In this document: one piece after another, positions 1 through 64,000 of the stretch
How the letters are laid out: every line of letters starts with the position of its first letter
Numbering within the stretch: the stretch's first letter is position 1
The notes under the pieces: generated by a model
Seen by the model: the letters and a program-made list of their open reading frames with translations, nothing else
What the model was told of the DNA's origin: nothing
The model's database searches: none
Assembly (NCBI RefSeq): GCF_018141165.1
Contig: NZ_CP058558.1
Span: 310,001 to 374,000 of the forward strand
DNA from: Alkaliphilus sp. B6464
GTDB taxonomy: Bacteria; Bacillota; Clostridia; Peptostreptococcales; Natronincolaceae
Direction of reading: 5' to 3'
Length of the DNA stretch: 64,000 bases
Program-made: the position numbers and the translations under genes

Positions 1-47
1 TTAATTCAAACATCTTTCATCGCATACAACATAAGGTTTTTTTATTT

Positions 48-248
48 TTAATATATTTTGTATGGCACTGTTGCCATGGTAGATATTTCTACGTTTTGAG
101 GTGTTGTAGTCTCAATTACTGGAGTCACTACTTTATCAATTGCTAAAACTATTAATTTATCCAGTAATAAATCTAAATTTGTGTTCATTGCTATTGATGT
201 TGTAATAAGTGTTGCAATATAGTTTGATTTCAAAATTGCATTTATCAC
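48..248 (-). CDS. Small hypothetical protein (66 aa)
   Basis: Unrecognised 66-residue protein. The start is a GTG preceded on the minus strand by AAGGGGGT about 8 bases upstream, which is the main argument that it is real. The chain is rich in Ile, Thr and Val with no clear membrane segment or motif. It is divergent from the topoisomerase gene at 415. No function can be assigned. Confidence 0.45.
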   Translation of the reverse strand: MINAILKSNYIATLITTSIAMNTNLDLLLDKLIVLAIDKVVTPVIETTTPQNVEISTMATVPYKIY

Positions 249-414
249 TTACAAGTACCCCCTTAATTAATTTTTACAAGTCCCTAATATGATCAATAGA
301 ATCCTTTGACTTGTGCGATTATATTGTAATTAATTATATTAAAATGATTCAAGTATATTTTAAAGAAATAATGTTTTATTTTAACGACAAAACTTACTCA
401 AAGGAGGTATGAGC

Positions 415-2649
415 ATGTTAAACAAAAATGAAATTATAGATAATAATATTATTGAAGTTGCTCTTGAAGATGAAATGCATGTCAGTTTTTTAAACTATTC
501 AGGGGAAGTTATTGAAAACAGAGCAATACCCAGTGTATATGATGGACTTAAACCAGTTCTAAGAAGAATCTTATATGCCATGGAGGAATTAGGCCTTACA
601 TGTGACAAACCACATCGTAAATCGGCTCGTATAGTCGGAGATTGTTTAGGAAAATGGCACCCTCATGGTGATTCATCTGTGTATGAGGCAATGGTTAGGA
701 TGAGTCAATGGTGGTCAGTAAGATACCCTTTAGTAGATTTGCAAGGCAATGGAGGCTCTATTGACGGAGATTCCCCTGCTGCTATGAGGTATACAGAGGC
801 AAGGATGGCTCCTATTGTGGAAGAATTTTTAAAAGACCTTAAAAAAAATACAGTTAATTGGAAAAATAACTTTGATGACACTATGAAAGAACCTGAAATA
901 CTTCCTACCATTCTACCAAATTATTTATTAAATGGTGGAAGTGGTATTGCTGTTGGGGTGGCTTGTGATATTCCATCTCATAATTTAAGTGAACTGGTAA
1001 ACGGCATTATAGCATTTATTAATAATCCAGAGATTGAATTAACTCAACTTCTTAAAATTATTAAAGGACCAGACCTTCCCACTGGCGGAATTGCTGAAGG
1101 CAAAGACTTTTATGAAATTTATAGAACCGGGGAAGGAAAGTTTAAAGTTAGAGCAAAACATCATATAGAAGATCTTAAAGGTGGAAAAAAATTAATTGTA
1201 ATCACCGAAATTCCTTATCAAACTAAAAAAAGCACTATTCTTGCTAAATTAGGAGACCTTTATGTTAATAAAAAATTAGAAGGTGTAACTGATGTAAGAG
1301 ATGAATCTAATTTAGAAGAAGGCATTAGAATAGTAATTGAAGTTAAAAAGGATATAGATCCGAATTATGTTTTAAAGAAAATCTTCAAGAAAACTGATTT
1401 AGAGTCTACTCAAAGTGTTAGTATGAGAGCGATAGTTAAAGGAAAGTTAAAAACACTATCTCTAGTTGACTACTTTAAGGAGTATCTAGGTTTTCAAAAG
1501 GATGTATTGATTAAAAAAACAAACTATTCACTAACAAAACATAGACATGATCTGCATATTCAGGAAGGATTCTTAATTTGTTTGGAGGATATCTTTGCGA
1601 TAGTAGAAACAATTGCAAAGAGTAGAAACCCTAAAACAGCAAAAGATAATTTAATAAAAAAGTTTGGACTTGATGAAATACAAGCACAAGCAGTATTAGA
1701 TTTAAGATTGTCTAAACTAACTTCTCTTGGTAAAACAGAAACCAAGAATAAGATCAAAGAATTAAAAGATGAAATCAAAAGACTAGAACTCCTTATTTCC
1801 TGTGATGAAAACATTTTTGACCATATAAAATCTGTACTTAAAGATATTGATAAGAGATATGGAGACAAAAGAAGAACTAAGATTGTTAAAAACCTAAATG
1901 TTATTGAGGCAGAAAAACCTGTGGTAGAATTTAATATTGTTATAAAAGATAGAAACATTAGAACTTATCAAACAAAAAACTTTAAATCTGATGGTGGCAT
2001 TGTTCTGAGCACAGATAATACTAAAGATTTAATTCTTATTACTAAAAATGGAGACTATTTTAAGTATGAAGCCGAAAAGATACCTCCAAAAGTCCCTGTA
2101 GACATCATAGGAGCCTTTGTAACAGACTTTAATGGTGATAGTAGGGTAATCGCATTGATAACGTCACAAGGCCAAATAAAGAGGTCTTATTTGAGTGATT
2201 ATAATATAAATAGAACTCAATCAAGTGCTATTAAATTAGAGAAAGATGATGAATTAATTTACTGTTTAGTAGGAGAAGAAAATACGGAACAATCTATTGT
2301 GACAATAGGATCTTTACAAAACTATAATTGTGTTAAATTATCGGATGTAGATATTACAGGACGAAACACTAAGGGAATTAAAGTAATGAAGTTAGAGGGT
2401 AATGAAACCGTAGAAAATGTATTTATTAAACAAGAAGTAGAAAACATTGTACTTAAATTAGAAGATCAAGAAATTAGAGTGTCTACCACGAATATTGAGG
2501 ATAATGAAAATAATAAAAGATTCCAACTAAAAAATATTCTGCCATGGGGTAAAAAGACAAAAGTTATTTTAGGATATGAGTTAGAGTTTAAATCCGAGAA
2601 TACTTCAGAAGAAATTACTGTCGATAGCCAAACACAATTAACTTTTTGA
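415..2649 (+). CDS. Type II topoisomerase subunit A (ParC/GyrA family)
   Basis: DNA cleavage-rejoining subunit of a topoisomerase IV or gyrase-like enzyme. The breakage-reunion domain is intact, with the motif [13 protein letters not shown] containing the catalytic Tyr (about residue 126) that forms the covalent DNA link. The C-terminal part has degenerate beta-pinwheel blades but I see no QRRGGKG-type GyrA box, so it is more ParC-like. An upstream in-frame ATG at 409 is only 1 base from the AAGGAGG at 401-407; the ATG at 415 is correctly spaced at 7 bases and is the better start (744 aa). No ParE/GyrB partner is encoded anywhere in the window, so the subunit must pair with a protein encoded elsewhere. 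A hairpin terminator follows at 2659. Confidence 0.93.
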
Positions 2650-2658
2650 TAAAACAAG

Positions 2659-2693
2659 GTCTATGTACTAATAGTGCATAGACTTTATTTTAT
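2659..2693 (+). terminator. Rho-independent terminator after topoisomerase gene
   Basis: Inverted repeat GTCTATGTAC / GTGCATAGAC (one G-T pair) followed by TTTATTTTAT, just downstream of the topoisomerase stop codon. Confidence 0.8.
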
Positions 2694-2779
2694 TTACTTG
2701 AAATATATTAAAATTAATTTTTAAAATTAAGGCACATATTATATTTGGATTTAATACATATCACAAGGAGGGATTTAAA

Positions 2780-3580
2780 ATGAAAAGAATTAAAGATTTT
2801 TTTAGTAAAATGGATAAAAAGAAAGTGATTATTGTATCACTATATCTCGGAATTGCATTTTTACTTCAATACTTAACAGAATTCATGACAAAATCAAAAA
2901 TACCATTTGCTTTAATTGGTATGCTATGTCCTTTCATTTATTCTGAAAATGTTACTCATTGTCTAACTAAAAATTCTAAAAAATTATTACTCTATGCAAA
3001 CATTTTTTTTAGAACTATTACATTTGCATTTGGGCTTGCATTTTGGATAAATGCTTATCACAAAGATGCATTTTATGTAAACAATCATACTATACTAGGT
3101 ATTATATTTTTATTGTTCACTGTATTATGCAGCAAAAGAATAACTTATAGCATAATAGGTATCGTGGCCATAAATATAACTGCTTATGTTGGATTTGGTG
3201 ATACTTACAAACTATTTGCAATTGGGTTCGCTACTTTTTTCATAATAGAGATTTTTAGAGGTGCTAAGTTTCAGTTATTTGCACCATTTAGTAAAACAGT
3301 TTTTTTTATTGATTTAAATAAAATCAAGTTAAACAAAAGGATTACTATTAGTTTTGTTATTTCTTTAATGGCTATGGCTGTTGTAATTTCAAGTATGGTA
3401 GGAGAACCTTTTTATGATGCATATGCAAAAACCAATAAGACGATCTCAATTAAACAGGACAATAATGAATTTAGTAACCAAGATTCTGAAACCAAACAGA
3501 AAATAGATAAAACTGTTAATGAAATAAAAAATACTACCATAACTATCAAAGATAAAGTTTTTGGTAAATTTAAAAGATAA
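2780..3580 (+). CDS. Polytopic membrane protein, unknown function
   Basis: Protein of 266 residues with about six or seven hydrophobic segments (roughly residues 15-32, 41-53, 70-90, 102-118, 121-136, 142-156 and 186-205) and a hydrophilic Lys/Asn-rich tail of about 55 residues after the last one. A strong AAGGAGGG lies just before the ATG. Upstream, CTTGAAAT followed by AT-rich sequence resembles the SigA-type promoters seen elsewhere in the window. I do not recognise the family. Confidence 0.8.
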   Translation: MKRIKDFFSKMDKKKVIIVSLYLGIAFLLQYLTEFMTKSKIPFALIGMLCPFIYSENVTHCLTKNSKKLLLYANIFFRTITFAFGLAFWINAYHKDAFYVNNHTILGIIFLLFTVLCSKRITYSIIGIVAINITAYVGFGDTYKLFAIGFATFFIIEIFRGAKFQLFAPFSKTVFFIDLNKIKLNKRITISFVISLMAMAVVISSMVGEPFYDAYAKTNKTISIKQDNNEFSNQDSETKQKIDKTVNEIKNTTITIKDKVFGKFKR

Positions 3581-3638
3581 AAAATATCAATATCAAGATT
3601 TTGGAGTATAAAGATATTGAAATTAAGGAGGAATTATT

Positions 3639-4067
3639 ATGTGTAAAGTTCATGGTGATAAATTTATTGCAAGTTGTATTGTTTTAGAAGGGTTTGAATG
3701 TTGTGCTTGTTGTTCTAAATCGGAGGAAGGATGCGAATATTCAGTTGGTAAATATGATGAAGTAGGAAGTAAACTATCAAATAAACTTCATAATACTATT
3801 TTGAATAAAATAAAACAAAATGCGTACAAAGGTTATCCTTACGAAGATAAAGAAATGGCAATAATGATTGCTGAAATGGATAGGATAAATATAGATAAGT
3901 ATCCCGAATTGTTAATCATTAGAGAAATCTTTAGAAAGTGTGCTGAATCAAAAGAGTATGAAAACTTTGCAAGAATGACTTTAAATAATGAATTTGTTAA
4001 AAGTTTAGATTCTTATTTGAAGTCTGTGGAAAATAGAAAAAATGCAGGTTACGATATTACCATATAA
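3639..4067 (+). CDS. Cys-rich N-terminal hypothetical protein
   Basis: Protein of 142 residues with seven cysteines in the first 32 residues (positions 2, 13, 21, 22, 24, 25, 32) plus His5; the core motif is FECCACC. This arrangement suggests metal or Fe-S binding. The rest is a charged, probably helical domain without cysteines. It has a good ribosome binding site (AAGGAGGA). It follows the membrane protein by 58 bases, so the two may be cotranscribed, and is followed by a terminator at 4098. Family unknown. Confidence 0.75.
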   Translation: MCKVHGDKFIASCIVLEGFECCACCSKSEEGCEYSVGKYDEVGSKLSNKLHNTILNKIKQNAYKGYPYEDKEMAIMIAEMDRINIDKYPELLIIREIFRKCAESKEYENFARMTLNNEFVKSLDSYLKSVENRKNAGYDITI

Positions 4068-4097
4068 AAAGTTGAAGTCTTATAATACAAATTATAT

Positions 4098-4126
4098 AAA
4101 AAAAGTACCAAACGGTACTTTTTTAT
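4098..4126 (+). terminator. Rho-independent terminator
   Basis: AAAAAAGTACC, a four-base loop, then GGTACTTTTTT; it ends the 2780-4067 gene pair. Confidence 0.85.
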
Positions 4127-4371
4127 ATGTGTAATTTTAATAAAATTTAATATTTGTTCCTTTTTCTATTAAAACGTTATGATTAATACGCCTTGTTTTT
4201 ATGTTCTTTGATATTTTAAGCACAACTGGTACTTTATCCCTATCAAATAAAGAGATTTATAATAATGTTGCTGATCTTGATTATTGATCATATCATGTTT
4301 AACTACTTACTTCTATAAATTAAACACTTAATTTACATAGAGGCATTATATAAATTATGAAAGAATAAATC
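4127..4371. other. Intergenic stretch, no gene seen
   Basis: This lies between convergent transcription units. I see no ORF with a ribosome binding site, no repeat and no RNA gene; it is bounded by a plus-strand and a minus-strand terminator. Confidence 0.6.
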
Positions 4372-4423
4372 AATAAAAAAGGCACACTTATCCCATTTTT
4401 TAATTATATAGGATAAGTATGCC
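4372..4423 (-). terminator. Terminator of first parMR operon
   Basis: Imperfect inverted repeat GGCACACTTATCC / GGATAAGTATGCC (one mismatch) with an A6 tract on the plus strand, giving a T tract on the minus strand. It lies downstream of the ParR-like gene. Confidence 0.8.
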
Positions 4424-4474
4424 GATTGTATAAAATATTAAATAAAAGAATATAGTTTTTATTAAGGATACTTT

Positions 4475-5020
4475 CTATTGTGTTTTTTTCCTTCTATTTA
4501 CACCAAAAGCACCTGCTAAAGAATTTATTTGATTTGCTAACTCTTTTTGTTTTTGTTGCTTTTCTTCAACTTGAATTTTTTTATTTCCAATTTCCGGTAT
4601 TGTAATTATTTTATCAGTTGATCTATTTCTGTCTGATGCTCTTTCCATTTTAGAAATATCATTATTTCCATTTAAGTAATATCGAATCATTTGTTTTAAT
4701 TCATAACCGATTATCTTGCCATCATTCTCCATGTCTGTAACATATCTAAATACATCATAATCTCTTTTTCCTATGCTAATAGGTTTACGGAATGGCTTTT
4801 TAACTTCATTTTTAATTTTATAAATTGGTATCTGGTATGTGTTATCCTGACCTTCATATGCCCTAATCATATCTTTTATGACCTGAGCAAATCTACCGTC
4901 AGGAATTGAATCAGCCCAATGCCACAAGTCTATGTCTTTTTTTCCAAAATTAATATAGATATTCTTAGACGGTTTTCCATCCAAGAAATCTATTTCCTGC
5001 TCTTTAGTCGAATTAGACAT
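4475..5020 (-). CDS. ParR-like partition adaptor with duplicated RHH-like unit
   Basis: Protein of 181 residues directly downstream of an actin-like ATPase gene (11-bp gap), the usual place for the centromere-binding adaptor of a type II partition system. It contains the same pattern twice: INFGKKDIDLWHWADS...IKDMIRAYEG (about residues 24-60) and ISIGKRDYDVFRYVTD...LKQMIRYYLN (about 82-118). Each unit has a short beta strand then two helices, as expected of ribbon-helix-helix folds, so one chain may form a pseudo-dimer. The C-terminal third is Gln/Lys-rich and ends in a basic tail. Identification rests on context and predicted fold, not on close similarity to a named ParR. Confidence 0.7.
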   Translation of the reverse strand: MSNSTKEQEIDFLDGKPSKNIYINFGKKDIDLWHWADSIPDGRFAQVIKDMIRAYEGQDNTYQIPIYKIKNEVKKPFRKPISIGKRDYDVFRYVTDMENDGKIIGYELKQMIRYYLNGNNDISKMERASDRNRSTDKIITIPEIGNKKIQVEEKQQKQKELANQINSLAGAFGVNRRKKTQ

Positions 5021-5031
5021 GTATAAATTAC

Positions 5032-6351
5032 CTATTCTGTGATTTCTTCGGATTCACAAGTGGCTGCTACTTCTTCATCCTTAAGGCTTTCCAATCCCTT
5101 TACTTCTTTTGCTTCCTCGATATATCCAATTTCATCTCTATAGTTAATTATAATGTAATTAAAGAAACCTACGCTATTAGCATATACACAGTCAAAATCT
5201 TCATTTTTATCTGTTGAATCTTTTACCTCTGCAAGTTGAATATTTTTAGGAATGTTTAATTGGAAAAATGGGAAAAATACTTTGCCTGTTCCTCCAGTAA
5301 CAATTATGGAATCAACATTATTAAATCCTCTATATTGTTGATTTAGCATTTTAATATTATCTTCAGCAAAATTTATTGTGCTTAATTTAATATCTGGGTC
5401 TAAATCATATTTTTGATTGCCATTATACCAAATAAATCTTTCACCTTGATCTTTACTTAAATAATAATTAAACTGATGAAGTTGAAGCATGATATCAGTT
5501 TTTTCTGCTATTGTATCTCTAGCCTCATTAAATATATCTTTCATAGCGAGTGTTGGATCAGTTGTAGAATTAACAATATTTCCATTTTCAATAAGGAACG
5601 TATCAATTGTTCCAAAACCACCATCATATATTAAAGTTCTATCTTTTTTTAATAAATTTTCATTTATAATTTTCCCTTTTCTGTCAGACGCTAAACTTAA
5701 AAGAGTTCCGAATGGTTGACTAAGAACACTAATATTTTCTTCTTCAACGTCTACCTTTATTTTCTGCCAGTCTCTACTCCCTATTTTTATTTCAAATTCA
5801 TGATGTCCCATTAATAAGTCAATATAGGAATCAGCATGTGAATCAACTTGTTTTTCAGGAAGTCCTACACATAATCTAATGGCAGGGTTTTTAACAAATG
5901 AAAAATCATCTTTCATTAATGCTAAAGCAATACCAACTCGATTGAGAACTAAATTTTCTTCACTATTAAGCCTATTTTCTGTATACAAAGTATCTTCATT
6001 AGTTAATTGGTCAAATGTTCTATTTATAACTGCATGGCCAACCAACCAAATATCTCTATCGCTTGTCTTATAAAGTATGTAACAGTCATCAGAATATTTG
6101 ATATTGTCTAAATCTCTTTTTCTAATTTTTCTCACTACTGATGGATATTTATGATATCCAAACATACTAAATATTTTAGTTGCAGAAAAGCCAACATCTA
6201 GCCCTATTGGCATCATTTCTCTTATATCGGTGATAAAAGGAATATTTAAATTTCTAAAATTATATTCTGTTTCTGCTGCCATACCCCCAACATTTATGTG
6301 AGAATTTTTTTCGTCAATATTTAAGATATTTAACTTATTAAAGTTACTCAT
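5032..6351 (-). CDS. ParM-like actin-family ATPase (partition filament), copy 1
   Basis: Filament-forming ATPase of the actin/ParM/Alp group that would move plasmid copies apart. Phosphate-1 motif IGLDVGFSATK at residues 49-59, phosphate-2 motif DGGFGTID at 243-250 and adenosine motif VTGGTG at 351-356 are all present. The phosphate-1 motif lies about 48 residues in, against roughly 5-10 in typical ParM proteins, so there is an N-terminal extension. The start is supported by AAGGAGG on the minus strand at the right distance. The C-terminus is an acidic tail. It is cotranscribed with the ParR-like gene, and the upstream region holds a 21-bp repeat array. Confidence 0.88.
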   Translation of the reverse strand: MSNFNKLNILNIDEKNSHINVGGMAAETEYNFRNLNIPFITDIREMMPIGLDVGFSATKIFSMFGYHKYPSVVRKIRKRDLDNIKYSDDCYILYKTSDRDIWLVGHAVINRTFDQLTNEDTLYTENRLNSEENLVLNRVGIALALMKDDFSFVKNPAIRLCVGLPEKQVDSHADSYIDLLMGHHEFEIKIGSRDWQKIKVDVEEENISVLSQPFGTLLSLASDRKGKIINENLLKKDRTLIYDGGFGTIDTFLIENGNIVNSTTDPTLAMKDIFNEARDTIAEKTDIMLQLHQFNYYLSKDQGERFIWYNGNQKYDLDPDIKLSTINFAEDNIKMLNQQYRGFNNVDSIIVTGGTGKVFFPFFQLNIPKNIQLAEVKDSTDKNEDFDCVYANSVGFFNYIIINYRDEIGYIEEAKEVKGLESLKDEEVAATCESEEITE

Positions 6352-6446
6352 TTAGACTTGTCCTCCTTTTGTTCTTTTTGTTAAATATTTCTAACAATAA
6401 AATAACACTAATAAAATTATTTGTCAATCTGATATATGAAAAATAA

Positions 6447-6607
6447 CATAGAATTTATGATAAAGTTCATAAAATGCACAAACCATGTGTAAAATGACAT
6501 GTATTATATGTAAAAAAACATAAAAATGTGATAAAACTCACATATAGTATGTAAATCATCATATAACATATGAATATTATCATAAAGTTTATGCAAATTA
6601 TCATATG
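6447..6607. repeat. ~21-bp direct-repeat array, candidate parC centromere
   Basis: CATA boxes start at about 6447, 6468, 6519, 6541, 6560, 6581 and 6602, mostly 19-22 bp apart, with a CATG variant at 6498. TATG boxes interleave at 6435, 6456, 6548, 6569 and 6590, also 21 apart. The unit approximates CATAnAnnnTATGnAAAnnnn. It lies immediately upstream of the actin-like ATPase gene, where type II partition systems keep the centromere and autoregulatory operator. Two-helical-turn periodicity fits cooperative loading of an RHH protein. Confidence 0.65.
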
Positions 6608-6783
6608 TTCCAAAATTCCATTAAATTGTTTTTCAAAGAGAAAAAAATGTTAAACTCTAAATTTCTTCTATAATAATTCGAACTCAGAGATAAAGAAAAC
6701 ACAATAACGGTTTCGTTTGTACTTATTTAACTAAGGACAAGAAAGGAAAACAAAATTTCTTTTTTGTTACGCTATTATATAAA
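6608..6783. other. Rest of parMR upstream region
   Basis: AT-rich leader between the repeat array and the terminator of the RacA-like gene. It must hold the promoter for the minus-strand ATPase gene if that is not inside the repeats, but I cannot pick out a convincing one. No ORF with a ribosome binding site. Confidence 0.5.
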
Positions 6784-6820
6784 TAAAAAACCATAACAGT
6801 ACTTGTAAACTGATTATGGT
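6784..6820 (-). terminator. Terminator after RacA-like gene
   Basis: On the minus strand ACCATAATCAG pairs with CTGTTATGGT (one bulge), followed by TTTTTATTT. Confidence 0.75.
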
Positions 6821-6889
6821 AATTAATTTAAAAAGAAAGTAAACAGTAATTTCAATTTCGTTTCACTTATCAACTTATTCACGAATTAA

Positions 6890-7609
6890 TTATCTAGAAA
6901 AGAAACCGAAAATACCCTTTCGTTTTGCAGAATTATCTTTATTTCTAAATTTTTCTTCCACCAAATTATGCATTTTACTCATATTTTCTTCGATTCTGCG
7001 TATTTCATCTTTGTTAATAGAAAATTGTTCAATAGCCTCTCTTGTTATTTTGTTATCTTCTTTAATCTCTTTTATTGCATTTCTGGTATTCTCGTTATCT
7101 TTTTTTACTTCATCTTTTATGGATTTAAAAGAGTATTCGATATCTTTAGTTGTAGCAAGTTGTTTAATTGAGTTTTGTAACATATCCTGAATGGTTGGAA
7201 TTAGATTGGATTGTAGTTCAGCCTTCACTATTTCTTGTAACCTATCATCCATTTTTGAAGATATAGCATTAATAAGTTCTTGCATCTTATCATGTTGATC
7301 AAATATTGGTGATGATAATTTCCCTTCAGGAGAAGATAAAAATTCATGCACTTGTTTTACGCTTAAGCCATCTGCTTTAAGTAAATCTAAAATATACCTT
7401 AATTCTTCAATATTCTTTTCGGTATATGTTCTATGCTCTCCCGGATTATGCTCCAATGTCATATACTCCTGAAATTCTCTGCAATAATAACGAATCATCG
7501 CAGGTGTTTCATCAAGAATTGATGCAACGTCTCCTGTTTTATATGTCAGTGGCTTTCCATTGATATTTCTTTCCTCAATATCTAAATTGTTGATTTCATC
7601 ATCATTCAC
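6890..7609 (-). CDS. MerR-type HTH plus coiled-coil protein, RacA-like
   Basis: N-terminal MerR-like winged helix (about residues 20-90: TYKTGDVASILDE, then EHRTYTEKNIEELRYILDLL) followed by a long coiled coil (about 110-215) and a C-terminal basic, aromatic tail ending KGIFGFFSR that could form a membrane-binding amphipathic helix. This architecture resembles RacA of Bacillus, which tethers DNA to the cell pole. The coding frame can begin at GTG 7615, but that codon abuts AGGAGG; GTG 7609 is spaced correctly and is preferred. Position next to the centromere repeats suggests a role in anchoring or regulating the element. It could instead be a simple transcriptional regulator. Confidence 0.72.
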   Translation of the reverse strand: MNDDEINNLDIEERNINGKPLTYKTGDVASILDETPAMIRYYCREFQEYMTLEHNPGEHRTYTEKNIEELRYILDLLKADGLSVKQVHEFLSSPEGKLSSPIFDQHDKMQELINAISSKMDDRLQEIVKAELQSNLIPTIQDMLQNSIKQLATTKDIEYSFKSIKDEVKKDNENTRNAIKEIKEDNKITREAIEQFSINKDEIRRIEENMSKMHNLVEEKFRNKDNSAKRKGIFGFFSR

Positions 7610-7626
7610 CGTCACCCCTCCTTTTT

Positions 7627-7640
7627 ATGTGTTATGTTGA
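7627..7640 (+). promoter_or_regulatory. TGTGTTATGTT box upstream of secA
   Basis: One copy of the recurrent box (ATGTGTTATGTTGA). It is about 195 bp before the secA start and also abuts the ribosome binding site of the divergent RacA-like gene, so assignment to secA is uncertain. Confidence 0.35.
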
Positions 7641-7832
7641 TCTTTAAATATATAATGTTACAAACATATAAAAACAAAAAAGAAACTACGTTTTTATTGC
7701 GTTTTATTTTGCTTTGCTTTCGTTATATATATTCTATCATTAATTGTAAAAAAATTCGATAAGAATTGGACATTTATATGTTTTTTACTATAATGATTCA
7801 TTGCAATTTTAATTAAATTTGGAGGTGGAATT

Positions 7833-10265
7833 ATGTTTTTTAATAAATTAAGAAAATTAGAGAGAAAGGCGTCACAGATTGATGCTCTAGGTGAAAAATA
7901 TTCCAGTATGATTGATGAACAATTAAAAGACAAAACTAAGGAATTTCAAAAGAGATTAATCGAGGGTGAACCAATAGATAATATTGCAATAGAAGCATTT
8001 GCTACAGTAAGAGAGGTCGCAAAAAGAACCATAGGTTTATATCCATATAAGGTTCAGTTACTTGGTGGATTAACCTTAAATGATGGAAATATTGCTGAAA
8101 TGCGTACTGGAGAAGGGAAAACCCTTGTAGCACCAATATCGGCATATTTAAATGCCATTGAAGGGAGAGGGGTACATATAGTCACAGTTAATGATTATCT
8201 AGCCAAAAGAGATAAGGAAACAATGGCCCCGATTTTTGAATTTTTAGGTTTAACAGTTGGGCTTATACAAGGCGAAATGAATCCTTCTGAAAGACAAGAG
8301 GCTTATGCTTGTGATATTACTTATGTCACAAATAACGAATTAGGTTTCGATTATTTAAGAGACAACATGGCAAAGGATAGAAGTCACAAGGTATTAAGGG
8401 GTCTTAATTACTGTATCATAGATGAGGTTGATAGTATTTTGATAGATGAGGCTAGAACTCCGCTAATTATATCAGGTGTATCCCAACCAAATGAAGGATA
8501 TTATGTTAAAGCAGATATATTTTTTAATATCTTAAAAGAAGGTAGAAAAATAGAAACTGATGAAAATGCGTCTAAATTAGAGAGAGCATTAACAAGAAAC
8601 CAACAAGAGATAACAGAAACTGGTGATTATATTGTAGACAAAAAAGAAAAAAGGGTCCATTTAACAAGTCAAGGGATAGCGAAAGCGGAAAATTTCTTTA
8701 AGTTTAAATGCTATACAGATCCAGAGAATTTAGAAATAATTCATTATATTGATAATGCATTAAAAGCCAATGCTTTATTTAAAAAGGATATAGATTACAT
8801 TATTCAAGATGGCAAAATAGAGATTGTAGATGAATTTACTGGCAGGATTCTAAAAGGCAGAAGGTATTCAAACGGTTTACATCAAGCAATAGAAGTTAAA
8901 GAGGGTGTGGTATTACAACCTGAATCGAAAACATTAGCATCAATAACATATCAAAATTTATTTAGGTTATATCGAAAAATTTCTGGTATGACTGGCACTG
9001 CAAAAACAGAAGAAATTGAATTTAGAGATTTATACAATATGGATGTTGTAGTTATTCCAACGAATAAGCCTATTACAAGAATAGACCAAGATGATGTTGT
9101 ATTTTTAACTGAAAAAGAAAAATATGCTGCAATCGTCAGCGATATTAAACAGAATTATGAAAAAGGCAGGCCTGTATTGGTTGGAACAACAAATATTGAA
9201 GTTTCGGAATTGATATCCACTATGTTGAATAAGGTGGGGGTAAAACATACAGTATTAAATGCAAAGCATCATGAGCAAGAGGCTGAAATTATCTCAAGAG
9301 CGGGAGAAAAGAATGGTGTAACAGTTGCAACTAATATGGCAGGTAGGGGTACAGACATTAAACTAGGTAAAGATGTTGTTGACCTTGGTGGGTTAAAAGT
9401 TATTGGTACTGAAAGACATGAATCAAGAAGAATTGATAATCAATTAAGAGGTCGTTCAGGTAGACAAGGAGATCCGGGAGAGACAATTTTTTATTTATCT
9501 CTTGAAGATGATCTAATGAATTTATTTGGTGCATCTAAATATATATCGTTATTTAAATCATTAGGAACAGAGCAAGGGTATGAGATAAAGCATCCATTGA
9601 TTACTAAGTCAGTAGAAAAGGCACAAAAGTCTATTGAAAGCAGAAACTATGGTTCGAGAAAATCAGTTATGGAGTTTGACAATATCATTAATAAACAGAG
9701 AATGACAATTTATAGAGATAGAAACAGACTCTTTGAAGAAGATGGTTTAAAGGAAGTTTTGAAAATAATAGATAGTATTTTATTAATCGAAATACAGAAA
9801 TTAAGAAATTCACCTTATGAAGAAAAGAATATTGTAAAAATAAGAAGTAAACTCTATGAATTTACAGGCATTAAGGTTGGTGACGATATAATAAGTCCAT
9901 TAAGTAATAATGGGATAGTGCAATTAATAAAAGATAATTTTACTAATCGAATAAAAGATTATAAAAAAGAAGTAATTGCTGACATATTAAAGCACATGAT
10001 GTTCGATGTCATAGATCAGGCATGGAGTGAGCATATTGATGTTCTATCAAATTTGCAAAGAGATGCAGGATTATATGGGGCAGCAGGTAAAGATCCAGTA
10101 CAAGAATTCTTTTCTCAAAGTTATGAATTGTTTAATGCTTTAATTGAAGATATACAGATAAGGATTGTAAGGTTAGCGTTTAAAATTGATTTCAAAAGCA
10201 TCTTTGAACAATCTGAATCTAGCGATTTTAAACTAGATTTTAATAAAAATGATAGAACTATATAA
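7833..10265 (+). CDS. secA: Preprotein translocase ATPase SecA (accessory copy)
   Basis: Motor ATPase that pushes secretory proteins through SecYEG. Walker A MRTGEGKT at residues 90-97, the DEAD-type motif IIDEVDSILIDEA near 195-208, and the helicase-like second nucleotide-binding fold with GTNMAGRGTDI-type (here ATNMAGRGTDIKL) and QLRGRSGRQGDPG motifs are intact. It is 810 residues, somewhat shorter than many housekeeping SecA proteins, and ends without the Cys-rich zinc tail (the CxC..CH element) that binds SecB and lipids. No SecY or accessory secretion partner is nearby, so it probably acts with the host channel. It has its own ribosome binding site (GGAGGTGG) and stands as a single-gene unit. 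Confidence 0.93.
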   Translation: MFFNKLRKLERKASQIDALGEKYSSMIDEQLKDKTKEFQKRLIEGEPIDNIAIEAFATVREVAKRTIGLYPYKVQLLGGLTLNDGNIAEMRTGEGKTLVAPISAYLNAIEGRGVHIVTVNDYLAKRDKETMAPIFEFLGLTVGLIQGEMNPSERQEAYACDITYVTNNELGFDYLRDNMAKDRSHKVLRGLNYCIIDEVDSILIDEARTPLIISGVSQPNEGYYVKADIFFNILKEGRKIETDENASKLERALTRNQQEITETGDYIVDKKEKRVHLTSQGIAKAENFFKFKCYTDPENLEIIHYIDNALKANALFKKDIDYIIQDGKIEIVDEFTGRILKGRRYSNGLHQAIEVKEGVVLQPESKTLASITYQNLFRLYRKISGMTGTAKTEEIEFRDLYNMDVVVIPTNKPITRIDQDDVVFLTEKEKYAAIVSDIKQNYEKGRPVLVGTTNIEVSELISTMLNKVGVKHTVLNAKHHEQEAEIISRAGEKNGVTVATNMAGRGTDIKLGKDVVDLGGLKVIGTERHESRRIDNQLRGRSGRQGDPGETIFYLSLEDDLMNLFGASKYISLFKSLGTEQGYEIKHPLITKSVEKAQKSIESRNYGSRKSVMEFDNIINKQRMTIYRDRNRLFEEDGLKEVLKIIDSILLIEIQKLRNSPYEEKNIVKIRSKLYEFTGIKVGDDIISPLSNNGIVQLIKDNFTNRIKDYKKEVIADILKHMMFDVIDQAWSEHIDVLSNLQRDAGLYGAAGKDPVQEFFSQSYELFNALIEDIQIRIVRLAFKIDFKSIFEQSESSDFKLDFNKNDRTI

Positions 10266-10297
10266 AAAGTATTTTAAAAACATTAAAAACAAAAAAC

Positions 10298-10313
10298 ATG
10301 TGTTATGTTGAAA
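10298..10313 (+). promoter_or_regulatory. TGTGTTATGTTG box upstream of sigma factor gene
   Basis: ATGTGTTATGTTGAAA, 215 bp before the SigA-like gene; one of the recurrent boxes. Confidence 0.4.
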
Positions 10314-10372
10314 ATGAAATATATAAATTGGTTATTTTATAACTGTATTTTTTATGTATTTTTATTATTGAC

Positions 10373-10401
10373 ACAAAAGCATGGAGTGTGTTATTCTATG
10401 T
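10373..10401 (+). promoter_or_regulatory. SigA-type promoter for sigma factor gene
   Basis: TTGACA in ATTATTGACACAAAAGCATG followed about 17 bp later by TTATTCT. It lies about 125 bp before the ATG of the SigA-like gene, leaving a long AT-rich leader. Confidence 0.45.
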
Positions 10402-10526
10402 TTGTAATTAAAAATACATAAAAAATACAAAATACATAACCCCCACCAATGACAAAAATTTCAATACTTATAGCAAAACATAAAAACTGACACAAATTAA
10501 AAATACAAAACAAGGGGGTATGCTTA

Positions 10527-11639
10527 ATGAGTAGAACAGATAAATTAATTAGTGCAATTAATAAACTTCTTGAGCAAGGAATTAAAGATGGTTTCATTAC
10601 TCAAACAGAAGTAGATAAAATTTTTGAAGGTGTAGTTCTTGAGGATGAGCAAATGGAACAGATTTATAATCTCTTTAGTGAGGCTGAAATTGAGATCATA
10701 GATACTAGTGAACATGATAATACAGATGGATTTCTTGAGGGCGAAGATACAGAGACAGATTTTAATACAAATGAGGTTGAAAAGAACAATTATACTGATG
10801 TGGAATATGTATCAGAAGAAGATACACTTCGTAGGTTTTTAAGAGAAATGGGACAAATTCCTATGGTTAACATGGAAGAAGAAATAGCACTGGCTAAAAG
10901 AATTAAAAAAGGTGATGAAGAAGCCAAGAAAGAATTAATAAGTGCAAATTTAAGACTTGTAGTATCAATTGCCAAAAGGTATATGAATAGAGGACTCCCT
11001 TTCATTGATCTGATTCAGGAGGGATGTTTAGGACTGATTAAAGCAGTAGAAAAATTTGATTATACAAAGGGGTATAAATTTAGTACTTATGCAACTTGGT
11101 GGATCAGACAAGCAATCACCAGAAGTATTGCTGATCAAAGTAAAACTATTCGAATTCCAATGCACATAATTGAACTTACATCTAATTATTTAAAAGTACA
11201 TAAAAGACTTACAAATGAATTAGGCAGGGAACCATCTATAGAAGAAATTGCTATGGAAATGAAAATGCCAGAAGAAAAAATTGCCAATATAGTTATGATG
11301 ACCAAGGATACTTTATCTTTAGAAACACCTTTGTCTGATGACAATAGTTTTACTTTGGGAGATATAGTTAAGGACGATAGAGAAGACATGCCTGAAGATA
11401 TGGTTTGTAGGGGTATGTTAAATGAACATCTTAAAGAAGTACTTGATACCTTAACAGAAAGAGAGAAAATGATTCTAATTTATAGATTTGGTCTTTATGG
11501 ACATAAGGCAGAGACACTTGAGGATGTAGGTAAAAGATTTAATGTTACACGAGAGAGAATTAGACAGATCGAAAATAAGGCTCTAAGAAAATTAAGGCAC
11601 CCGTCAAGGAGTGTGAAAATTAGAGACTTTTTAAGATAA
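10527..11639 (+). CDS. RNA polymerase sigma factor, SigA/RpoD-like, complete
   Basis: Primary-type sigma-70 of 370 residues with every conserved region. An acidic region 1.1-like N-terminus (residues 1-60) is followed by region 1.2 ([16 protein letters not shown]), region 2 including [15 protein letters not shown], region 3, and region 4.2 with [21 protein letters not shown]-contact segments look canonical, so it should recognise TTGACA/TATAAT promoters. Chromosomal rpoD normally sits beside dnaG; here it stands alone between secA and a second sigma gene, which supports an accessory copy. The ribosome binding site is GGGGGT. The upstream region holds both a SigA-type promoter and a TGTTATGTT box. 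Confidence 0.93.
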
Positions 11640-11741
11640 GATAATAAAATATTTATTATAAAACTTGAAACTTATGTAAATAAACAACTATTATTTTAAT
11701 GTATTTTGTTTAAATTAAACTATCTATACGGAGGTAATTCA

Positions 11742-12839
11742 ATGAGTAATTCAAAGATCACCATACGATCCTATATGGACAAAAAAATCAACAATAGAAA
11801 AAATGGAGTTCAAATGACTATTTACGATTACAATAATATAGAGCCAATTGAAAATAGATTGGGGATATTAGTAGAAAAAGGTTGTACTCCTGATGATAAT
11901 ATTCTATCTTATGATCCTGATGAAAAAGATTTGAAAGATAATATCTGTAACAGAACCTCTCAATATGTAGATAAAGAAAGTGATTATTACTATGATGAAA
12001 TGAATATTAATAATCAAGATATACAATATGTAGACGCTACTACTCAATATTTAAAAGATATTATTCCGTTTAATCCTTTAACGTTACAAGAGGAAAAATA
12101 CTATGGGAAACTTGTATTAAATGGTAATAAGGAAGCAAGAGAAATATTAGTTTCTCATAATTTGAAATTGGTGATTCATTATGCTAAACAAAGAGTCAGA
12201 CAATCACCATTGTCTATGGAGGAATTGATTCAGGCAGGAAATATGGGACTTATCAGAGCAGTAGACACCTACGATTACACAAGAAATAATAAATTTAGTA
12301 CTCATGCGAAAAACTATATTTTGGCTTACATGTATAGAGAAGAAGAAAATTTTGCAAGACCAATTCGCTTACCTTCATATATGGTACAAACTAAAAACAA
12401 AGTTAATAAATCAATTGATAGACTCAAAAAACAATTTGAGAGGGAGCCAACTCTTGAAGAAATATCTGAAGATGCACAACTTCCTCTAAAGAGAGTTCAA
12501 AAGGCTATGGAGGCTGATATGAAATTATATAGCCTTAATGTAGCATTTGGAGAAGATAATGAGTCTGAAGGTCTCGATTTCTTCAGCAGCGAACATGATG
12601 TGGAGCAGGAGTTTATTGACGGAGAGATGAAAAATGTAATTAGACTTGCAACAAAAGATTTATCGGATTTAGAAATGCAAGTTATACATCTAAGACACAT
12701 AGAGAACATGTCATTTAATAAGATTAGTAAAAAAATAAGTATGGATTTAGAAGATGTAAAAAGAATAGAAGAAAAAACAATAACTATTTTAAAAGAAAAA
12801 CTTGAAAATTTAGGATTAAGAATCGACAATTTTTTCTAA
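11742..12839 (+). CDS. Divergent sigma-70 family factor
   Basis: Second sigma factor of 365 residues, starting at the ATG after CGGAGGTAATTCA (the reading frame is open further upstream to 11706). It has an unrelated N-terminal ~110 residues, then region 1.2/2 (LTLQEEKYYGKLVLNG, ELIQAGNMGLIRAVDTYDY), region 3 and a region 4 with weak HTH. Region 2.3-2.4 reads HAKNYILAYMYREEE instead of the canonical [12 protein letters not shown], and region 4.2 lacks the [10 protein letters not shown] signature, so its promoter specificity should differ from SigA. It lies 102 bp downstream of the SigA-like gene, after a CTTGAAA promoter-like element. It is the natural candidate reader of the TGTTATGTTA boxes, which is inference only. 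Confidence 0.85.
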   Translation: MSNSKITIRSYMDKKINNRKNGVQMTIYDYNNIEPIENRLGILVEKGCTPDDNILSYDPDEKDLKDNICNRTSQYVDKESDYYYDEMNINNQDIQYVDATTQYLKDIIPFNPLTLQEEKYYGKLVLNGNKEAREILVSHNLKLVIHYAKQRVRQSPLSMEELIQAGNMGLIRAVDTYDYTRNNKFSTHAKNYILAYMYREEENFARPIRLPSYMVQTKNKVNKSIDRLKKQFEREPTLEEISEDAQLPLKRVQKAMEADMKLYSLNVAFGEDNESEGLDFFSSEHDVEQEFIDGEMKNVIRLATKDLSDLEMQVIHLRHIENMSFNKISKKISMDLEDVKRIEEKTITILKEKLENLGLRIDNFF

Positions 12840-12854
12840 TGCTACACAATAAAA

Positions 12855-12882
12855 ACATGCCACCTACGGGTGGTTTTTGTTT
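12855..12882 (+). terminator. Terminator after divergent sigma gene
   Basis: CCACC-TACGG-GTGG hairpin followed by TTTTTG. Confidence 0.8.
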
Positions 12883-13010
12883 TATAAAAATATTTAATAT
12901 TTTTCATATAAAATATTAAAATAAAATTGAAGTAGATAAGATTGTTTTTGTATTATAAAAGATGTTGAATAATATATTTGATTTAATAGTTACAGAAGGG
13001 ACGTAGACGT

Positions 13011-13292
13011 ATGAAAAAATATATATATGCAGTAAAAATACTACTTAATATTTTAAAAAATATAATCAATTCGGAAATAGATGATGGAAATTATATAGAG
13101 ACTATAAATGAAATTATAGGTGTGCAAGGATTATCTTTATTAGTAATAAATCAGATTGGCCCAAGTTGTTTTAGTGGGTTTTGTGATGACTATGTAAATA
13201 AGATAGAGAAAAAGAAAAACTATTCGTTGAAATTTGAAATGATAGAACTGCTATATAATCGGATGATACTTGTTGAAAATTTTGCAAACTAG
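13011..13292 (+). CDS. Hypothetical protein (93 aa)
   Basis: Unrecognised 93-residue protein with a Lys/Ile-rich N-terminal helix and a short Cys-containing segment (GPSCFSGFCDDY). The ribosome binding site is modest (AGAAGGGA). A strong terminator directly after the stop supports it as a single-gene unit. Confidence 0.6.
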   Translation: MKKYIYAVKILLNILKNIINSEIDDGNYIETINEIIGVQGLSLLVINQIGPSCFSGFCDDYVNKIEKKKNYSLKFEMIELLYNRMILVENFAN

Positions 13293-13296
13293 TTTT

Positions 13297-13328
13297 AAGA
13301 CCATAAGAATATAACTTATGGTCTTTTG
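13297..13328 (+). terminator. Rho-independent terminator
   Basis: AAGACCATAAG / CTTATGGTCTT stem followed by TT. Confidence 0.8.
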
Positions 13329-13422
13329 CTTTAAAAATAAGTTTAAAATTTGATTTTACCTATAATATTGTTTAAAATACTATGACATAAAATTGTTTTA
13401 TACCTATGGAGGTGGGATAAGA

Positions 13423-14055
13423 ATGAGTACAAAAATATTTAAACCAATTGTTCTGTTTGCAATAATGTTATTATTTCTAATGCCAATATTCAGTTTAAAT
13501 GTACTTGCAAATGAATCAAGTGATGTCCCTTATATTGTGGACAATTTAAAATTAATTGATCAATATAACACTGATAGAATATATACACTAGGAAAAGAAT
13601 TATCGGACAATGGAATACATATCATGCTGCATACTAGCAAAACAGCCGTAGATTACTCCAAAAAAACTAGAGATCTGTATTTTGAGTGGTTGGGTAAATT
13701 AAATAATCAAGAAAAGTTACTTACATTAGTGTACTTTCAAGATACAGGAAATATAATATATTATCAGGATGCGAATAATTTAATTAATAATGCAACAATT
13801 GAGACAATCAATGCAAATTTAAAGGGGTATAACGAACATGATGATATCAATGGCGGTTTATATTATGCTTATAGTGCAGTGACAGATAAAATTGCCAAAG
13901 ACAATAAATTAAATACAAATCTAATACATGCAGAAACAAAGCCTAAATATAAAGTTAGTTCCTTAAAGTCTATGCCAGTTATTTTTGCAACAATGATAGT
14001 TACATTAATTGCATACTGTATTATTGAGAATAAGATTGCAAAAAATAATAAATAG
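13423..14055 (+). CDS. TPM-domain membrane-anchored protein
   Basis: Secreted, membrane-attached protein of 210 residues (start after GGAGGTGGGATAAGA; the frame is open upstream to 13393). A signal peptide (about residues 1-29, ending VLANE) is followed by a TPM domain beginning YIVDNLKLIDQYNT, the pattern seen in YgcG/TPM_phosphatase proteins, and by a C-terminal membrane helix (about 183-203) with a short basic tail. TPM domains occur in proteins tied to envelope stress or photosystem repair; no substrate can be read here. It is followed by a shared bidirectional terminator. Confidence 0.75.
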   Translation: MSTKIFKPIVLFAIMLLFLMPIFSLNVLANESSDVPYIVDNLKLIDQYNTDRIYTLGKELSDNGIHIMLHTSKTAVDYSKKTRDLYFEWLGKLNNQEKLLTLVYFQDTGNIIYYQDANNLINNATIETINANLKGYNEHDDINGGLYYAYSAVTDKIAKDNKLNTNLIHAETKPKYKVSSLKSMPVIFATMIVTLIAYCIIENKIAKNNK

Positions 14056-14082
14056 GTAGAATAAATTACTCTACCTATTTAT
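14049..14082. terminator. Bidirectional terminator between convergent genes
   Basis: AAATAGGTAGA / TCTACCTATTT stem with T-rich flanks on both strands; it serves the TPM gene and the minus-strand gene ending at 14079. Confidence 0.8.
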
Positions 14083-14849
14083 TTTATTATCTTTAGAATA
14101 TTTTTAGTTTCAGCAAAAGTCATTGTTCCATTATTATATTTATATATATGTTCTGATACCTTATGTGGATCAGTATCAACATCAATTAATGATTTAAGAA
14201 TGTCAATGTATTCAGGATAGTCCTTGGCTACTATTAAAGAAGTGGAACTAGAAAAAGCAACTAAAAATTTTTTTCCAAGTTTCTTAATTATTTGATTTCT
14301 CACTTCTTCTAAAAGAAAGAAAGAAGAACTATAATCTGTTAAATAATTAAATGAATATATCTCCAAATCTTCATCTAATTTTACTATAATATTTCTAATT
14401 TTATTCAAGTTTTCAAATGCTCTCTTTTTTAAATATGTAAAATCATCTATGTCATCTACGGATAAGAACCTAAATGTTTCATCCATGTCTTGAACATAAA
14501 GTATATCTAAGTCTAGTAGATAGTTTTCTCTTAGAAAATTATATTCTTCATCTTTTCCAAAGTTTTCAGACTTTATAATAGGATATACTTTATTGTAATT
14601 AAGATTAAATTTATATTGATTTAAATAGTTTCCAATATTCTTTAGAAAAATATCTAAAATGATATTATAATTTTCACAAAGTTTATATTCTTCATATGCA
14701 TCTTCAATTGATATGGATATCTCAATATTATTGCAATAAATAAGAATGATATTTTTATTTAACTGTGCATATTGGTAAGTTTTCTTGATATCATTGTACA
14801 TTTTCAGCCTAAAACTATCGAAAGAATATTCTAACATAAAATCCCACAT
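14079..14849 (-). CDS. Hypothetical protein (256 aa)
   Basis: Unrecognised soluble protein, acidic and probably mixed alpha/beta, without signal peptide or membrane segments. The start is supported by GGAGG six bases upstream of the ATG. It is convergent with the TPM gene and divergent from the small gene at 15026. No motif allows an assignment. Confidence 0.7.
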   Translation of the reverse strand: MWDFMLEYSFDSFRLKMYNDIKKTYQYAQLNKNIILIYCNNIEISISIEDAYEEYKLCENYNIILDIFLKNIGNYLNQYKFNLNYNKVYPIIKSENFGKDEEYNFLRENYLLDLDILYVQDMDETFRFLSVDDIDDFTYLKKRAFENLNKIRNIIVKLDEDLEIYSFNYLTDYSSSFFLLEEVRNQIIKKLGKKFLVAFSSSTSLIVAKDYPEYIDILKSLIDVDTDPHKVSEHIYKYNNGTMTFAETKNILKIIK

Positions 14850-14939
14850 GATAGACCTCCTATCTATACTTAATTGATAGATTAAAGTATATCATAATTC
14901 TAAAATAATATACAAGAGTTTTAGAGAAAACTGTAATTT

Positions 14940-14956
14940 ATGTGTTATGCTAAAAA
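14940..14956 (+). promoter_or_regulatory. TGTGTTATGCTAAAAA box
   Basis: Near-copy of the recurrent box, 80 bp upstream of the 15026 gene. Confidence 0.45.
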
Positions 14957-15025
14957 CACATTGCTATAAATTATTTGAATAAATGATTAAAATAAATATG
15001 AACATTTTCAGAAGGAGGAATTAAT

Positions 15026-15265
15026 ATGCAAAAACAGGTCCCAGATTATATTACCGAAATAATAAAGGTTGTTGATTCCAATAATGTATACCCTTTAAAA
15101 GACTTATTTATGAAACTTAGAAAAGATTATCCTGAAATAGATAGCATGAGAAGTTTAAAACAGGATATAGAGGAACATATTGTAGATTTTAGTGTGAATC
15201 AAAACAATTTAATAATTAACAAAGGCAGTTTAGCCAACAATTTACTTGGCATAATTGGAAAATAA
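15026..15265 (+). CDS. Hypothetical small protein (79 aa)
   Basis: Small soluble protein with strong ribosome binding site AAGGAGGAA. The first 60 residues look helical and could be a winged-helix-like fold (pattern YPLKDLFMKLRKDYP), but this is weak. Function unknown. Confidence 0.65.
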   Translation: MQKQVPDYITEIIKVVDSNNVYPLKDLFMKLRKDYPEIDSMRSLKQDIEEHIVDFSVNQNNLIINKGSLANNLLGIIGK

Positions 15266-15283
15266 ATATTTATAAAAAATACT

Positions 15284-15313
15284 TGAAATATATTAGTATA
15301 TATTTAGATAATG
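15284..15313 (+). promoter_or_regulatory. SigA-type promoter upstream of 15347 gene
   Basis: TACTTGAAAT followed after 18 bp by GATAAT; same style as the flagellin and pilin promoters. Confidence 0.45.
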
Positions 15314-15346
15314 CCTTCAATATATTATATAGGAGGTTTTTTATTT

Positions 15347-15601
15347 ATGAAAGATTTAATGGTAAATTTTGAAGATCACAAAATTTGTGTTATTTTAGGT
15401 GATTGTGTTGCAGATATAGAGGTAAATGGAAAAAAAATTAAAACCACATATAATAAAGATATTGAGTACATAGAATTATCAAAGAAATTAAATAAACTTG
15501 TAAAAAGCGAGAGTGAAAAAACAACAAATCTTCAAAATCTTTTTGCGTTTGGCGATAGTTTTAGAATGAGTGTTGTAGATATTTTAAAAGGCAGGGCTTA
15601 A
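15347..15601 (+). CDS. Hypothetical small protein (84 aa)
   Basis: The start is the ATG after AGGAGG at 15331-15336; the frame is open upstream to 15311 but lacks a ribosome binding site there. Small beta-rich N-terminus, helical C-terminus, no recognised family. A terminator follows directly. Confidence 0.65.
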   Translation: MKDLMVNFEDHKICVILGDCVADIEVNGKKIKTTYNKDIEYIELSKKLNKLVKSESEKTTNLQNLFAFGDSFRMSVVDILKGRA

Positions 15602-15618
15602 CCACCCTGCTTTTTTAT
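15591..15618 (+). terminator. Rho-independent terminator
   Basis: GCAGGG / CCCTGC stem followed by TTTTTT, overlapping the last codons of the 15347 gene. Confidence 0.8.
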
Positions 15619-16604
15619 TATTGTTTTATAGTAATTGATTCAAAAACTTTTCTAGCAAAATCCTTATCATTATTTTTATCTGTATAATCTAATCTAACAT
15701 AGACTTTTTCACCATTTTGAAGGGTAAATTCTTTAGTTAAGGAATTTAGATAGTAAAAATGGGAGTTGTTTATGTTATGAATAATAAATGTCTCTATATC
15801 TTTTTCTGAATCTAAAAATTTAACAACCTCTGTAGCATTGGCCATCGACCATTTTGATTTGACAATTGGTATCGGTTTGATAGTAGATACATAAATATAT
15901 AAGGCATCATTTTTATTTCCAAAAAGGTTATAATACATAGCCTCTACGATAGGGGAAGGTCTCTCTTTAATTTCAAAATTATTTGGAACCTTTAAATTTA
16001 TATCTTTATATAGATGTATTGATTTTAAATCAGAATACTTTTGCTTAACACCAGTAGAGTTAATCTTGGGATTAATAGGTTTTAATAATCTAATAGAGTT
16101 TATGATGGAATTAATCTTACTAGATTGATTTCCTGTCATTTGCACCACAAGAGTTCCATTTCTGTTTTTAAAACTAATTACATATGAATAAGATGTTTTA
16201 TCTCCATCATCAGTAGAAATTGTTGCTTTGGATTTATGAAGTGTCTTTAATGGACTGTTCTTAGATACTTTTACAGGTTTATAATCATATTTAATTTCCT
16301 TAATATTAGTACTCTTAAAAGCACTCCTATAATGCTGCATATAATCTGATGCAGGAAAAGGAAAGGTCTTAATATTAATATTAGTTTTGTCTTTATTTGA
16401 AAGTGCATAGATTGATAAAGATGGAACCTTTTTCCCGTTATAGTCAAAAGTTTTTTGATTATTATATATAACTAAAAAATCTTTAGGCATTTTTAAGGAA
16501 ATACCCATATCAATTATTTTAATATTCTTATTTCTATAGGAACATCCTGACAATATAATAGCGGTCATTATAACCCATAAAAATATTGCTATCATTTTTT
16601 TCAT
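15618..16604 (-). CDS. Lipoprotein with two similar extracytoplasmic domains
   Basis: Protein of 328 residues with a lipoprotein signal peptide (hydrophobic stretch then LSGC, lipidated Cys at about residue 21). Two halves begin with a similar pattern, ISLKMPKDFLV (about 36-46) and INLKVPNNFEI (about 203-213), each followed by a beta-rich region with YA/YV strands, suggesting an internal duplication of a PsbP/DcrB-like domain. It would be anchored on the outer face of the membrane. Function unknown. The ribosome binding site AAGGAGG precedes the ATG. Confidence 0.75.
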   Translation of the reverse strand: MKKMIAIFLWVIMTAIILSGCSYRNKNIKIIDMGISLKMPKDFLVIYNNQKTFDYNGKKVPSLSIYALSNKDKTNINIKTFPFPASDYMQHYRSAFKSTNIKEIKYDYKPVKVSKNSPLKTLHKSKATISTDDGDKTSYSYVISFKNRNGTLVVQMTGNQSSKINSIINSIRLLKPINPKINSTGVKQKYSDLKSIHLYKDINLKVPNNFEIKERPSPIVEAMYYNLFGNKNDALYIYVSTIKPIPIVKSKWSMANATEVVKFLDSEKDIETFIIHNINNSHFYYLNSLTKEFTLQNGEKVYVRLDYTDKNNDKDFARKVFESITIKQ

Positions 16605-16709
16605 ACAATCGCCTCCTTAATTAAACGAAAACAGTATATCTAAATAGTAAATACAAAACAAATTTTTATTTAATCTAAATTCTTGATTTCTCCTTAGAGA
16701 TTGATTAAA

Positions 16710-16729
16710 TTGTGTTACACCTAAAAATT
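16710..16729 (+). promoter_or_regulatory. TGTGTTACACCTAAAAA variant box before phoH-like gene
   Basis: Degenerate version of the recurrent box, 30 bp upstream of the ATG. Confidence 0.25.
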
Positions 16730-16744
16730 AAGGGGGGAATCTCT

Positions 16745-18079
16745 ATGATAAAAAATTTTGTATTAGACACAAATGTAATTGTTCATGATCCAAACTTTTT
16801 AAATAACTTTCAAGAGAATAATATAATTATTCCTTTGATATGCATTGAAGAACTTGATAACTTGAAGAAAAGAGAAGGTTTAGTTGGCTATCAAGCAAGA
16901 AAAGCATTAAGGATAATAGGAAAGTTAAGAGATGAAAAGGTGTATCTAAATGAAGGGATTTTACTTCCTACAGGCGGTAAACTTAGGATTGAAACAAACC
17001 ATATGGACCTGAGTGGATTGCCTGATGCAATGGATGTGAATAAAAATGATAACAAGATCCTTGCGGTAACAAAAAACTTAGCAAAAATATCTAAAGATCA
17101 AACAATTCTTGTAACAAAAGATTTATCCATGGCAATTAAAGCAGATAGTCTTAATATTAAAGTTGAGGATTATCAATCTGACAAGGTAGATGTAGAGACT
17201 TTGTATAAAGGATATTCTGAAGTATACTTAACTTCTGAACAAATGGGGCAAATATTTAATGGAGGATTAGAATTGCCAGATGAAATCGCTGAGGGCGTAT
17301 ATCCAAATCATTTTTTCCATATTAAAAATATTGAAAATCCAAGCCATGAGATGTTAGCAAAATTTAATGGAGATTTAATTATTCCATTAAAATATATAAA
17401 TGATACTGCATGGGGGCTTAAACCTATTAACAGAGAACAAAAGATGGCATTTGAACTTCTAATGGATCCAGATATTCATCTAGTAACAATCTCTGGTGGG
17501 GCGGGTAGTGGAAAAACTATTTTAGCAACAAGTGTTGCCCTACAGAAAGTAATTGAAATGGGTGTATATCGTAAAATTATTTTTGTAAGACCTGTAGTTG
17601 CAGCAGGTAATGATATTGGGTTTTTACCGGGGACCGAAGAAGAAAAACTAAAACCTTGGATGGGAGCATTTTATGATGCAATTGATAACTTATTTGATTC
17701 AAAGAATAAAAACAATAAAAAACATGAAACAGTAGATTCATTTATAGATATGTATAGAGAAAAAGGTATAATTGAGACTAAAACTTTTAATTATATGAGA
17801 GGTAGAACATTATCAAATGCTCTTGTAATCGTAGATGAATCACAGCAAACTACCCCACATCTTGCTAAATTAATGTTGACTCGTGCAGGTCATGATGCAA
17901 AATTTGTATTCACAGGAGATCCTAGTGATAATCAGATAGATAATATTTTAGTAGATTCAAAATCAAACGGACTAGTATATACAATAGATAAAATGAAACC
18001 TTTTGATATAACAGGGCATATTTCATTAAAACAAGTAGAAAGAAGCCCATTGGCAGAATTAGCAGAAAGATATATGTAA
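16745..18079 (+). CDS. PIN-PhoH fusion ATPase (YlaK-like)
   Basis: Protein of 444 residues with an N-terminal PIN nuclease domain (LDTNVIVHDP with Asp8, EELDNL near 35, Asp102 and Asp126 as further acidic residues) and a C-terminal PhoH P-loop ATPase (Walker A GGAGSGKT at 251-258, RPVVAAGNDIGFLPG, Walker B VIVDESQQ). This is the PIN-PhoH/YlaK type, thought to act on RNA. The start is the ATG after AAGGGGGGAATCTCT; the frame is open 11 codons upstream without a binding site. Single-gene unit ending at a terminator shared with the convergent ssb. Confidence 0.9.
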   Translation: MIKNFVLDTNVIVHDPNFLNNFQENNIIIPLICIEELDNLKKREGLVGYQARKALRIIGKLRDEKVYLNEGILLPTGGKLRIETNHMDLSGLPDAMDVNKNDNKILAVTKNLAKISKDQTILVTKDLSMAIKADSLNIKVEDYQSDKVDVETLYKGYSEVYLTSEQMGQIFNGGLELPDEIAEGVYPNHFFHIKNIENPSHEMLAKFNGDLIIPLKYINDTAWGLKPINREQKMAFELLMDPDIHLVTISGGAGSGKTILATSVALQKVIEMGVYRKIIFVRPVVAAGNDIGFLPGTEEEKLKPWMGAFYDAIDNLFDSKNKNNKKHETVDSFIDMYREKGIIETKTFNYMRGRTLSNALVIVDESQQTTPHLAKLMLTRAGHDAKFVFTGDPSDNQIDNILVDSKSNGLVYTIDKMKPFDITGHISLKQVERSPLAELAERYM

Positions 18080-18083
18080 AAAT

Positions 18084-18114
18084 AAAGCATTGAGTAATCC
18101 TCAATGCTTTTATT
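18084..18114. terminator. Bidirectional terminator (phoH / ssb)
   Basis: AAAGCATTGAG / CTCAATGCTTT stem between convergent genes. Confidence 0.75.
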
Positions 18115-18147
18115 GTTTTAACTAATAAAATTATAAAAATCAACCAA

Positions 18148-18456
18148 TCAAAAAGGTTCATCATTTTTAGGGCATTCTTTAAGTTCTTGGTTTTCTGCGA
18201 CAACCATTAGTTCTCCATTGGAATCAGTAGATAGTTCTCCTACAATTTTAACTTTATTTCCCTTATTTAAATTATGTTCAACATAATCAGCATTATTGCC
18301 AAACGCTGCTACATTAACATATGTTGTCTTTTTATGGTCTTTATATTGTTTGTTTACTGCTATAGAGTAAAAAGCATACTTAATCTTTCCCATACCAGTT
18401 CTAGGTGGATGCGTAAGCCTACCAGTAAGTACGATTTTATTTATATCATCAAACAT
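18148..18456 (-). CDS. ssb: Single-stranded DNA-binding protein, short form
   Basis: OB-fold SSB of 102 residues. The N-terminus MFDDINKIVLTGRLTHPP and the strand YAFYSIAVNKQYKD match the SSB pattern; the C-terminus ends NDEPF, keeping the acidic DxPF tip that docks replication and repair proteins, although the usual Gly/Gln linker is absent. The start is the ATG 10 bases after GGGAGG; the frame stays open far upstream without a binding site. A TGTGTTATATTAAAA box lies 38 bp upstream. Confidence 0.88.
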   Translation of the reverse strand: MFDDINKIVLTGRLTHPPRTGMGKIKYAFYSIAVNKQYKDHKKTTYVNVAAFGNNADYVEHNLNKGNKVKIVGELSTDSNGELMVVAENQELKECPKNDEPF

Positions 18457-18482
18457 TTTTAGTTGGCCTCCCATATAATTAT

Positions 18483-18501
18483 TGTTTTTAATATAACACA
18501 T
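18483..18501 (-). promoter_or_regulatory. TGTGTTATATTAAAA box before ssb
   Basis: Minus-strand ATATGTGTTATATTAAAA, one mismatch from the recurrent box, at about 38 bp from the ssb start. Confidence 0.4.
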
Positions 18502-18577
18502 ATTTTTAATACGTAATTTCACTTGAAAATAACTAAAAGTATACTTTAAGATATATAAAAATATGGGGGGGATTGCC

Positions 18578-19828
18578 ATGAAGATTGAAATTAAAAACTA
18601 TATTCGATATGGAATATTTAATAATACAATGTATTTTCCTTATAATCAGCCTACAATAGAAGAATATATAGAAGCACTAAAGCCATTGGCTAAATTAATA
18701 GAGTTAGCAGATTATGACGAAATTCTTGATGAGATATATAAAACAAGGCCTAATATCTTTATAGTATCTTATATGCTTTGCACTATTGGACTATCTGATA
18801 AATCCTATGAAATTTTGAAAAAGACCATCAAAGGAAGAATAGATCTCTATATATTTTTAACTTTTGCTTATTACAGTCCGAACGTTAAGAGGAGATATAT
18901 TCAGACTTTATACAAAGACAATTTAGATATTATATCTGATTATAAAAACCTATGTTTTGATATGTTTAAGCCAAATATATCTTTAATAGTAGCACTAAAA
19001 AAAAGAAATGGAATTATAAAAGAAATCAAGAAATCCATGGAATTATCGAAAGTAGATTCAAACACAATATCTTTAATAGAAAAAGAGAAGATACATTTTC
19101 AGGAATTGTATCCTTGTTTATCTTATTTCTTCGATGAAAAATATAAGGAACATTTAACGAAGTATTTCATTGAACGCTATGGGATTCTAGAGATTATTGG
19201 TTTTATTGAAGAATGGTTTGTTGAAGGTATGCCTGATATAATTGTCGAATGTTTAGAAAACGAAATGTATGAATTAAAAAATATCGAGGACATAGAAGAA
19301 ATATTTCTTATATATAAAACTATAAAAGATATACGATTAAGATCCCTCATAGAAAGAGTTTTTTCTGATTATTCACCTAAGAAGAGTGAAATAAACATTT
19401 GTATTAATGTAATTCCTACACAAAAACAGAAATATAAGATAGGCATTAAAGAAAAGTATGATTATCTATATTTTAATGGAGTAAATGCAAGTTTGTTAGT
19501 TTCAGAATTTGATGGAGTACTCCATCTTAATCATTCATTAATAGAGGGCGAAATAATCTCTAAGATTAATAGAATTAACGGTAATGAAATTGTGTTAAGA
19601 TCGGAAGGAGAATTGGTAGAGGGCAAATTTAACATATTATTTTCTAGCATTAATATAGAAGGATTTAATGTTATTTGGGATTCTACTAATGAAAATGAAG
19701 TGATTTTTACTAACAAGGGTTATTTAAACATTAACGGTATTAGTAAGCATTTATTACCTTGCCTAATAAAATATTTAAAAGACAATTGTAAAGAGGTGAT
19801 CAAATGGGAAGAAGGCATCAAAAAATAA
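18578..19828 (+). CDS. Hypothetical protein (416 aa)
   Basis: Large soluble protein with helical N-terminal ~290 residues and a beta-rich C-terminal ~120 residues; no signal peptide or nucleotide-binding motif. The start at the ATG after GGGGGGGATTGCC is preferred to the ATG at 18563, which has no upstream binding site. It overlaps the next gene by 25 bases, implying translational coupling and a joint function. Family not recognised. Confidence 0.75.
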   Translation: MKIEIKNYIRYGIFNNTMYFPYNQPTIEEYIEALKPLAKLIELADYDEILDEIYKTRPNIFIVSYMLCTIGLSDKSYEILKKTIKGRIDLYIFLTFAYYSPNVKRRYIQTLYKDNLDIISDYKNLCFDMFKPNISLIVALKKRNGIIKEIKKSMELSKVDSNTISLIEKEKIHFQELYPCLSYFFDEKYKEHLTKYFIERYGILEIIGFIEEWFVEGMPDIIVECLENEMYELKNIEDIEEIFLIYKTIKDIRLRSLIERVFSDYSPKKSEINICINVIPTQKQKYKIGIKEKYDYLYFNGVNASLLVSEFDGVLHLNHSLIEGEIISKINRINGNEIVLRSEGELVEGKFNILFSSINIEGFNVIWDSTNENEVIFTNKGYLNINGISKHLLPCLIKYLKDNCKEVIKWEEGIKK

Positions 19829-20208
19829 CAGGATTTCATACTACTTTGATGCAAAACACATCATTTGATTTTGCAGGAGGAGAGAATATCCTAATTAACT
19901 CAATAAGTTTAAAAGGTAAGATTTTGAATTATGTTATTAAAATAGAACTTTTTAAACAATACGTAGATATTATATTTGATATAGTATCTATTGAGGGAGA
20001 AATAACACATAAAGAGATAATCGAAATTTTATTCTCGGATATTTATAAAATATATAAAACAAAGGTTGCTACCAAAAGAATTCCTTTTTTAATCCTAAAT
20101 CTTTTGGTAGAAGAAGGACTTCTTTATACTGACAATGGAGAAGATTATATTCTTAAATCATGTGATGAAAACATTAATCAATGGAAGAAAGGTTTCTTTT
20201 CATTTTAA
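19804..20208 (+). CDS. Hypothetical protein coupled to upstream gene
   Basis: Protein of 134 residues beginning MGRRHQKITGFH, with its ribosome binding site (GAGGTGAT) inside the end of the preceding gene. The C-terminal ~70 residues may form a winged helix (THKEIIEILF ... LLVEEGLLYTDNGEDY, the last part wing-like). Possibly DNA-binding, but no family is recognised. The pair ends at a terminator. Confidence 0.7.
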   Translation: MGRRHQKITGFHTTLMQNTSFDFAGGENILINSISLKGKILNYVIKIELFKQYVDIIFDIVSIEGEITHKEIIEILFSDIYKIYKTKVATKRIPFLILNLLVEEGLLYTDNGEDYILKSCDENINQWKKGFFSF

Positions 20209-20220
20209 AAAAATAAAAAT

Positions 20221-20262
20221 ACAAAAGACATCTGATCATGACAATGCGGATGTCTTTTGTGA
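20221..20262 (+). terminator. Rho-independent terminator
   Basis: ACAAAAGACATC / GATGTCTTTTGT stem after the 18578-20208 pair; the loop is large (16 bases). Confidence 0.65.
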
Positions 20263-20666
20263 TAGATGTATTTTTTTTAAAAAAAATCTAAATTATTTGT
20301 ATTTTTAGTTTAAGAACAAAAATAATTAATCAAACAAAAACAACAATCTTGACTATAAGCAATATTTATGTTAAGTTAAGTTTAGAAAAACACAAAAAAT
20401 ACATTAAAAACAAAAAAACGGTTTATTCTTTAACAAGAGTATTTTTTATTAAAAAATAAAATATCCCTCAAAATATTTAACACTCACGTATATATATATA
20501 TGAAAAAAATTAAAAATACAAATATATAATTTATGTTTTAATATTTATATGTTATATTAAAATATTAAGGAAATTAATTTATGTATGTTTTCGGATTTAT
20601 TACTTTCAATTCTAATTATTCATATAAATTGGAATAAGATGTTGACAAAAATAAAGGAGGTTTGTT
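20263..20666. other. AT-rich non-coding region upstream of Myb-type gene
   Basis: About 400 bases, very AT-rich, with a TATATATATATATG run at about 20489-20502, a CATTAAAAACAAAAAA element at 20402 shared with the region before the sigma gene (10280), and a TATGTTATATTAAAAT box at 20549. No ORF with a binding site. It may be a promoter/operator region or hold a structural DNA site; nothing decisive. Confidence 0.4.
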
Positions 20667-21281
20667 ATGGCTAATGTTAGAATATGGTCTGAAGAAATAG
20701 ATGAAGAATTAATAAACTTTATGGATGAAGGCAAAAAACAGGGTATGCAGATTTCATTTTTGGCAGAACAGTTTTCAAGCAAATATCCAATTTATGATAA
20801 AGAACAAGTTAGGACCCACTATTATCAAATCTTAAAAACCCAAAAATTCAAAAATAAAGATTATGGATTTAAACCATGGACCATTGAAGAAGATGAATAT
20901 TTAATGAATTATATTTCTCAAAATGAAAAGGATAAAAACAAGGTTGATCTGTTTGAAGAATTAGCAACAAGATTAGATAGAAATCCACAGGCAATAGCCA
21001 GTCACTATTATCAACTAAATAAAAGAAAAGATGAAATTGAAGAAACAGATAATCTTATGGAGCAAATTGGGAAAATAAATCTATCAAAGGCAGAGCAGAT
21101 ATTAAACATATTAAAAGAAGTCCAACAGTATGATGATAAAGATAAAGAAATTGCAAAACTCCAAAATACGATTAAGCAATTAGAAATTGAAAAGAAAGAT
21201 CTGGCAGATAAATTAATTAAGGCAAATCAAACTATTGAAAAATATAACAAAAAGTTTCAAAACTTGGATTTAGATAATTAG
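20667..21281 (+). CDS. Tandem Myb/SANT-like DNA-binding protein with coiled coil (RsfA-like)
   Basis: Protein of 204 residues with two Myb/SANT-like helix-turn-helix units (residues ~4-58, VRIWSEEIDEELINFMDEG ... VRTHYYQI, and ~70-128, KPWTIEEDEYLMNYI ... IASHYYQLNKRK) and a C-terminal coiled coil (about 140-200). This resembles RsfA-type regulators of sporulating Firmicutes. It is likely a dimeric DNA-binding regulator or architectural protein. The ribosome binding site AAGGAGG is strong. A terminator follows. Confidence 0.8.
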   Translation: MANVRIWSEEIDEELINFMDEGKKQGMQISFLAEQFSSKYPIYDKEQVRTHYYQILKTQKFKNKDYGFKPWTIEEDEYLMNYISQNEKDKNKVDLFEELATRLDRNPQAIASHYYQLNKRKDEIEETDNLMEQIGKINLSKAEQILNILKEVQQYDDKDKEIAKLQNTIKQLEIEKKDLADKLIKANQTIEKYNKKFQNLDLDN

Positions 21282-21294
21282 AAGGTATCATTTC

Positions 21295-21324
21295 AGAACC
21301 TCTATGTAGCATAGAGGTTCTTTA
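21295..21324 (+). terminator. Rho-independent terminator
   Basis: AGAACCTCTATG-TAG-CATAGAGGTTCT followed by TT, after the Myb-type gene. Confidence 0.8.
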
Positions 21325-21330
21325 AATGTA

Positions 21331-21364
21331 AAAATTCTATTCATGTTTATGAATAGAATTTTGT
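21331..21364 (-). terminator. Terminator of 21382 gene
   Basis: Fourteen-base stem around loop GTTT (AATTCTATTCAT / ATGAATAGAATT) with T-rich flank on the minus strand. Confidence 0.65.
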
Positions 21365-21381
21365 ACAAGAAGTATATTAAA

Positions 21382-21645
21382 TTATAGATATTTTTTTCTG
21401 AACAGGAAGATTTTGTTTATTGTTTTTTCTTCTGTATTAATATCTTTATCATTTAAAACTGCAAAAAATGAATTTATTAGTTCTGACAATCTTTTATAGC
21501 GAACAAATTTGTTACCATGAATGGCATCGTTTTCATGATGAAGTTCTTCTATTGTTATGCAACACAAATCTATTTTTACTTCAAATTCTTCCAGTTCATC
21601 TATACACTTCAAAATTACATCTTGCTCCACTATTGATAACCCCAT
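21382..21645 (-). CDS. Hypothetical small helical protein (87 aa)
   Basis: The start is the ATG preceded by GAGGTGAGG; the frame is open to 21678. Predicted helical, acidic, with two adjacent Cys (LCCITIEELHHE). No family recognised. Confidence 0.6.
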   Translation of the reverse strand: MGLSIVEQDVILKCIDELEEFEVKIDLCCITIEELHHENDAIHGNKFVRYKRLSELINSFFAVLNDKDINTEEKTINKIFLFRKKYL

Positions 21646-21808
21646 AGCCTCACCTCTAAGATATAAATTGCTTGACAATTCTACAAGATTCTACAATATA
21701 ACTTATATTAATGTATCATATCCTAGAAAAATTTTCTATATAATTTTGAAAAAATTACATATAAATCACAATAATGAATCAAATAATATTTTATCTTATT
21801 AAAAATAC

Positions 21809-21838
21809 TTGAATCACGTATCTATCATCTATAAAATA
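21809..21838 (+). promoter_or_regulatory. SigA-type promoter before 21871 gene
   Basis: TACTTGAATC then 17 bp then TAAAAT, about 35 bp before the ATG. Confidence 0.5.
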
Positions 21839-21870
21839 TTTTTTAAATATTATAAGGTAGGTGAGATCGT

Positions 21871-22236
21871 ATGAATTATAAATTTTTATTACATGATATT
21901 TTTTTAGATAAATTAGGATCTATAAAGCCAGAAGTATTTGAAGAACCCTTATTTCAAAAAACAATGATTTTACTTGACATATGGGTTACTCAAAAAAGAC
22001 TGGTAGATTTGCTACATGAGTTTGATGACTTAGGGAAGAATAAAAATATTCCTATAACTTGCTCAATTTACAATGGAAAACAATTATCATATAAAGAACA
22101 ATATATTAGTTTTTTAATGAATAATGACTTAATATTTTTAGAGGAAGTAAAAGAGCCACAAAGCCTTTTAAACCTTATTTATTATTTTCTAGTAAGGGAA
22201 GTAAAATATGATAAGGATTCACTTGATGCATTCTAA
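21871..22236 (+). CDS. Hypothetical protein (121 aa)
   Basis: Soluble, helical, acidic protein with no recognised motif. The ribosome binding site GGTAGGTGAG is moderate. It has its own SigA-like promoter and terminator. Confidence 0.65.
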   Translation: MNYKFLLHDIFLDKLGSIKPEVFEEPLFQKTMILLDIWVTQKRLVDLLHEFDDLGKNKNIPITCSIYNGKQLSYKEQYISFLMNNDLIFLEEVKEPQSLLNLIYYFLVREVKYDKDSLDAF

Positions 22237-22241
22237 GAAAT

Positions 22242-22280
22242 ATACCTTGCAGGTTAATCTGCAAGGTATATTTGTTTTTT
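22242..22280 (+). terminator. Rho-independent terminator
   Basis: ATACCTTGCAG / CTGCAAGGTAT stem followed by a T-rich tract. Confidence 0.8.
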
Positions 22281-22294
22281 GTGTTATGTTAAAT
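22280..22294 (+). promoter_or_regulatory. TGTGTTATGTTAAAT box
   Basis: Full-match copy of the recurrent box, 40 bp upstream of the 22327 membrane-protein gene and right after the preceding terminator, so it is well placed to be that gene's promoter. Confidence 0.55.
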
Positions 22295-22326
22295 AAAAGT
22301 GTTGATTCCAATAAGGAGGAGGTAGT

Positions 22327-22527
22327 ATGACCGTATGCTTATTAATAACATCAACTTTAGGTATGATAGTACATATGATAACATCATTTTCACAATATCA
22401 TAAATATGAAGATGTAAATTTATTATATTTTTGGATTGTTACTATATTTTTTAATTTTATGATACTGACTGCAATAGGAAGAATAATTGCACAAGGGGTA
22501 AAGTATCTCATAAATCTTAATACTTGA
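22327..22527 (+). CDS. Small two-helix membrane protein
   Basis: Protein of 66 residues with two hydrophobic segments (about 4-20 and 34-56). Strong ribosome binding site AAGGAGGAGG. It is driven by a TGTTATGTTA box. Function unknown. Confidence 0.65.
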   Translation: MTVCLLITSTLGMIVHMITSFSQYHKYEDVNLLYFWIVTIFFNFMILTAIGRIIAQGVKYLINLNT

Positions 22528-22606
22528 TTTTTATAGTAGAAATTGATTAGCATGATTTCATAAATGTGTCAGGTTTAATTTAGTTAATAATGGGAGGTAT
22601 TTTAAT

Positions 22607-23986
22607 ATGATATATAATGAATTTAGACCGCAGATATTTGATCAAATTTTAGGCCAAGAAGTATCTGTTACGGTTGCTAGGAATTTAGTTGTAAAGTATC
22701 AAAATAATGATGGCAAAATGCCTAATTTATTAATGGTAGGATTGCATGGTTCAGGAAAAACCACAACTGCAAGAGTGGTTGGAAAAGCCGTAAACTGTGA
22801 GGCACCCCAAGATGGAAATCCTTGCAATCAATGTAAAAGTTGTATTGATTATGAGAAAGGCAATAATTATGATATTAAAGAAATAGACGGTGCAAGTAAT
22901 AACAGTGTGGATGACGTAAGAAAAATTCAAGAAGAACTTGTATATGGACCTCAAAGAAAGAAAAAGGTTTATATTATAGACGAGGTTCACATGCTTTCAA
23001 AAGTAGCCTTCAATGCTCTGCTTAAAACAATTGAGGAAACTCCTAAATATGTAATGTTTATTCTTTGTACTACAGAAGTCGATAAAGTTCCTAAAACTAT
23101 TAAATCACGATGTATTAGATTAGACTTTAATAGAATAGCAACGAAAGAGATATATGAAAATCTTGATTTTATCTGTTTAGAAAAAGACCTTAAATATGAG
23201 GAAGAAGGTTTAAAACTTATTTCTAAAATTGTTAATGGCAGCATGAGGGATGCATTAAGTATGTTCGAAAAGTGCATTTCTTATGGTGAACTTACTTATA
23301 AGAATATTAGTGACGTATTAGGTTTGGTAGACATATATACGGTACAAGATATAATGTTGAATATTTTTAATAAAAAACCTCTTGAAGCAATGGAGACTAT
23401 AACTGATCTGTATAACAAAGGGAAGGATATGCTTCAACTTGCAATAGATATGTTGCAAGTAATGAGAAACGTTATGATTCTTCAAACTACAGATAATAAT
23501 ATATTATTTGATATTGATATCACACAATTAAAAGGAGTTAAATTAAATCCTATAGACTGTTATACTGCTATCAATGAATTATCAAATCTTCAGAAATCAA
23601 TGATGAATTCCGATAATCAAAAGATACTGATGGATGTTGCAGTTCTACAGTTATCGCAGATAATAAATGCTGAAGTAACTACTGATGAACCATCTAAAAC
23701 TAAAGAAGAAGGTTCTAAAAAAATAAGTAGCGAAGTAAAAAAAGAGAGTTCTATTAATATTGATGAGATAGACCACAATGATTATCTGATTAACAAAATT
23801 GACCTTATTAAATCTTATGACGATGATGACAAAATAAAAGCACTTGTTAATGCCACGATATATACAAAAAAAGATGCCTTTATAATTATGGCATCAGAAA
23901 AAAATAATTTAGATATAGATGATTTAAAAGATAAAATGAAGAAGATAACAGGGAAAGAATTAAATATTTTAATAAAAACAGCATGA
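22607..23986 (+). CDS. dnaX: DNA polymerase III gamma/tau-like clamp-loader ATPase
   Basis: AAA+ clamp-loader subunit, 459 residues. Walker A GLHGSGKTTT (45-54), zinc-binding Cys64, 73, 76, 79 in the DnaX spacing, Walker B YIIDEVHML and the arginine-finger region IKSRC are intact. The C-terminal domain is short and Lys/Ser-rich, compatible with a gamma-like or short tau form. It is not followed by the ybaB-recR pair usual for chromosomal dnaX, so this is probably an accessory copy that could load the host clamp on the element's own forks. Ribosome binding site GGGAGG; a terminator follows. Confidence 0.9.
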   Translation: MIYNEFRPQIFDQILGQEVSVTVARNLVVKYQNNDGKMPNLLMVGLHGSGKTTTARVVGKAVNCEAPQDGNPCNQCKSCIDYEKGNNYDIKEIDGASNNSVDDVRKIQEELVYGPQRKKKVYIIDEVHMLSKVAFNALLKTIEETPKYVMFILCTTEVDKVPKTIKSRCIRLDFNRIATKEIYENLDFICLEKDLKYEEEGLKLISKIVNGSMRDALSMFEKCISYGELTYKNISDVLGLVDIYTVQDIMLNIFNKKPLEAMETITDLYNKGKDMLQLAIDMLQVMRNVMILQTTDNNILFDIDITQLKGVKLNPIDCYTAINELSNLQKSMMNSDNQKILMDVAVLQLSQIINAEVTTDEPSKTKEEGSKKISSEVKKESSINIDEIDHNDYLINKIDLIKSYDDDDKIKALVNATIYTKKDAFIIMASEKNNLDIDDLKDKMKKITGKELNILIKTA

Positions 23987-23987
23987 T

Positions 23988-24016
23988 AAAAAGACAGGTT
24001 TCCCTGTCTTTTTATT
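23988..24016. terminator. Bidirectional terminator (dnaX / zinc ribbon)
   Basis: AAAGACAGG / CCTGTCTTT stem with A and T tracts on both sides. Confidence 0.8.
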
Positions 24017-24188
24017 TTGATGGAGTCTCCCACCCATACTTATTCCTACGTGTATTTTGTTCTCTACCATTTATTTCTCCGCATTTAGGGCATTTATGGG
24101 TTTTAGGTGCTAATGTTTGAACATCTGCCTCATACTCATTTTCACATTTTTTGCATTTAAATATTGACATAATAGGTCCAAAAGACAT
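24012..24188 (-). CDS. Small zinc-ribbon protein (58 aa)
   Basis: Short ORF beginning MSFGPIMSIFKCKKC, with a second Cys pair in HKCPKCGE (Cys12, 15, 33, 36), i.e. a CxxC-x17-CxxC zinc ribbon similar in layout to FmdB-type regulators. A good ribosome binding site (GGAGGGG) precedes the ATG. It lies between dnaX and the phosphoesterase gene on the minus strand. Role unknown; possibly a nucleic-acid-binding or adaptor protein. Confidence 0.75.
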   Translation of the reverse strand: MSFGPIMSIFKCKKCENEYEADVQTLAPKTHKCPKCGEINGREQNTRRNKYGWETPSK

Positions 24189-24226
24189 TTCAACCCCTCC
24201 ATTTTAATCAGATTCATTCGTCTTTT

Positions 24227-24826
24227 TTAAACGATTTTTATTAACTCGCCAGTCCTATATTTTAAAATTGATGCTCCATATATTCCAATGACTATAGTAT
24301 TATTCTCCATAATGGAAACCTTATTTATGTGTTGATGGCCATGTATGCTGTACTTAGGGTTATGTCTTTGTATAAAATTAAGTATACCATATAATCCTCT
24401 ATGAACATCTGAATCAATTTCATGGATTCCATAAGGACTTGTGTGAGATATTATTATATCTGCATAAGGTAGTCTTTCTGACAGAATTAAGGACTCCCCT
24501 TGGGAATAACTAGGAAATTTAGAATCATTGTCAATTTCTTTATACTTTATAGAACCTTCTAACCCAATTATGCTTATTTCATTTTTTTGAATATGATTTT
24601 TGTTAGCATTAATTATACCATTAGGTTCTAAATTATCATATAAGTCATGATTGCCTAATATACCAACATGAAGTTTGTCTCGAAATTTTTTTGAAATCTC
24701 CTCAATAGCAAATTCATCGTTATCACCTAACCAAAGAACCATATCTACGCTACTAGAAAATGAACAAATTGATTCTATTTGATTCTTATTCGGAGCATGT
24801 AGATCGGCCATACATAATATATTCAT
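24227..24826 (-). CDS. Calcineurin-like metallophosphoesterase
   Basis: Phosphoesterase of 199 residues with all metal-binding blocks in order: MADLH (Asp8, His10), LGDN, GNHD, ISH and GHQH. It probably cleaves a phosphodiester or phosphomonoester; the substrate cannot be inferred. Soluble. Ribosome binding site AGGGAGGG on the minus strand. Upstream of the zinc-ribbon gene with a 38-bp gap, so possibly cotranscribed. Confidence 0.85.
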   Translation of the reverse strand: MNILCMADLHAPNKNQIESICSFSSSVDMVLWLGDNDEFAIEEISKKFRDKLHVGILGNHDLYDNLEPNGIINANKNHIQKNEISIIGLEGSIKYKEIDNDSKFPSYSQGESLILSERLPYADIIISHTSPYGIHEIDSDVHRGLYGILNFIQRHNPKYSIHGHQHINKVSIMENNTIVIGIYGASILKYRTGELIKIV

Positions 24827-24851
24827 ACATAACCCTCCCTTACTCGATAGT

Positions 24852-24886
24852 AAAAGACTCCCGGTTTAAAGGGAGTGTGGTCTTTA
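24852..24886 (-). terminator. Rho-independent terminator
   Basis: Minus-strand AAGACCACACTCCC / GGGAGTCTTTT hairpin after the 24884 gene, overlapping its stop codon. Confidence 0.7.
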
Positions 24887-25237
24887 TACTGTTACATCAA
24901 TAGATGTGCTGGTTTTTTGTTCTATAGGTTTAGTTTGAGCCTGTCTATTATATGTAGCAGGTTGTGATTTAGTAGTTTGAACTTGATCTGATGCTATAGG
25001 GTTCACATGCTCTTGGATTTTTTTATCAACCACCTTTTGTTGAATATGTTCTCTTTGGGCTTGTACCTTATTGTCGTTAGATTGAATTTTTGATTGTTTA
25101 ATATTAGAATTAGAATTTTTAGTAGATACATTGTTTTGTTCTGGCTTCATAGCATCATCACCATTTTTGTCTATTTTCTTTGAAATCATTTGACTTTGAT
25201 ATGTATTTGATGTCATTTGAGTTGAATTTATTTTCAT
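24884..25237 (-). CDS. Low-complexity Gln/Lys-rich protein (117 aa)
   Basis: Hydrophilic, probably disordered protein rich in Gln, Lys, Ser, Asn and Thr, beginning MKINSTQMTSNTYQ. Very good ribosome binding site (AAGGAGGAA). No domain recognised; the composition resembles secreted or scaffold tails, but there is no signal peptide. Confidence 0.6.
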   Translation of the reverse strand: MKINSTQMTSNTYQSQMISKKIDKNGDDAMKPEQNNVSTKNSNSNIKQSKIQSNDNKVQAQREHIQQKVVDKKIQEHVNPIASDQVQTTKSQPATYNRQAQTKPIEQKTSTSIDVTV

Positions 25238-25348
25238 AAGTATTCCTCCTTTTAATTTAATATCTGCATTATAACTTGATGAAAATATAAATCAAATTAT
25301 TAATAAGAAATTTTGACCTTAACAAAATATATAAAACAAATTCTTCTA

Positions 25349-25570
25349 TTACACATTATGTTTTGACTTTTTAAAAGACTCCAATGCTTTTAATTTATTA
25401 TTTAAACTCATTATTGAGATTTTTGTAGAGGTAGATTGCAAACTTTGGTCTAATAGAATTTTTACTTCACTTCCCCTTACTTCTCCAAAGACAGGCTTAT
25501 ATCCATTATCACAAGAATTGGTAATCTCACCTAACTCAATATCATTTAACTTAGTAATATTCATTTTCAT
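25349..25570 (-). CDS. Hypothetical protein (73 aa)
   Basis: Small soluble protein starting MKMNITKLNDIELGE after AAAGGAGGAGG. No family recognised. A TGTTATGTTTAAA box and a hairpin lie upstream. Confidence 0.6.
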   Translation of the reverse strand: MKMNITKLNDIELGEITNSCDNGYKPVFGEVRGSEVKILLDQSLQSTSTKISIMSLNNKLKALESFKKSKHNV

Positions 25571-25620
25571 ATTTTAATCCTCCTCCTTTATTAAATATTT
25601 TCACTCTTTGAATAGTTACA

Positions 25621-25646
25621 AAAGACCGAAGTTCTCCTCGGTCTTT
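25621..25646 (-). terminator. Hairpin between 25663 gene and 25570 gene
   Basis: AAAGACCGA / TCGGTCTTT stem with TTTT on either strand. It can terminate the upstream minus-strand gene; because a TGTTATGTTT box lies just before it, it may also sit inside the leader of the next transcript. Confidence 0.6.
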
Positions 25647-25663
25647 TAAACATAACATATGAT
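25646..25663 (-). promoter_or_regulatory. ATGTTATGTTTAAA box
   Basis: Minus-strand copy of the recurrent box, 85 bp upstream of the 25570 start and immediately before a hairpin. Confidence 0.35.
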
Positions 25664-26550
25664 TAATCTAGTATAGTGCTGTGATACAATTCTTCTCCTA
25701 ATTCTCTTTGAACAAGAGTTCTAATTATTTTAAACTGTTTTTCTTGTACACTTAATATGGGGCTATTGATCGGAAGTTTAAGATTCAAATGTGGGCTTCT
25801 ATTTTTACTATGCTCTGTGTTCTTTAATAGGCCCTTTTGATCATTGTATTGTTTATTTTGAGTATGAATATCAAGCCAACCAAACAAACCATTATTTAAG
25901 CCTCCTACATAGGTTATGATTTCTCCTGTATGGTCATCTATAACCTTTTGTATTTTTTCTTCATAAGCAGCAACTTCCTTTTTTAAAAATTCTATTTCAG
26001 ATTTTTTTAATTCTTTGGCCTCTATTACTTTCCACATTTCATTTGAAATATGAGTTTGTTCATGACCTTTAGTGAAAAATTCTACTTCTTTTTTTGTAAT
26101 ATCTTCATCAACATAAGTCCCTGTATAAGACCATTCTAAAAGTTGATTTTGAAAACATATAAGATTTAATCCAACCCAGTTTTTTCTTCTTTCTTTATTC
26201 ACTGTGAAACGGTACAAAGTGGGGCAATCATAGCCCCACCACAGGTCAATCCATTTAGGGGTAGGAGTTCTAAATGTGACTAATTTACCCCAATTATCAA
26301 ATCCATAGAATTCATCTATACTGTCAGGATCTATCTCAACAGTTTTAGAATCTATGTTGTTTAAATCTAAAAATGTTTCAAGAAAATCAAAAGTAACAAT
26401 AATAGGGTATTCATCTTTGTCATTACCTTTATTTCTGTTCACTTTTCTTCCTTTCCCTTGTCTATATTTATAACCACCTTTAATTTTATCTGAAGATATC
26501 TTTACTGACATCCTGTTACCATTGCTAAAAAATTTAATTCTATCTAACAT
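25663..26550 (-). CDS. Hypothetical protein (295 aa)
   Basis: Unrecognised protein with a basic N-terminal part (GRKVNRNKGNDKDE), an aromatic-rich middle section (KWIDLWWGYDCPTLYRF) and a C-terminal helical region. No signal peptide. Ribosome binding site AGGAGG. The combination of basic and aromatic segments could indicate nucleic-acid binding, but this is a guess. Confidence 0.65.
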   Translation of the reverse strand: MLDRIKFFSNGNRMSVKISSDKIKGGYKYRQGKGRKVNRNKGNDKDEYPIIVTFDFLETFLDLNNIDSKTVEIDPDSIDEFYGFDNWGKLVTFRTPTPKWIDLWWGYDCPTLYRFTVNKERRKNWVGLNLICFQNQLLEWSYTGTYVDEDITKKEVEFFTKGHEQTHISNEMWKVIEAKELKKSEIEFLKKEVAAYEEKIQKVIDDHTGEIITYVGGLNNGLFGWLDIHTQNKQYNDQKGLLKNTEHSKNRSPHLNLKLPINSPILSVQEKQFKIIRTLVQRELGEELYHSTILD

Positions 26551-26892
26551 CTAAATACCTCCTTGAATAAATCAATGCTAATAAATATAGATAGATATTA
26601 AAAAATCATTTAATTATATATCAAGAAAATTATTTTTGTCGTTTAGAAATTAGTGTGATGCTTGTAAACTCAGCACATAGAGCAAGTCTACTATAAACAT
26701 ATATATTAAATAGTAGGTGTTATATTTTTATTAGATGTTACTCTTTATTTAATATAAAATATAGGTTTATAATTTGAAATATCAAATAACTAAGGTTAAA
26801 TTATTATAAAGCAACTTTAATTATTTTTAATTTTTCTTTAAACATTAACCGACAGTATCGGTTTTAATAAAAAAAGTGTGGGGCATGTTGGC
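26551..26892. other. Intergenic region between divergent genes
   Basis: AT-rich, with a small hairpin AACCGA-CAGTA-TCGGTT at about 26848-26864 followed by TTAATAAAAAAAG. No convincing ORF. Confidence 0.4.
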
Positions 26893-26958
26893 ATGATAGT
26901 CAATAAAGTTATTAGTGATTTAGGCTTAAGAGGTGTACCCTATAATAAGAAATGGTAG
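26893..26958 (+). CDS. Possible 21-aa leader peptide
   Basis: Short ORF encoding MIVNKVISDLGLRGVPYNKK plus one Trp, ending 11 bases before the start of the next gene. The preceding GTGGGGC is a weak binding site. Its final Lys-Lys-Trp codons and tight spacing allow a translational-coupling or attenuation role. Low confidence. Confidence 0.22.
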   Translation: MIVNKVISDLGLRGVPYNKKW

Positions 26959-26968
26959 GTGATGCTAT

Positions 26969-27409
26969 ATGAATATAGATTTATTCAATTATGAAGTAGA
27001 TGCAGAAAGAAGTTATTATGATGAAAAATTAGATTTATTACCTAAATCAGTAACTTATTATATCGTCTATAGAAATGTTGATTTTTCTATATTAGTTAAA
27101 AAATTAGGTATAGAAGATTTATATGAAGAAATAGTTAAAAATCATAACGGGGAAGTTGTGGGTGAAGAAGATGAATTCTATCACCACTTAGATGCTATGG
27201 ATGCCATAAACGAAATCAAAGAACGATTTACGGATAGAGAGTGGTATATGTCTATATTGTCTAAAAATATCCTTAAAATACTTTCTAATGGTCAAGAGAT
27301 AAGCGAAAAGACACTTGAAGATATAAAAAATGAATTTTATATGCTTGAAGAAGAAGATGTTGTGGAGGCTCTTGTATACATTGTGAAACCGGATAGACAG
27401 TTATATTAA
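26969..27409 (+). CDS. Hypothetical acidic protein (146 aa)
   Basis: Acidic, Tyr-rich soluble protein (MNIDLFNYEVDAERSYYDEK at the start). No recognised domain. The binding site (TAGGTGAT) is weak, which fits coupling to the short upstream ORF. Confidence 0.6.
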   Translation: MNIDLFNYEVDAERSYYDEKLDLLPKSVTYYIVYRNVDFSILVKKLGIEDLYEEIVKNHNGEVVGEEDEFYHHLDAMDAINEIKERFTDREWYMSILSKNILKILSNGQEISEKTLEDIKNEFYMLEEEDVVEALVYIVKPDRQLY

Positions 27410-27514
27410 AATAGAAATACTTTAATGTAGTTTATTCTTGAAACATGCAAAATAATTTATTTAAAATATAACTCAAATCTTAGGGATATTATTTGCTTTA
27501 AAGGAGGTTATTTA

Positions 27515-28141
27515 ATGAAAGTTAGAAAACTAAATATAAAAGATTTAAATAGTGTTTCAAAACTTGAGAGTGAAATCTACCCTGAAGAATTTCGTCTGGG
27601 ATATTATGATTATCTACATGATTTTAAAACTTATGAAAACTATTCTTGTGGAGTATTCAAGGACAACAAATTAATAGGGTATGTTATTATCTATAAGGAC
27701 GGTAGTTCTTATTATATATCAGATTTAGTCTGTATGAAGCCTTTAGAACTTATGACATTGCTATTAGTAGCATTTAATAATATAGATTCTGATTCTATAT
27801 TTGCAGCAGAATTAAGAAGTAATAGTTATAAGTTATTAAAAAATATTAGTAGAAAATTCAAGGAGGCTATTAATTTTATTAAGGATATTAAAATGCCAAA
27901 ATATTATCATGGTGAAGATGGGTACGATGTTTTATTTAGATTAAATTTTAAAAAAATATCAAATCCTAAATATAAAATACTTACATGTATATATGAGAAT
28001 AATGATTTTGTAACTTATGATACTATTTTTTCAAACCTTAAAAAAATGTATAATTTTACACAAAAGGATATTGAAAGATATAAGAGTTTTATTTTCAAAC
28101 ACTCTTTGAGTTTTAATTTATCTCTATTAAATATAAAGTAA
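27515..28141 (+). CDS. GNAT-family N-acetyltransferase-like protein
   Basis: Protein of 208 residues whose first ~110 residues follow the GNAT pattern: KLNIKDLNSVSKLESEIYPEE, then CGVFKDNKLIGYVIIYKDG and a strand YYISDLVC. The acetyl-CoA pyrophosphate loop (Q/RxxGxG/A) is not clear, so catalysis is uncertain. The C-terminal ~90 residues are unrecognised. It is related in layout to the N-terminus of the next gene (863 aa), so they may act on the same substrate. A terminator follows. Confidence 0.65.
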   Translation: MKVRKLNIKDLNSVSKLESEIYPEEFRLGYYDYLHDFKTYENYSCGVFKDNKLIGYVIIYKDGSSYYISDLVCMKPLELMTLLLVAFNNIDSDSIFAAELRSNSYKLLKNISRKFKEAINFIKDIKMPKYYHGEDGYDVLFRLNFKKISNPKYKILTCIYENNDFVTYDTIFSNLKKMYNFTQKDIERYKSFIFKHSLSFNLSLLNIK

Positions 28142-28168
28142 ACCTCCGCTTTTGCAGGAGGTTTGTTT
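28140..28168 (+). terminator. Rho-independent terminator
   Basis: AAACCTCC / GGAGGTTT stem followed by GTTTTATAT. Confidence 0.75.
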
Positions 28169-28176
28169 TATATATA

Positions 28177-28193
28177 AATGTTATGTTAAAAGA
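28177..28193 (+). promoter_or_regulatory. ATGTTATGTTAAAAG box
   Basis: Full-match copy of the recurrent box right after a terminator, 102 bp upstream of the 863-aa gene; a CTTGAAA-N17-TAAAAT element lies between, so the gene may have two promoters. Confidence 0.5.
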
Positions 28194-28286
28194 AGTTTTT
28201 CTTGAAACCATTATATACATTACTTAAAATATCACAAAACATATTAAGGTATTTAAATTACATAAATTAGAAGGAGTTGAATATGA

Positions 28287-30878
28287 ATGTTTTTAAGACA
28301 TATAAATGAAAAACAATTACAAGAGGTTATAAAGTTAGAACGAGAAATTTCAGGAGGAAATATGCAATTTACTGAAGAAGAATATTTAACTATGTTAAAT
28401 AATAAAGATAATTGCTCATTTGGAGTCTATAGCAATAAAGAATTAGTTGGTTTTATTATTGCAAATGGAGACAAAAACAAAGAAAAAGAAAAAAAGACTT
28501 ATTATAAAAGAAAAAGAGATTTAATTGTTAAACATATGGCTTGTAAGACAAAGAGAGCATTGTTTATTTTAATGCTTATGTTTCCATATAAGGTTAAAGA
28601 ATCAGGTAATTATAAAGGGATCAAGTTTGCTGTAAATGAAAAACTTTATAAACTTTGCTTGAAAATAGAAGAACAGATAAATCCTGTGATTACTAAGATA
28701 GATGCACAATTTAATAAAAAAACGAGATTATATGATTTGTATGTTGATTTATGTATAAGGACTGATCAAAAATATCCATACGATATAAAGTATAGAATTA
28801 TGGTGCAGATATATGAAGGAACAAAAGAATGTGCTAATTTACGCAAAATCTTCTATGATCTTCTCTTAGATGGAAGATGGGAAGAAAAAAGAAGTTTTTG
28901 TATTGATAGTATAGTTTCACATAAAAATATGATGCTAAGAAGGATTAATGAGAAAAATCTTGAGTTCTTAAATACATTAGGGAGAGAATACAATGTTTTG
29001 GTTGTATATGAGAAAACCTTATTTGGAAAAAAACCTAAAAAGTTTAAAGAATCATTAGAAAAGACAGGATACAAAGGACGAATAATTGATGATAGTACTA
29101 ATTATTGGAAACAATTTGACTCACTTGAAGATGCAAGGCAATTACATGAGACCTATGGGTTTATAAAAGATGAAAGATCCAATGATAGAATTAATATTAG
29201 ATGGTATAGACATATTACTCTTGACGATAAATATTATGATAATACTATAACATTTTTTAGACATATCCTTAAAAAGCACATTATTGAATATTATAAAGAA
29301 AAACAAAGCAATGCTACCGAAATGTATGTTTATGATAAATATGGGGATAAAGTATTTGAATTATATGCTGATGGCAATGTTTATGAGGCTATTCCGAGAG
29401 TATATAGTAATTTATTTGATTCATATGTAAATAAACATAAATTTTGTACTAAAATAATTGAAATGGGAATTAATGAGTATGATTTCGATGAATACACTGC
29501 TAAAGATAGTTTTATGTTTAAAGGCCTTATTAAAATTAGGAAATTTATTGGAGAAAAAGAGGCTTTAGATTTTTTCCATAGGGTATCTCAAAAGGCTAGA
29601 GAGGCTTCTCAAAAATGTGAAGGAGATTTAAATCGAAAAAAACATGAAATGATACAAACAATTCACGATTGGTATTATCCAATTGATGAATTATTTAATA
29701 ATTTCTCAAGACAAATTTTAACTGAAGGTGCATATAGAGTAATTCTTACAAAATCTCTTAACCAGATTAATAAGATTAATGCTAAGATTAAAAGTTTAAT
29801 GGTTGAAAACAAAAAAGATATTGATATTGATTACCTTAGAAAGACAATTAGTAAAAATATCAGAAAGGATCTTTCAATTGATGAAATCGTTAATGAAGCA
29901 GTATTTAATGCTGAAACAAAATGGCTAAAAAGAAAGAAAATTTCTGTTAAATTACACAAAAAACTTAATGAATTTATTGAAAGGATGAGAAGATATAATG
30001 ACAATATCAATATTCCAACATTATTTAATACATTTGGAAATAAAACAATTGATATGATTAAAGGTAATTCTTTGGGATTGTTTGAAGAAACCTATTATGA
30101 TATGGATAGAAGTGAAATAGGCGTTTTTGCAAAGAAATGTTTAGGTAATAGGGGTAAAAATGCTCTTGCTAAAAATCCATTTAAACTATTTACTGCACTT
30201 AATAAAATTCAAAATGTTCAAGATATAATCGCAGGAAATATTCCTGCTGAAAATGTAGAAAAAATATTAAATGAAGTTTATCAAAGGAATATAGAGGTTC
30301 CTAGAGAATTATTTCAGTTAGATAAATTATATGCGAAGATAGAGAGAAAGTGTTCTCCTGAGTTTCTCATTGCAGGAGATGCATCAGTTTGTTGTATGTC
30401 ATTTGGAGAGAGTAATGCTAAAACTTATGCATTGGAAAAGGGATTTGGAATATTTAATGTTTATTATAAGGACAGGATAATTGGAAATTCTGTACTTTGG
30501 ATTAATGAAGAATATAATTGTCTTGTGCTAGATAATGTCGAAATACATCTAAATTATACAAGATTTAATGATCAGATAACTAAACTTTATATTAAAATGG
30601 TGGAAGATATAATTAATAGATACGATCTTGATTTTGCTGTACAAGGAGCGGGCTATAATGATTTAATGTTATATTCTCAAGATGCTAGAGCATTGAGGTT
30701 TGAAGAAATAAAACCTGTTGATGTAAATAAAACAAATTTTTATACAGATGCATATAATGTTTATTTAGTTGCTATAAATAAACAAAAGATAATAAATAAC
30801 AATGTTTACAAACTACTAAAACAATTGAAAAATTCAAATCCTGATATAAATTATGATGTTTTTTCACTTGCAATTTAA
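28287..30878 (+). CDS. Large protein with N-terminal GNAT-like domain (863 aa)
   Basis: Very long protein with a GNAT-like N-terminus (residues 1-60: INEKQLQEVIKLEREISGG ... CSFGVYSNKELVGFIIANG), a central ~600 residues that are helical, basic and unrecognised, and a C-terminal ~170 residues that again look acetyltransferase-like (FGIFNVYYKDRIIGNSVLWI, then LVLDNVEIH). The start is set by GAAGGAG 10 bases before the ATG; an overlapping ATG 6 bases upstream is out of frame and stops quickly. No homologue is recognised by eye. Possibly a two-acetyltransferase-fold protein with a nucleic-acid-binding middle, but this is inference. Confidence 0.75.
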   Translation: MFLRHINEKQLQEVIKLEREISGGNMQFTEEEYLTMLNNKDNCSFGVYSNKELVGFIIANGDKNKEKEKKTYYKRKRDLIVKHMACKTKRALFILMLMFPYKVKESGNYKGIKFAVNEKLYKLCLKIEEQINPVITKIDAQFNKKTRLYDLYVDLCIRTDQKYPYDIKYRIMVQIYEGTKECANLRKIFYDLLLDGRWEEKRSFCIDSIVSHKNMMLRRINEKNLEFLNTLGREYNVLVVYEKTLFGKKPKKFKESLEKTGYKGRIIDDSTNYWKQFDSLEDARQLHETYGFIKDERSNDRINIRWYRHITLDDKYYDNTITFFRHILKKHIIEYYKEKQSNATEMYVYDKYGDKVFELYADGNVYEAIPRVYSNLFDSYVNKHKFCTKIIEMGINEYDFDEYTAKDSFMFKGLIKIRKFIGEKEALDFFHRVSQKAREASQKCEGDLNRKKHEMIQTIHDWYYPIDELFNNFSRQILTEGAYRVILTKSLNQINKINAKIKSLMVENKKDIDIDYLRKTISKNIRKDLSIDEIVNEAVFNAETKWLKRKKISVKLHKKLNEFIERMRRYNDNINIPTLFNTFGNKTIDMIKGNSLGLFEETYYDMDRSEIGVFAKKCLGNRGKNALAKNPFKLFTALNKIQNVQDIIAGNIPAENVEKILNEVYQRNIEVPRELFQLDKLYAKIERKCSPEFLIAGDASVCCMSFGESNAKTYALEKGFGIFNVYYKDRIIGNSVLWINEEYNCLVLDNVEIHLNYTRFNDQITKLYIKMVEDIINRYDLDFAVQGAGYNDLMLYSQDARALRFEEIKPVDVNKTNFYTDAYNVYLVAINKQKIINNNVYKLLKQLKNSNPDINYDVFSLAI

Positions 30879-30879
30879 A

Positions 30880-30915
30880 ATAAGGGGGCTTAATTAAGCC
30901 TCCTTATTTTTATTA
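30880..30915 (+). terminator. Rho-independent terminator
   Basis: Long palindrome AATAAGG(g)GGCTTAA / TTAAGCC(t)CCTTATT followed by TTTATT. Confidence 0.85.
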
Positions 30916-30920
30916 AAAAA

Positions 30921-30953
30921 CTTGAAATGTATTTATATGATTCTTTAATATAC
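30921..30953 (+). promoter_or_regulatory. SigA-type promoter before LysM gene
   Basis: AACTTGAAAT then 18 bp then TAATAT. No LexA-type palindrome overlaps it. Confidence 0.5.
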
Positions 30954-30983
30954 TTCCATAACATATACTGGAGGTTTTTATTT

Positions 30984-31298
30984 ATGAAAAAAAGGATAAA
31001 ACTACATAACAAATTTAAATTTTTTAGAGCGATAGTTATACTTGTCTTAACAATTGCATCTATATCAGCAATTTCATTTAGATCATTTGAAGTTCGTGCA
31101 AACCAAAATGAATTTCAAAATGCTAAACTTGTTGAGTATTGTGTAAAAAAAGGGGATACCCTTTGGACTATTGCTTCAAATACTTCATTTCAAAATGAAT
31201 TAGATACTAGAGCCATTATTGATAGAATTAAGGAGGACAATAACCTAAGTTCTGGAAATATCTATCCCGGTCAAGTTATTCTAATTCCAAAAAAATAG
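30984..31298 (+). CDS. Membrane-anchored LysM protein (YneA-like)
   Basis: Protein of 104 residues with an N-terminal membrane helix (about 18-36) and a C-terminal LysM domain (VKKGDTLWTIAS ... GNIYPGQVILIPKK) that binds peptidoglycan. Size and layout match the cell-division inhibitor YneA of Bacillus, but no SOS box is visible upstream and no lexA gene is adjacent, so the role is open. The start follows TGGAGGTTTTTATTT; the frame is open to 30927 without a binding site. Confidence 0.75.
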   Translation: MKKRIKLHNKFKFFRAIVILVLTIASISAISFRSFEVRANQNEFQNAKLVEYCVKKGDTLWTIASNTSFQNELDTRAIIDRIKEDNNLSSGNIYPGQVILIPKK

Positions 31299-31309
31299 TT
31301 TTATTTATG

Positions 31310-31340
31310 AAATTCAGGAGAAATGCTCCTGAATTTTTAT
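31310..31340 (+). terminator. Rho-independent terminator
   Basis: AAATTCAGGAG / CTCCTGAATTTTT hairpin after the LysM gene. Confidence 0.85.
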
Positions 31341-31371
31341 TTTATAAAATATCTTACCCATCAAAAAATAC

Positions 31372-31401
31372 TTGACATAGAAAAATATCTTTCATTAATA
31401 T
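31372..31401 (+). promoter_or_regulatory. SigA-type promoter of MORN-flagellin gene
   Basis: TTGACA, 18-bp spacer, TAATAT. It differs from the SigD (sigma-28) consensus normally found before flagellin genes. Confidence 0.6.
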
Positions 31402-31442
31402 GCAACAACAATAAGACAGTGATACATAAAGGAGTGGTATAT

Positions 31443-33239
31443 ATGAGAATTGGAGATTTAACAAACACTGCGATGATGTTTTCATACAATATGAAAGTGC
31501 AGGGGAAACAAATATCCTCTAGTATGGAAAAGATATCAACTGGTAAACAAGTAAATAGAGCAGCAGATAGTCCGCCAGATATTCTTAAAATTAGCAGATA
31601 TGAATCTCAAATAAGGGGAAGTCAGCAAGCACAAAAGAATATCCAAGACAGTATCTCGATGATTCAAGTAGCAGATAATTCATTGGAGAGAATCGAGGAA
31701 TTAGGGAATAACTTGAGAGAATTAGCAACGAAATATCAGTCAAACAACATAAATGCAGAAGAAAAAGAAAGTATTAAAAATGAGGCTTATGAACTTATAA
31801 AAGAAATAAGTCATACTATAGAGCATACAGAATTCAATAGAATAAAAATATTTGAACAAAATTGTTTTAGAATTCAAACTGGACCCAATTCAGGAGATTA
31901 TTTAGATATAGATATGGGAAAAAACAATTTAAGTGATATTAAAAAATTTCTTGATGATATTAATAACACAAGAGATGATTCTGGAGATAACGAGCAAATT
32001 GATACCGATCCAGATAAAGATATAAATACTCCTACTAACCCAACAGATGAAGACACTGACATAGATAATGAATTGCCTCCTACAGATAAAGAAAAGCCAC
32101 CAGTGGATAGTAAAGACCCTCCTTCAGATGATAACGATACTGATATAAAAGAACCTTCAGAGAACACAAATAGTGGAATTATATTACCTCCAAATATGAC
32201 ACTCGATGTATCTGATGGATGGCATAAACTCTATAATGAAGATGGGATTAAAATTTATGAGGGTAATATTAAGAATGGAAAATTTGATGGATTTGGAAAA
32301 TGGTATAATGACACAGGAGAACTAATTTATGAAGGCAATTTTAAAAAAGGGAACTATGACAAATATGGAAAAGTATATAATCCAAACACAGGCAGATTGG
32401 CTTATGAAGGGGATTTTAAAGATAACCAATTTGATAAATATGGAACATTATATTATGAAAATGGAAAAATTAAATATCAGGGTTCTTTTAAAGACGGGAA
32501 ATATGATGGATATGGAACACTTTATAATGAACAAGGCGAAATTGAATATCAAGGAAGTTTTAAGGATAATGAATACGAGGGACTTGTAAAAAATAATAAT
32601 GGAAACAAAGATAATGAAACTAGAAATAACTCTGATACTTACGAGAATAAAACTATTTTGGTTAATAGAAATAATGCGAACAATGGTCTAAATTCACATA
32701 AATTAGAAGAAACTAATCAAAGACAGAATAATAATATAAAAACTAATAAAATAAAGAATAGTGATAACACAGGGTATGAATCTATTGGTAAAATACTAAA
32801 TAGCATTACAAATGATGAACTAGTAGGTAAAAATGTAGTAGTAAATGAATATAAGCATAATAATTCTATGAAACAGCATGAAGAAAATACATCTACACAA
32901 GAAGTTTTATTAAATAGTACAAATATGAAAAAAACTACTTCTGAAGATATTGTTGATTTATTAAAGGATTCTGATAAGATTGATGAAAAGATACTGAAGC
33001 CTATTTCAAATTTGAGAAGTTATTTAGGTATACAGGAAAAGTTATTAGAAGGAAGATTGAGATTTCAACAATCAAATGAAATGATTAAACTCAATGCTTT
33101 GTCGAAGATACAAGATGTAAATATGGCCAAAGAAATTATGAGTATAACTAAAAGTCAAATACTTATGGATGTAAATGCTGCAATGATGGCACAGCATTTA
33201 AACTTTAATAGAAACTTAATTATTAACCTATTAAGATAA
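31443..33239 (+). CDS. Flagellin with internal MORN repeats
   Basis: Protein of 598 residues with flagellin D0/D1 ends: N-terminus MRIGDLTNTAMMFSYNM, then SSSMEKISTGKQVNRAADSP and the long D1 helices; C-terminus IQDVNMAKEIMSITKSQILM up to LLR. The surface-exposed middle is replaced by an acidic Asp/Pro/Thr linker (about residues 172-240), five MORN-type repeats of 24-25 residues (about 259-381, pattern GxGxxYnexGxixYeGxFKdgxxD) and an Asn-rich spacer. The start at ATG after GGAGTGGTATAT is preferred over the open frame to 31323. Five YEG/YQG MORN_2 units on a flagellin are unusual. Likely a filament or adhesin-like subunit. A SigA-type promoter and strong terminator make it a single-gene unit. 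Confidence 0.85.
   Translation: MRIGDLTNTAMMFSYNMKVQGKQISSSMEKISTGKQVNRAADSPPDILKISRYESQIRGSQQAQKNIQDSISMIQVADNSLERIEELGNNLRELATKYQSNNINAEEKESIKNEAYELIKEISHTIEHTEFNRIKIFEQNCFRIQTGPNSGDYLDIDMGKNNLSDIKKFLDDINNTRDDSGDNEQIDTDPDKDINTPTNPTDEDTDIDNELPPTDKEKPPVDSKDPPSDDNDTDIKEPSENTNSGIILPPNMTLDVSDGWHKLYNEDGIKIYEGNIKNGKFDGFGKWYNDTGELIYEGNFKKGNYDKYGKVYNPNTGRLAYEGDFKDNQFDKYGTLYYENGKIKYQGSFKDGKYDGYGTLYNEQGEIEYQGSFKDNEYEGLVKNNNGNKDNETRNNSDTYENKTILVNRNNANNGLNSHKLEETNQRQNNNIKTNKIKNSDNTGYESIGKILNSITNDELVGKNVVVNEYKHNNSMKQHEENTSTQEVLLNSTNMKKTTSEDIVDLLKDSDKIDEKILKPISNLRSYLGIQEKLLEGRLRFQQSNEMIKLNALSKIQDVNMAKEIMSITKSQILMDVNAAMMAQHLNFNRNLIINLLR
32218..32586 (+). repeat. Five MORN_2-type repeats within flagellin
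   Basis: In-frame repeats of 72-75 bases encoding WYNDTGELIYEGNFKKG-like units. They have diverged at the DNA level, so they are old or under selection rather than a recent slippage product. Confidence 0.75.
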
Positions 33240-33247
33240 TCAATAAT

Positions 33248-33292
33248 AAAAAAGAGATCATGACAATTAATTTAGTCATCATCTCTTTTTTA
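33248..33292. terminator. Strong hairpin terminator after flagellin
   Basis: AAAAAAGAGATcATGAC / GTCATcATCTCTTTTTT; A and T tracts on both ends make it potentially bidirectional, serving also the convergent 33353 gene. Confidence 0.85.
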
Positions 33293-33352
33293 ATAAACTG
33301 AATAATTTTAAAAATATAAGACCATTACAATTCTATATTTTAGATAAAGGTT

Positions 33353-34246
33353 CTAATAATATATGGTTTCTTTATATTCTTTTATCACTGGAATATGACT
33401 GTATTTGTCTAATAACTGCACAACTTGTTTTTTAAATTCTACTACTTCAGGTATAGATGTAAATGTTATTAAATATTCTATTTCTTCACCTAAAGAGTAT
33501 ATCAATGTTTTATTTTCTAATAGAATAGACTGTTCAAATATTTTTAATATGTCATCTTTGAATTTAAGTAAGGGTTTAATTTTTATCTCTGGTTTTTCAT
33601 CATCAATCTCTATGTTCTCCATTATCTTTTTCATTAAGAATATTTTTCCATTGTCTGTATTTAATTGAAAAAATACATCTGAATAACTATTTATCCCTAT
33701 CGCATAGCCTTGTTGAAACATATAAATTTTATATCCATCAGCAGCCTCATTATATATTTCTTTTGCTAAAATAGGTTCAGTAAGTTTTATGCCTTTATAA
33801 TAATTTTTTGCAAACAAATATTTAGTAATTATGAAATTACCATCTCCACTATCTTTCGTATCTAAAAAAGTATAATTTAATACATTTTCTTCATTAACAT
33901 CATTGATAGTTTTCATGATGTTTAATAATTTTCCTATTATATATTCTTTAAAATAATTTCTAATCGTAGTATCTGAAAAATAATGCTTAAAATAATCGGG
34001 ATGATACCCAAGTATAATTGGGAATATATCAACCCATGGATTTTCTAATATTACTTTTCGATGTTTCTTGACCTCATCTAACGATTTACACTTTTTCAAC
34101 AAATCTTCTCTTAACGCTTGGATCTCCGATTTTCTTATAAAATTATCAGATGTTGATATGAATAACTCATTTTCTTTCATATAATTAATATACGATATAA
34201 AAAGATCCATAAAGTTATCCTCTTTTGTTGTTTTTACGTACACCAA
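33353..34246 (-). CDS. Hypothetical protein (297 aa)
   Basis: Soluble, acidic, helical protein with no recognised domain. The start is TTG at 34246 or GTG at 34243; both are compatible with AGGAGGGG at 34251-34258. No membrane segment. It lies between the flagellin and the DUF192/prepilin-peptidase genes, but nothing ties it to either. Confidence 0.65.
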   Translation of the reverse strand: MVYVKTTKEDNFMDLFISYINYMKENELFISTSDNFIRKSEIQALREDLLKKCKSLDEVKKHRKVILENPWVDIFPIILGYHPDYFKHYFSDTTIRNYFKEYIIGKLLNIMKTINDVNEENVLNYTFLDTKDSGDGNFIITKYLFAKNYYKGIKLTEPILAKEIYNEAADGYKIYMFQQGYAIGINSYSDVFFQLNTDNGKIFLMKKIMENIEIDDEKPEIKIKPLLKFKDDILKIFEQSILLENKTLIYSLGEEIEYLITFTSIPEVVEFKKQVVQLLDKYSHIPVIKEYKETIYY

Positions 34247-34422
34247 AATACCCCTCCTATATATTAAATTCCACTTATTTAAACAATATTAACATACTAT
34301 ATGTTCGTAAATGAAATCAAATCTTTTAAAGCAACACTTTAAATGAATTATCTGAATCTTATTTAAATAATTTTATTAATACCATGTTAATATAGTTTGG
34401 CGTATTTTACAATAAAATAATC

Positions 34423-34446
34423 AAAAAGAGTAGTTTACACTACTCT
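34423..34446 (-). terminator. Terminator after DUF192 gene
   Basis: Minus-strand AGAGTAG / CTACTCT followed by TTTTTGA, overlapping the stop codon. Confidence 0.75.
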
Positions 34447-34771
34447 ATAAAAACTCTACTGAATCTCCAGTTTTGATTCTATACTTATTGATCGTGCCAA
34501 TTGGAAGTTCTAATACTGCTCTAGCACTCCAAACGATAGGTCCTATCTTCCATGGTTTCATATTAGGAGTAATCTTGATTATTTTACTATATTTATCAAT
34601 ATAAATTACATCAATAGCCTCTTTCATGAAGAAAGTATGAATTGAATTGGTAGGCTTTATAAGTAATCCTTTTTGAATATTTTTAACGAACATTAATCCC
34701 TTCATTCTCGTTAAACTATCATTTGCAAGGTCTATTTCCATCACAGGATTTCTATTTATATATAATTTCAT
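34445..34771 (-). CDS. DUF192-family protein
   Basis: Protein of 108 residues matching the DUF192 layout: short beta strands, RMKGLMFVKN (the usual R..GLM.R block), HTFFMKEAIDVIYID (the H..FMR..IDVIF block) and VLELPIGTI (VLE.paG block). The family is widespread, function unresolved, often secreted; this copy has no signal peptide. It is cotranscribed with the prepilin peptidase (3-bp gap), which hints at a link with pilus assembly. Confidence 0.85.
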   Translation of the reverse strand: MKLYINRNPVMEIDLANDSLTRMKGLMFVKNIQKGLLIKPTNSIHTFFMKEAIDVIYIDKYSKIIKITPNMKPWKIGPIVWSARAVLELPIGTINKYRIKTGDSVEFL

Positions 34772-34774
34772 TAA

Positions 34775-35758
34775 TTACACCCCCAATATTCTAAACATAA
34801 AAGAGATTAATGATTGAATATTGAGCAAATCATATCCTGAAATAAATAAGAGTGTCCCAAAGGCAATGCCCGGTACAAAAGGGAGATAAGCCCCTATGTT
34901 TTCATTTAATAGATAATAAGATAATATAATTAATAACTGTGCAAAACAAGAATATATTAGTATTGCTATCAATGCTTTAAATCCAAACATAATACCTAAT
35001 GCACCAAATATTAATATATCGCCTCCACCTATACCACCATAAATAACTTCTTCGTGCTGTTCTTCGTATTCTTTATCTTCCGCTATAAGTTTTTCAACAT
35101 TATAGAATTTACTTAATATCTTTCCTAACCCTATTTCAATTAAAAAACCCACTGATGCAAACAATATGCTATATTTCCAAAAACCTTGTTCCATTGTATT
35201 CCAATATAAGGATACTAGAATAATTGAAACTATTGAAATACTATAAAATACAAATTCTATTTTTTTAGTTTTATGATAGATCAAACTAATAGCCGTTATA
35301 ATAATTAAAGCAATAAGAATAAAAACAATTGAATTAATTGTGTCTTGATTTAATCCTATAAAAGTTGTAATCAGTACTATAATACTATAGAAAATATAAT
35401 TTTTAATATTAGATTTTTTGCCTGTAGATTCGATACATTCTGTTTCAATAACAGAGGAGACTTCTTTTAAGTTTTTTTTAAAGAATTTAGACTTAATTTT
35501 TCTCATAACATATACCATATATGAAATAAAATAAGGAATCCCAAAACCTACAACAAATCCTATAATAGCATTGAGAAATATACTGTAATCCTTCTGTATG
35601 ATTGTTTGGATAATAATGTAACAGATAGATATGCCATAAGCACCATATACAATATTATCTGGTACATACATAGTTTTTATATCAATAATACTTTCTCTGA
35701 TTAATATAAAAAACATCATAAATGCAAAGATAAAATAAATAATATATGTAATATCCAT
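34775..35758 (-). CDS. Type IV prepilin peptidase (A24 family), expanded
   Basis: Integral-membrane aspartic protease that would remove leader peptides of the pilins encoded at 47375 and 54777-56308. The two catalytic blocks are present: ESIIDIKTMYVPDNIVY with Asp26, and GGIGGGDILIFGALG with Asp247, plus a C-terminal LPFVPGIAFG block. In typical members the two Asp are about 65 residues apart; here they are about 220 apart, because of an inserted section with extra membrane helices. The N-terminal methyltransferase domain of PilD is missing, as in TadV/FlaK-like forms. It is far (12 kb) from the main pilus cluster and overlaps the DUF192 unit. Confidence 0.82.
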   Translation of the reverse strand: MDITYIIYFIFAFMMFFILIRESIIDIKTMYVPDNIVYGAYGISICYIIIQTIIQKDYSIFLNAIIGFVVGFGIPYFISYMVYVMRKIKSKFFKKNLKEVSSVIETECIESTGKKSNIKNYIFYSIIVLITTFIGLNQDTINSIVFILIALIIITAISLIYHKTKKIEFVFYSISIVSIILVSLYWNTMEQGFWKYSILFASVGFLIEIGLGKILSKFYNVEKLIAEDKEYEEQHEEVIYGGIGGGDILIFGALGIMFGFKALIAILIYSCFAQLLIILSYYLLNENIGAYLPFVPGIAFGTLLFISGYDLLNIQSLISFMFRILGV

Positions 35759-35880
35759 AAAATAAAACCTCCTATCTAATTTTTAAACATTATAGAAATT
35801 AGAAGGAAGCAAATCAAAAAATGGCTTTAATTATTTGATCTAATGTAAAATTTATTCAAAAGTTTTTATATGCTTTAAAA

Positions 35881-35909
35881 TAAGAACCCTCAAAATATGA
35901 GGGTTTTAT
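35881..35909 (-). terminator. Rho-independent terminator
   Basis: AACCCTC / GAGGGTT hairpin at the 3' end of the SLH gene, with T-rich minus-strand flank. Confidence 0.7.
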
Positions 35910-36577
35910 TTTCCTACGGATTGATTAAATCTATGAATCATAAGTGCTGCTTGTTCTCTGGTCACTGGATCATTAGCCATTAAGTTATCTGAAGTTTGTA
36001 TAATACCATAAGCATTAACTGTTGCCACCTGTTTTTTAAATTTATCTGGTACATCCTTATATGTATGTCCAACATTTTTAGGTTCTAAAAAAGAACTTAA
36101 TAAAAGAACAAATTCAAGACGAGTCATTGGTTCACTTTTCTTAATTTCGTATCCTAATATATCATTATAACTAGGAAAATCTTTCTTTTTACTTATATGA
36201 GAGGTGAGACTTTTAATTGAGTTCGTATGTGCATCGTTAGAATTAAAGTCATTAAAATAAGGAAGTTCAGATGTTGTGTTGCCATAACTTTTGATGTTTT
36301 CTCTACCAATTTTGTCAAATAATTTAATTGCATCTATGCGAATTAAGGGTTTTTTAGCATTAAATTTTTTCATAGAATCTAGTGTAAAGTAATTAATACT
36401 TTCTTTTACTGCTTCACGATAATGTTGATCAATTTCATTATAATCGCTAATCTCTGATATAATCGAATAGTTTATATCTATTGTAGAGTCTTTATTAGTA
36501 AAGTAAACAAACGAGTAAAATAATATTATAAATATAACAAACAAATATAGTAAGGCGTATAGGTGTTTTCTTTGCAT
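35906..36577 (-). CDS. Membrane-anchored SLH-domain protein
   Basis: Protein of 223 residues with an N-terminal membrane anchor (about 7-27) and SLH-type repeats: a clear one at the C-terminus (YKDVPDKFKKQVATVNAYGI ... VTREQAALMIHRF) and weaker ones near residues 60-110 and 130-165. SLH domains bind pyruvylated secondary wall polymers. It probably sits at the wall-membrane interface. Ribosome binding site AAGGAGC. Confidence 0.78.
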   Translation of the reverse strand: MQRKHLYALLYLFVIFIILFYSFVYFTNKDSTIDINYSIISEISDYNEIDQHYREAVKESINYFTLDSMKKFNAKKPLIRIDAIKLFDKIGRENIKSYGNTTSELPYFNDFNSNDAHTNSIKSLTSHISKKKDFPSYNDILGYEIKKSEPMTRLEFVLLLSSFLEPKNVGHTYKDVPDKFKKQVATVNAYGIIQTSDNLMANDPVTREQAALMIHRFNQSVGK

Positions 36578-36681
36578 AGTATTATGCTCCTTTCTTTTTT
36601 CTTATTCTAGGTCTAAAATATTATAAATTGTGATAATGATAAATTCAAATAATAACATCATATTATATGCCTTGCAATGTA

Positions 36682-36716
36682 TTGAATAAACCAAAATCAT
36701 GTGTTATAATATAATT
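36682..36716 (+). promoter_or_regulatory. SigA-type promoter with extended -10, also matching TGTGTTAT box
   Basis: TTGAAT, 17-bp spacer, TATAAT within ATGTGTTATAATATAAT. It shows how the recurrent TGTGTTATGTT box relates to an extended -10 element (TGnTATAAT). Confidence 0.6.
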
Positions 36717-36769
36717 AAAAATACAATAAAAATACATATTTTAATATAGAGGCTTAGGGAGGAATACCG

Positions 36770-36871
36770 ATGAAAAGTTTTTCATTAGATTTTGTCATCT
36801 TGTTGGCCACAATTTTATCAGTCGGAAGCGTAGTGTCAATGTATGTAAAAATTAAATATTTTTCAAAATGA
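36770..36871 (+). CDS. Single-helix membrane microprotein (33 aa)
   Basis: Short ORF starting MKSFSLDFVILLATILSVGS, a single membrane helix with a basic tail (KIKYFSK). It has a strong ribosome binding site (GGGAGG), a good promoter and its own terminator, which together make it a real gene despite its length. Function unknown. Confidence 0.7.
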   Translation: MKSFSLDFVILLATILSVGSVVSMYVKIKYFSK

Positions 36872-36873
36872 AG

Positions 36874-36920
36874 AACAGGTTACTTATGGAATTAAAAAGA
36901 TAGGTAGCCTGTTTTTATTT
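36874..36920 (+). terminator. Terminator of microprotein gene
   Basis: AACAGG / CCTGTT outer stem with inner pairing, followed by TTTTATTTTT. Confidence 0.65.
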
Positions 36921-36944
36921 TTAAATTTTCCTTGCGTTTTGAAA

Positions 36945-36962
36945 TATATGTTATGTTAAAAC
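36945..36962 (+). promoter_or_regulatory. ATATGTTATGTTAAAA box
   Basis: Full-match copy of the recurrent box, 34 bp upstream of the 36986 start and right after a terminator; well placed as a -10-like element. Confidence 0.55.
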
Positions 36963-36985
36963 AAAAAACCAAGGAGGATAGAGTA

Positions 36986-38500
36986 ATGGTTGGTGAGAAA
37001 ATAAAAAAAGATAAATTACTTGAGAAAAACATTATATATAGAAAAGACAACAATTACCCAAGTACAGTGGGATTGATAAAGACAAAGGACATTATCAATG
37101 GAGAAATATCATTTCACATCAATAAAAGTAATAAAGATTCAGAACTCTACACATCAAAAGATAAATTTAAAAATGCTATTACAGAAAAAGAATTGATATT
37201 TTCAATAAGACATAAAAAATATACAATTTCGCAGGATGTTATAAATAAATTTAGAAATAAAAATATCCGAAAAATTTACGAAGTGATAGATATATTTTTA
37301 AAATCAGGAAACATTCAATTATTAGAAGATGAAAAAGCAATTATTACAATGAAACTTTATGATATCAAGTTTTTAATTAATTATAGGAAAAGAACTATAA
37401 ATGGAATTATTCAGGATAAGGGGATTGATATAAAAGATAATTCGATTACATTCAAGAAAGGTAAGGCTATTATTTTAGAAGATAATGAGATAAAGGAAGA
37501 TAAAATAATTTTTAGAAAGGATGTATTTTTAGAACAGTTATACTTATTAGAAGGAGTAAATATTGATAAAAACAAAGTAATTGAAGACATAAGATGCAAT
37601 CTTAAAGAAATTGAACTATTCAATAGAGGAGAGGAAATAATTTCGATTGAGACTACAAAATGTAAATATGAAATTATAAATTATAATATAAAAAATACTA
37701 TATTAAAAATGGAGAACTTTGATATATACGAAAAACTTGAGGGGATAACACAGAGTAAAAAAGATAATAAGGTTGATATAGCAAATATTATGCAACAAGA
37801 GTATTTGACGAATTTAAAAGTTTTAGATTTATATGGAGGCATTGAAACTGCAAAAAATTACATTAAAAAAGTAGGGCTTTCTATTAAAGTGATTACTAAA
37901 TTCATAACAGAAGAAAATCTGTCTGAATTATTTAGGTTTTTAGTAGATGATGTAGTTTACCATGGAATAGTTTTGTATGATAATTATATAGATAACTGCA
38001 TGATAATTAAAACTAAAAGATTTTACTATTTACTTAAAAATAATGTAATTATTAATATAAAGACTACAAATCAAGAAGAAATCGAAGATTGTAGTATATC
38101 ATTTAAAAAAGTCCAAGATAGATTTGTCACTGAAAAGAGGTGTATTTTAGATTTAGAGTTAAGGGATAGAGTTAGAGATATTATATCTCAATTTACAATA
38201 AATGGATTAAAAATGAGAAATCATGCGAAGGCAAGATATAAAGAAAGGATTTCAAAAGATGCAGATATATCAATGATTGAATTGGATATTAAAAAAGATA
38301 TATATAAAAATGGAGTAGTATGTATGGGAACCTATTATCAAAATACTAAACTTATTAAAGGTCACAAATATATTTATATTATTGATAATAATTATATTAT
38401 TTCAGTATGGAGAATAAACCCTACTGTTATATATGTAGAAAAAAGGTATAATGATATGATAGATGAATTGGTAATGACAGAATTAGAAGAAGTAATATAA
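36986..38500 (+). CDS. Large protein with possible DUF4258/BECR-like C-terminal domain
   Basis: Protein of 504 residues (start after AAGGAGGATAGAGTA; the frame is open to 36932 but that includes the promoter box). The first ~410 residues are Lys/Ile-rich, alternating strands and helices, unrecognised. The C-terminus has MRNHAKARYKERI followed by a region ending YIYIIDNNYIISVWRI, which resembles the HAxxRxxER pattern and layout of DUF4258 and related small toxin-like RNase folds. If right, it could be a toxin-like or RNA-binding effector; no neighbouring immunity gene is obvious. Low confidence on function, high on coding. Confidence 0.7.
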   Translation: MVGEKIKKDKLLEKNIIYRKDNNYPSTVGLIKTKDIINGEISFHINKSNKDSELYTSKDKFKNAITEKELIFSIRHKKYTISQDVINKFRNKNIRKIYEVIDIFLKSGNIQLLEDEKAIITMKLYDIKFLINYRKRTINGIIQDKGIDIKDNSITFKKGKAIILEDNEIKEDKIIFRKDVFLEQLYLLEGVNIDKNKVIEDIRCNLKEIELFNRGEEIISIETTKCKYEIINYNIKNTILKMENFDIYEKLEGITQSKKDNKVDIANIMQQEYLTNLKVLDLYGGIETAKNYIKKVGLSIKVITKFITEENLSELFRFLVDDVVYHGIVLYDNYIDNCMIIKTKRFYYLLKNNVIINIKTTNQEEIEDCSISFKKVQDRFVTEKRCILDLELRDRVRDIISQFTINGLKMRNHAKARYKERISKDADISMIELDIKKDIYKNGVVCMGTYYQNTKLIKGHKYIYIIDNNYIISVWRINPTVIYVEKRYNDMIDELVMTELEEVI

Positions 38501-38552
38501 TTAAAGAAAAAACAATTATAAGAATTAATTTAAAAGAGTCATCATAATAGAA

Positions 38553-38577
38553 AGCGAGTAGATTTATTCTACTCGCT
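38553..38577. terminator. Hairpin between convergent genes
   Basis: AGCGAGTAG / CTACTCGCT stem; T tracts are poor on both strands, so termination efficiency is uncertain. Confidence 0.5.
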
Positions 38578-38585
38578 CATGTAAT

Positions 38586-39704
38586 TTATTCTCCTATAGT
38601 CAGGCCCTTTTTTTCCGCTTCATCTTTGTATTTTTGAATAGTTGTATCTATATCGCCAAATAACTTTGGATTTTCTTTTTTCAACAAGTCTTTGTTTTGT
38701 TCAATTAATTTACCCATATAAATTGGATCATTTAATTTAGTCGATTCGCTTAAACTTGAAGTAGTATCATATATTCCGTTTTCTTTGAAGATTCTGTTGA
38801 CTTCACTAGCCTTCTCAACATTTTTCTTATTAAATGCAGACAATAGTCCTGATTTTCCATAATATTTACTATAGACTTCTTTATACATATCTTTTTCTAA
38901 TCGAGCCTCTGAATCTTTATATTTATCAATTAAATCTGTCACAAAATTATTTTTAAACTTATCCTCAATAACGTCCAAACCTAATGATTCTTTTGCCGAA
39001 TTTACAGCCCCACCTACTTTCTCTTGGAAATATCCAAACAAGTCTTTAATAGGATTAATAGGGGCTTTTGAGCCATAAAACGTCGCCTTCCATCTTTCAT
39101 CGCCTTGCTTATTAGCCATTTGTTGAGCCAGTGCATCTGTATCAATAGGCTTATAATTTAATAGTTCTGATTTTGAAGGCAACATATTTGCCCATGTAGA
39201 AGATGCCTCATTCCATGCTGCTTTAGATTTTTCAAAACTACCTATGTTTCTATCAAATCCAGATTTATATTCGGATATAATATCATTTAAACTATGTTGT
39301 GCTTTGGCATTATTGATGATATTTTTAAATTCTGAATCTGAGGGTTTTCCTTTCATATTGTCTTTCAATTTTGAGGTATCCATTGGTTGATTATACCAAA
39401 GTTCGCCATATTTTTCTGAAAAAAGTTGCTCTGCACTTTTGCCAAAACCTTCTGGAGCATTTAATTCACCGAAACCATTAGGATAATTATTTTCTCCAAA
39501 TCCTTGATTTACGAGTTCTTCAACTGCATTGTCAAATACTTCCTTTAAACTTTGGGTAGGATCTGGCATATTATCTAATGGTTCAAAATCAGATTTTTCA
39601 ATCTGAACATCTGGTAGTTTTGTATTTAAATTATTCGCAAAGACAATTGTAGATGTATTTGCCATAAGTATAGAGCATATTAATATAGAAACCATCTTGT
39701 TCAT
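38586..39704 (-). CDS. Secreted protein, unknown function (372 aa)
   Basis: Secreted protein with a signal peptide of about 24 residues (MNKMVSILICSILMANTS, ending VFAN). The mature part is hydrophilic, with a motif resembling repeats of NGFGE / EGFGK near residues 65-90, and long helical stretches. The start is the ATG after AAGGAGGTGGCC; the frame is open to 39803. Located downstream of ftsH on the same strand but separated by a terminator. No family recognised. Confidence 0.72.
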   Translation of the reverse strand: MNKMVSILICSILMANTSTIVFANNLNTKLPDVQIEKSDFEPLDNMPDPTQSLKEVFDNAVEELVNQGFGENNYPNGFGELNAPEGFGKSAEQLFSEKYGELWYNQPMDTSKLKDNMKGKPSDSEFKNIINNAKAQHSLNDIISEYKSGFDRNIGSFEKSKAAWNEASSTWANMLPSKSELLNYKPIDTDALAQQMANKQGDERWKATFYGSKAPINPIKDLFGYFQEKVGGAVNSAKESLGLDVIEDKFKNNFVTDLIDKYKDSEARLEKDMYKEVYSKYYGKSGLLSAFNKKNVEKASEVNRIFKENGIYDTTSSLSESTKLNDPIYMGKLIEQNKDLLKKENPKLFGDIDTTIQKYKDEAEKKGLTIGE

Positions 39705-39828
39705 GATGGCCACCTCCTTACTTTTTAATATCTTATAATGAATGAAATTATATAAAATTAAGACAGTGATTATCAAGTATATAAATTTGATTTTCTTTTG
39801 CAAATATGCAAATAAAAAAGATAAATAA

Positions 39829-39857
39829 CAAAAGAGTCACTTTTAGTGACTCTTTGA
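39829..39857 (-). terminator. Terminator after ftsH
   Basis: AAAGAGTCACT-TTT-AGTGACTCTTT with T tract on the minus strand. Confidence 0.85.
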
Positions 39858-39861
39858 TATA

Positions 39862-41637
39862 TTATTTATTTTCAATTGTTTTTTCATTCTTAGAAGACTT
39901 ACCAAATAGTATCTGATCAAGTTCTTTTTCTTCAAGAGTTTCTTTTTCTATAAGTTTATCTGCAACTGACTTTAAAATATCTTTATTATTTTTCAATATT
40001 TCAAGAGTCTTATCATAGATGTCTTTAGCCATTCTCTTAGCCTCTCCAAGTATAGCCTTGTCATCATTGTATCCAAAATCATCAAGATTTAACATGCCGA
40101 ATGAATCCGTCATACCGTAGTATTTAATAATGGATTTAATAGTGGCAGTTGCTTTGCTAATATCACTACTTGCACCAGTTGTAATCTTATCTTCGTGACC
40201 AAGAAGTAAGTATTCACCAACTCTGCCACCGTAACTGATCATTACATCATTTATTAAATCTTCTTTTGAGTGCAGTCCTAATTTTTCAGGAGGAATAAAT
40301 GTAACTCCACCTGCTCCACTTGTGCTAGGTATGATTGTGACTTTAGGCACAGACTTTTTAGCGACAAGTTTAGCAATAACTGCATGTCCTGCTTCATGCC
40401 AAGCAACAAGTTCAATTTCGGATTTATCTCTATTTTTTCTATTTTTCTTTTCGTCACCCTTCATAACAATTTTATAAAAGGCTTTATCAACATCATTTGC
40501 TGTAATTTCACTATGCTTATTTTGAACCGCAATAATAGCAGATTCATTTAATAGGGTTTTAAGACCTGCACCTGCAAAACCTATAGTAAGTTTAGCAAGT
40601 TGTTCAAAATCTACATCTTTGGAAAAAGTCTTTCCTTTCGCATGAAGATGTAAGATTTTTAATCTATCTTCTTTATCAGGAAGATTAATGGCTATATGTC
40701 GATCAAACCTGCCCGGCCTTACTAATGCTTCGTCTAAATCATCAAGCCTGTTTGTTGCTGCTATAACCAATATGCCTTGGCTAGTATCAAATCCATCAAG
40801 TTCATTAAGGAGTGCATTTATAGTCTGATCTCTTTCAGAGTTAGAATCTCTACCTCTTTTTCCACCAATTGCATCTATTTCATCAACAAATACAACACAA
40901 GGAGTATTTTTCTTAGCCTCTGCAAATAGTTCCCTTACTCTCTTAGCACCTACACCTACATACATTTCAACAAAGTCTGAACCCGAAGCATAATGAAAAG
41001 GTACCCCTGCTTCACCTGCAATTGCTTTAGCCATTAAGGTCTTACCCGTTCCCGGAGGGCCATAAAAAATAACCCCTTTAGGAAGTATAGCACCCATATC
41101 TCTATATTTTTTAGGCTCTTTTAAGAAGTCTACCAAATAGATCATATCTTCCTTCGATTCCTCATTGCCTGCTATATCACAGAATCTAATAGAAGATTTT
41201 ACAGTTCTTTTAGGTTTTTGATTGCTTACTACACTAACTCCTTTTAAGGAATTTTTGAAAAGAAAGTAGAAGAATCCTAGAAAAATCGGAAAAGGAAGAA
41301 AAGCAACTGCGAAGTCTAAAATTAGACGATTACTATTATTTTCCGTAACCTCTACATTACTTTTCAGAAGCAACGCCTTAAATCCTTCCATTCTTGGATT
41401 ATCGGTAATATATTTATTACCTTGAATATCTGTAAATGTAAATTTTGGAGCAGAGAAATTAAGAATTACTTCTTGGACCTGTCCATGACTTAACATTTCT
41501 TCAAATTTCACATATTCTAGTTTCTTAGGGTTGCTTGTAAACATTGATGTAGTAATGTATACATTAATAAAAATAAAAACTATAACAAGTGCAACACCTA
41601 CTTTTTTATTGGAAAAAAACTTCATAAATTTCTTCAT
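39862..41637 (-). CDS. ftsH: ATP-dependent zinc metalloprotease FtsH
   Basis: Membrane-bound AAA+ protease, 591 residues. Two membrane helices (about 13-31 and 106-128) flank a short extracytoplasmic domain; Walker A GPPGTGKT (193-200), Walker B VVFVDEIDAIG, the second region of homology (AATNRLDDLDEALVRPGRFD) and the zinc site HEAGH (414-418) with a later Asp (TTGASSDISKAT) are intact. It degrades membrane and regulatory proteins. It is not flanked by tilS-hpt, the usual chromosomal context, so it is probably an accessory copy. One small oddity is GAGLKTLLNE where GADLxxLLNE is usual. Ribosome binding site GAGAGGTG. Confidence 0.93.
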   Translation of the reverse strand: MKKFMKFFSNKKVGVALVIVFIFINVYITTSMFTSNPKKLEYVKFEEMLSHGQVQEVILNFSAPKFTFTDIQGNKYITDNPRMEGFKALLLKSNVEVTENNSNRLILDFAVAFLPFPIFLGFFYFLFKNSLKGVSVVSNQKPKRTVKSSIRFCDIAGNEESKEDMIYLVDFLKEPKKYRDMGAILPKGVIFYGPPGTGKTLMAKAIAGEAGVPFHYASGSDFVEMYVGVGAKRVRELFAEAKKNTPCVVFVDEIDAIGGKRGRDSNSERDQTINALLNELDGFDTSQGILVIAATNRLDDLDEALVRPGRFDRHIAINLPDKEDRLKILHLHAKGKTFSKDVDFEQLAKLTIGFAGAGLKTLLNESAIIAVQNKHSEITANDVDKAFYKIVMKGDEKKNRKNRDKSEIELVAWHEAGHAVIAKLVAKKSVPKVTIIPSTSGAGGVTFIPPEKLGLHSKEDLINDVMISYGGRVGEYLLLGHEDKITTGASSDISKATATIKSIIKYYGMTDSFGMLNLDDFGYNDDKAILGEAKRMAKDIYDKTLEILKNNKDILKSVADKLIEKETLEEKELDQILFGKSSKNEKTIENK

Positions 41638-41752
41638 TTAACTTTCACCTCTCTAAAATAATTAATGTCCTTTATAAATAATTAATGTTTTATGAATAAA
41701 TCAAGTTTTAAAACTCAACTCCTTCTTTAATTAATCAAATAGATATAATTTG

Positions 41753-42067
41753 CTACTGTATATTAAACTTGCTAATCTTATACAATTTCAAATCATTTTT
41801 AAATAAGTTGCAATAATTTTTACATGAATCATCAATCTTCTTATCATTATCCACTACTATATAAAGTGGCATTGTAAAGTTTTTATATTTTTTTATATCT
41901 GATAAAATTGAGTTAAGTGTATTAACAGTGATATCACTTCTTGTATAGATATAAATGCACTTGCCATCTATTGAAAACAAACTACGACCTAATACTTTAA
42001 CGTTAGGAGTAGATAAAATTATATCTTTGATTTCCTTCCACTTATCGTAAACACTTCTAGTTGCCAT
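41753..42067 (-). CDS. Hypothetical protein (104 aa)
   Basis: Soluble alpha/beta protein beginning MATRSVYDKWKEIKD, with alternating strands and helices but no recognised family. Ribosome binding site AAAGAGGTG. A TTGTGTTATGTTTA box lies about 60 bp upstream on the same strand. Divergent from the second partition cassette. Confidence 0.65.
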   Translation of the reverse strand: MATRSVYDKWKEIKDIILSTPNVKVLGRSLFSIDGKCIYIYTRSDITVNTLNSILSDIKKYKNFTMPLYIVVDNDKKIDDSCKNYCNLFKNDLKLYKISKFNIQ

Positions 42068-42120
42068 TTAATTCACCTCTTTCGTTACACTTGATGTCGA
42101 ATTTTTTCTAATTTCCTTTT

Positions 42121-42134
42121 TAAACATAACACAA
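42121..42134 (-). promoter_or_regulatory. TTGTGTTATGTTTA box
   Basis: Minus-strand copy of the recurrent box, about 60 bp before the 42067 start. Confidence 0.5.
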
Positions 42135-42211
42135 GAATAATAAAATCTTGATTTAGTACAGAGAGAGTTTGTATAAGGATAAGATTGATTTTAAAAAAAC
42201 ATTAAGAAATA

Positions 42212-42239
42212 TTGAAAAGGTAAAAATAATCGCTATAAT
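42212..42239 (+). promoter_or_regulatory. SigA-type promoter of second partition cassette
   Basis: TTGAAA, 16-bp spacer, TATAAT, about 80 bp before the actin-like ATPase start. Confidence 0.6.
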
Positions 42240-42317
42240 AAGAACACAATAAAAATATGACATTGTAATAAATTAAAAGTATTTAATAAAACAAAGACAA
42301 AAAAAGGGGGAATATAT

Positions 42318-43376
42318 ATGGCTAAACATAAAATAGCAGTAGGAATTGACAGAGGTTTCGGTGCAACTAAATATTGGTCAGATTTAGTTTCTGGTCATAT
42401 AGAATCACTTGTGGCTCCAATCACAGAAGAAAGAGCAAACGAGTTAATGAATAACAACAAAGGAGATAAGAGTGTAATCATTCTTCATGTTGATAATGAG
42501 TATTTCTTAGTAGGTAGTTATGTGGCTGAAGTAGAACCTACATATGCTGAAAGAGATTTAAGAAGAAGTCGTGATGGAAAAAATGAAACAATTCTTTTCT
42601 TGGCAGGTATGGGATTGGCAACAGATGAAGTAAATGAGGCTGATCTTGTGGTTTCAACTGGACTGCCAACAGATGACCATGATGCAATTAAAGATGAATA
42701 CGCAAAAAAAATTATGAATGATGGAAATGCGTATAAATTTACACTTTATGTAGGATCTAAAAGATTTAATAAGTCTCTAAGTGTTATTAAGGCTAATATA
42801 GAAAATCAGCCAAAGGGAACAATTATTTCTGTAATTAATAAAAAATTAGGAGAAGGAATGTCTTGGGACGAATTAAAGAAAAGAAAATTTGGTATTATTG
42901 ATTTTGGTTTCAATACCTCGGATGCATCTAGTTATGTAGGAAAGGATATTGTAAAGGGAGATAAAATTAATTTCTCGACATTTGCAATGGTAGAAATCGT
43001 TGCTACTGCAAAAAAATTAATTGATAGTAACTTTAAGACCAAGAAGAAAGAGGATGAAGTATTAAAGTCTCTTGAAACTTGCGAAGTTAAGGTTAAGGGT
43101 AGTTTTAAAGACTGTAGTGAACAGGTAAAATTGGCTTTTGAAGAGAAAGGGAATCTTTTAGTAAATGAAGTTGCATCAAAGTGGGAATCAGTGATAGATA
43201 CTTATGATGAATTAATTTTATCAGGAGGATGCGTCGCCAATGAAGTATTTGCAAATATTCTGAGAGGTCTTTTTGAACAGCATACTGGATGGGATGTGAC
43301 TATTCCTGAAAATCCAAGAATGGCAAATGCTTTTGGATTTTATTTAATTTCGGCAAGTATACTGCAAAATTTATAA
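42318..43376 (+). CDS. ParM-like actin-family ATPase, copy 2
   Basis: Second filament ATPase, 352 residues, of normal ParM length. Phosphate-1 motif GIDRGFGATK (9-18), phosphate-2 IIDFGFNTSD (193-202) and adenosine-site LSGGC (301-305) are present. It shares only the fold motifs with the 5032-6351 protein, so the two systems should be incompatible-free and independent. Followed 11 bp later by a small protein in the ParR position. Ribosome binding site AAGGGGG. Its start region follows a SigA-type promoter. Confidence 0.87.
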   Translation: MAKHKIAVGIDRGFGATKYWSDLVSGHIESLVAPITEERANELMNNNKGDKSVIILHVDNEYFLVGSYVAEVEPTYAERDLRRSRDGKNETILFLAGMGLATDEVNEADLVVSTGLPTDDHDAIKDEYAKKIMNDGNAYKFTLYVGSKRFNKSLSVIKANIENQPKGTIISVINKKLGEGMSWDELKKRKFGIIDFGFNTSDASSYVGKDIVKGDKINFSTFAMVEIVATAKKLIDSNFKTKKKEDEVLKSLETCEVKVKGSFKDCSEQVKLAFEEKGNLLVNEVASKWESVIDTYDELILSGGCVANEVFANILRGLFEQHTGWDVTIPENPRMANAFGFYLISASILQNL

Positions 43377-43387
43377 GGGTGATTTAA

Positions 43388-43840
43388 ATGCAGAAAACAA
43401 TACAAATAGGGGATAAGTATAAGCCTTTAATGAAATGGTATAATGAACAGTACGACAAGGAAGAATTCAATGTATTTATTAGTAAATTACTTGTTTCATT
43501 TAAGAGCATGAAAGATAAGAATATAGATCTAATCATATTTTCTAAATTAGTTGAGAAATATGATGTTGATATTTATGATCTTATCAAATTGCTTGAAGAA
43601 AATGCTAAGTCACAACCTTTAAATAATGATTCTTTAGTGGATATTAATAATAAAGAGGTGGCTACTGAAGAAAATAATCAAACGATTAATATCTCTAACC
43701 CTATTAAGGCAAAAGAGAATAATAAAAACATAAAATCCTTTATTGAAAACAACAATAAAGAGAATAAAGAAGAAAAGCAAAAAGAGATTAAAATACCTTC
43801 TAATGCTATATTAAGTCTAGGTATAAATCTATCTGGTTAA
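43388..43840 (+). CDS. ParR-like adaptor of second partition cassette
   Basis: Protein of 150 residues immediately downstream of the actin-like ATPase. The N-terminus (TIQIGDKYKPLMKWYNE ... FNVFISKLLVSF) fits a ribbon-helix-helix unit; the second half is a disordered Asn/Lys/Glu linker ending in a short conserved-looking tail (SNAILSLGINLSG) that could contact the filament end. It has one RHH-like unit, unlike the duplicated partner at 4475. Assigned by context and predicted fold. Confidence 0.62.
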   Translation: MQKTIQIGDKYKPLMKWYNEQYDKEEFNVFISKLLVSFKSMKDKNIDLIIFSKLVEKYDVDIYDLIKLLEENAKSQPLNNDSLVDINNKEVATEENNQTINISNPIKAKENNKNIKSFIENNNKENKEEKQKEIKIPSNAILSLGINLSG

Positions 43841-43865
43841 TCCCCTGACATTAGGGGTTAATCAG
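43833..43865 (+). repeat. 13-14 bp perfect inverted repeat at end of parMR-2
   Basis: CTGGTTAATCCCCT, 6-bp loop, AGGGGTTAATCAG, overlapping the adaptor stop codon. The T tract expected of a terminator is absent, so it may be an RNA-processing hairpin, a weak terminator or a binding site for the adaptor. Confidence 0.6.
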
Positions 43866-43885
43866 AATAAAAAAGGGGTGAATAT

Positions 43886-44416
43886 ATGAAAGCAATAAGA
43901 TATAATGATGACTTATATATTCTAAAAGGATATTTTACCAAGGATACATTTAAGGATTTAATGAATCTTGGTGTAAAATATGAAAATCATCGTTTCTACA
44001 TACCAGTTAATGTTACTGAAGAAGTTGAAATAACAATAAATGTTGAATTCATAGATGATAATATTCAAAACTTCATTTATATAGGTTATCATAATCCAGA
44101 TTTAATAAAACAATCAATTATTAGTTTTAAGGACTTAAATGGTGCATATATTTATGTTTTTGATGAAGATGTAAATATTCAGTCATTAAAAAAAATTCAA
44201 GAAGTACCTTATTTTTTTATGAATATGTCAAATATACAAGGCACTAAAGATAGATTAACTAAAAAATTATATCTTGAAGATTTACTGTATAATACAGGGC
44301 TTAATATTGAAGAAGAAGATCTAAATAAACTCCTTTATTCAGATAACCAAACATTATATGCACATCATATTATAAATAGGATTTGCCTAAATAGAATTAG
44401 TAATATAGATAAATAA
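43886..44416 (+). CDS. Hypothetical protein (176 aa)
   Basis: Soluble acidic protein with Tyr/Ile-rich strands at the N-terminus and helical C-terminus; no family recognised. Ribosome binding site AAGGGGTG. It follows the second partition cassette by 45 bp across the inverted repeat, so it may belong to the same transcript. Confidence 0.65.
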   Translation: MKAIRYNDDLYILKGYFTKDTFKDLMNLGVKYENHRFYIPVNVTEEVEITINVEFIDDNIQNFIYIGYHNPDLIKQSIISFKDLNGAYIYVFDEDVNIQSLKKIQEVPYFFMNMSNIQGTKDRLTKKLYLEDLLYNTGLNIEEEDLNKLLYSDNQTLYAHHIINRICLNRISNIDK

Positions 44417-44477
44417 ATGTGGGAATGATGGTATTGTAGTTAAGTATGACAAGAATGGCAATATGACTAATGAATAA
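44409..44477 (+). pseudogene. Possible 3' remnant of an RHS/YD-type gene
   Basis: A startless frame encodes GNDGIVVKYDKNGNMTNE and stops with TAA. The YDKNGNMT pattern is typical of YD-repeat or wall-associated proteins. It could be a leftover gene end or chance; there is no upstream continuation. Confidence 0.25.
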
Positions 44478-44487
44478 ATAACTAAAG

Positions 44488-44520
44488 AAGAATATTGATT
44501 AATTTCAATATTCTTTTTTG
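44488..44520 (+). terminator. Rho-independent terminator
   Basis: AAGAATATTGA / TCAATATTCTT followed by TTTTT. Confidence 0.85.
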
Positions 44521-44533
44521 AGTTTAAATATTT

Positions 44534-44565
44534 GAAATAAGAAAATATGAGTTTATATAATAGCC
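44534..44565 (+). promoter_or_regulatory. SigA-type promoter before SleB-like gene
   Basis: TTGAAA, about 17-18 bp, TATAAT, 45-50 bp before the ATG. Confidence 0.45.
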
Positions 44566-44612
44566 TCTAAATCTATGCTAGGTATTTTATAATTTAAGGA
44601 GGCTTTTATAGT

Positions 44613-45314
44613 ATGCTAAAAATAGGAAAGAAAAAATATCGAATAGTTAACAAAAAGAGATTTTTTATATCTATTAACCTTATTTTGTCTATAATAATAT
44701 GTTCTAGACTGGCCTTTGCAAATACAATTAAGGTAAATGATAAAATTGAAGTAGATACCAATTCATACACTTCAGTTGATGTTAAAGAACTTTATTATTT
44801 AGATGAGTTTAATAGTATAAAAGATAAACATGTTGAAACTCTACCAGTACTTGCATCAATCGCATCTTACAAGCAAGAACCTAAACTTGTTAATAGAGTT
44901 GAGCCAGTATCAAGGGGAAATAATTCAACTAGAAAAATTGATATTAATATTACTGATGAAGAAATAGAATTATTAGAACGATTGGTACATGCAGAAGCAA
45001 AAGGTGAATCTTTCAATGGAAAGATTGCAGTTGCCAATGTTGTTTTTAATAGAGTAAGAAGTAATGATTTTCCTAATACTGTAAAAGAAGTAATTTTACA
45101 AAAAGGGCAGTTCTCCCCAATTAATAATGGGTCAATAAAGAATAAGCCATCTCAAGAAACCAAGGACGCTGTAGAGAAAGCACTTGAAGGATTCAAAGTG
45201 GTTGGAGATAAGGTTTTATATTTTTTAAATCGTGACATTGCAACTAACGCATGGATCCCGAACAATAAAGAATTTGCTATAAAAATAGGAAATCACTCGT
45301 TCTATTTTGAATAA
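44613..45314 (+). CDS. SleB-type cell wall hydrolase, copy 1
   Basis: Peptidoglycan hydrolase (SleB/CwlJ catalytic family) of 233 residues. An N-terminal signal/anchor segment (about 20-39) is followed by a linker and a C-terminal Hydrolase_2 domain: LERLVHAEAKGESFNGKIAV, NVVFNRVRSNDFPNTVKEVI, QFSPINNGS and a final IGNHSFYFE. The glutamate in HAEAKGE is the probable catalytic residue. There is no peptidoglycan-binding repeat. A paralogue on the opposite strand at 46005 shares the same catalytic blocks. Strong ribosome binding site AAGGAGG. Confidence 0.85.
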   Translation: MLKIGKKKYRIVNKKRFFISINLILSIIICSRLAFANTIKVNDKIEVDTNSYTSVDVKELYYLDEFNSIKDKHVETLPVLASIASYKQEPKLVNRVEPVSRGNNSTRKIDINITDEEIELLERLVHAEAKGESFNGKIAVANVVFNRVRSNDFPNTVKEVILQKGQFSPINNGSIKNKPSQETKDAVEKALEGFKVVGDKVLYFLNRDIATNAWIPNNKEFAIKIGNHSFYFE

Positions 45315-45322
45315 TAAAAATT

Positions 45323-45350
45323 AACACAGGTTTTGCGACCTGTGTTTTAA
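45323..45350 (+). terminator. Rho-independent terminator
   Basis: AACACAGGT / ACCTGTGTT stem then TTA, after the SleB-like gene. Confidence 0.75.
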
Positions 45351-45355
45351 TGTTT

Positions 45356-45380
45356 AAAAAGCAGGGTATCCTGCCTTTTT
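45356..45380 (-). terminator. Terminator of signal peptidase gene
   Basis: GCAGG-GTAT-CCTGC with A5 and T5 flanks; placed just after the 45387 stop on the minus strand. Confidence 0.75.
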
Positions 45381-45386
45381 CTCATA

Positions 45387-45903
45387 TTAATTTATTTTTA
45401 TAAATTCAGGCAAGTATTTTATTTCCACCTTTCCTATGATTTTTTTTCTATGAACAAATGGACTACTCCACTCTCTTGAATCATAGGAATGATTTCGATT
45501 ATCTCCTAAAAAAAAAGTAATGATCGTCAGGAATAATATATGGACCATAATTTCCTTGAAAATTTTCATTTAGATAAGATTCATTAATTTTTTCATTGTT
45601 TATATACAACTGTCCTTCCTTTATTTCTATTTTATCTTTCGGTAAACCTATGACCCTTTTTACATAAAGCATACTTTCATTTTCAGGGAACTTAAATACT
45701 AATACATCAAACCTTTTGGGAGTAGCAAAATATCTATAAAAAAATTGATTAACAATAATTTTATCACCCGGATTCAAAGTCGGCTGCATAGAATTGGTTG
45801 GGATATTTGCATTTATGATTACATACTTATATACATAAATTAATATTAGAATAACTAATAGAGGATATATAAACTTTATTAATTTAGAATTTTTTGATTT
45901 CAT
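45387..45903 (-). pseudogene. Signal peptidase I interrupted by a +1 frameshift in an A9/T9 run
   Basis: Type I signal peptidase (S26) in two frames. Frame one (45903 down to about 45505) carries the membrane anchor, catalytic Ser38 in IPTNSMQPTLNPGD and Lys82 in LYVKRVIGLPKD. The conserved GDNR box (FFLGDNRNHSYDSREW) and the C-terminus are in a different frame ending at 45387. The break is at nine consecutive T on the coding strand (plus-strand A9 at about 45508-45516); removing one T restores HYFFLGDNRNHS. It may be a sequencing error, a phase-variable tract, or programmed slippage, rather than a dead gene. Both catalytic residues are upstream of the shift. Confidence 0.85.
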
Positions 45904-45963
45904 AACATCAGCACCCCTTTTATTGTTTTATTAATAAACTACATAATTCAAAACTAATTTTTT

Positions 45964-45999
45964 AACAAAAACTCCTCTGCATTGAAATAGCAGAGGAGC
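45964..45999 (-). terminator. Terminator after second SleB-like gene
   Basis: CTCCTCTGC / GCAGAGGAG stem with TTTTTG on the minus strand. Confidence 0.85.
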
Positions 46000-46004
46000 A
46001 ATTT

Positions 46005-46883
46005 TTATTTGTAAAAGGCATGATTGCCTATTGTTGCTACATAAGGCCTATTGTCAATCATCCATCTACTTGTAGATGTTTTAGGATTGCAGAAGTATAC
46101 GACTGCTGAATCAAATGATCTATATCCATTTAATACATCCTCAACTGCTTTTCTAGTTTCAGTTGAAATTGTTACTTTATAATAGTTTCCATCACTTATT
46201 GGAGAAAATTGTCTTGGTGCAAAAACTACTTCTTTGATGGTATTCGGAAAACTTGTACTACCAACTCTATTCATTACAACGGTTGCTACGGCTCTTTTTC
46301 CTTCAAAAGACTCACCACTTGCCTCGGCTTGAACTATTCTTTCTAAAATTTCTTTATCTGAAGTTGCTATGTTTATTTTTGATGTGGTGATAGATTTACT
46401 ATCTTTAGCATAATTTGTTTGAGACTTATTACTCTTAGTTATATCTTGAATGATCTCCTTCTTTACATCTAAATTATTTTCCTTAATTTCTAGTAATTTT
46501 TTCATCTTTTCATCTTCTATACTAACTTCTTGCAATTTTTCATTTAGAGGCTTTTCTTCTTCTTTTGCTAGTATCTTATTTTCTACTTCTTTTTCAACCT
46601 CTTTCTTAACTTCTTGAACCTCTTTTTCTTGTAATGTTACATTTTTGCTTAATAGTTCATTAATTCTATCATAATCAGATGAACCATTATCCGTTTTATA
46701 TGCAACATATTTATTCATTCTATTTAAAACGATTTTTTCTTCTATTTGTGTCTTTTCCTTGTTGAAATCTACAACACTTATTCCATTAGAATAAGAGTAT
46801 GCCCAAATCACAGAACCACCTATTAAACTTAAAGAAATAGCCGTAAAAATATATATTTTACTAATTGATTTCATTAGCGACAC
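46005..46883 (-). CDS. SleB-type cell wall hydrolase, copy 2
   Basis: Protein of 292 residues with an N-terminal membrane segment (about 9-29), a long Glu/Lys-rich coiled stretch (about 75-160) and a C-terminal SleB/CwlJ catalytic domain: LERIVQAEASGESFEGKRAV, NRVGSTSFPNTIKEVVF, RQFSPISDG and IGNHAFYK. It closely matches the catalytic blocks of the 44613 protein, so the pair arose by duplication. The spacer would let the domain reach across the wall, perhaps to open it for pilus assembly. Ribosome binding site AAAGGGGTG. Confidence 0.85.
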   Translation of the reverse strand: MSLMKSISKIYIFTAISLSLIGGSVIWAYSYSNGISVVDFNKEKTQIEEKIVLNRMNKYVAYKTDNGSSDYDRINELLSKNVTLQEKEVQEVKKEVEKEVENKILAKEEEKPLNEKLQEVSIEDEKMKKLLEIKENNLDVKKEIIQDITKSNKSQTNYAKDSKSITTSKINIATSDKEILERIVQAEASGESFEGKRAVATVVMNRVGSTSFPNTIKEVVFAPRQFSPISDGNYYKVTISTETRKAVEDVLNGYRSFDSAVVYFCNPKTSTSRWMIDNRPYVATIGNHAFYK

Positions 46884-47374
46884 CCCTTTTAATTTTTTGG
46901 TATTTCCATAATTATAAGAACAAAAGGGGGTAAATCAAGTTTTTCACTAATTAATTTTATGTTTATAAAAGTATTGATTATAACACTTGAAAATTGATTA
47001 ACAATTATTAAAACCATTTAAAATCAATTAAATAAAATTTAGTTTTAAAAACACTTGACATGATAAAGAATGTTTATCTATTATAGTGAGACTTGACTAA
47101 GGGAAAGCCCTATCAAATAAAAAGTTAAGAAAATACTTGACTTGCTATAGCATTATTTTGTTAAATAATAAAGCCTTGAGGAATAAGAATTTTAAAAATA
47201 AATGAGAAAATACTTGACATTTAAAATTAAGATTCATTAATATCACCAAGTTCTTTACGAAAGACAAAAATAACTTTTAAAATTGCTTTACACATTTAAA
47301 TAGAAATATTTAAAATATGACCACTGATTCGTGGTAAACATTAAATAAAACAAGAATTGGAAGGATGATGTAAA
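46884..47374 (+). promoter_or_regulatory. Pilin leader region with three tandem SigA-type promoters
   Basis: Almost 500 bases without an ORF, containing three ACTTGACA/T elements: TTGACA 47055-47060 with TATTAT 47079-47084, TTGACT 47137-47142 with TTAAAT at 47161, and TTGACA 47214-47219 with TAATAT 47238-47243, all with about 18-bp spacers. A small GGGAAAGCCC hairpin lies at 47101-47110 and CCACTGATTCGTGG at 47323-47336. I could not match it to a known riboswitch. Three stacked promoters fit high expression of the major pilin. Confidence 0.6.
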
Positions 47375-47917
47375 ATGAAAAAAATGCAAAGAAAAGGTTT
47401 CACATTAGTGGAATTAATTATAGTAATCGTAGTGATCGGACTTTTAGCAGGTATGGCTGCTCCAAAATTCATGGGAGTTGTTCGTGATGCACGACACGCT
47501 AACTTCGTAAATGATGTTGATGTATTAACAACAGTTGCTACACTTGTAGAAACTCAAAGAGAACAAAATGATCCTGTTTATGGACATGATGTAAGTGGAG
47601 TAGCATTAGATTTTTCAAAAAATGCAGATTTACAAGATGGATTAAAAGCAGCATTAGCAGATTCAGGAGTTCAGACTGCTGATATTGATGCTAAACTTGC
47701 AGAAGTAAAAATTATGCCAATTGATGCTGCTAAATACAGTGAAAGCCTTGGAAAGAAAACAAAAACTGCTGATTTAAGCAAGTTTTATGTAGTTACTGAA
47801 GGTGTACTCGCAGGAACAATTGTTTACGAAGGTGACGAGACTGCTGAAAAAAATGGAGTAGTTGATGGTCAAGGTAATGAATTCTTTGGATTAGAAATTG
47901 TTAAGAAAGCACAATAA
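47375..47917 (+). CDS. Type IV major pilin (PilA-like)
   Basis: Prepilin of 180 residues. Short basic leader MKKMQRKG, cleavage before FTLVELIIVIVVIGLLAGMA, with Glu5 of the mature protein present. The mature globular domain is Ala/Asp/Val-rich and soluble, with no Cys pair. Codon use is more uniform than in neighbours (many GCA, GGA, GTA), consistent with strong expression. Cleaved presumably by the A24 peptidase at 34775. Own promoters upstream and a perfect palindromic terminator downstream. Confidence 0.93.
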   Translation: MKKMQRKGFTLVELIIVIVVIGLLAGMAAPKFMGVVRDARHANFVNDVDVLTTVATLVETQREQNDPVYGHDVSGVALDFSKNADLQDGLKAALADSGVQTADIDAKLAEVKIMPIDAAKYSESLGKKTKTADLSKFYVVTEGVLAGTIVYEGDETAEKNGVVDGQGNEFFGLEIVKKAQ

Positions 47918-47932
47918 TATCTAATTAATATA

Positions 47933-47974
47933 AGATAAGGGGAAAGAATTTAAATTCTTTCCCCTTATCTTTTA
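47933..47974 (+). terminator. 38-bp perfect palindrome terminator after pilin
   Basis: The arms are AGATAAGGGGAAAGAATTT and its exact complement with no loop bases beyond the turn, followed by TTTT. Confidence 0.85.
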
Positions 47975-48032
47975 ATGCCTTATCATGCTTACATTTTGAC
48001 AAGGTGTTAAATCTAAAAAAGGAGTGGTTTAT

Positions 48033-48407
48033 ATGTCAAAAACATTTAACTTTAGAAATTTGTATATGTATTTAGTTTGTCTTATTACACTTATAATTTT
48101 TCTTGTGTCTACTATAAATGGTGCTAATAGTTTGATGGATACGGTTTTCCCAAACACAAATCATTATATATCATATGAGGACTATCAGCAAAGATACATT
48201 CAGTCTAAAGATTTTGAGGTGAAAGAAGATATTGAAGTTGTTCCACCGGAATATATAAAAAAAGAGTATGATGAATACATTAAAAAAGAAAATACTAGAG
48301 AGCAGCAAAGAAATTTAAAGCGTTTTTTTTCTAGTTTAATATCTATGTTAATTTCTGGAGGATTTTGGTTCTATCACTGGAAAAAAGTACGAAATGAAAA
48401 ACAATAA
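48033..48407 (+). CDS. Membrane protein with two TM helices, unknown function
   Basis: Protein of 124 residues with hydrophobic segments near residues 11-30 and 100-116 and a charged middle (Glu/Lys, EEYIKKEYDEYIKK-like). Start after AAAGGAGTGG; the frame is open to 48024. It lies between the pilin and the PilM-PilN gene and might be a pilus-machinery accessory, but it is not recognised. Confidence 0.65.
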   Translation: MSKTFNFRNLYMYLVCLITLIIFLVSTINGANSLMDTVFPNTNHYISYEDYQQRYIQSKDFEVKEDIEVVPPEYIKKEYDEYIKKENTREQQRNLKRFFSSLISMLISGGFWFYHWKKVRNEKQ

Positions 48408-48410
48408 AAG

Positions 48411-48443
48411 AAAAATCGGGGTGAATTTCAACCTCGATTTTTA
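48411..48443 (+). terminator. Rho-independent terminator
   Basis: AAAAATCG / CGATTTTT stem with inner GGTTGAAA/TTTCAACC-like pairing. Confidence 0.75.
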
Positions 48444-48504
48444 GTAGTGATATTCATATTTAGCAAACACTTCTCTGATTATAAAAGATAAGGAGTGTTT
48501 TTTA

Positions 48505-50190
48505 TTATGGCATATTTATCATAGCATCTTCCATTAGATTGTTCTCTAATCCCAAAAGATTTTTATCTACAATTTTAGCCGATATAGTAAATTCAAAATG
48601 TCTAATAATATATTTCCCAACTGTTTTATCTACTGCATTATATGAAAAATCTATATCTTTAAATTCTCCTTGATGACTTAATTCTTTTATAAAATACCCA
48701 ATGTCACTATAGGTACCTGCAAGCCCTTTCATAGTCAAGTTATAGCCATCTATACTTATTTGATCTACTTGAATAGATTGAGGTATTATTTCCCTTATCT
48801 TTTTCAAATAATCAATATGATTTAATTTTGATGCGGTAAGTTGTTTAATATGGTAATTGTATTGTTCTTTCTGTTGATTTTCCTGATTCTTTTGATTAAG
48901 TTCATCTTGAATAGATTGATATTCATTTGAAAGTTGACTATCTTGAGATTTTAATTCTGCTATTTGAACTCTATAATTTTTAAATTCTTTTTCCAAAGAA
49001 TTTAATTTATTTATGGGATACAAATTAAGTCCTATAATTGACATTAAACAAATTACTCCTGTTGCTATCAACATTTTTTTATTGCATTTATTGCTCCCCT
49101 GTATATTACCATCAAATACAATACTAATTTTAGGTTCAGAAAAGTTCTGGAATGAACTTGAAAGAGCAGTAGTATAAAATTCTAAATTATTCTTAATTTT
49201 TTCATCTTGATTCTCTAATAAATAGTAAGGAACTAATTTTTTAACAGGTTTTTCTATTTTATTGCTGATGTATTCAGGTAAATAAGCAAGTTTTGAAGTT
49301 CCACCAGTTATATATACATGTTCAACATCCAGTTCCAATTCTGTTGATGCAATGAACAGAGTTTTCTTGATTTCCGATAAAACTATATCTATTTGTGATG
49401 ATAATATATCAGATATTTCTTGGTGTATTTCACTTTCAGATAGATTCTCATGTCCTTTCAAGACACATCCGTAATCTAATTTTAATTCTTCGGCCTCTGT
49501 ATTAGAGATATTCTTAAATCTTGCAATCATTTCTGTTAACATTCTTCCGCCCAAATCTATTGACCTAACTAAAAGAGGGATTTGGCCCTGCGAAATAATA
49601 AAGTCAGTAGAAGTGTGTCCTAAATCTATAATAAGGTTAATATCCTCATTATTTATTACATTATTTAATATAGTTGTTGTTTTAGATTGTATAACCAAGT
49701 CTAACTTCTCTAATTTATCATCTTTAAAAATCTCTTGATAAGACTCTAAAACTTCTTTATTTGCAACTACTAATAACATTTTTTGTCCTTTATCATACTC
49801 CTCTAAAACACTCCATGCAGGTAAAAATTTTTCTCCGTCTTTTACTGGGATCCTATCTTCAATTTCTATTTGCATAGCCTTTTCTAATTCTTTACTGTTT
49901 AGTTTATTCATGTTAAATATTCTAGTTAAAGAACATTCTGGAGTTTTGTTAGGGATAGATAATATTGTTTTGGGACTATCAAGTTTGTATTCGGATATAA
50001 ATTCCTTTAGAGCATCTCTAATAAATCCAAATTCCTCTATCTTCCCACTCTTAATAAAAGGCTCAATATCATATTTTTTATAGGCATATATATTATAGAA
50101 GTTTTTATTCTTTTTAATAACAGAAAGTTTCATATATTTATCACCAAAGTCAACTCCAAGGATATCTTTATTCTTCTTTAATCCAAACAT
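48505..50190 (-). CDS. PilM-PilN fusion protein of type IV pilus
   Basis: Single protein of 561 residues joining two normally separate alignment-complex parts. Residues 1-345 are an actin-like PilM ATPase fold (ILGVDFGDKYMKLSVI, LIIDLGHTSTDFII, VYITGGTSKL). Then comes a membrane helix (about 373-392), a coiled coil and a PilN-type ferredoxin-like domain (IIPQSIQVDQISIDGYNLTM, FIKELSHQGEFKDI). PilM alone is cytoplasmic and binds the PilN tail, so fusion makes the link permanent. It is on the strand opposite to the rest of the pilus cluster and ends between two plus-strand genes. Ribosome binding site GGATGTGGG. Confidence 0.85.
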   Translation of the reverse strand: MFGLKKNKDILGVDFGDKYMKLSVIKKNKNFYNIYAYKKYDIEPFIKSGKIEEFGFIRDALKEFISEYKLDSPKTILSIPNKTPECSLTRIFNMNKLNSKELEKAMQIEIEDRIPVKDGEKFLPAWSVLEEYDKGQKMLLVVANKEVLESYQEIFKDDKLEKLDLVIQSKTTTILNNVINNEDINLIIDLGHTSTDFIISQGQIPLLVRSIDLGGRMLTEMIARFKNISNTEAEELKLDYGCVLKGHENLSESEIHQEISDILSSQIDIVLSEIKKTLFIASTELELDVEHVYITGGTSKLAYLPEYISNKIEKPVKKLVPYYLLENQDEKIKNNLEFYTTALSSSFQNFSEPKISIVFDGNIQGSNKCNKKMLIATGVICLMSIIGLNLYPINKLNSLEKEFKNYRVQIAELKSQDSQLSNEYQSIQDELNQKNQENQQKEQYNYHIKQLTASKLNHIDYLKKIREIIPQSIQVDQISIDGYNLTMKGLAGTYSDIGYFIKELSHQGEFKDIDFSYNAVDKTVGKYIIRHFEFTISAKIVDKNLLGLENNLMEDAMINMP

Positions 50191-50355
50191 TAACCCACAT
50201 CCTTTATTATATATTGACCATTTTAAAAGTCACTCATATGATATTGATTTCATTTATAGAAGTCAAAAAATACCCTTTAAAAATTGAAACAATGGCACCT
50301 CATTCTTATAATGTTTGAGATTTAAATAGTAACTTTACAAGAAAGAGGTGTTTGT

Positions 50356-51441
50356 ATGGAAAGAACTTTGTTTTTACAATTACTAAATTACATGATTCTA
50401 AATAAATGTTCTGACCTTCATATAATTGTAAATATGAAACCATATGTGAGAAAACATGGCGATATAGTACCAATTGATGATCATGGTGTAATTACTAAAG
50501 AAATGGTTGAGACAGTTTTCATAAATGAGATTATGACAGGACAAGAGTTTAAAATGAAAGAGTTAGATAAAAACGGACAGGTAGATATGTCTTTTGAAAC
50601 TCCTGAAGGAAGAAGATTCAGGGTTAATATATTTACTCAAAGAGGAAATAGAGGAATTGTTATTCGTAAAATTGAATCAAAAGTTCCTTCCTTATTTGAT
50701 TTAGGGTTGCCCGATGCTGTGGAAACATTTACGAAATTACATTCTGGATTAGTGCTTGTAACGGGACCAACAGGTTCAGGCAAATCTACCACACTGGCTG
50801 CTATGATAGATTTAATTAATTCAACACAGAAAAAACATATATTAACAATAGAGGATCCTATTGAATATGTACATCCAAATAAACTATCTATTGTTAACCA
50901 AAGAGAAGTAGGACATGATGTGTTTTCATTCTCTGATGCAGTTAAAGCATCTCTTAGGGAAGATCCAGACATTGTGTTGGTAGGAGAAATGAGAGACCTT
51001 GATACAATACAAAATGCGATTCGTGTTGCTGAAACTGGACATTTAGTATTTGCAACACTTCATACGATATCTGCCCCAAAAACAATAGATCGTATTATAG
51101 ATGTATTTGAGCCAAATGCCCAACAACAAATTAGAACCCAATTATCAACAGTATTACAAGGGGTGGTGTCTCAAAGGCTTATACCTAAAATTGGTGGAGG
51201 AGTAGTTGCAGCAATTGAACTTATGATTGTAACAGATGCAATGAGAGGGATAATTAGAGATGGAAAAAACATATCTGGATTATCTGATGCAATTACTATG
51301 AATAAACAAAAACTTGGAACACAAACAATAGATCAGGCTCTAGCATCATTATATATACAAAAGAAAATAACTCTTGATACTGCTTACAGTCATTGCAGTG
51401 ATGTGGAGGCAATGAAAAAATTAATTATTATGGGTAGATAG
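50356..51441 (+). CDS. pilT: Type IV pilus retraction ATPase PilT
   Basis: Hexameric ATPase that drives pilus retraction, 361 residues, the usual length. Walker A GPTGSGKST (137-145), the Asp box (LTIEDPIEYVH), Walker B (DPDIVLVGEMRD) and His box (GHLVFATLHT) are intact. Its N-terminal PAS-like domain shows CSDLHI. First gene of a run pilT-pilC-pilB with gaps of about 16-20 bp. Ribosome binding site AAAGAGGTG. Confidence 0.93.
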   Translation: MERTLFLQLLNYMILNKCSDLHIIVNMKPYVRKHGDIVPIDDHGVITKEMVETVFINEIMTGQEFKMKELDKNGQVDMSFETPEGRRFRVNIFTQRGNRGIVIRKIESKVPSLFDLGLPDAVETFTKLHSGLVLVTGPTGSGKSTTLAAMIDLINSTQKKHILTIEDPIEYVHPNKLSIVNQREVGHDVFSFSDAVKASLREDPDIVLVGEMRDLDTIQNAIRVAETGHLVFATLHTISAPKTIDRIIDVFEPNAQQQIRTQLSTVLQGVVSQRLIPKIGGGVVAAIELMIVTDAMRGIIRDGKNISGLSDAITMNKQKLGTQTIDQALASLYIQKKITLDTAYSHCSDVEAMKKLIIMGR

Positions 51442-51457
51442 TTAGGAGGAGATATTA

Positions 51458-53065
51458 ATGGAGTTTACTTATAAAGGTAGGGATAAATATAACAATCTTA
51501 TTAATGGGAGTATTGAGGGGAAATCAAGAAAAGAAGTCATTATACAACTTAAAAAAGATAAGGTAACTATTATTGAATTAAATGAAGAAAAAGAAAAATC
51601 AACATCAATTATAAGGAAGAAGATAAGTTCTAATTTAGATAAAATAAAACAATCGAACAGTTTTAAATCAGTAAGCAAAATAAAGGACATGAATTTTTCT
51701 TTAAACATTAACATTAATAAAGGTAAATCAGAAAATATAAAATTTCATTCAAAAACAAGACCTAGTGACAAATTTCAAAAAGAAAATAAGCAGAGTAAAA
51801 AAGCAATTGATGAGGCTCTCTCAAATCTCGATATTTCAGAAATGAGCAATCCTGATTATTTTAAGAATATGGATAAAGAAATTGCAAAAGAGCAAAAAGA
51901 AAAAAAAATAGGGAAAAAAAATAAAAACATCCTTACATCAGAGATAGATATGGACAGAATTAAAAATTTACTAAATACAGATTTAAAAAACTTAAAAGGT
52001 GAAGGAAAAAAGAAAAATATAGGTAATAAAAAGGTTAATAAAAAAGAAATAATGATGTTTTCAAAACAATTTGTTGTACTATTAAATGCAGGTATTCCCC
52101 TTGTAAAGTGTTTGCAGATATTAATGCAGCAAACGGATCATAAATACTTTCAAAAGGTTTTGGCTTATGTAACACGAGAGGTATCAAAAGGTTCAAGTCT
52201 CTCAATCGCATTAAGTAAATTTCCTCATATATTTGATAATTATTATGTATCCATGGTTCAGACTGGAGAATCAACAGGAGAACTTGCAGAAACATTTGAT
52301 ATGCTTTATGACAATATGATGTCAAATCAAAAATTGAAAGGCAAAATTGTTGAAGCATCTATATACCCTATATTTATTTTCTCGATTTTAATATTTGCCA
52401 TGATTACTGCAATATTTGTTATTATTCCGCAGTTTGAACAATTGTTTGATGGACAACCATTACCTGAATTTACCAGAATATATTTTGGAGTAGTAAAATT
52501 TATTGGTAGCAATATTTTGTATATTATTTCATTTATTGTAGCAATGACTATTGGATATAAAATGGCCCTTAAAAATACTTATTTCAAATATTTTGTAGAT
52601 ATGCAAAAATTTAAAATTCCAGTTTTCGGTGAGGTAATTAGAGAATATCAAAATACAATCATGTTAAAAACATTAAATATTGCTTTATCTAGTGGTATTT
52701 CACTTCCAGAATCAATATCAATAGCAATTAATAATACTACTAATTATGGTATGAAATTTGAACTACAGAATGTATTAAATTCAGTTATTCAAGGTACTCC
52801 AGTTTCGGTTGCAATGCAGTCATCTCTTGCTTTTCCTAATTATACGATAAATATGATAAAAATTGGAGAGGAAAGCGGTAATATGCAAGAAATGATACAG
52901 AATACATTTAGGTGGTATGATTGGAAGATTACTTCTTTCATAGAAAAGGCAAGTAAATGGATGGAACCTGCGTCAATCGTATTGGTCGCAATATTTGTTG
53001 CTCCAATGATATTTGCGATTGCAATTCCTATTTTTGAAATTTCATCTGGTGCAGGGATTCAATAG
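51458..53065 (+). CDS. pilC: Type IV pilus platform protein PilC with N-terminal insertion
   Basis: Inner-membrane platform protein, 535 residues against about 400 in usual members. The first ~40 residues (EFTYKGRDKYNNLINGSIEG) fit the PilC start; then comes a Lys/Ser/Asn-rich, probably disordered insertion of about 150 residues (about 45-195) before the first GspF domain (MFSKQFVVLLNAGIPLVKCL). Two GspF domains and three membrane segments follow. The insertion is cytoplasmic and highly basic, so it might bind DNA, the motor ATPases or membrane lipids. Operon member between pilT and pilB. Confidence 0.9.
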   Translation: MEFTYKGRDKYNNLINGSIEGKSRKEVIIQLKKDKVTIIELNEEKEKSTSIIRKKISSNLDKIKQSNSFKSVSKIKDMNFSLNININKGKSENIKFHSKTRPSDKFQKENKQSKKAIDEALSNLDISEMSNPDYFKNMDKEIAKEQKEKKIGKKNKNILTSEIDMDRIKNLLNTDLKNLKGEGKKKNIGNKKVNKKEIMMFSKQFVVLLNAGIPLVKCLQILMQQTDHKYFQKVLAYVTREVSKGSSLSIALSKFPHIFDNYYVSMVQTGESTGELAETFDMLYDNMMSNQKLKGKIVEASIYPIFIFSILIFAMITAIFVIIPQFEQLFDGQPLPEFTRIYFGVVKFIGSNILYIISFIVAMTIGYKMALKNTYFKYFVDMQKFKIPVFGEVIREYQNTIMLKTLNIALSSGISLPESISIAINNTTNYGMKFELQNVLNSVIQGTPVSVAMQSSLAFPNYTINMIKIGEESGNMQEMIQNTFRWYDWKITSFIEKASKWMEPASIVLVAIFVAPMIFAIAIPIFEISSGAGIQ

Positions 53066-53085
53066 AAATAAAAGGAGGGAAAAAC

Positions 53086-54717
53086 ATGAATTTTTTAGAG
53101 TATTTATTTAATAACGGAGTTATTAGAGAGGAAATATATCAAGAAGTTAAAATAAAAGGAGATAATTGTATGGATTACCTCTTTGAACACAAACTTCTTA
53201 ATAAAGAAGTCTTGATTAAATATATAAAACAATTTTATATGATAGATTATGTTGATTTGAAAAAACAACATATAACAGAAGAAATTATTAGATTAATTCC
53301 TGAAAATTTAATTATGAAATATGAATTAATAGCATTTGATAATGACGGAGAGTTTATTAAAATCGCAGTATCTAAACCTCATAATTATGTGTTGGATGAA
53401 GATTTGGATATAATGTTGCACCCCATGAAGATTAAGAAATATTTTGCTTTTAGTAAAGAAATTCTTGCAAAAATTGAAAGCATAAATAAATCAAATGTAG
53501 ATAATGTAATAGATGACAATTTAAAAATAGATGATGGTGCATTTGTACAAATTGTAGATAGAATTATTCGTTCAGCATTATCTAAAGAAGTTTCTGACAT
53601 ACACTTAGAGCCAATTGATAAAAGAGTAAGAGTTAGATTTAGAGTTGATGGTGATTTAGAGATTCAAAAAGAGTTTAATTTTCCAATTGGAGAATATTCA
53701 GGTCTTGTATCAAGAGTAAAGGTTCTTGCAGATATGGACCCTACTAAAAGCAGAGAGGCACAAGATGGAAGAATTGCTAATTATGAATTAGATGGGCAAA
53801 AATATGATCTTCGTATTTCTTCTTTACCTACGGTTTATGGAGAAAAGATTGTAATGAGGGTATTGGAAGATAAATCTCAAATTAAGGATTTTAGACCATT
53901 AGGTTTTAGTGAAAAAGAAATTGAAACTTTGGATAAAATGCTTGAGAAAGATAATGGAATCCTTCTCATTACAGGAGAAACTGGTTCTGGTAAATCTACA
54001 ACCCTATATGCTATTTTAAATAAAATGAACAATGAAGAAGTAAATATCTGTACTGTGGAAAATCCTGTTGAATCTTCTATCCCCGGTGTAAATCAAGTAC
54101 AGGTAAACCCACAAGCAGGAATTACATTTTCATCAGCACTTAGAACATTTTTAAGACAAGATCCCGACATTGTAGTTGTAGGAGAAACTCGTGATACTGA
54201 AACCGCAAAAACAGCCGTTGATGCTGCCAACACAGGTCATTATGTTTTATCTACCATTCATACAAATAACGCAACAACTACTATCAATAGACTTATCGCT
54301 ATGGGGATTGAGCCTTATAAACTAGCAGATAACATAGCAGGAATCATTTCTCAAAAACTCATAAAAAAGGTATGTCCTTTCTGCCAAGAATCACATAATG
54401 CAACTGAAAAAGAACTTTCCTTTCTCAAAAAGGTAGAAGAAAAATATCAAAGAAAAATAATTACTGGTAATGAAGTTTTCTATAAGGGGACTGGTTGTAG
54501 TGAATGTAAAGATGGATACAAAGGAAGGGTTGTTATTATGGAAATGCTATTAATTGATGATATTATTAATGAATTAATTGCATCAAATTTAAATAGTACA
54601 GAACTTAGAAAAGAAGTTGCTAAAAATCAAAGTTTCCTTCCTTTTGAATTAGAGGCTATTGAAAAGGCTAAATTAGGTAAAATTGATATAAAGGACGTTA
54701 TAAGAATGTTTAATTAA
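53086..54717 (+). CDS. pilB: Type IV pilus assembly ATPase PilB
   Basis: Extension ATPase, 543 residues. N-terminal MshEN-like domain (1-130), Walker A GETGSGKST (297-305), Asp box (CTVENPVE), Walker B (DPDIVVVGETRD) and His box (GHYVLSTIHT), then the zinc-binding loop with CPFC and CSEC. The N-terminal domain type often binds c-di-GMP, which would fit the HD-GYP gene downstream, but I cannot verify the binding residues. Last gene of the pilT-pilC-pilB run; a terminator follows. Confidence 0.93.
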   Translation: MNFLEYLFNNGVIREEIYQEVKIKGDNCMDYLFEHKLLNKEVLIKYIKQFYMIDYVDLKKQHITEEIIRLIPENLIMKYELIAFDNDGEFIKIAVSKPHNYVLDEDLDIMLHPMKIKKYFAFSKEILAKIESINKSNVDNVIDDNLKIDDGAFVQIVDRIIRSALSKEVSDIHLEPIDKRVRVRFRVDGDLEIQKEFNFPIGEYSGLVSRVKVLADMDPTKSREAQDGRIANYELDGQKYDLRISSLPTVYGEKIVMRVLEDKSQIKDFRPLGFSEKEIETLDKMLEKDNGILLITGETGSGKSTTLYAILNKMNNEEVNICTVENPVESSIPGVNQVQVNPQAGITFSSALRTFLRQDPDIVVVGETRDTETAKTAVDAANTGHYVLSTIHTNNATTTINRLIAMGIEPYKLADNIAGIISQKLIKKVCPFCQESHNATEKELSFLKKVEEKYQRKIITGNEVFYKGTGCSECKDGYKGRVVIMEMLLIDDIINELIASNLNSTELRKEVAKNQSFLPFELEAIEKAKLGKIDIKDVIRMFN

Positions 54718-54718
54718 T

Positions 54719-54748
54719 GCTTAGGGGTTTTTAATCCCTAAGTATTTT
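54719..54748 (+). terminator. Rho-independent terminator after pilB
   Basis: CTTAGGG / CCCTAAG stem with T-rich tail. Confidence 0.7.
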
Positions 54749-54776
54749 ACATAATTAAGATATAAGGGGTGGTTAT

Positions 54777-55139
54777 ATGTTTCGATTAAATAGAAAAGGT
54801 CAAACTTATCCAACAGTTATAATTGGAATTATAATAATTATTTTATTAAGTGGTGTTACTCATGGTGCTATAAGGGAATCATTAGATAAATTAGCATATA
54901 GAACTAAAGATTTTCACTCATTTGTATTGGCTCATTCAGAATTAAATAAAGAACTTAGTAAAAATGTCTTATCAAATAGATTTAGTGAACGTACCATTAA
55001 AATAGACAATAATCAATACACAGTAAGAGTTTCTATTCTAGATACTTCAAGAGGGACCAAGAATATAGATGTAGAGGTCCTATTTAATCATAAAGGGAAT
55101 GAATTTGCAAAAAAATTATCAACAGAAAGGAATGTTTAA
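54777..55139 (+). CDS. Pilin-like protein with atypical signal
   Basis: Protein of 120 residues with leader MFRLNRKG and hydrophobic core QTYPTVIIGIIIIILLSG. Gly at -1 is kept, but mature residue 1 is Gln and position 5 is Thr rather than Glu, giving a class III-like or decayed prepilin signal. A beta-rich C-terminus follows. In the position of a minor pilin (PilV-like); possibly a pseudopilin. Confidence 0.7.
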   Translation: MFRLNRKGQTYPTVIIGIIIIILLSGVTHGAIRESLDKLAYRTKDFHSFVLAHSELNKELSKNVLSNRFSERTIKIDNNQYTVRVSILDTSRGTKNIDVEVLFNHKGNEFAKKLSTERNV

Positions 55140-55140
55140 T

Positions 55141-55602
55141 ATGAAAAAAAAGAAATTCTCACTAATAGAAGGTCTTATAAGCATTATGTTGTTTGCTTTT
55201 ATATTAGGTATTCTAAGATATATAGTGTTTGACTCTAGTATTTATGCTAAATCCATTAAATATAACAATAGCCAGATTGCACATATTCAAAATGCTTTTA
55301 TATTGTTTGATGAAGATTTAAATTATACCTATAAAATAAATATAAGTAAAAATCAAATTATTGCACAAACCTCATTAGATGAAATTATTTATACTAAAAA
55401 AAACGGAGGTTTATATCGAAATAATGTTAAGTTATTGGACCTAAGTAATATAGATATTTATTTTTATGATGCTACTTCAGAAATCAATAATGGAAACGGC
55501 ACAACTATTGTAAAATTAGATATTTTTTATAAGAAAAAAAATAAATTGGAAGAAAACACAGTAAATTTTACAAAATACATAAATACACAAGAAAAACTAT
55601 AG
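55141..55602 (+). CDS. Minor pilin-like protein without Gly-1
   Basis: Protein of 153 residues starting KKKKFSLIEGLISIMLFAF. The mature sequence FSLIE (Glu5) is canonical, but the residue before the cleavage site is Lys, not Gly, so processing by a standard peptidase would be poor. The rest is beta-rich with Tyr. The start is the ATG one base after the previous stop; the frame is open to 55099. PilW-like by order. Confidence 0.7.
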   Translation: MKKKKFSLIEGLISIMLFAFILGILRYIVFDSSIYAKSIKYNNSQIAHIQNAFILFDEDLNYTYKINISKNQIIAQTSLDEIIYTKKNGGLYRNNVKLLDLSNIDIYFYDATSEINNGNGTTIVKLDIFYKKKNKLEENTVNFTKYINTQEKL

Positions 55603-55621
55603 ATTGGAAGGGGGAAATATT

Positions 55622-56308
55622 ATGCTATCTAAAAGAAAAGGGGCAATAGGTATTTATATCACCATTTCAGTATTTGTAGCAACACTTGTTACTTTAAATA
55701 TACTAAAGTATATTGCTATTAACATTAATTTAAGCAATGTTTATTTTAATAAAGTAGAAATAACCAATGAAATTCAAACAATTAAGGCACAGGTTCTAGC
55801 AGACTTGGAAGGTAATAAGGTATTGGCTCAAAAATCTTATCAATACAAGAATTTTAATGTGAGAATTTTGCCCATAAAATTTGAACATGCCTCTCCTCCT
55901 GATTATAATGATACAACTTATTATGAACCTACTTTAGAATCTTCAATTTTAGATATTGCTTATTTAAGTAAGGATAAGAATTTGAAATTGGATAAATATA
56001 GGCAGTACCTAGTATATTGTTTTGATGATGATTTCAAATTATATGCAAGCAATATGTATCTTGGTACAAGTTCAAATAATGGATTTGTGTTAAAGCGAGA
56101 TACCACAAGTTATTATGGTCTAGGTAATTATAACGTAGAAACCGTTAATGGTAAAACAGCATACTTATTTGGACTTAAAGAGTGGGATAAATATAAATTT
56201 AACGGAGTATATGAGATTATTATATCAGATACTCAAAGCAATAAATTGAAGGTTCTTGTACATAAATTTGGTGATGAAGTTGATGAATTAATAAGCATTT
56301 CATATTAA
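55622..56308 (+). CDS. PilX-like minor pilin assembly protein
   Basis: Protein of 228 residues with N-terminus MLSKRKGAIGIYITISVFVA, the short leader plus long hydrophobic helix of PilX-type proteins (RKG before a non-polar stretch without Glu5). The remainder is a secreted domain with many Tyr and Asn. Start after GGAAGGGGG; open to 55604. It belongs to the minor pilin set that primes pilus assembly. Confidence 0.65.
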   Translation: MLSKRKGAIGIYITISVFVATLVTLNILKYIAININLSNVYFNKVEITNEIQTIKAQVLADLEGNKVLAQKSYQYKNFNVRILPIKFEHASPPDYNDTTYYEPTLESSILDIAYLSKDKNLKLDKYRQYLVYCFDDDFKLYASNMYLGTSSNNGFVLKRDTTSYYGLGNYNVETVNGKTAYLFGLKEWDKYKFNGVYEIIISDTQSNKLKVLVHKFGDEVDELISISY

Positions 56309-56331
56309 CAAATAAAAAGAGGTGAGGGTTA

Positions 56332-57192
56332 ATGAAGTTTGATCCAAAGTTTAAAAAATTTATCATAGGAGTCGGGATTTTCTCATTTGTAGGTTTTGGA
56401 TATATGCTTTATTTTGATAATAGTTTTATTTCTAAATTTCCATATAAATATAGTAAAATTGTAGAAAAATCTAATGAAGTAACTAAAATGCAATCAGAAA
56501 TCAATTTGTTAAAACAAAGGGTGGACGATTTAAAAAACAATATAAAATTAGAAACAGACAATTTGAATAATCAACCTCAATTGCAATCTGATGAAAAAAA
56601 CGATCTTCTAATTCAAATCCCAAGAAGTGTAGACTATGCTTCACTATTACTATTTATAGAAGAACAGGCACTTTTAAATGATGTTGTGATCTCAAAACTT
56701 GATTTAAATAAACAAGTAAGTCAAAGCAATATTCAAGAACATCCTGTGAATGAAGAAATTTTACTGTCGGAAGAACATCAAATAAATAACACTGAAAATA
56801 AAATAAATAAAGAGCAAGAAGATGGCCAAGTTAACGATTTAGGAACAGAGCAGCCTAATGATCCCATTAGCAATAATCCATTAGATCAACATGGAATACA
56901 GCAAAAAAGGATTAAGTTAATTGTAATGGGTGATTATTTAAAGGTTGAGAAATTCGTTAAAAGTTTAAATATAGATATTGGAAACTTTAATTATATAGAT
57001 AGTTTAATAATGAAAAGAGGGAATAGTGAAGTTATAGATTGGAATAACCTTCAAGTAGAAATCAAGCAATCTCAAAATGAAAGTGACTCTATGCAGGACG
57101 AGTTAATACAAAATGAAAGTAATAATGGAAATCCTATTGTTAAAAATATTATTGCAGATTTAAATATTGTTCTTAATTACAAAGAAAATTAG
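56332..57192 (+). CDS. PilO-like alignment protein
   Basis: Protein of 286 residues with one N-terminal membrane helix (about 10-27), a coiled coil (about 45-85), and a split ferredoxin-like domain: LLIQIPRSVDYASLLLFIEE and IKLIVMGDYLKVEKFVKSLN, the second and third strand-helix blocks typical of PilO. A long Asn/Gln/Glu linker (about 140-195) is inserted between them. Forms the inner-membrane ring with the PilN part of the PilM-PilN fusion. Confidence 0.75.
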   Translation: MKFDPKFKKFIIGVGIFSFVGFGYMLYFDNSFISKFPYKYSKIVEKSNEVTKMQSEINLLKQRVDDLKNNIKLETDNLNNQPQLQSDEKNDLLIQIPRSVDYASLLLFIEEQALLNDVVISKLDLNKQVSQSNIQEHPVNEEILLSEEHQINNTENKINKEQEDGQVNDLGTEQPNDPISNNPLDQHGIQQKRIKLIVMGDYLKVEKFVKSLNIDIGNFNYIDSLIMKRGNSEVIDWNNLQVEIKQSQNESDSMQDELIQNESNNGNPIVKNIIADLNIVLNYKEN

Positions 57193-57212
57193 CAGATTGG
57201 AGGTTAACGAAA

Positions 57213-57863
57213 ATGAAAAAGTTTAATTTTAAAAAAAATAAGAATAATGAATTTCAAGAACAAGTTCAAAATGAAAATTGTAATATTTCCAAGGATAAAA
57301 TTATCGGTGTCAATAATGATTTACAAATTAAAGATTCTAACGAAGGGTGTTTATCTTTAAGTAGCGAGGATAGGGAGGAAAAAAAGAGGTCTAAGTCATC
57401 ATCTGTATTGACACTTATAGTTTCAGGAATGCTTGTAATGGGTGTCGCAATGTATGGTTCATGTTATTACACTGCAAATAAAGATCAGGTTCTTTCATGG
57501 TTTAATCAAGATAAGTTCCAAAAAATAGACCACCAAAAAGAAAAGCCTCCTATAGACACGCATTATCCAATACATGATGATAGTGTAGATGATAATATGA
57601 CGAATACGGATAAACAAATTCCACAAGAAAATGAATACGATACATCTAAACCTGATGATATCTTTGAAGAAATTGAGGATGTAAAAGATAATTTTGTTGG
57701 AAGAAAAGATTATGTCTATTCAAAGGATAATGTAGAACTTGCCAAAAAGTATAAACTTTATAAGGTAAATAAATCTAATCCTTTTTCAGAAATTTATACG
57801 CAAGAAGGCTACGATTATGAAAAATCCACTATTCTTCCAAATGAGAATATTACTAACGAATAG
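57213..57863 (+). CDS. Single-pass membrane protein in PilP position
   Basis: Protein of 216 residues: hydrophilic cytoplasmic N-terminus (1-62), membrane helix (about 65-84), acidic disordered stretch, and a short C-terminal KSNPFSEIY motif reminiscent of the NPF/DPF box of PilP-type proteins. It follows the PilO gene by 20 bp and precedes the transglutaminase gene by 20 bp. Assigned tentatively by order. Confidence 0.55.
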   Translation: MKKFNFKKNKNNEFQEQVQNENCNISKDKIIGVNNDLQIKDSNEGCLSLSSEDREEKKRSKSSSVLTLIVSGMLVMGVAMYGSCYYTANKDQVLSWFNQDKFQKIDHQKEKPPIDTHYPIHDDSVDDNMTNTDKQIPQENEYDTSKPDDIFEEIEDVKDNFVGRKDYVYSKDNVELAKKYKLYKVNKSNPFSEIYTQEGYDYEKSTILPNENITNE

Positions 57864-57883
57864 TTCTACAAGGAGGTGAAACT

Positions 57884-59494
57884 ATGAAGAAATTTTTAAC
57901 ATGTATATTAATAGGATTAATAATATTTTCAAGCATTATACCAGTTTTTGCAGAAGATGTTACTAATCAACCTCTCAACACCTACACAGTAGAATATAAG
58001 CATATGATAACGAATAAATCAGATAAAACAATGAATATCGAAGTAGAACTAATGTCGCTACTTAATGATACAGCATCTTATTATTCATTACTAAAAGAGA
58101 CTACAGTAAAAGGTTCTCACGTATATAAAGGGCAACACTCTGCATTTACTTATATATTTAAAAATGTAAATCCGAAACAAGAAACTACTTTAGAAAAAGA
58201 ATATACAGTTAAACTTCTGCCAATTGATTATGCAGTAAACTCAAAGGATATTGAGAAAGGTGAATTGAAAGGATACAATATGTATTTAAATGAAGAACAA
58301 TATATTTTAACCAATGATAAATTAATCAAACAAAAGGCTAAAGAAATAGTTGGAAATGAAGAAAACCCCTATAAAAAAGCAGAATTGATTTATAAGTATA
58401 TTGTTAAAAATATGAAGTATAATAAAAAATCTCCAATTAATAATTCTGGATCATATAGTGCAATTCGAGATGTTTTAAGAGGAACTGAAAAGCAGTTAAA
58501 TGAAGATATAAAAAAAGGATTAGTTTATAATGAAAAGACACAAAAATATGAGGAAAAAACTTTTAATCAACAGCAAGGTGGAATTTGCTTTGAGTATGCT
58601 ACTTTGTTTGCAGCAATGCTTAGGTCAGAGGGTATTCCTGCTAGAGTACCAGTAGGTTTTGTGGTAACAAGTGATGAAGTTGTGAAACTTAAAAAAGTTG
58701 GATCTATTGATATAAGTGAAAATGCCCATGCTTGGGTTGAATTTTATATTGAACCTTATGGTTGGGTAATTGCAGATCCCACAATAACGGGAATTACAAA
58801 TTCTACTCCTGATAATATAATTCTTCAAAACTTTGGAAAAACAAATAACTTTTATATAAAACAAGGATATTCTTATCCTTCTATGCAACACAAGGTTCCA
58901 GACAATGTAATCTATAATCATGAAGTAATATTAAAAGTGTATCAAGGAAATCAGCGTACGAATCAAGACAATGGATCAAATGTTGATATTGATGAAAATA
59001 TGGATGATGATACTCAATCAAGAGAAGATGAAGAATATCCTTCTAATCAGGAGGTAATACAAGATGTGGATCTTTCAAAAGCGAAATTTCGGATTCTTAA
59101 TAGAAAAAAAATCATGAATAATTATTATGAAAAAGTCCAAAGTACTCTCGACAAGGAAGGAATTTTATCATATATAGACAGTAATATAGTAAATAATGTT
59201 CAAATGACAAGGGGAGAGTCTGCTGCTATTATGTACGCAATTACAGAAGGAAAAGGAAAGTATAATGAAATAAAGTGGAAGGATATAGAGGGTCATTGGT
59301 CGGAGGACATGGCCAAAGAGTTATCAAAGCATAGAATTTTAATAGGATATAAGGACAATACCGTCAAACCTGATAAATATGTTAGTGAGGGAGATATTCA
59401 AATATTGGTTAAAAGGATATTTAATGAGAATATTTCACAGCCTATTTCTACATTGGTTAAGAATTTTATCCAGTTATTAAAGACTTTAATTTAA
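57884..59494 (+). CDS. Secreted transglutaminase-like protein with SLH domain
   Basis: Protein of 536 residues with a signal peptide (MKKFLTCILIGLIIFSS, ending VFAED), a transglutaminase-like domain with Cys235 (GGICFEYATLFAAML), His282 (ENAHAWVEFY) and Asp298 (WVIADPT) forming a complete triad, and a C-terminal SLH part (VQMTRGESAAIMYAI ... WKDIEGHWSEDMAKELSKHR). It could crosslink or cleave surface proteins while attached to the wall polymer. It is the last gene of the pilus operon. Confidence 0.85.
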   Translation: MKKFLTCILIGLIIFSSIIPVFAEDVTNQPLNTYTVEYKHMITNKSDKTMNIEVELMSLLNDTASYYSLLKETTVKGSHVYKGQHSAFTYIFKNVNPKQETTLEKEYTVKLLPIDYAVNSKDIEKGELKGYNMYLNEEQYILTNDKLIKQKAKEIVGNEENPYKKAELIYKYIVKNMKYNKKSPINNSGSYSAIRDVLRGTEKQLNEDIKKGLVYNEKTQKYEEKTFNQQQGGICFEYATLFAAMLRSEGIPARVPVGFVVTSDEVVKLKKVGSIDISENAHAWVEFYIEPYGWVIADPTITGITNSTPDNIILQNFGKTNNFYIKQGYSYPSMQHKVPDNVIYNHEVILKVYQGNQRTNQDNGSNVDIDENMDDDTQSREDEEYPSNQEVIQDVDLSKAKFRILNRKKIMNNYYEKVQSTLDKEGILSYIDSNIVNNVQMTRGESAAIMYAITEGKGKYNEIKWKDIEGHWSEDMAKELSKHRILIGYKDNTVKPDKYVSEGDIQILVKRIFNENISQPISTLVKNFIQLLKTLI

Positions 59495-59501
59495 ATAAAC
59501 A

Positions 59502-59535
59502 AATAAAAGGACAGGTAAACCTGTCCTTTTATTTC
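59502..59535 (+). terminator. Rho-independent terminator of pilus operon
   Basis: AATAAAAGGACAGG / CCTGTCCTTTTATT stem, four-base loop. Confidence 0.85.
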
Positions 59536-59628
59536 TGTTTAAACTTAAATCGTTTTTTGAAATCCTATATTAAATAATTTTATTTAAGCAATTTTCCTTT
59601 CATGCAAGTCATCCTTTTACATTTAATA

Positions 59629-59889
59629 TTATAAATATTTTTTACGCAAACAGAAGTTATTTAAGTTTTTATTAAAATCAAAAATATTTATAGTAGTTTG
59701 CTCTTTTGAAATTTTATTATATAAAGTACAAGTACCGTCGGAACCTATTTTTTCTATGGTTCCAAGACATTGACCAATACGAGTTTCAGTAATTATACCA
59801 GAATCATTTGATATTTTTTCTAAAGTATAAATCACTTTTCCTAAATTTAGTTTATTTATCTTTATTAACTGCTCTGTGGATAGCATCAT
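59629..59889 (-). CDS. Hypothetical protein (86 aa)
   Basis: Small beta-rich protein (GQCLGTIEKIGSDGTCTLY) with no recognised family. Ribosome binding site GGAGGAATTAAACA. It interrupts the plus-strand gene order between the pilus operon and the following genes. Confidence 0.6.
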   Translation of the reverse strand: MMLSTEQLIKINKLNLGKVIYTLEKISNDSGIITETRIGQCLGTIEKIGSDGTCTLYNKISKEQTTINIFDFNKNLNNFCLRKKYL

Positions 59890-60064
59890 TGTTTAATTCC
59901 TCCATTAAAATAAAAATCAATCTTTATTGTAAGAGAGGTACCTTGTATAGAATATGTATTATAGCAAAACTCATGTATCGTTAAAAATAACTAAGGTAGA
60001 GAATGTTTTGTGGCGACAAAAAAGATTTAATTTGATTGTTTTTTAATATTAAAATTTAATTATA

Positions 60065-60094
60065 TATATTTGAAATGCAAGGGTTTATCAATAT
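60065..60094 (+). promoter_or_regulatory. SigA-type promoter before 60131 gene
   Basis: ATTTGAAATG, about 17 bp, TATAAT, 40 bp before the ATG. Confidence 0.5.
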
Positions 60095-60130
60095 AATATT
60101 AATTACTTTTAAAGCGAGAGGGGGATAAAT

Positions 60131-60655
60131 ATGGTTTATATAGAAAACCTAGATAATTATGATTTAATAAATGACTATGCGATTTTTGTTAAAGATACAG
60201 AAATTAAATTTGTGATAAAAAAATTTAGCCAACCTGTTATAATTCCTATTGAAGAACTAAGTACATTTATGACAACTTTTTTAATTAAAGAAGAAGTAGT
60301 AAATTGGATATCAAGAAATATTGTAGAACTTAATAAACATCAAAATATTTTAAACAAACTTTTAATACAGATTTCTACATCTGATATCGTTTGTTATGGA
60401 CTTTGTGATGGTTCTTATAAATATGAAATTGAAGGAAAGAAACATAAGATTGATATTTACCAAGATGATATAGGTTCGTTGATTCAAATTAAGGATAAGA
60501 AAAATAGATTAATAACAAGAATATCATTAAGTGATAAAAAGGTGATTACGGCAACATTAAGAAACGAAGATGACGATACGGAATTAGTAATGTTAAATCC
60601 TAGACTTAGAAAGAAATCCTCTATATCTCTAAAAGAATTAAATGATAGGGGTTGA
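60131..60655 (+). CDS. Hypothetical protein (174 aa)
   Basis: Soluble alpha/beta protein starting MVYIENLDNYDLINDYAI. No recognised domain. Ribosome binding site GAGGGGGA. Its stop lies 5 bases before the next start, so the two are coupled. Confidence 0.65.
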   Translation: MVYIENLDNYDLINDYAIFVKDTEIKFVIKKFSQPVIIPIEELSTFMTTFLIKEEVVNWISRNIVELNKHQNILNKLLIQISTSDIVCYGLCDGSYKYEIEGKKHKIDIYQDDIGSLIQIKDKKNRLITRISLSDKKVITATLRNEDDDTELVMLNPRLRKKSSISLKELNDRG

Positions 60656-60660
60656 TTGTT

Positions 60661-62037
60661 ATGAAACATACCAAGATTTTGTCATTAATAATTTTACTTA
60701 TATTATTAATTTCACTGATGCCTACTCAAATCTTTGCTAGTAATAATCCTATTATAGACATGAGTTATACAGAATACAGGCAATTAGATGAAATAATTCA
60801 AAGAATAAGTTATATAAGTCACAATCAAAGAATTATGAAATATCGAATTCTATCTAAATGGGATATATATACTCCTAGTGAACAGGAAAGATATGAAGAT
60901 GTTAAAGAATATATTAACTATGCAAAAGATCAACTTTCTATTATTGATTTATATAAGTATAAGTCAAAGTCAGCAGAAAAAATTAATACTGTTTTAAATC
61001 AATATAGAAAAGACTTGGATAATATACAAAACAATTATAATAGTCTATATGCTAAAGATGCAGATGCGTTGATTTATATTGGAAAGAAAACTGAAGTATC
61101 AAATCTAATAAATTTTTATCAAGAGTTTAAGGATACGAAAATAAAACTCCTATACGATAAATATATTTATCAAAATAACAATAGGGTAGCAATAAAAAAA
61201 ATTAAAGAGGGTAGTGCTAATGAAAAAAAGGAAGGAATAGAAGAACTACAAAACACTATTGCTGAATTAAAAAAGATAAGGGATAATAATGATAATTTTA
61301 AAGTCATTAGAGGGTATGCAGAGGAACTTATAATAGATTATACAGCAATAATCAATGGAAAGGAGCCTGACATATTAAGACATGTTAGTGCAGATAAACT
61401 AAGGATAGAAACTTTGATATCAATTGCACAAGTAAATGATAAGGCCAGAGAATTCGGAATGTATTCTGCAAAATTTACCAATTTTTTAGACTTTCCAACT
61501 AAAGAGTTAGCATTAGAAGTGAAATCTAACCAGTTAAACAAAATGGTAGAAGTAATGCATACGTCTAAAGTCAAGACACCAGAAACTATTAAACTTAAAA
61601 ATTTACATTATGATTTAGTTTATTCTATTGCAAATTATAAAAATAAAAAATCAAATGGAATTGATGAGGCTTGGCAAAAGTTTTTCTTACATTATGATTT
61701 TTTATCTATATATTTCAATGATATCTATACAGAATTTGGGGCAAATATCACTCCTGAAGTTGTGCAAAATGAAATTTCATCATTTCACTCTAATCTATCT
61801 TTTATAAGTTTAAATCCTGATAAATATATGAATAGACTTACATTTAAACCAGAATATAAAGAGGATATTACTGAATATAGAAAACTAGCAATAAGTGATG
61901 GAAATGTTTTATTGAAGTTTGTCCCATACGCATTAATCTTTATATTTTTATTAATAGCAGGATTTATAGTTATAAAGGCTATAAGTGCAAACAAAAATCG
62001 AGATGATTACTATGATAATTATAATGATTACTATTAA
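60661..62037 (+). CDS. Secreted/membrane helical protein with C-terminal anchor (458 aa)
   Basis: Signal peptide (MKHTKILSLIILLILLISLM ... IFA), a long helical extracytoplasmic domain, a C-terminal membrane helix (about residues 418-440) and a short Tyr/Asp-rich cytoplasmic tail. The start at ATG 60661 is supported by AGGGG; the frame opens slightly upstream. No family is recognised. It may be an envelope sensor or scaffold, cotranscribed with the 174-aa gene. Confidence 0.7.
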   Translation: MKHTKILSLIILLILLISLMPTQIFASNNPIIDMSYTEYRQLDEIIQRISYISHNQRIMKYRILSKWDIYTPSEQERYEDVKEYINYAKDQLSIIDLYKYKSKSAEKINTVLNQYRKDLDNIQNNYNSLYAKDADALIYIGKKTEVSNLINFYQEFKDTKIKLLYDKYIYQNNNRVAIKKIKEGSANEKKEGIEELQNTIAELKKIRDNNDNFKVIRGYAEELIIDYTAIINGKEPDILRHVSADKLRIETLISIAQVNDKAREFGMYSAKFTNFLDFPTKELALEVKSNQLNKMVEVMHTSKVKTPETIKLKNLHYDLVYSIANYKNKKSNGIDEAWQKFFLHYDFLSIYFNDIYTEFGANITPEVVQNEISSFHSNLSFISLNPDKYMNRLTFKPEYKEDITEYRKLAISDGNVLLKFVPYALIFIFLLIAGFIVIKAISANKNRDDYYDNYNDYY

Positions 62038-62065
62038 CTTAGTAATCATTATTTGCATTTTTGTA
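62023..62065 (+). terminator. Terminator-like palindrome
   Basis: AATGATTACT / AGTAATCATT stem overlapping the stop codon, followed by a moderately T-rich tract. Confidence 0.6.
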
Positions 62066-62081
62066 TGTTATGTTATAAAAG
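62063..62081 (+). promoter_or_regulatory. TATGTTATGTTATAAAAG box before HD-GYP gene
   Basis: Full-match copy of the recurrent box, about 48 bp upstream of the ATG and after a terminator. Confidence 0.5.
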
Positions 62082-62117
62082 GTAAACTTTTAAGATAATA
62101 ACAGGAGGAAAAATATA

Positions 62118-63089
62118 ATGCGATTAGCAAAATTAAATGAAAGTCTATCAAATCATAAATTGGCTACGGCTATAAAATCTAAGGATGGAAAAAAATTAAT
62201 AAACGAAGGTGCGGTGCTTTCAGATAAAGTTATCGAAAGATTGATTAATAGTGGACTTAATACAGTTTATATTGAAGATGAAAATATTGATATAGAGTTA
62301 CAGGGAACTTTAGATAGTGATAAAATGGCTGCTATTTTTATTAAACTACAAGAGGTATATGAAGCAGCCTCAAAAGATGAGTTTAATAATTATAAATTTA
62401 ACAATTTTATAAGGAATGAATTATTGCCAGAAATAAAAAATGAACCTATTAGCATTACTGTTGGTCAAGTGATGGATAAAGATGATATTATTCAACATTC
62501 CATTAATGTTGCTTTACTTTCAGTAAAAACAGCAATTACACTAGGTATTAATCGAGATAAAATAGAATATCTGGCTATAGCATCTCTGATGCATGATATA
62601 GGGAAAATATTAAAACAAAAGAATGAAAAATTGAAAAAAGAATTATATGAGGAAATAGGATTTGAATTTCTAAAAAGGAAACAAACCTCTGCCCTTGTGT
62701 ATATGACTGTGAAATTTCAAAGTGAATTCTTTGATGGAAATGGATTATTTAAGATGGAAGGAAAAAAGCAAAATGAATTAATTAAAATATTGAGTATTTG
62801 TGATTACTATGAAAATTTATTAAGAACAACAGAGTTAATGCCTCATGAATGTTTTGAAAAGGTGCAATCCTTAGTAAATACTAGATTTGATCCTGAAATT
62901 TTTGATGCATTTAGAAAATCACTTTATATTTACCCTATGGGACTACCTGTTAGACTAAATAATGGTGTCGAGGGAGTTGTTTATATTCAAAACAAATCCT
63001 ATCCTTTAAGGCCAATTATTAAAACCAAAAATATGTACTATAATTTGCTTGAAAATTTATCTTTGTTTATTGAACAAGTTACGCTTTAG
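62118..63089 (+). CDS. Degenerate HD-GYP domain protein
   Basis: Protein of 323 residues with an N-terminal HD-GYP-associated domain and a helical HD domain: His127 (DDIIQHSINVALL) and His159-Asp160 (LMHDIGK). The downstream HHE..DGxGYP segment is FQSEFFDGNGL, lacking the metal-binding His pair and the GYP signature. It is thus a family relative with a likely inactive or altered c-di-GMP phosphodiesterase centre, possibly a sensor. Ribosome binding site CAGGAGGAA. Upstream of remA-like genes, both tied to surface structures and biofilm in other Firmicutes. Confidence 0.8.
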   Translation: MRLAKLNESLSNHKLATAIKSKDGKKLINEGAVLSDKVIERLINSGLNTVYIEDENIDIELQGTLDSDKMAAIFIKLQEVYEAASKDEFNNYKFNNFIRNELLPEIKNEPISITVGQVMDKDDIIQHSINVALLSVKTAITLGINRDKIEYLAIASLMHDIGKILKQKNEKLKKELYEEIGFEFLKRKQTSALVYMTVKFQSEFFDGNGLFKMEGKKQNELIKILSICDYYENLLRTTELMPHECFEKVQSLVNTRFDPEIFDAFRKSLYIYPMGLPVRLNNGVEGVVYIQNKSYPLRPIIKTKNMYYNLLENLSLFIEQVTL

Positions 63090-63118
63090 ATATAATTTTG
63101 TTGTTTTATAAAAAAGAC

Positions 63119-63148
63119 TTGATTTAAATAAAACTATGTTCGTATAAT
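63119..63148 (+). promoter_or_regulatory. SigA-type promoter of remA pair
   Basis: TTGATT, 18-bp spacer, TATAAT, 70 bp before the ATG. Confidence 0.6.
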
Positions 63149-63218
63149 GCATTTAAATTTAATTAAACCGAACTAAATCTAAAAACACAGTAAATGCATA
63201 TAGAAAGGATGTGGTTTT

Positions 63219-63545
63219 ATGTTAGAACCATTACTAGAGATTGGATTTGGAAACTTTATATTTCCTGCAAGAGTAACTGTAATATTGAATCCAGATTCTC
63301 AACCGACAAAAAGATTAATTAAAGATTCAAAAGAACAAAATAGATGTTTTGATGTTAGACAAGGTAAGAAAACTAGAGCAGTTCTAGTTCTTGATACTGG
63401 AGAAGTTGTTTTATCTGCCATTGATACTAAGACAATTAGAAATAGATATTTAAGATATGCTGATAAGGTGAATGGGATAACTCAAAGCGAAAAAGAAAAG
63501 TCGAACGAGGGAACACAAAGTAAAGAAAAAAACAGAGGTAATTGA
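63219..63545 (+). CDS. remA: RemA-like DNA-binding regulator (DUF370), copy 1
   Basis: Protein of 108 residues that follows the RemA pattern closely: LEIGFGNFIFPARVTVILNP, PTKRLIKDSKEQNR, GKKTRAVLVLDTGEVVLSAI. RemA proteins assemble into rings that wrap DNA and activate biofilm and osmoregulation genes. The C-terminus is a charged extension. It is followed without a gap by a second copy, so the two form an operon. The ribosome binding site (AAAGGATG) is acceptable. Confidence 0.9.
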   Translation: MLEPLLEIGFGNFIFPARVTVILNPDSQPTKRLIKDSKEQNRCFDVRQGKKTRAVLVLDTGEVVLSAIDTKTIRNRYLRYADKVNGITQSEKEKSNEGTQSKEKNRGN

Positions 63546-63546
63546 T

Positions 63547-63849
63547 ATGATAGGGAACAGCAAGTTTAAGGCGTTAATAAGTATAGGCTTTGACTACTTC
63601 ATAGATAAAGAAAACATAATAGCAATATTGAATCCTAATTTTTTACAAACAGCAGAAAGTTTCCCAAAATATAATGAATATATTGAAACACAATCTGATA
63701 AAAAAACAAGGAGTCTTATATATTGTAAAGGGGGCTATTTAATAGCCTCTCCAATAGACTCTAAAACTATTAAAAAAAGATATCAAGAATTTCAAGATCG
63801 AATTAATGGAATATCAGATGATAAGAACATTTATATTAAATTAACATAG
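63547..63849 (+). CDS. RemA-like paralogue, copy 2
   Basis: Protein of 100 residues related to the preceding RemA: ALISIGFDYFIDKENIIAIL, then KKTRSLIYCKGGYLIASPID and IKKRYQ. Conserved Arg/Lys of the middle strand is kept, but the PTKR block is replaced by AESFPKY, suggesting altered DNA or partner contact. It begins one base after the first copy ends, so translation is coupled. It may form hetero-oligomers with copy 1. Confidence 0.82.
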   Translation: MIGNSKFKALISIGFDYFIDKENIIAILNPNFLQTAESFPKYNEYIETQSDKKTRSLIYCKGGYLIASPIDSKTIKKRYQEFQDRINGISDDKNIYIKLT

Positions 63850-63926
63850 ACAGTAAATATATTTGACTTTATCCAAGGATGGTCAATATAATGGTACGAA
63901 TAATTATATAGAAGGAGATATGATAT

Positions 63927-64000
63927 ATGTTATCAACAAGCAGATTGCTAATTAGTCTAGGCATTTCAGCAATTATTTACATTCTATTTGATTATATTAA
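63927..64000 (+). CDS. Start of membrane protein, cut by window end
   Basis: ATG after GAAGGAGAT opens a frame MLSTSRLLISLGISAIIYIL that runs to the window edge without a stop. It begins with a hydrophobic helix. Family cannot be told from 24 codons. Confidence 0.55.
   Translation, partial: MLSTSRLLISLGISAIIYILFDYI

Follow-up and report, generated by a model that had tools for sequence, protein, structure and literature searches.

A divergent flagellin carrying a MORN-repeat surface domain on a putative giant plasmid of Alkaliphilus sp. B6464

Here we report a lone flagellin gene on a putative plasmid of Alkaliphilus sp. B6464, the product of which (hereafter referred to as the MORN flagellin) carries a MORN surface domain, together with a homologue of the same architecture from a Brevibacillus plasmid that has been annotated merely as "flagellin". 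Chance does not account for the architecture, because the homologue repeats it and the predicted structure folds confidently; it is real, rare and conserved, and it is not unique. We propose, at about even confidence, that the MORN flagellin may act as a plasmid-borne accessory flagellin, a minor filament subunit adding a protein-binding surface of adhesive or aggregating character.

The MORN flagellin belongs with the known flagellins that carry foreign surface domains, such as flagellinolysin. Flagellins with foreign domains are described as assembling and acting at the filament surface (PMC5595980). Flagellinolysin, like the MORN flagellin, has its foreign domain in the flagellin hypervariable region, and it is an accessory subunit to which we liken the MORN flagellin; its insert is an HExxH peptidase, an enzyme, whereas the insert of the MORN flagellin consists of MORN repeats. 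The MORN flagellin is not a flagellinolysin, as it gave no match to NF033876 and contains no HExxH in its sequence.

Gene layout and transcription unit

The window, that is, the whole 64,000-nucleotide stretch analysed, spans positions 310001 to 374000 of contig C2 (435,827 bp), one of the two contigs of the genome (C1 and C2). The gene and its flanking elements are as follows, in window positions.

31309..31337, + strand: terminator-like hairpin of the upstream LysM gene, found by a hairpin scan; it would isolate the flagellin transcript
31372..31401, + strand: SigA-like promoter, TTGACA-18-TAATAT, with a perfect −35; a consensus match only
31428..31434, + strand: ribosome binding site AAAGGAG, read from the sequence
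31443..33239, + strand: MORN flagellin open reading frame, 598 residues, intact, with Pfam matches
31443..31937, + strand: D0/D1 N-terminal flagellin region, residues 1–165; Pfam Flagellin_N; AlphaFold2 helices 3–33, 44–99 and 105–128, strands 141–157
31938..32216, + strand: acidic Pro/Asp-rich tether, residues 166–258; pI 4.1; pLDDT below 50 for residues 183–249
32217..32624, + strand: MORN domain, residues 259–394; 12 strands; PF02493; pLDDT about 90 over residues 259–380; closest PDB fold, MORN1 structures
32256, 32328, 32403, 32475 and 32547, + strand: starts of the MORN units, assigned in the sequence
32625..32936, + strand: Asn-rich tether, residues 395–498; 30 Asn in 118 residues; pLDDT below 50
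32937..33239, + strand: C-terminal D1/D0 flagellin helices and stop codon, residues 499–598; Pfam Flagellin_C; AlphaFold2 helix 510–597
33250..33289, + strand: inverted repeat with a T run 3′ of the stop, a probable terminator; read from the sequence, its 10-base loop being beyond the limits of the scan

The acidic and Asn-rich linkers noted in the initial annotation are thus both present, one before and one after the repeats. The gene is probably transcribed alone, because it is flanked by the hairpin upstream and, downstream, by the inverted repeat and its T run. A SigA- rather than SigD-type promoter, as first assigned, is consistent with the consensus match and with the lack of any SigD-like site within 200 bases upstream; however, promoter-like sites in the region are no commoner than in shuffled sequence. 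SigD-like sites are present before both chromosomal flagellins. The gene for the MORN flagellin probably forms a transcription unit of its own, with a SigA-like promoter and separate from the flagellar regulon of the chromosome.

Replicon and gene neighbourhood

We infer that C2 is a plasmid from its size, its separate contig and its gene content. Pfam searches found no flagellar gene among the neighbours of the MORN flagellin, and C2 holds neither a second flagellin nor FlhA, in agreement with the earlier statement that the window contains no other flagellar gene. C1 encodes three proteins with Flagellin_N, of which two are flagellins and one is FlgL, as well as the genome's only FlhA.

The remaining content of C2 is varied. 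An array of 27 tRNA genes covering all 20 amino acids lies at C2:149396-154047; the Brevibacillus plasmid described below has a smaller tRNA cluster, of six genes. At window positions 10527-12839 there is a primary-type sigma-70 factor (regions 1.1, 1.2, 2, 3 and 4) and, after it, a second sigma factor. Genes at 409-2649, 7833-10265, 22607-23986 and 39862-41637 resemble the housekeeping-type proteins topoisomerase/gyrase A, SecA, DnaX and FtsH; all four are named from their sequences, with a database comparison for FtsH. A type IV pilus-like cluster (pilin, PilM, PilT, PilC and PilB-like frames, read from the list of open reading frames) occupies 47375-57192. Large surface-type proteins adjoin one another at C2:201784-209749, one of 1542 residues with PA14 and one of 1078 residues with fibronectin-III. 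Type II/IV secretion ATPases are also encoded on C2; among the C2 proteins scanned, no conjugation gene was identified.

Flagellin identity of the ends

Both ends of the protein align with flagellin profiles, as initially proposed. In Pfam, Flagellin_N matches residues 12–139 (E = 2.1e-18) and Flagellin_C residues 512–593 (E = 2.7e-6), each over its gathering score. The two Pfam end models cover FlgL as well, and PF00669 recovered the host FlgL. Because of this overlap, we built FliC and FlgL profiles from fetched FliC and FlgL sequences and scored each end separately. The MORN flagellin favours FliC over FlgL at the N terminus (111.6 versus 42.9 bits) and at the C terminus (52.8 versus 8.5 bits), and the Brevibacillus homologue does likewise (91.8 versus 68.8 and 41.4 versus 15.8 bits, respectively). 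The C-terminal MAKEI...TK motif is also of the flagellin type.

Among NCBIfam models, the MORN flagellin scores 82.7 bits with a flagellin model versus 47.5 with FlgL, whereas the top model for the homologue is FlgL (TIGR02550) at 82.5 bits; neither protein reaches the TIGR02550 cut-off of 127.2. No full-length NCBIfam model reaches its cut-off for either protein, the best being 82.7 versus 352 (NF009446), a type of model set for typical full-length flagellins, which the host's own flagellin also misses (333.9). In the MORN flagellin, DDAAGLAIS, a motif widely conserved in flagellins, is replaced by DSPPDILKIS. By these profiles and motifs, the two proteins are flagellins of the FliC type, but divergent ones. 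With the tree described below also considered, an FlgL identity is rejected for the MORN flagellin, and less clearly for the homologue.

MORN repeats of the surface domain

The surface domain consists of five 24-residue MORN units, starting at residues 272, 296, 321, 345 and 369, of which the fifth is degenerate. They have the hallmarks of MORN proteins, tandem 23–24-residue Y-x-G units arranged as a β-meander, here with five units and twelve strands. The initial annotation had called them five MORN_2 repeats; the number stands, but the label does not, as PF02493 (MORN) is barely over its cut-off (23.1 versus 22.5 bits) and PF07661 (MORN_2) falls below its gathering cut-off (20.5 versus 29.6 bits). 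In the Brevibacillus homologue, PF02493 scores 26.9 bits, likewise above the cut-off, as are the Pfam flagellin matches at both of its ends.

A binding surface, as first suggested, is plausible. Lipids had been named among the possible ligands of the filament surface. This option is weakened, and with it lipid binding as the default function of MORN repeats, by the finding that TbMORN1 binds neither membranes nor vesicles, reported together with a redefinition of MORN as a protein–protein interaction and oligomerisation module (Sajko et al., PMC7725318). For bacterial MORN_2 proteins, an adhesin role has not been proved (PMC10434195).

Predicted structure

The structure prediction proposed as a check was run with AlphaFold2, on an alignment of the MORN flagellin, other flagellins and one IMG/VR MORN protein; two alignments with misplaced C-terminal helices were left out. 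The model comprises a filament-type flagellin core, a confident MORN β-meander and disordered tethers. The mean pLDDT is 68, pulled down by the two disordered linkers (residues 183–249 and 393–498), whereas the D1 helices and the MORN meander (residues 259–394) are mostly at 85–95; the N-terminal D0 stretch (residues 1–40) is lower, at about 46–62. Solved flagellar filaments align with the model at Z 15–19, mostly over about 265 residues (VIA-align), for a model built with flagellin rows. Since such rows favour a flagellin-like D0/D1, it is the sequence tests that carry the identification.

The MORN part superposes on Toxoplasma MORN1 (6t6q) with an rmsd of 2.8 Å and 32% identity (Foldseek). 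The MORN meander fold is shared with MORN1 of Toxoplasma, Trypanosoma and Plasmodium (6t6q, 6t68 and 6t4d; PMC7725318), but those proteins are eukaryotic and, unlike the MORN flagellin, lack flagellin ends. The surface domain is thus modelled as a MORN β-meander on two long disordered tethers.

A homologue on a Brevibacillus plasmid

The best match among 72,556 plasmid records is a flagellin on a Brevibacillus halotolerans plasmid (WPS85595.1, CP139434.1:105316-106809, strain B-4359; plasmid length 414,359 bp). Like the MORN flagellin, it runs from a flagellin N-terminal region through a linker, MORN units and a second linker to a flagellin C-terminal region, and it too lies on a large plasmid (414 kb) without any other annotated flagellar gene. 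It differs in having four MORN units instead of five, and a basic first linker where that of the MORN flagellin is acidic. The two proteins are 36% identical; by region, they share 38% at the N terminus, 45% in the MORN domain and 39% at the C terminus. In the comparison that accompanies the tree below, they are 37% identical to each other and at most 31% to others.

A tree of the D0/D1 regions groups the two MORN flagellins in a single clade (99/98), separate from the flagellins of the host itself and joined to the tree close to the stem that divides FlgL from flagellin. Their branches are long, and removing either protein changes the position of the other; on its own, the Brevibacillus homologue joins the FlgL side. 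A common origin of the two proteins appears likely from these comparisons.

BLAST matches link about 65–70 open reading frames of C2 to the Brevibacillus plasmid, many of which are general families. The nearest relatives of the C2 FtsH are FtsH proteins from other large plasmids of Bacillota, including the Brevibacillus plasmid; DnaE gives another order than FtsH, and a third marker did not reach the Brevibacillus plasmid. These data suggest a shared backbone of the two plasmids, and giant plasmids may plausibly form a loose family.

Rarity and other flagellins on mobile elements

The initial annotation knew of no flagellin with MORN repeats. A literature search, whose scope ended short of the PMC5595980 supplement listing 61 flagellin domains, likewise returned no report of one, but the Brevibacillus homologue shows that the protein is not alone. 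It had also been asked whether the architecture is common in databases; about 800 relatives, 72,556 plasmid records, 50,697 phage records and IMG/VR yielded this one homologue. No further MORN flagellin was found among the plasmid records, and none among the phage records or in IMG/VR scans with both proteins and their alignment. Across the class (391 genomes) and the phylum (398 genomes), with at most three candidates scored per genome, the matches listed had flagellin ends or MORN, never both. The genome search of the family found no other MORN flagellin, and exact peptide patterns found no close relative of either protein in 84,980 species genomes. The sole IMG/VR candidate (L111:1611-3389, on a 29-kb contig) proved to be a flagellin with a different insert, matched by PSII_BNR β-propeller and F5/8 type C models.

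Flagellins without MORN repeats occur elsewhere on mobile elements. There are 33 flagellin loci on IMG/VR contigs that range from 11 to 386 kb, and lone flagellins are found on Bacillota megaplasmids of Jeotgalibacillus, Rossellomorea, Pontibacillus, Priestia and Paenibacillus urinalis. The latter, like the MORN flagellin, have no flagellar gene beside them, and their plasmids measure 215 kb to 1.08 Mb; unlike it, they show no MORN match, are 268–347 residues long and in some cases stand in tandem copies. On the plasmids of Rossellomorea (L107:3621-4906) and Paenibacillus urinalis (L110:3715-5014), csrA lies directly 5′ of the lone flagellin. The MORN repeat type is also present in proteins encoded on IMG/VR contigs and on a Virgibacillus plasmid, but these lack flagellin ends. 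It may be common for mobile elements to carry a flagellin.

Discussion

In the reading that we favour, the MORN flagellin would be exported through the host's flagellar type III apparatus and would enter the filament as a minor subunit, and the filament would then present many MORN copies on flexible arms. The resulting surface could bind or aggregate flagella with one another, or attach them to other cells or to a different surface, with a benefit to the plasmid or the host. An adhesive or aggregating surface is the most likely effect because MORN is a protein–protein interaction and oligomerisation module. The division of genes supports this reading, with the export gene flhA and the other flagellins on C1 and the MORN flagellin alone on C2, as do the other surface appendage and adhesin-like genes of C2 (secretion ATPases, pilus genes, PA14 and fibronectin-III). 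Co-polymerisation with the host flagellin may be poor, given the divergent ends and the altered DDAAGLAIS motif.

A further guess is a benefit specific to the plasmid, such as bringing donor and recipient together. In its boldest form, to which we give a slim chance, the adhesive flagellins of giant Bacillota plasmids, copolymerised into the filament, would turn flagella into mating or clumping organelles that bring plasmid-free cells to the donor. A link between plasmids and flagella has precedents. The plasmid pLS20 requires donor flagella and induces cell clusters, but flagellar entangling or adhesion has been argued against as the cause of this clustering (PMC11730352), and we therefore keep the mating idea only as a more speculative reading.

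The MORN flagellin might instead simply alter the antigenic or phage-binding face of the filament, allowing escape from flagellum-binding phages or from immunity, with a MORN domain that binds nothing specific. Such a swap would account for flagellins of any surface type on mobile elements, as seen in the MORN-less flagellins of other large Bacillota plasmids, two of them adjoining csrA, and in those of the IMG/VR contigs. However, the host's own flagellins are still present, and the higher identity of the MORN domain than of the ends across two classes suggests a conserved role; we consider this explanation unlikely.

Alternatively, the protein might remain unassembled, either competing for the flagellin chaperone or export gate and lowering the motility of the carrier, or leaving the cell as a MORN protein in soluble form. 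There is precedent for plasmids that reduce motility by an exported protein that binds the flagellum, RSP of R27, which also favours mating (PMC6764697), and the divergent D0/D1 ends with their lost motif would suit a decoy. Yet regulation would need no conserved surface domain of 130 residues, nor a soluble MORN protein a retained C-terminal helix, and this role seems improbable.

The FlgL-leaning features of the Brevibacillus homologue, namely its best NCBIfam model and its position when alone in the tree, raise the question of a FlgL (HAP3)-like junction or cap protein, or of a minor subunit restricted to a single zone of the filament, so that MORN would be exposed at that site alone. The flagellin-type C-terminal motif, the preference of the MORN flagellin for flagellin over FlgL models and that of both proteins for FliC profiles at both ends argue against this, and we find it decidedly doubtful. 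Finally, the long disordered tethers and long branches might suggest a remnant of recombination that is decaying or not expressed; this is highly improbable for an intact 598-codon frame with a promoter-like site, a ribosome binding site and an upstream terminator, and with an architecture kept between classes.

Flagellin surface domains are a natural form of display, in which one domain is repeated along the entire filament. If our favoured reading is true, a flagellin bearing MORN repeats would make a protein-binding filament, and its presence in two bacterial classes, each time on a giant replicon, would imply that mobile replicons refit the flagella of their hosts. The arrangement would also give a bacterial MORN domain a defined location outside the cell, in which its ligand could be sought directly.
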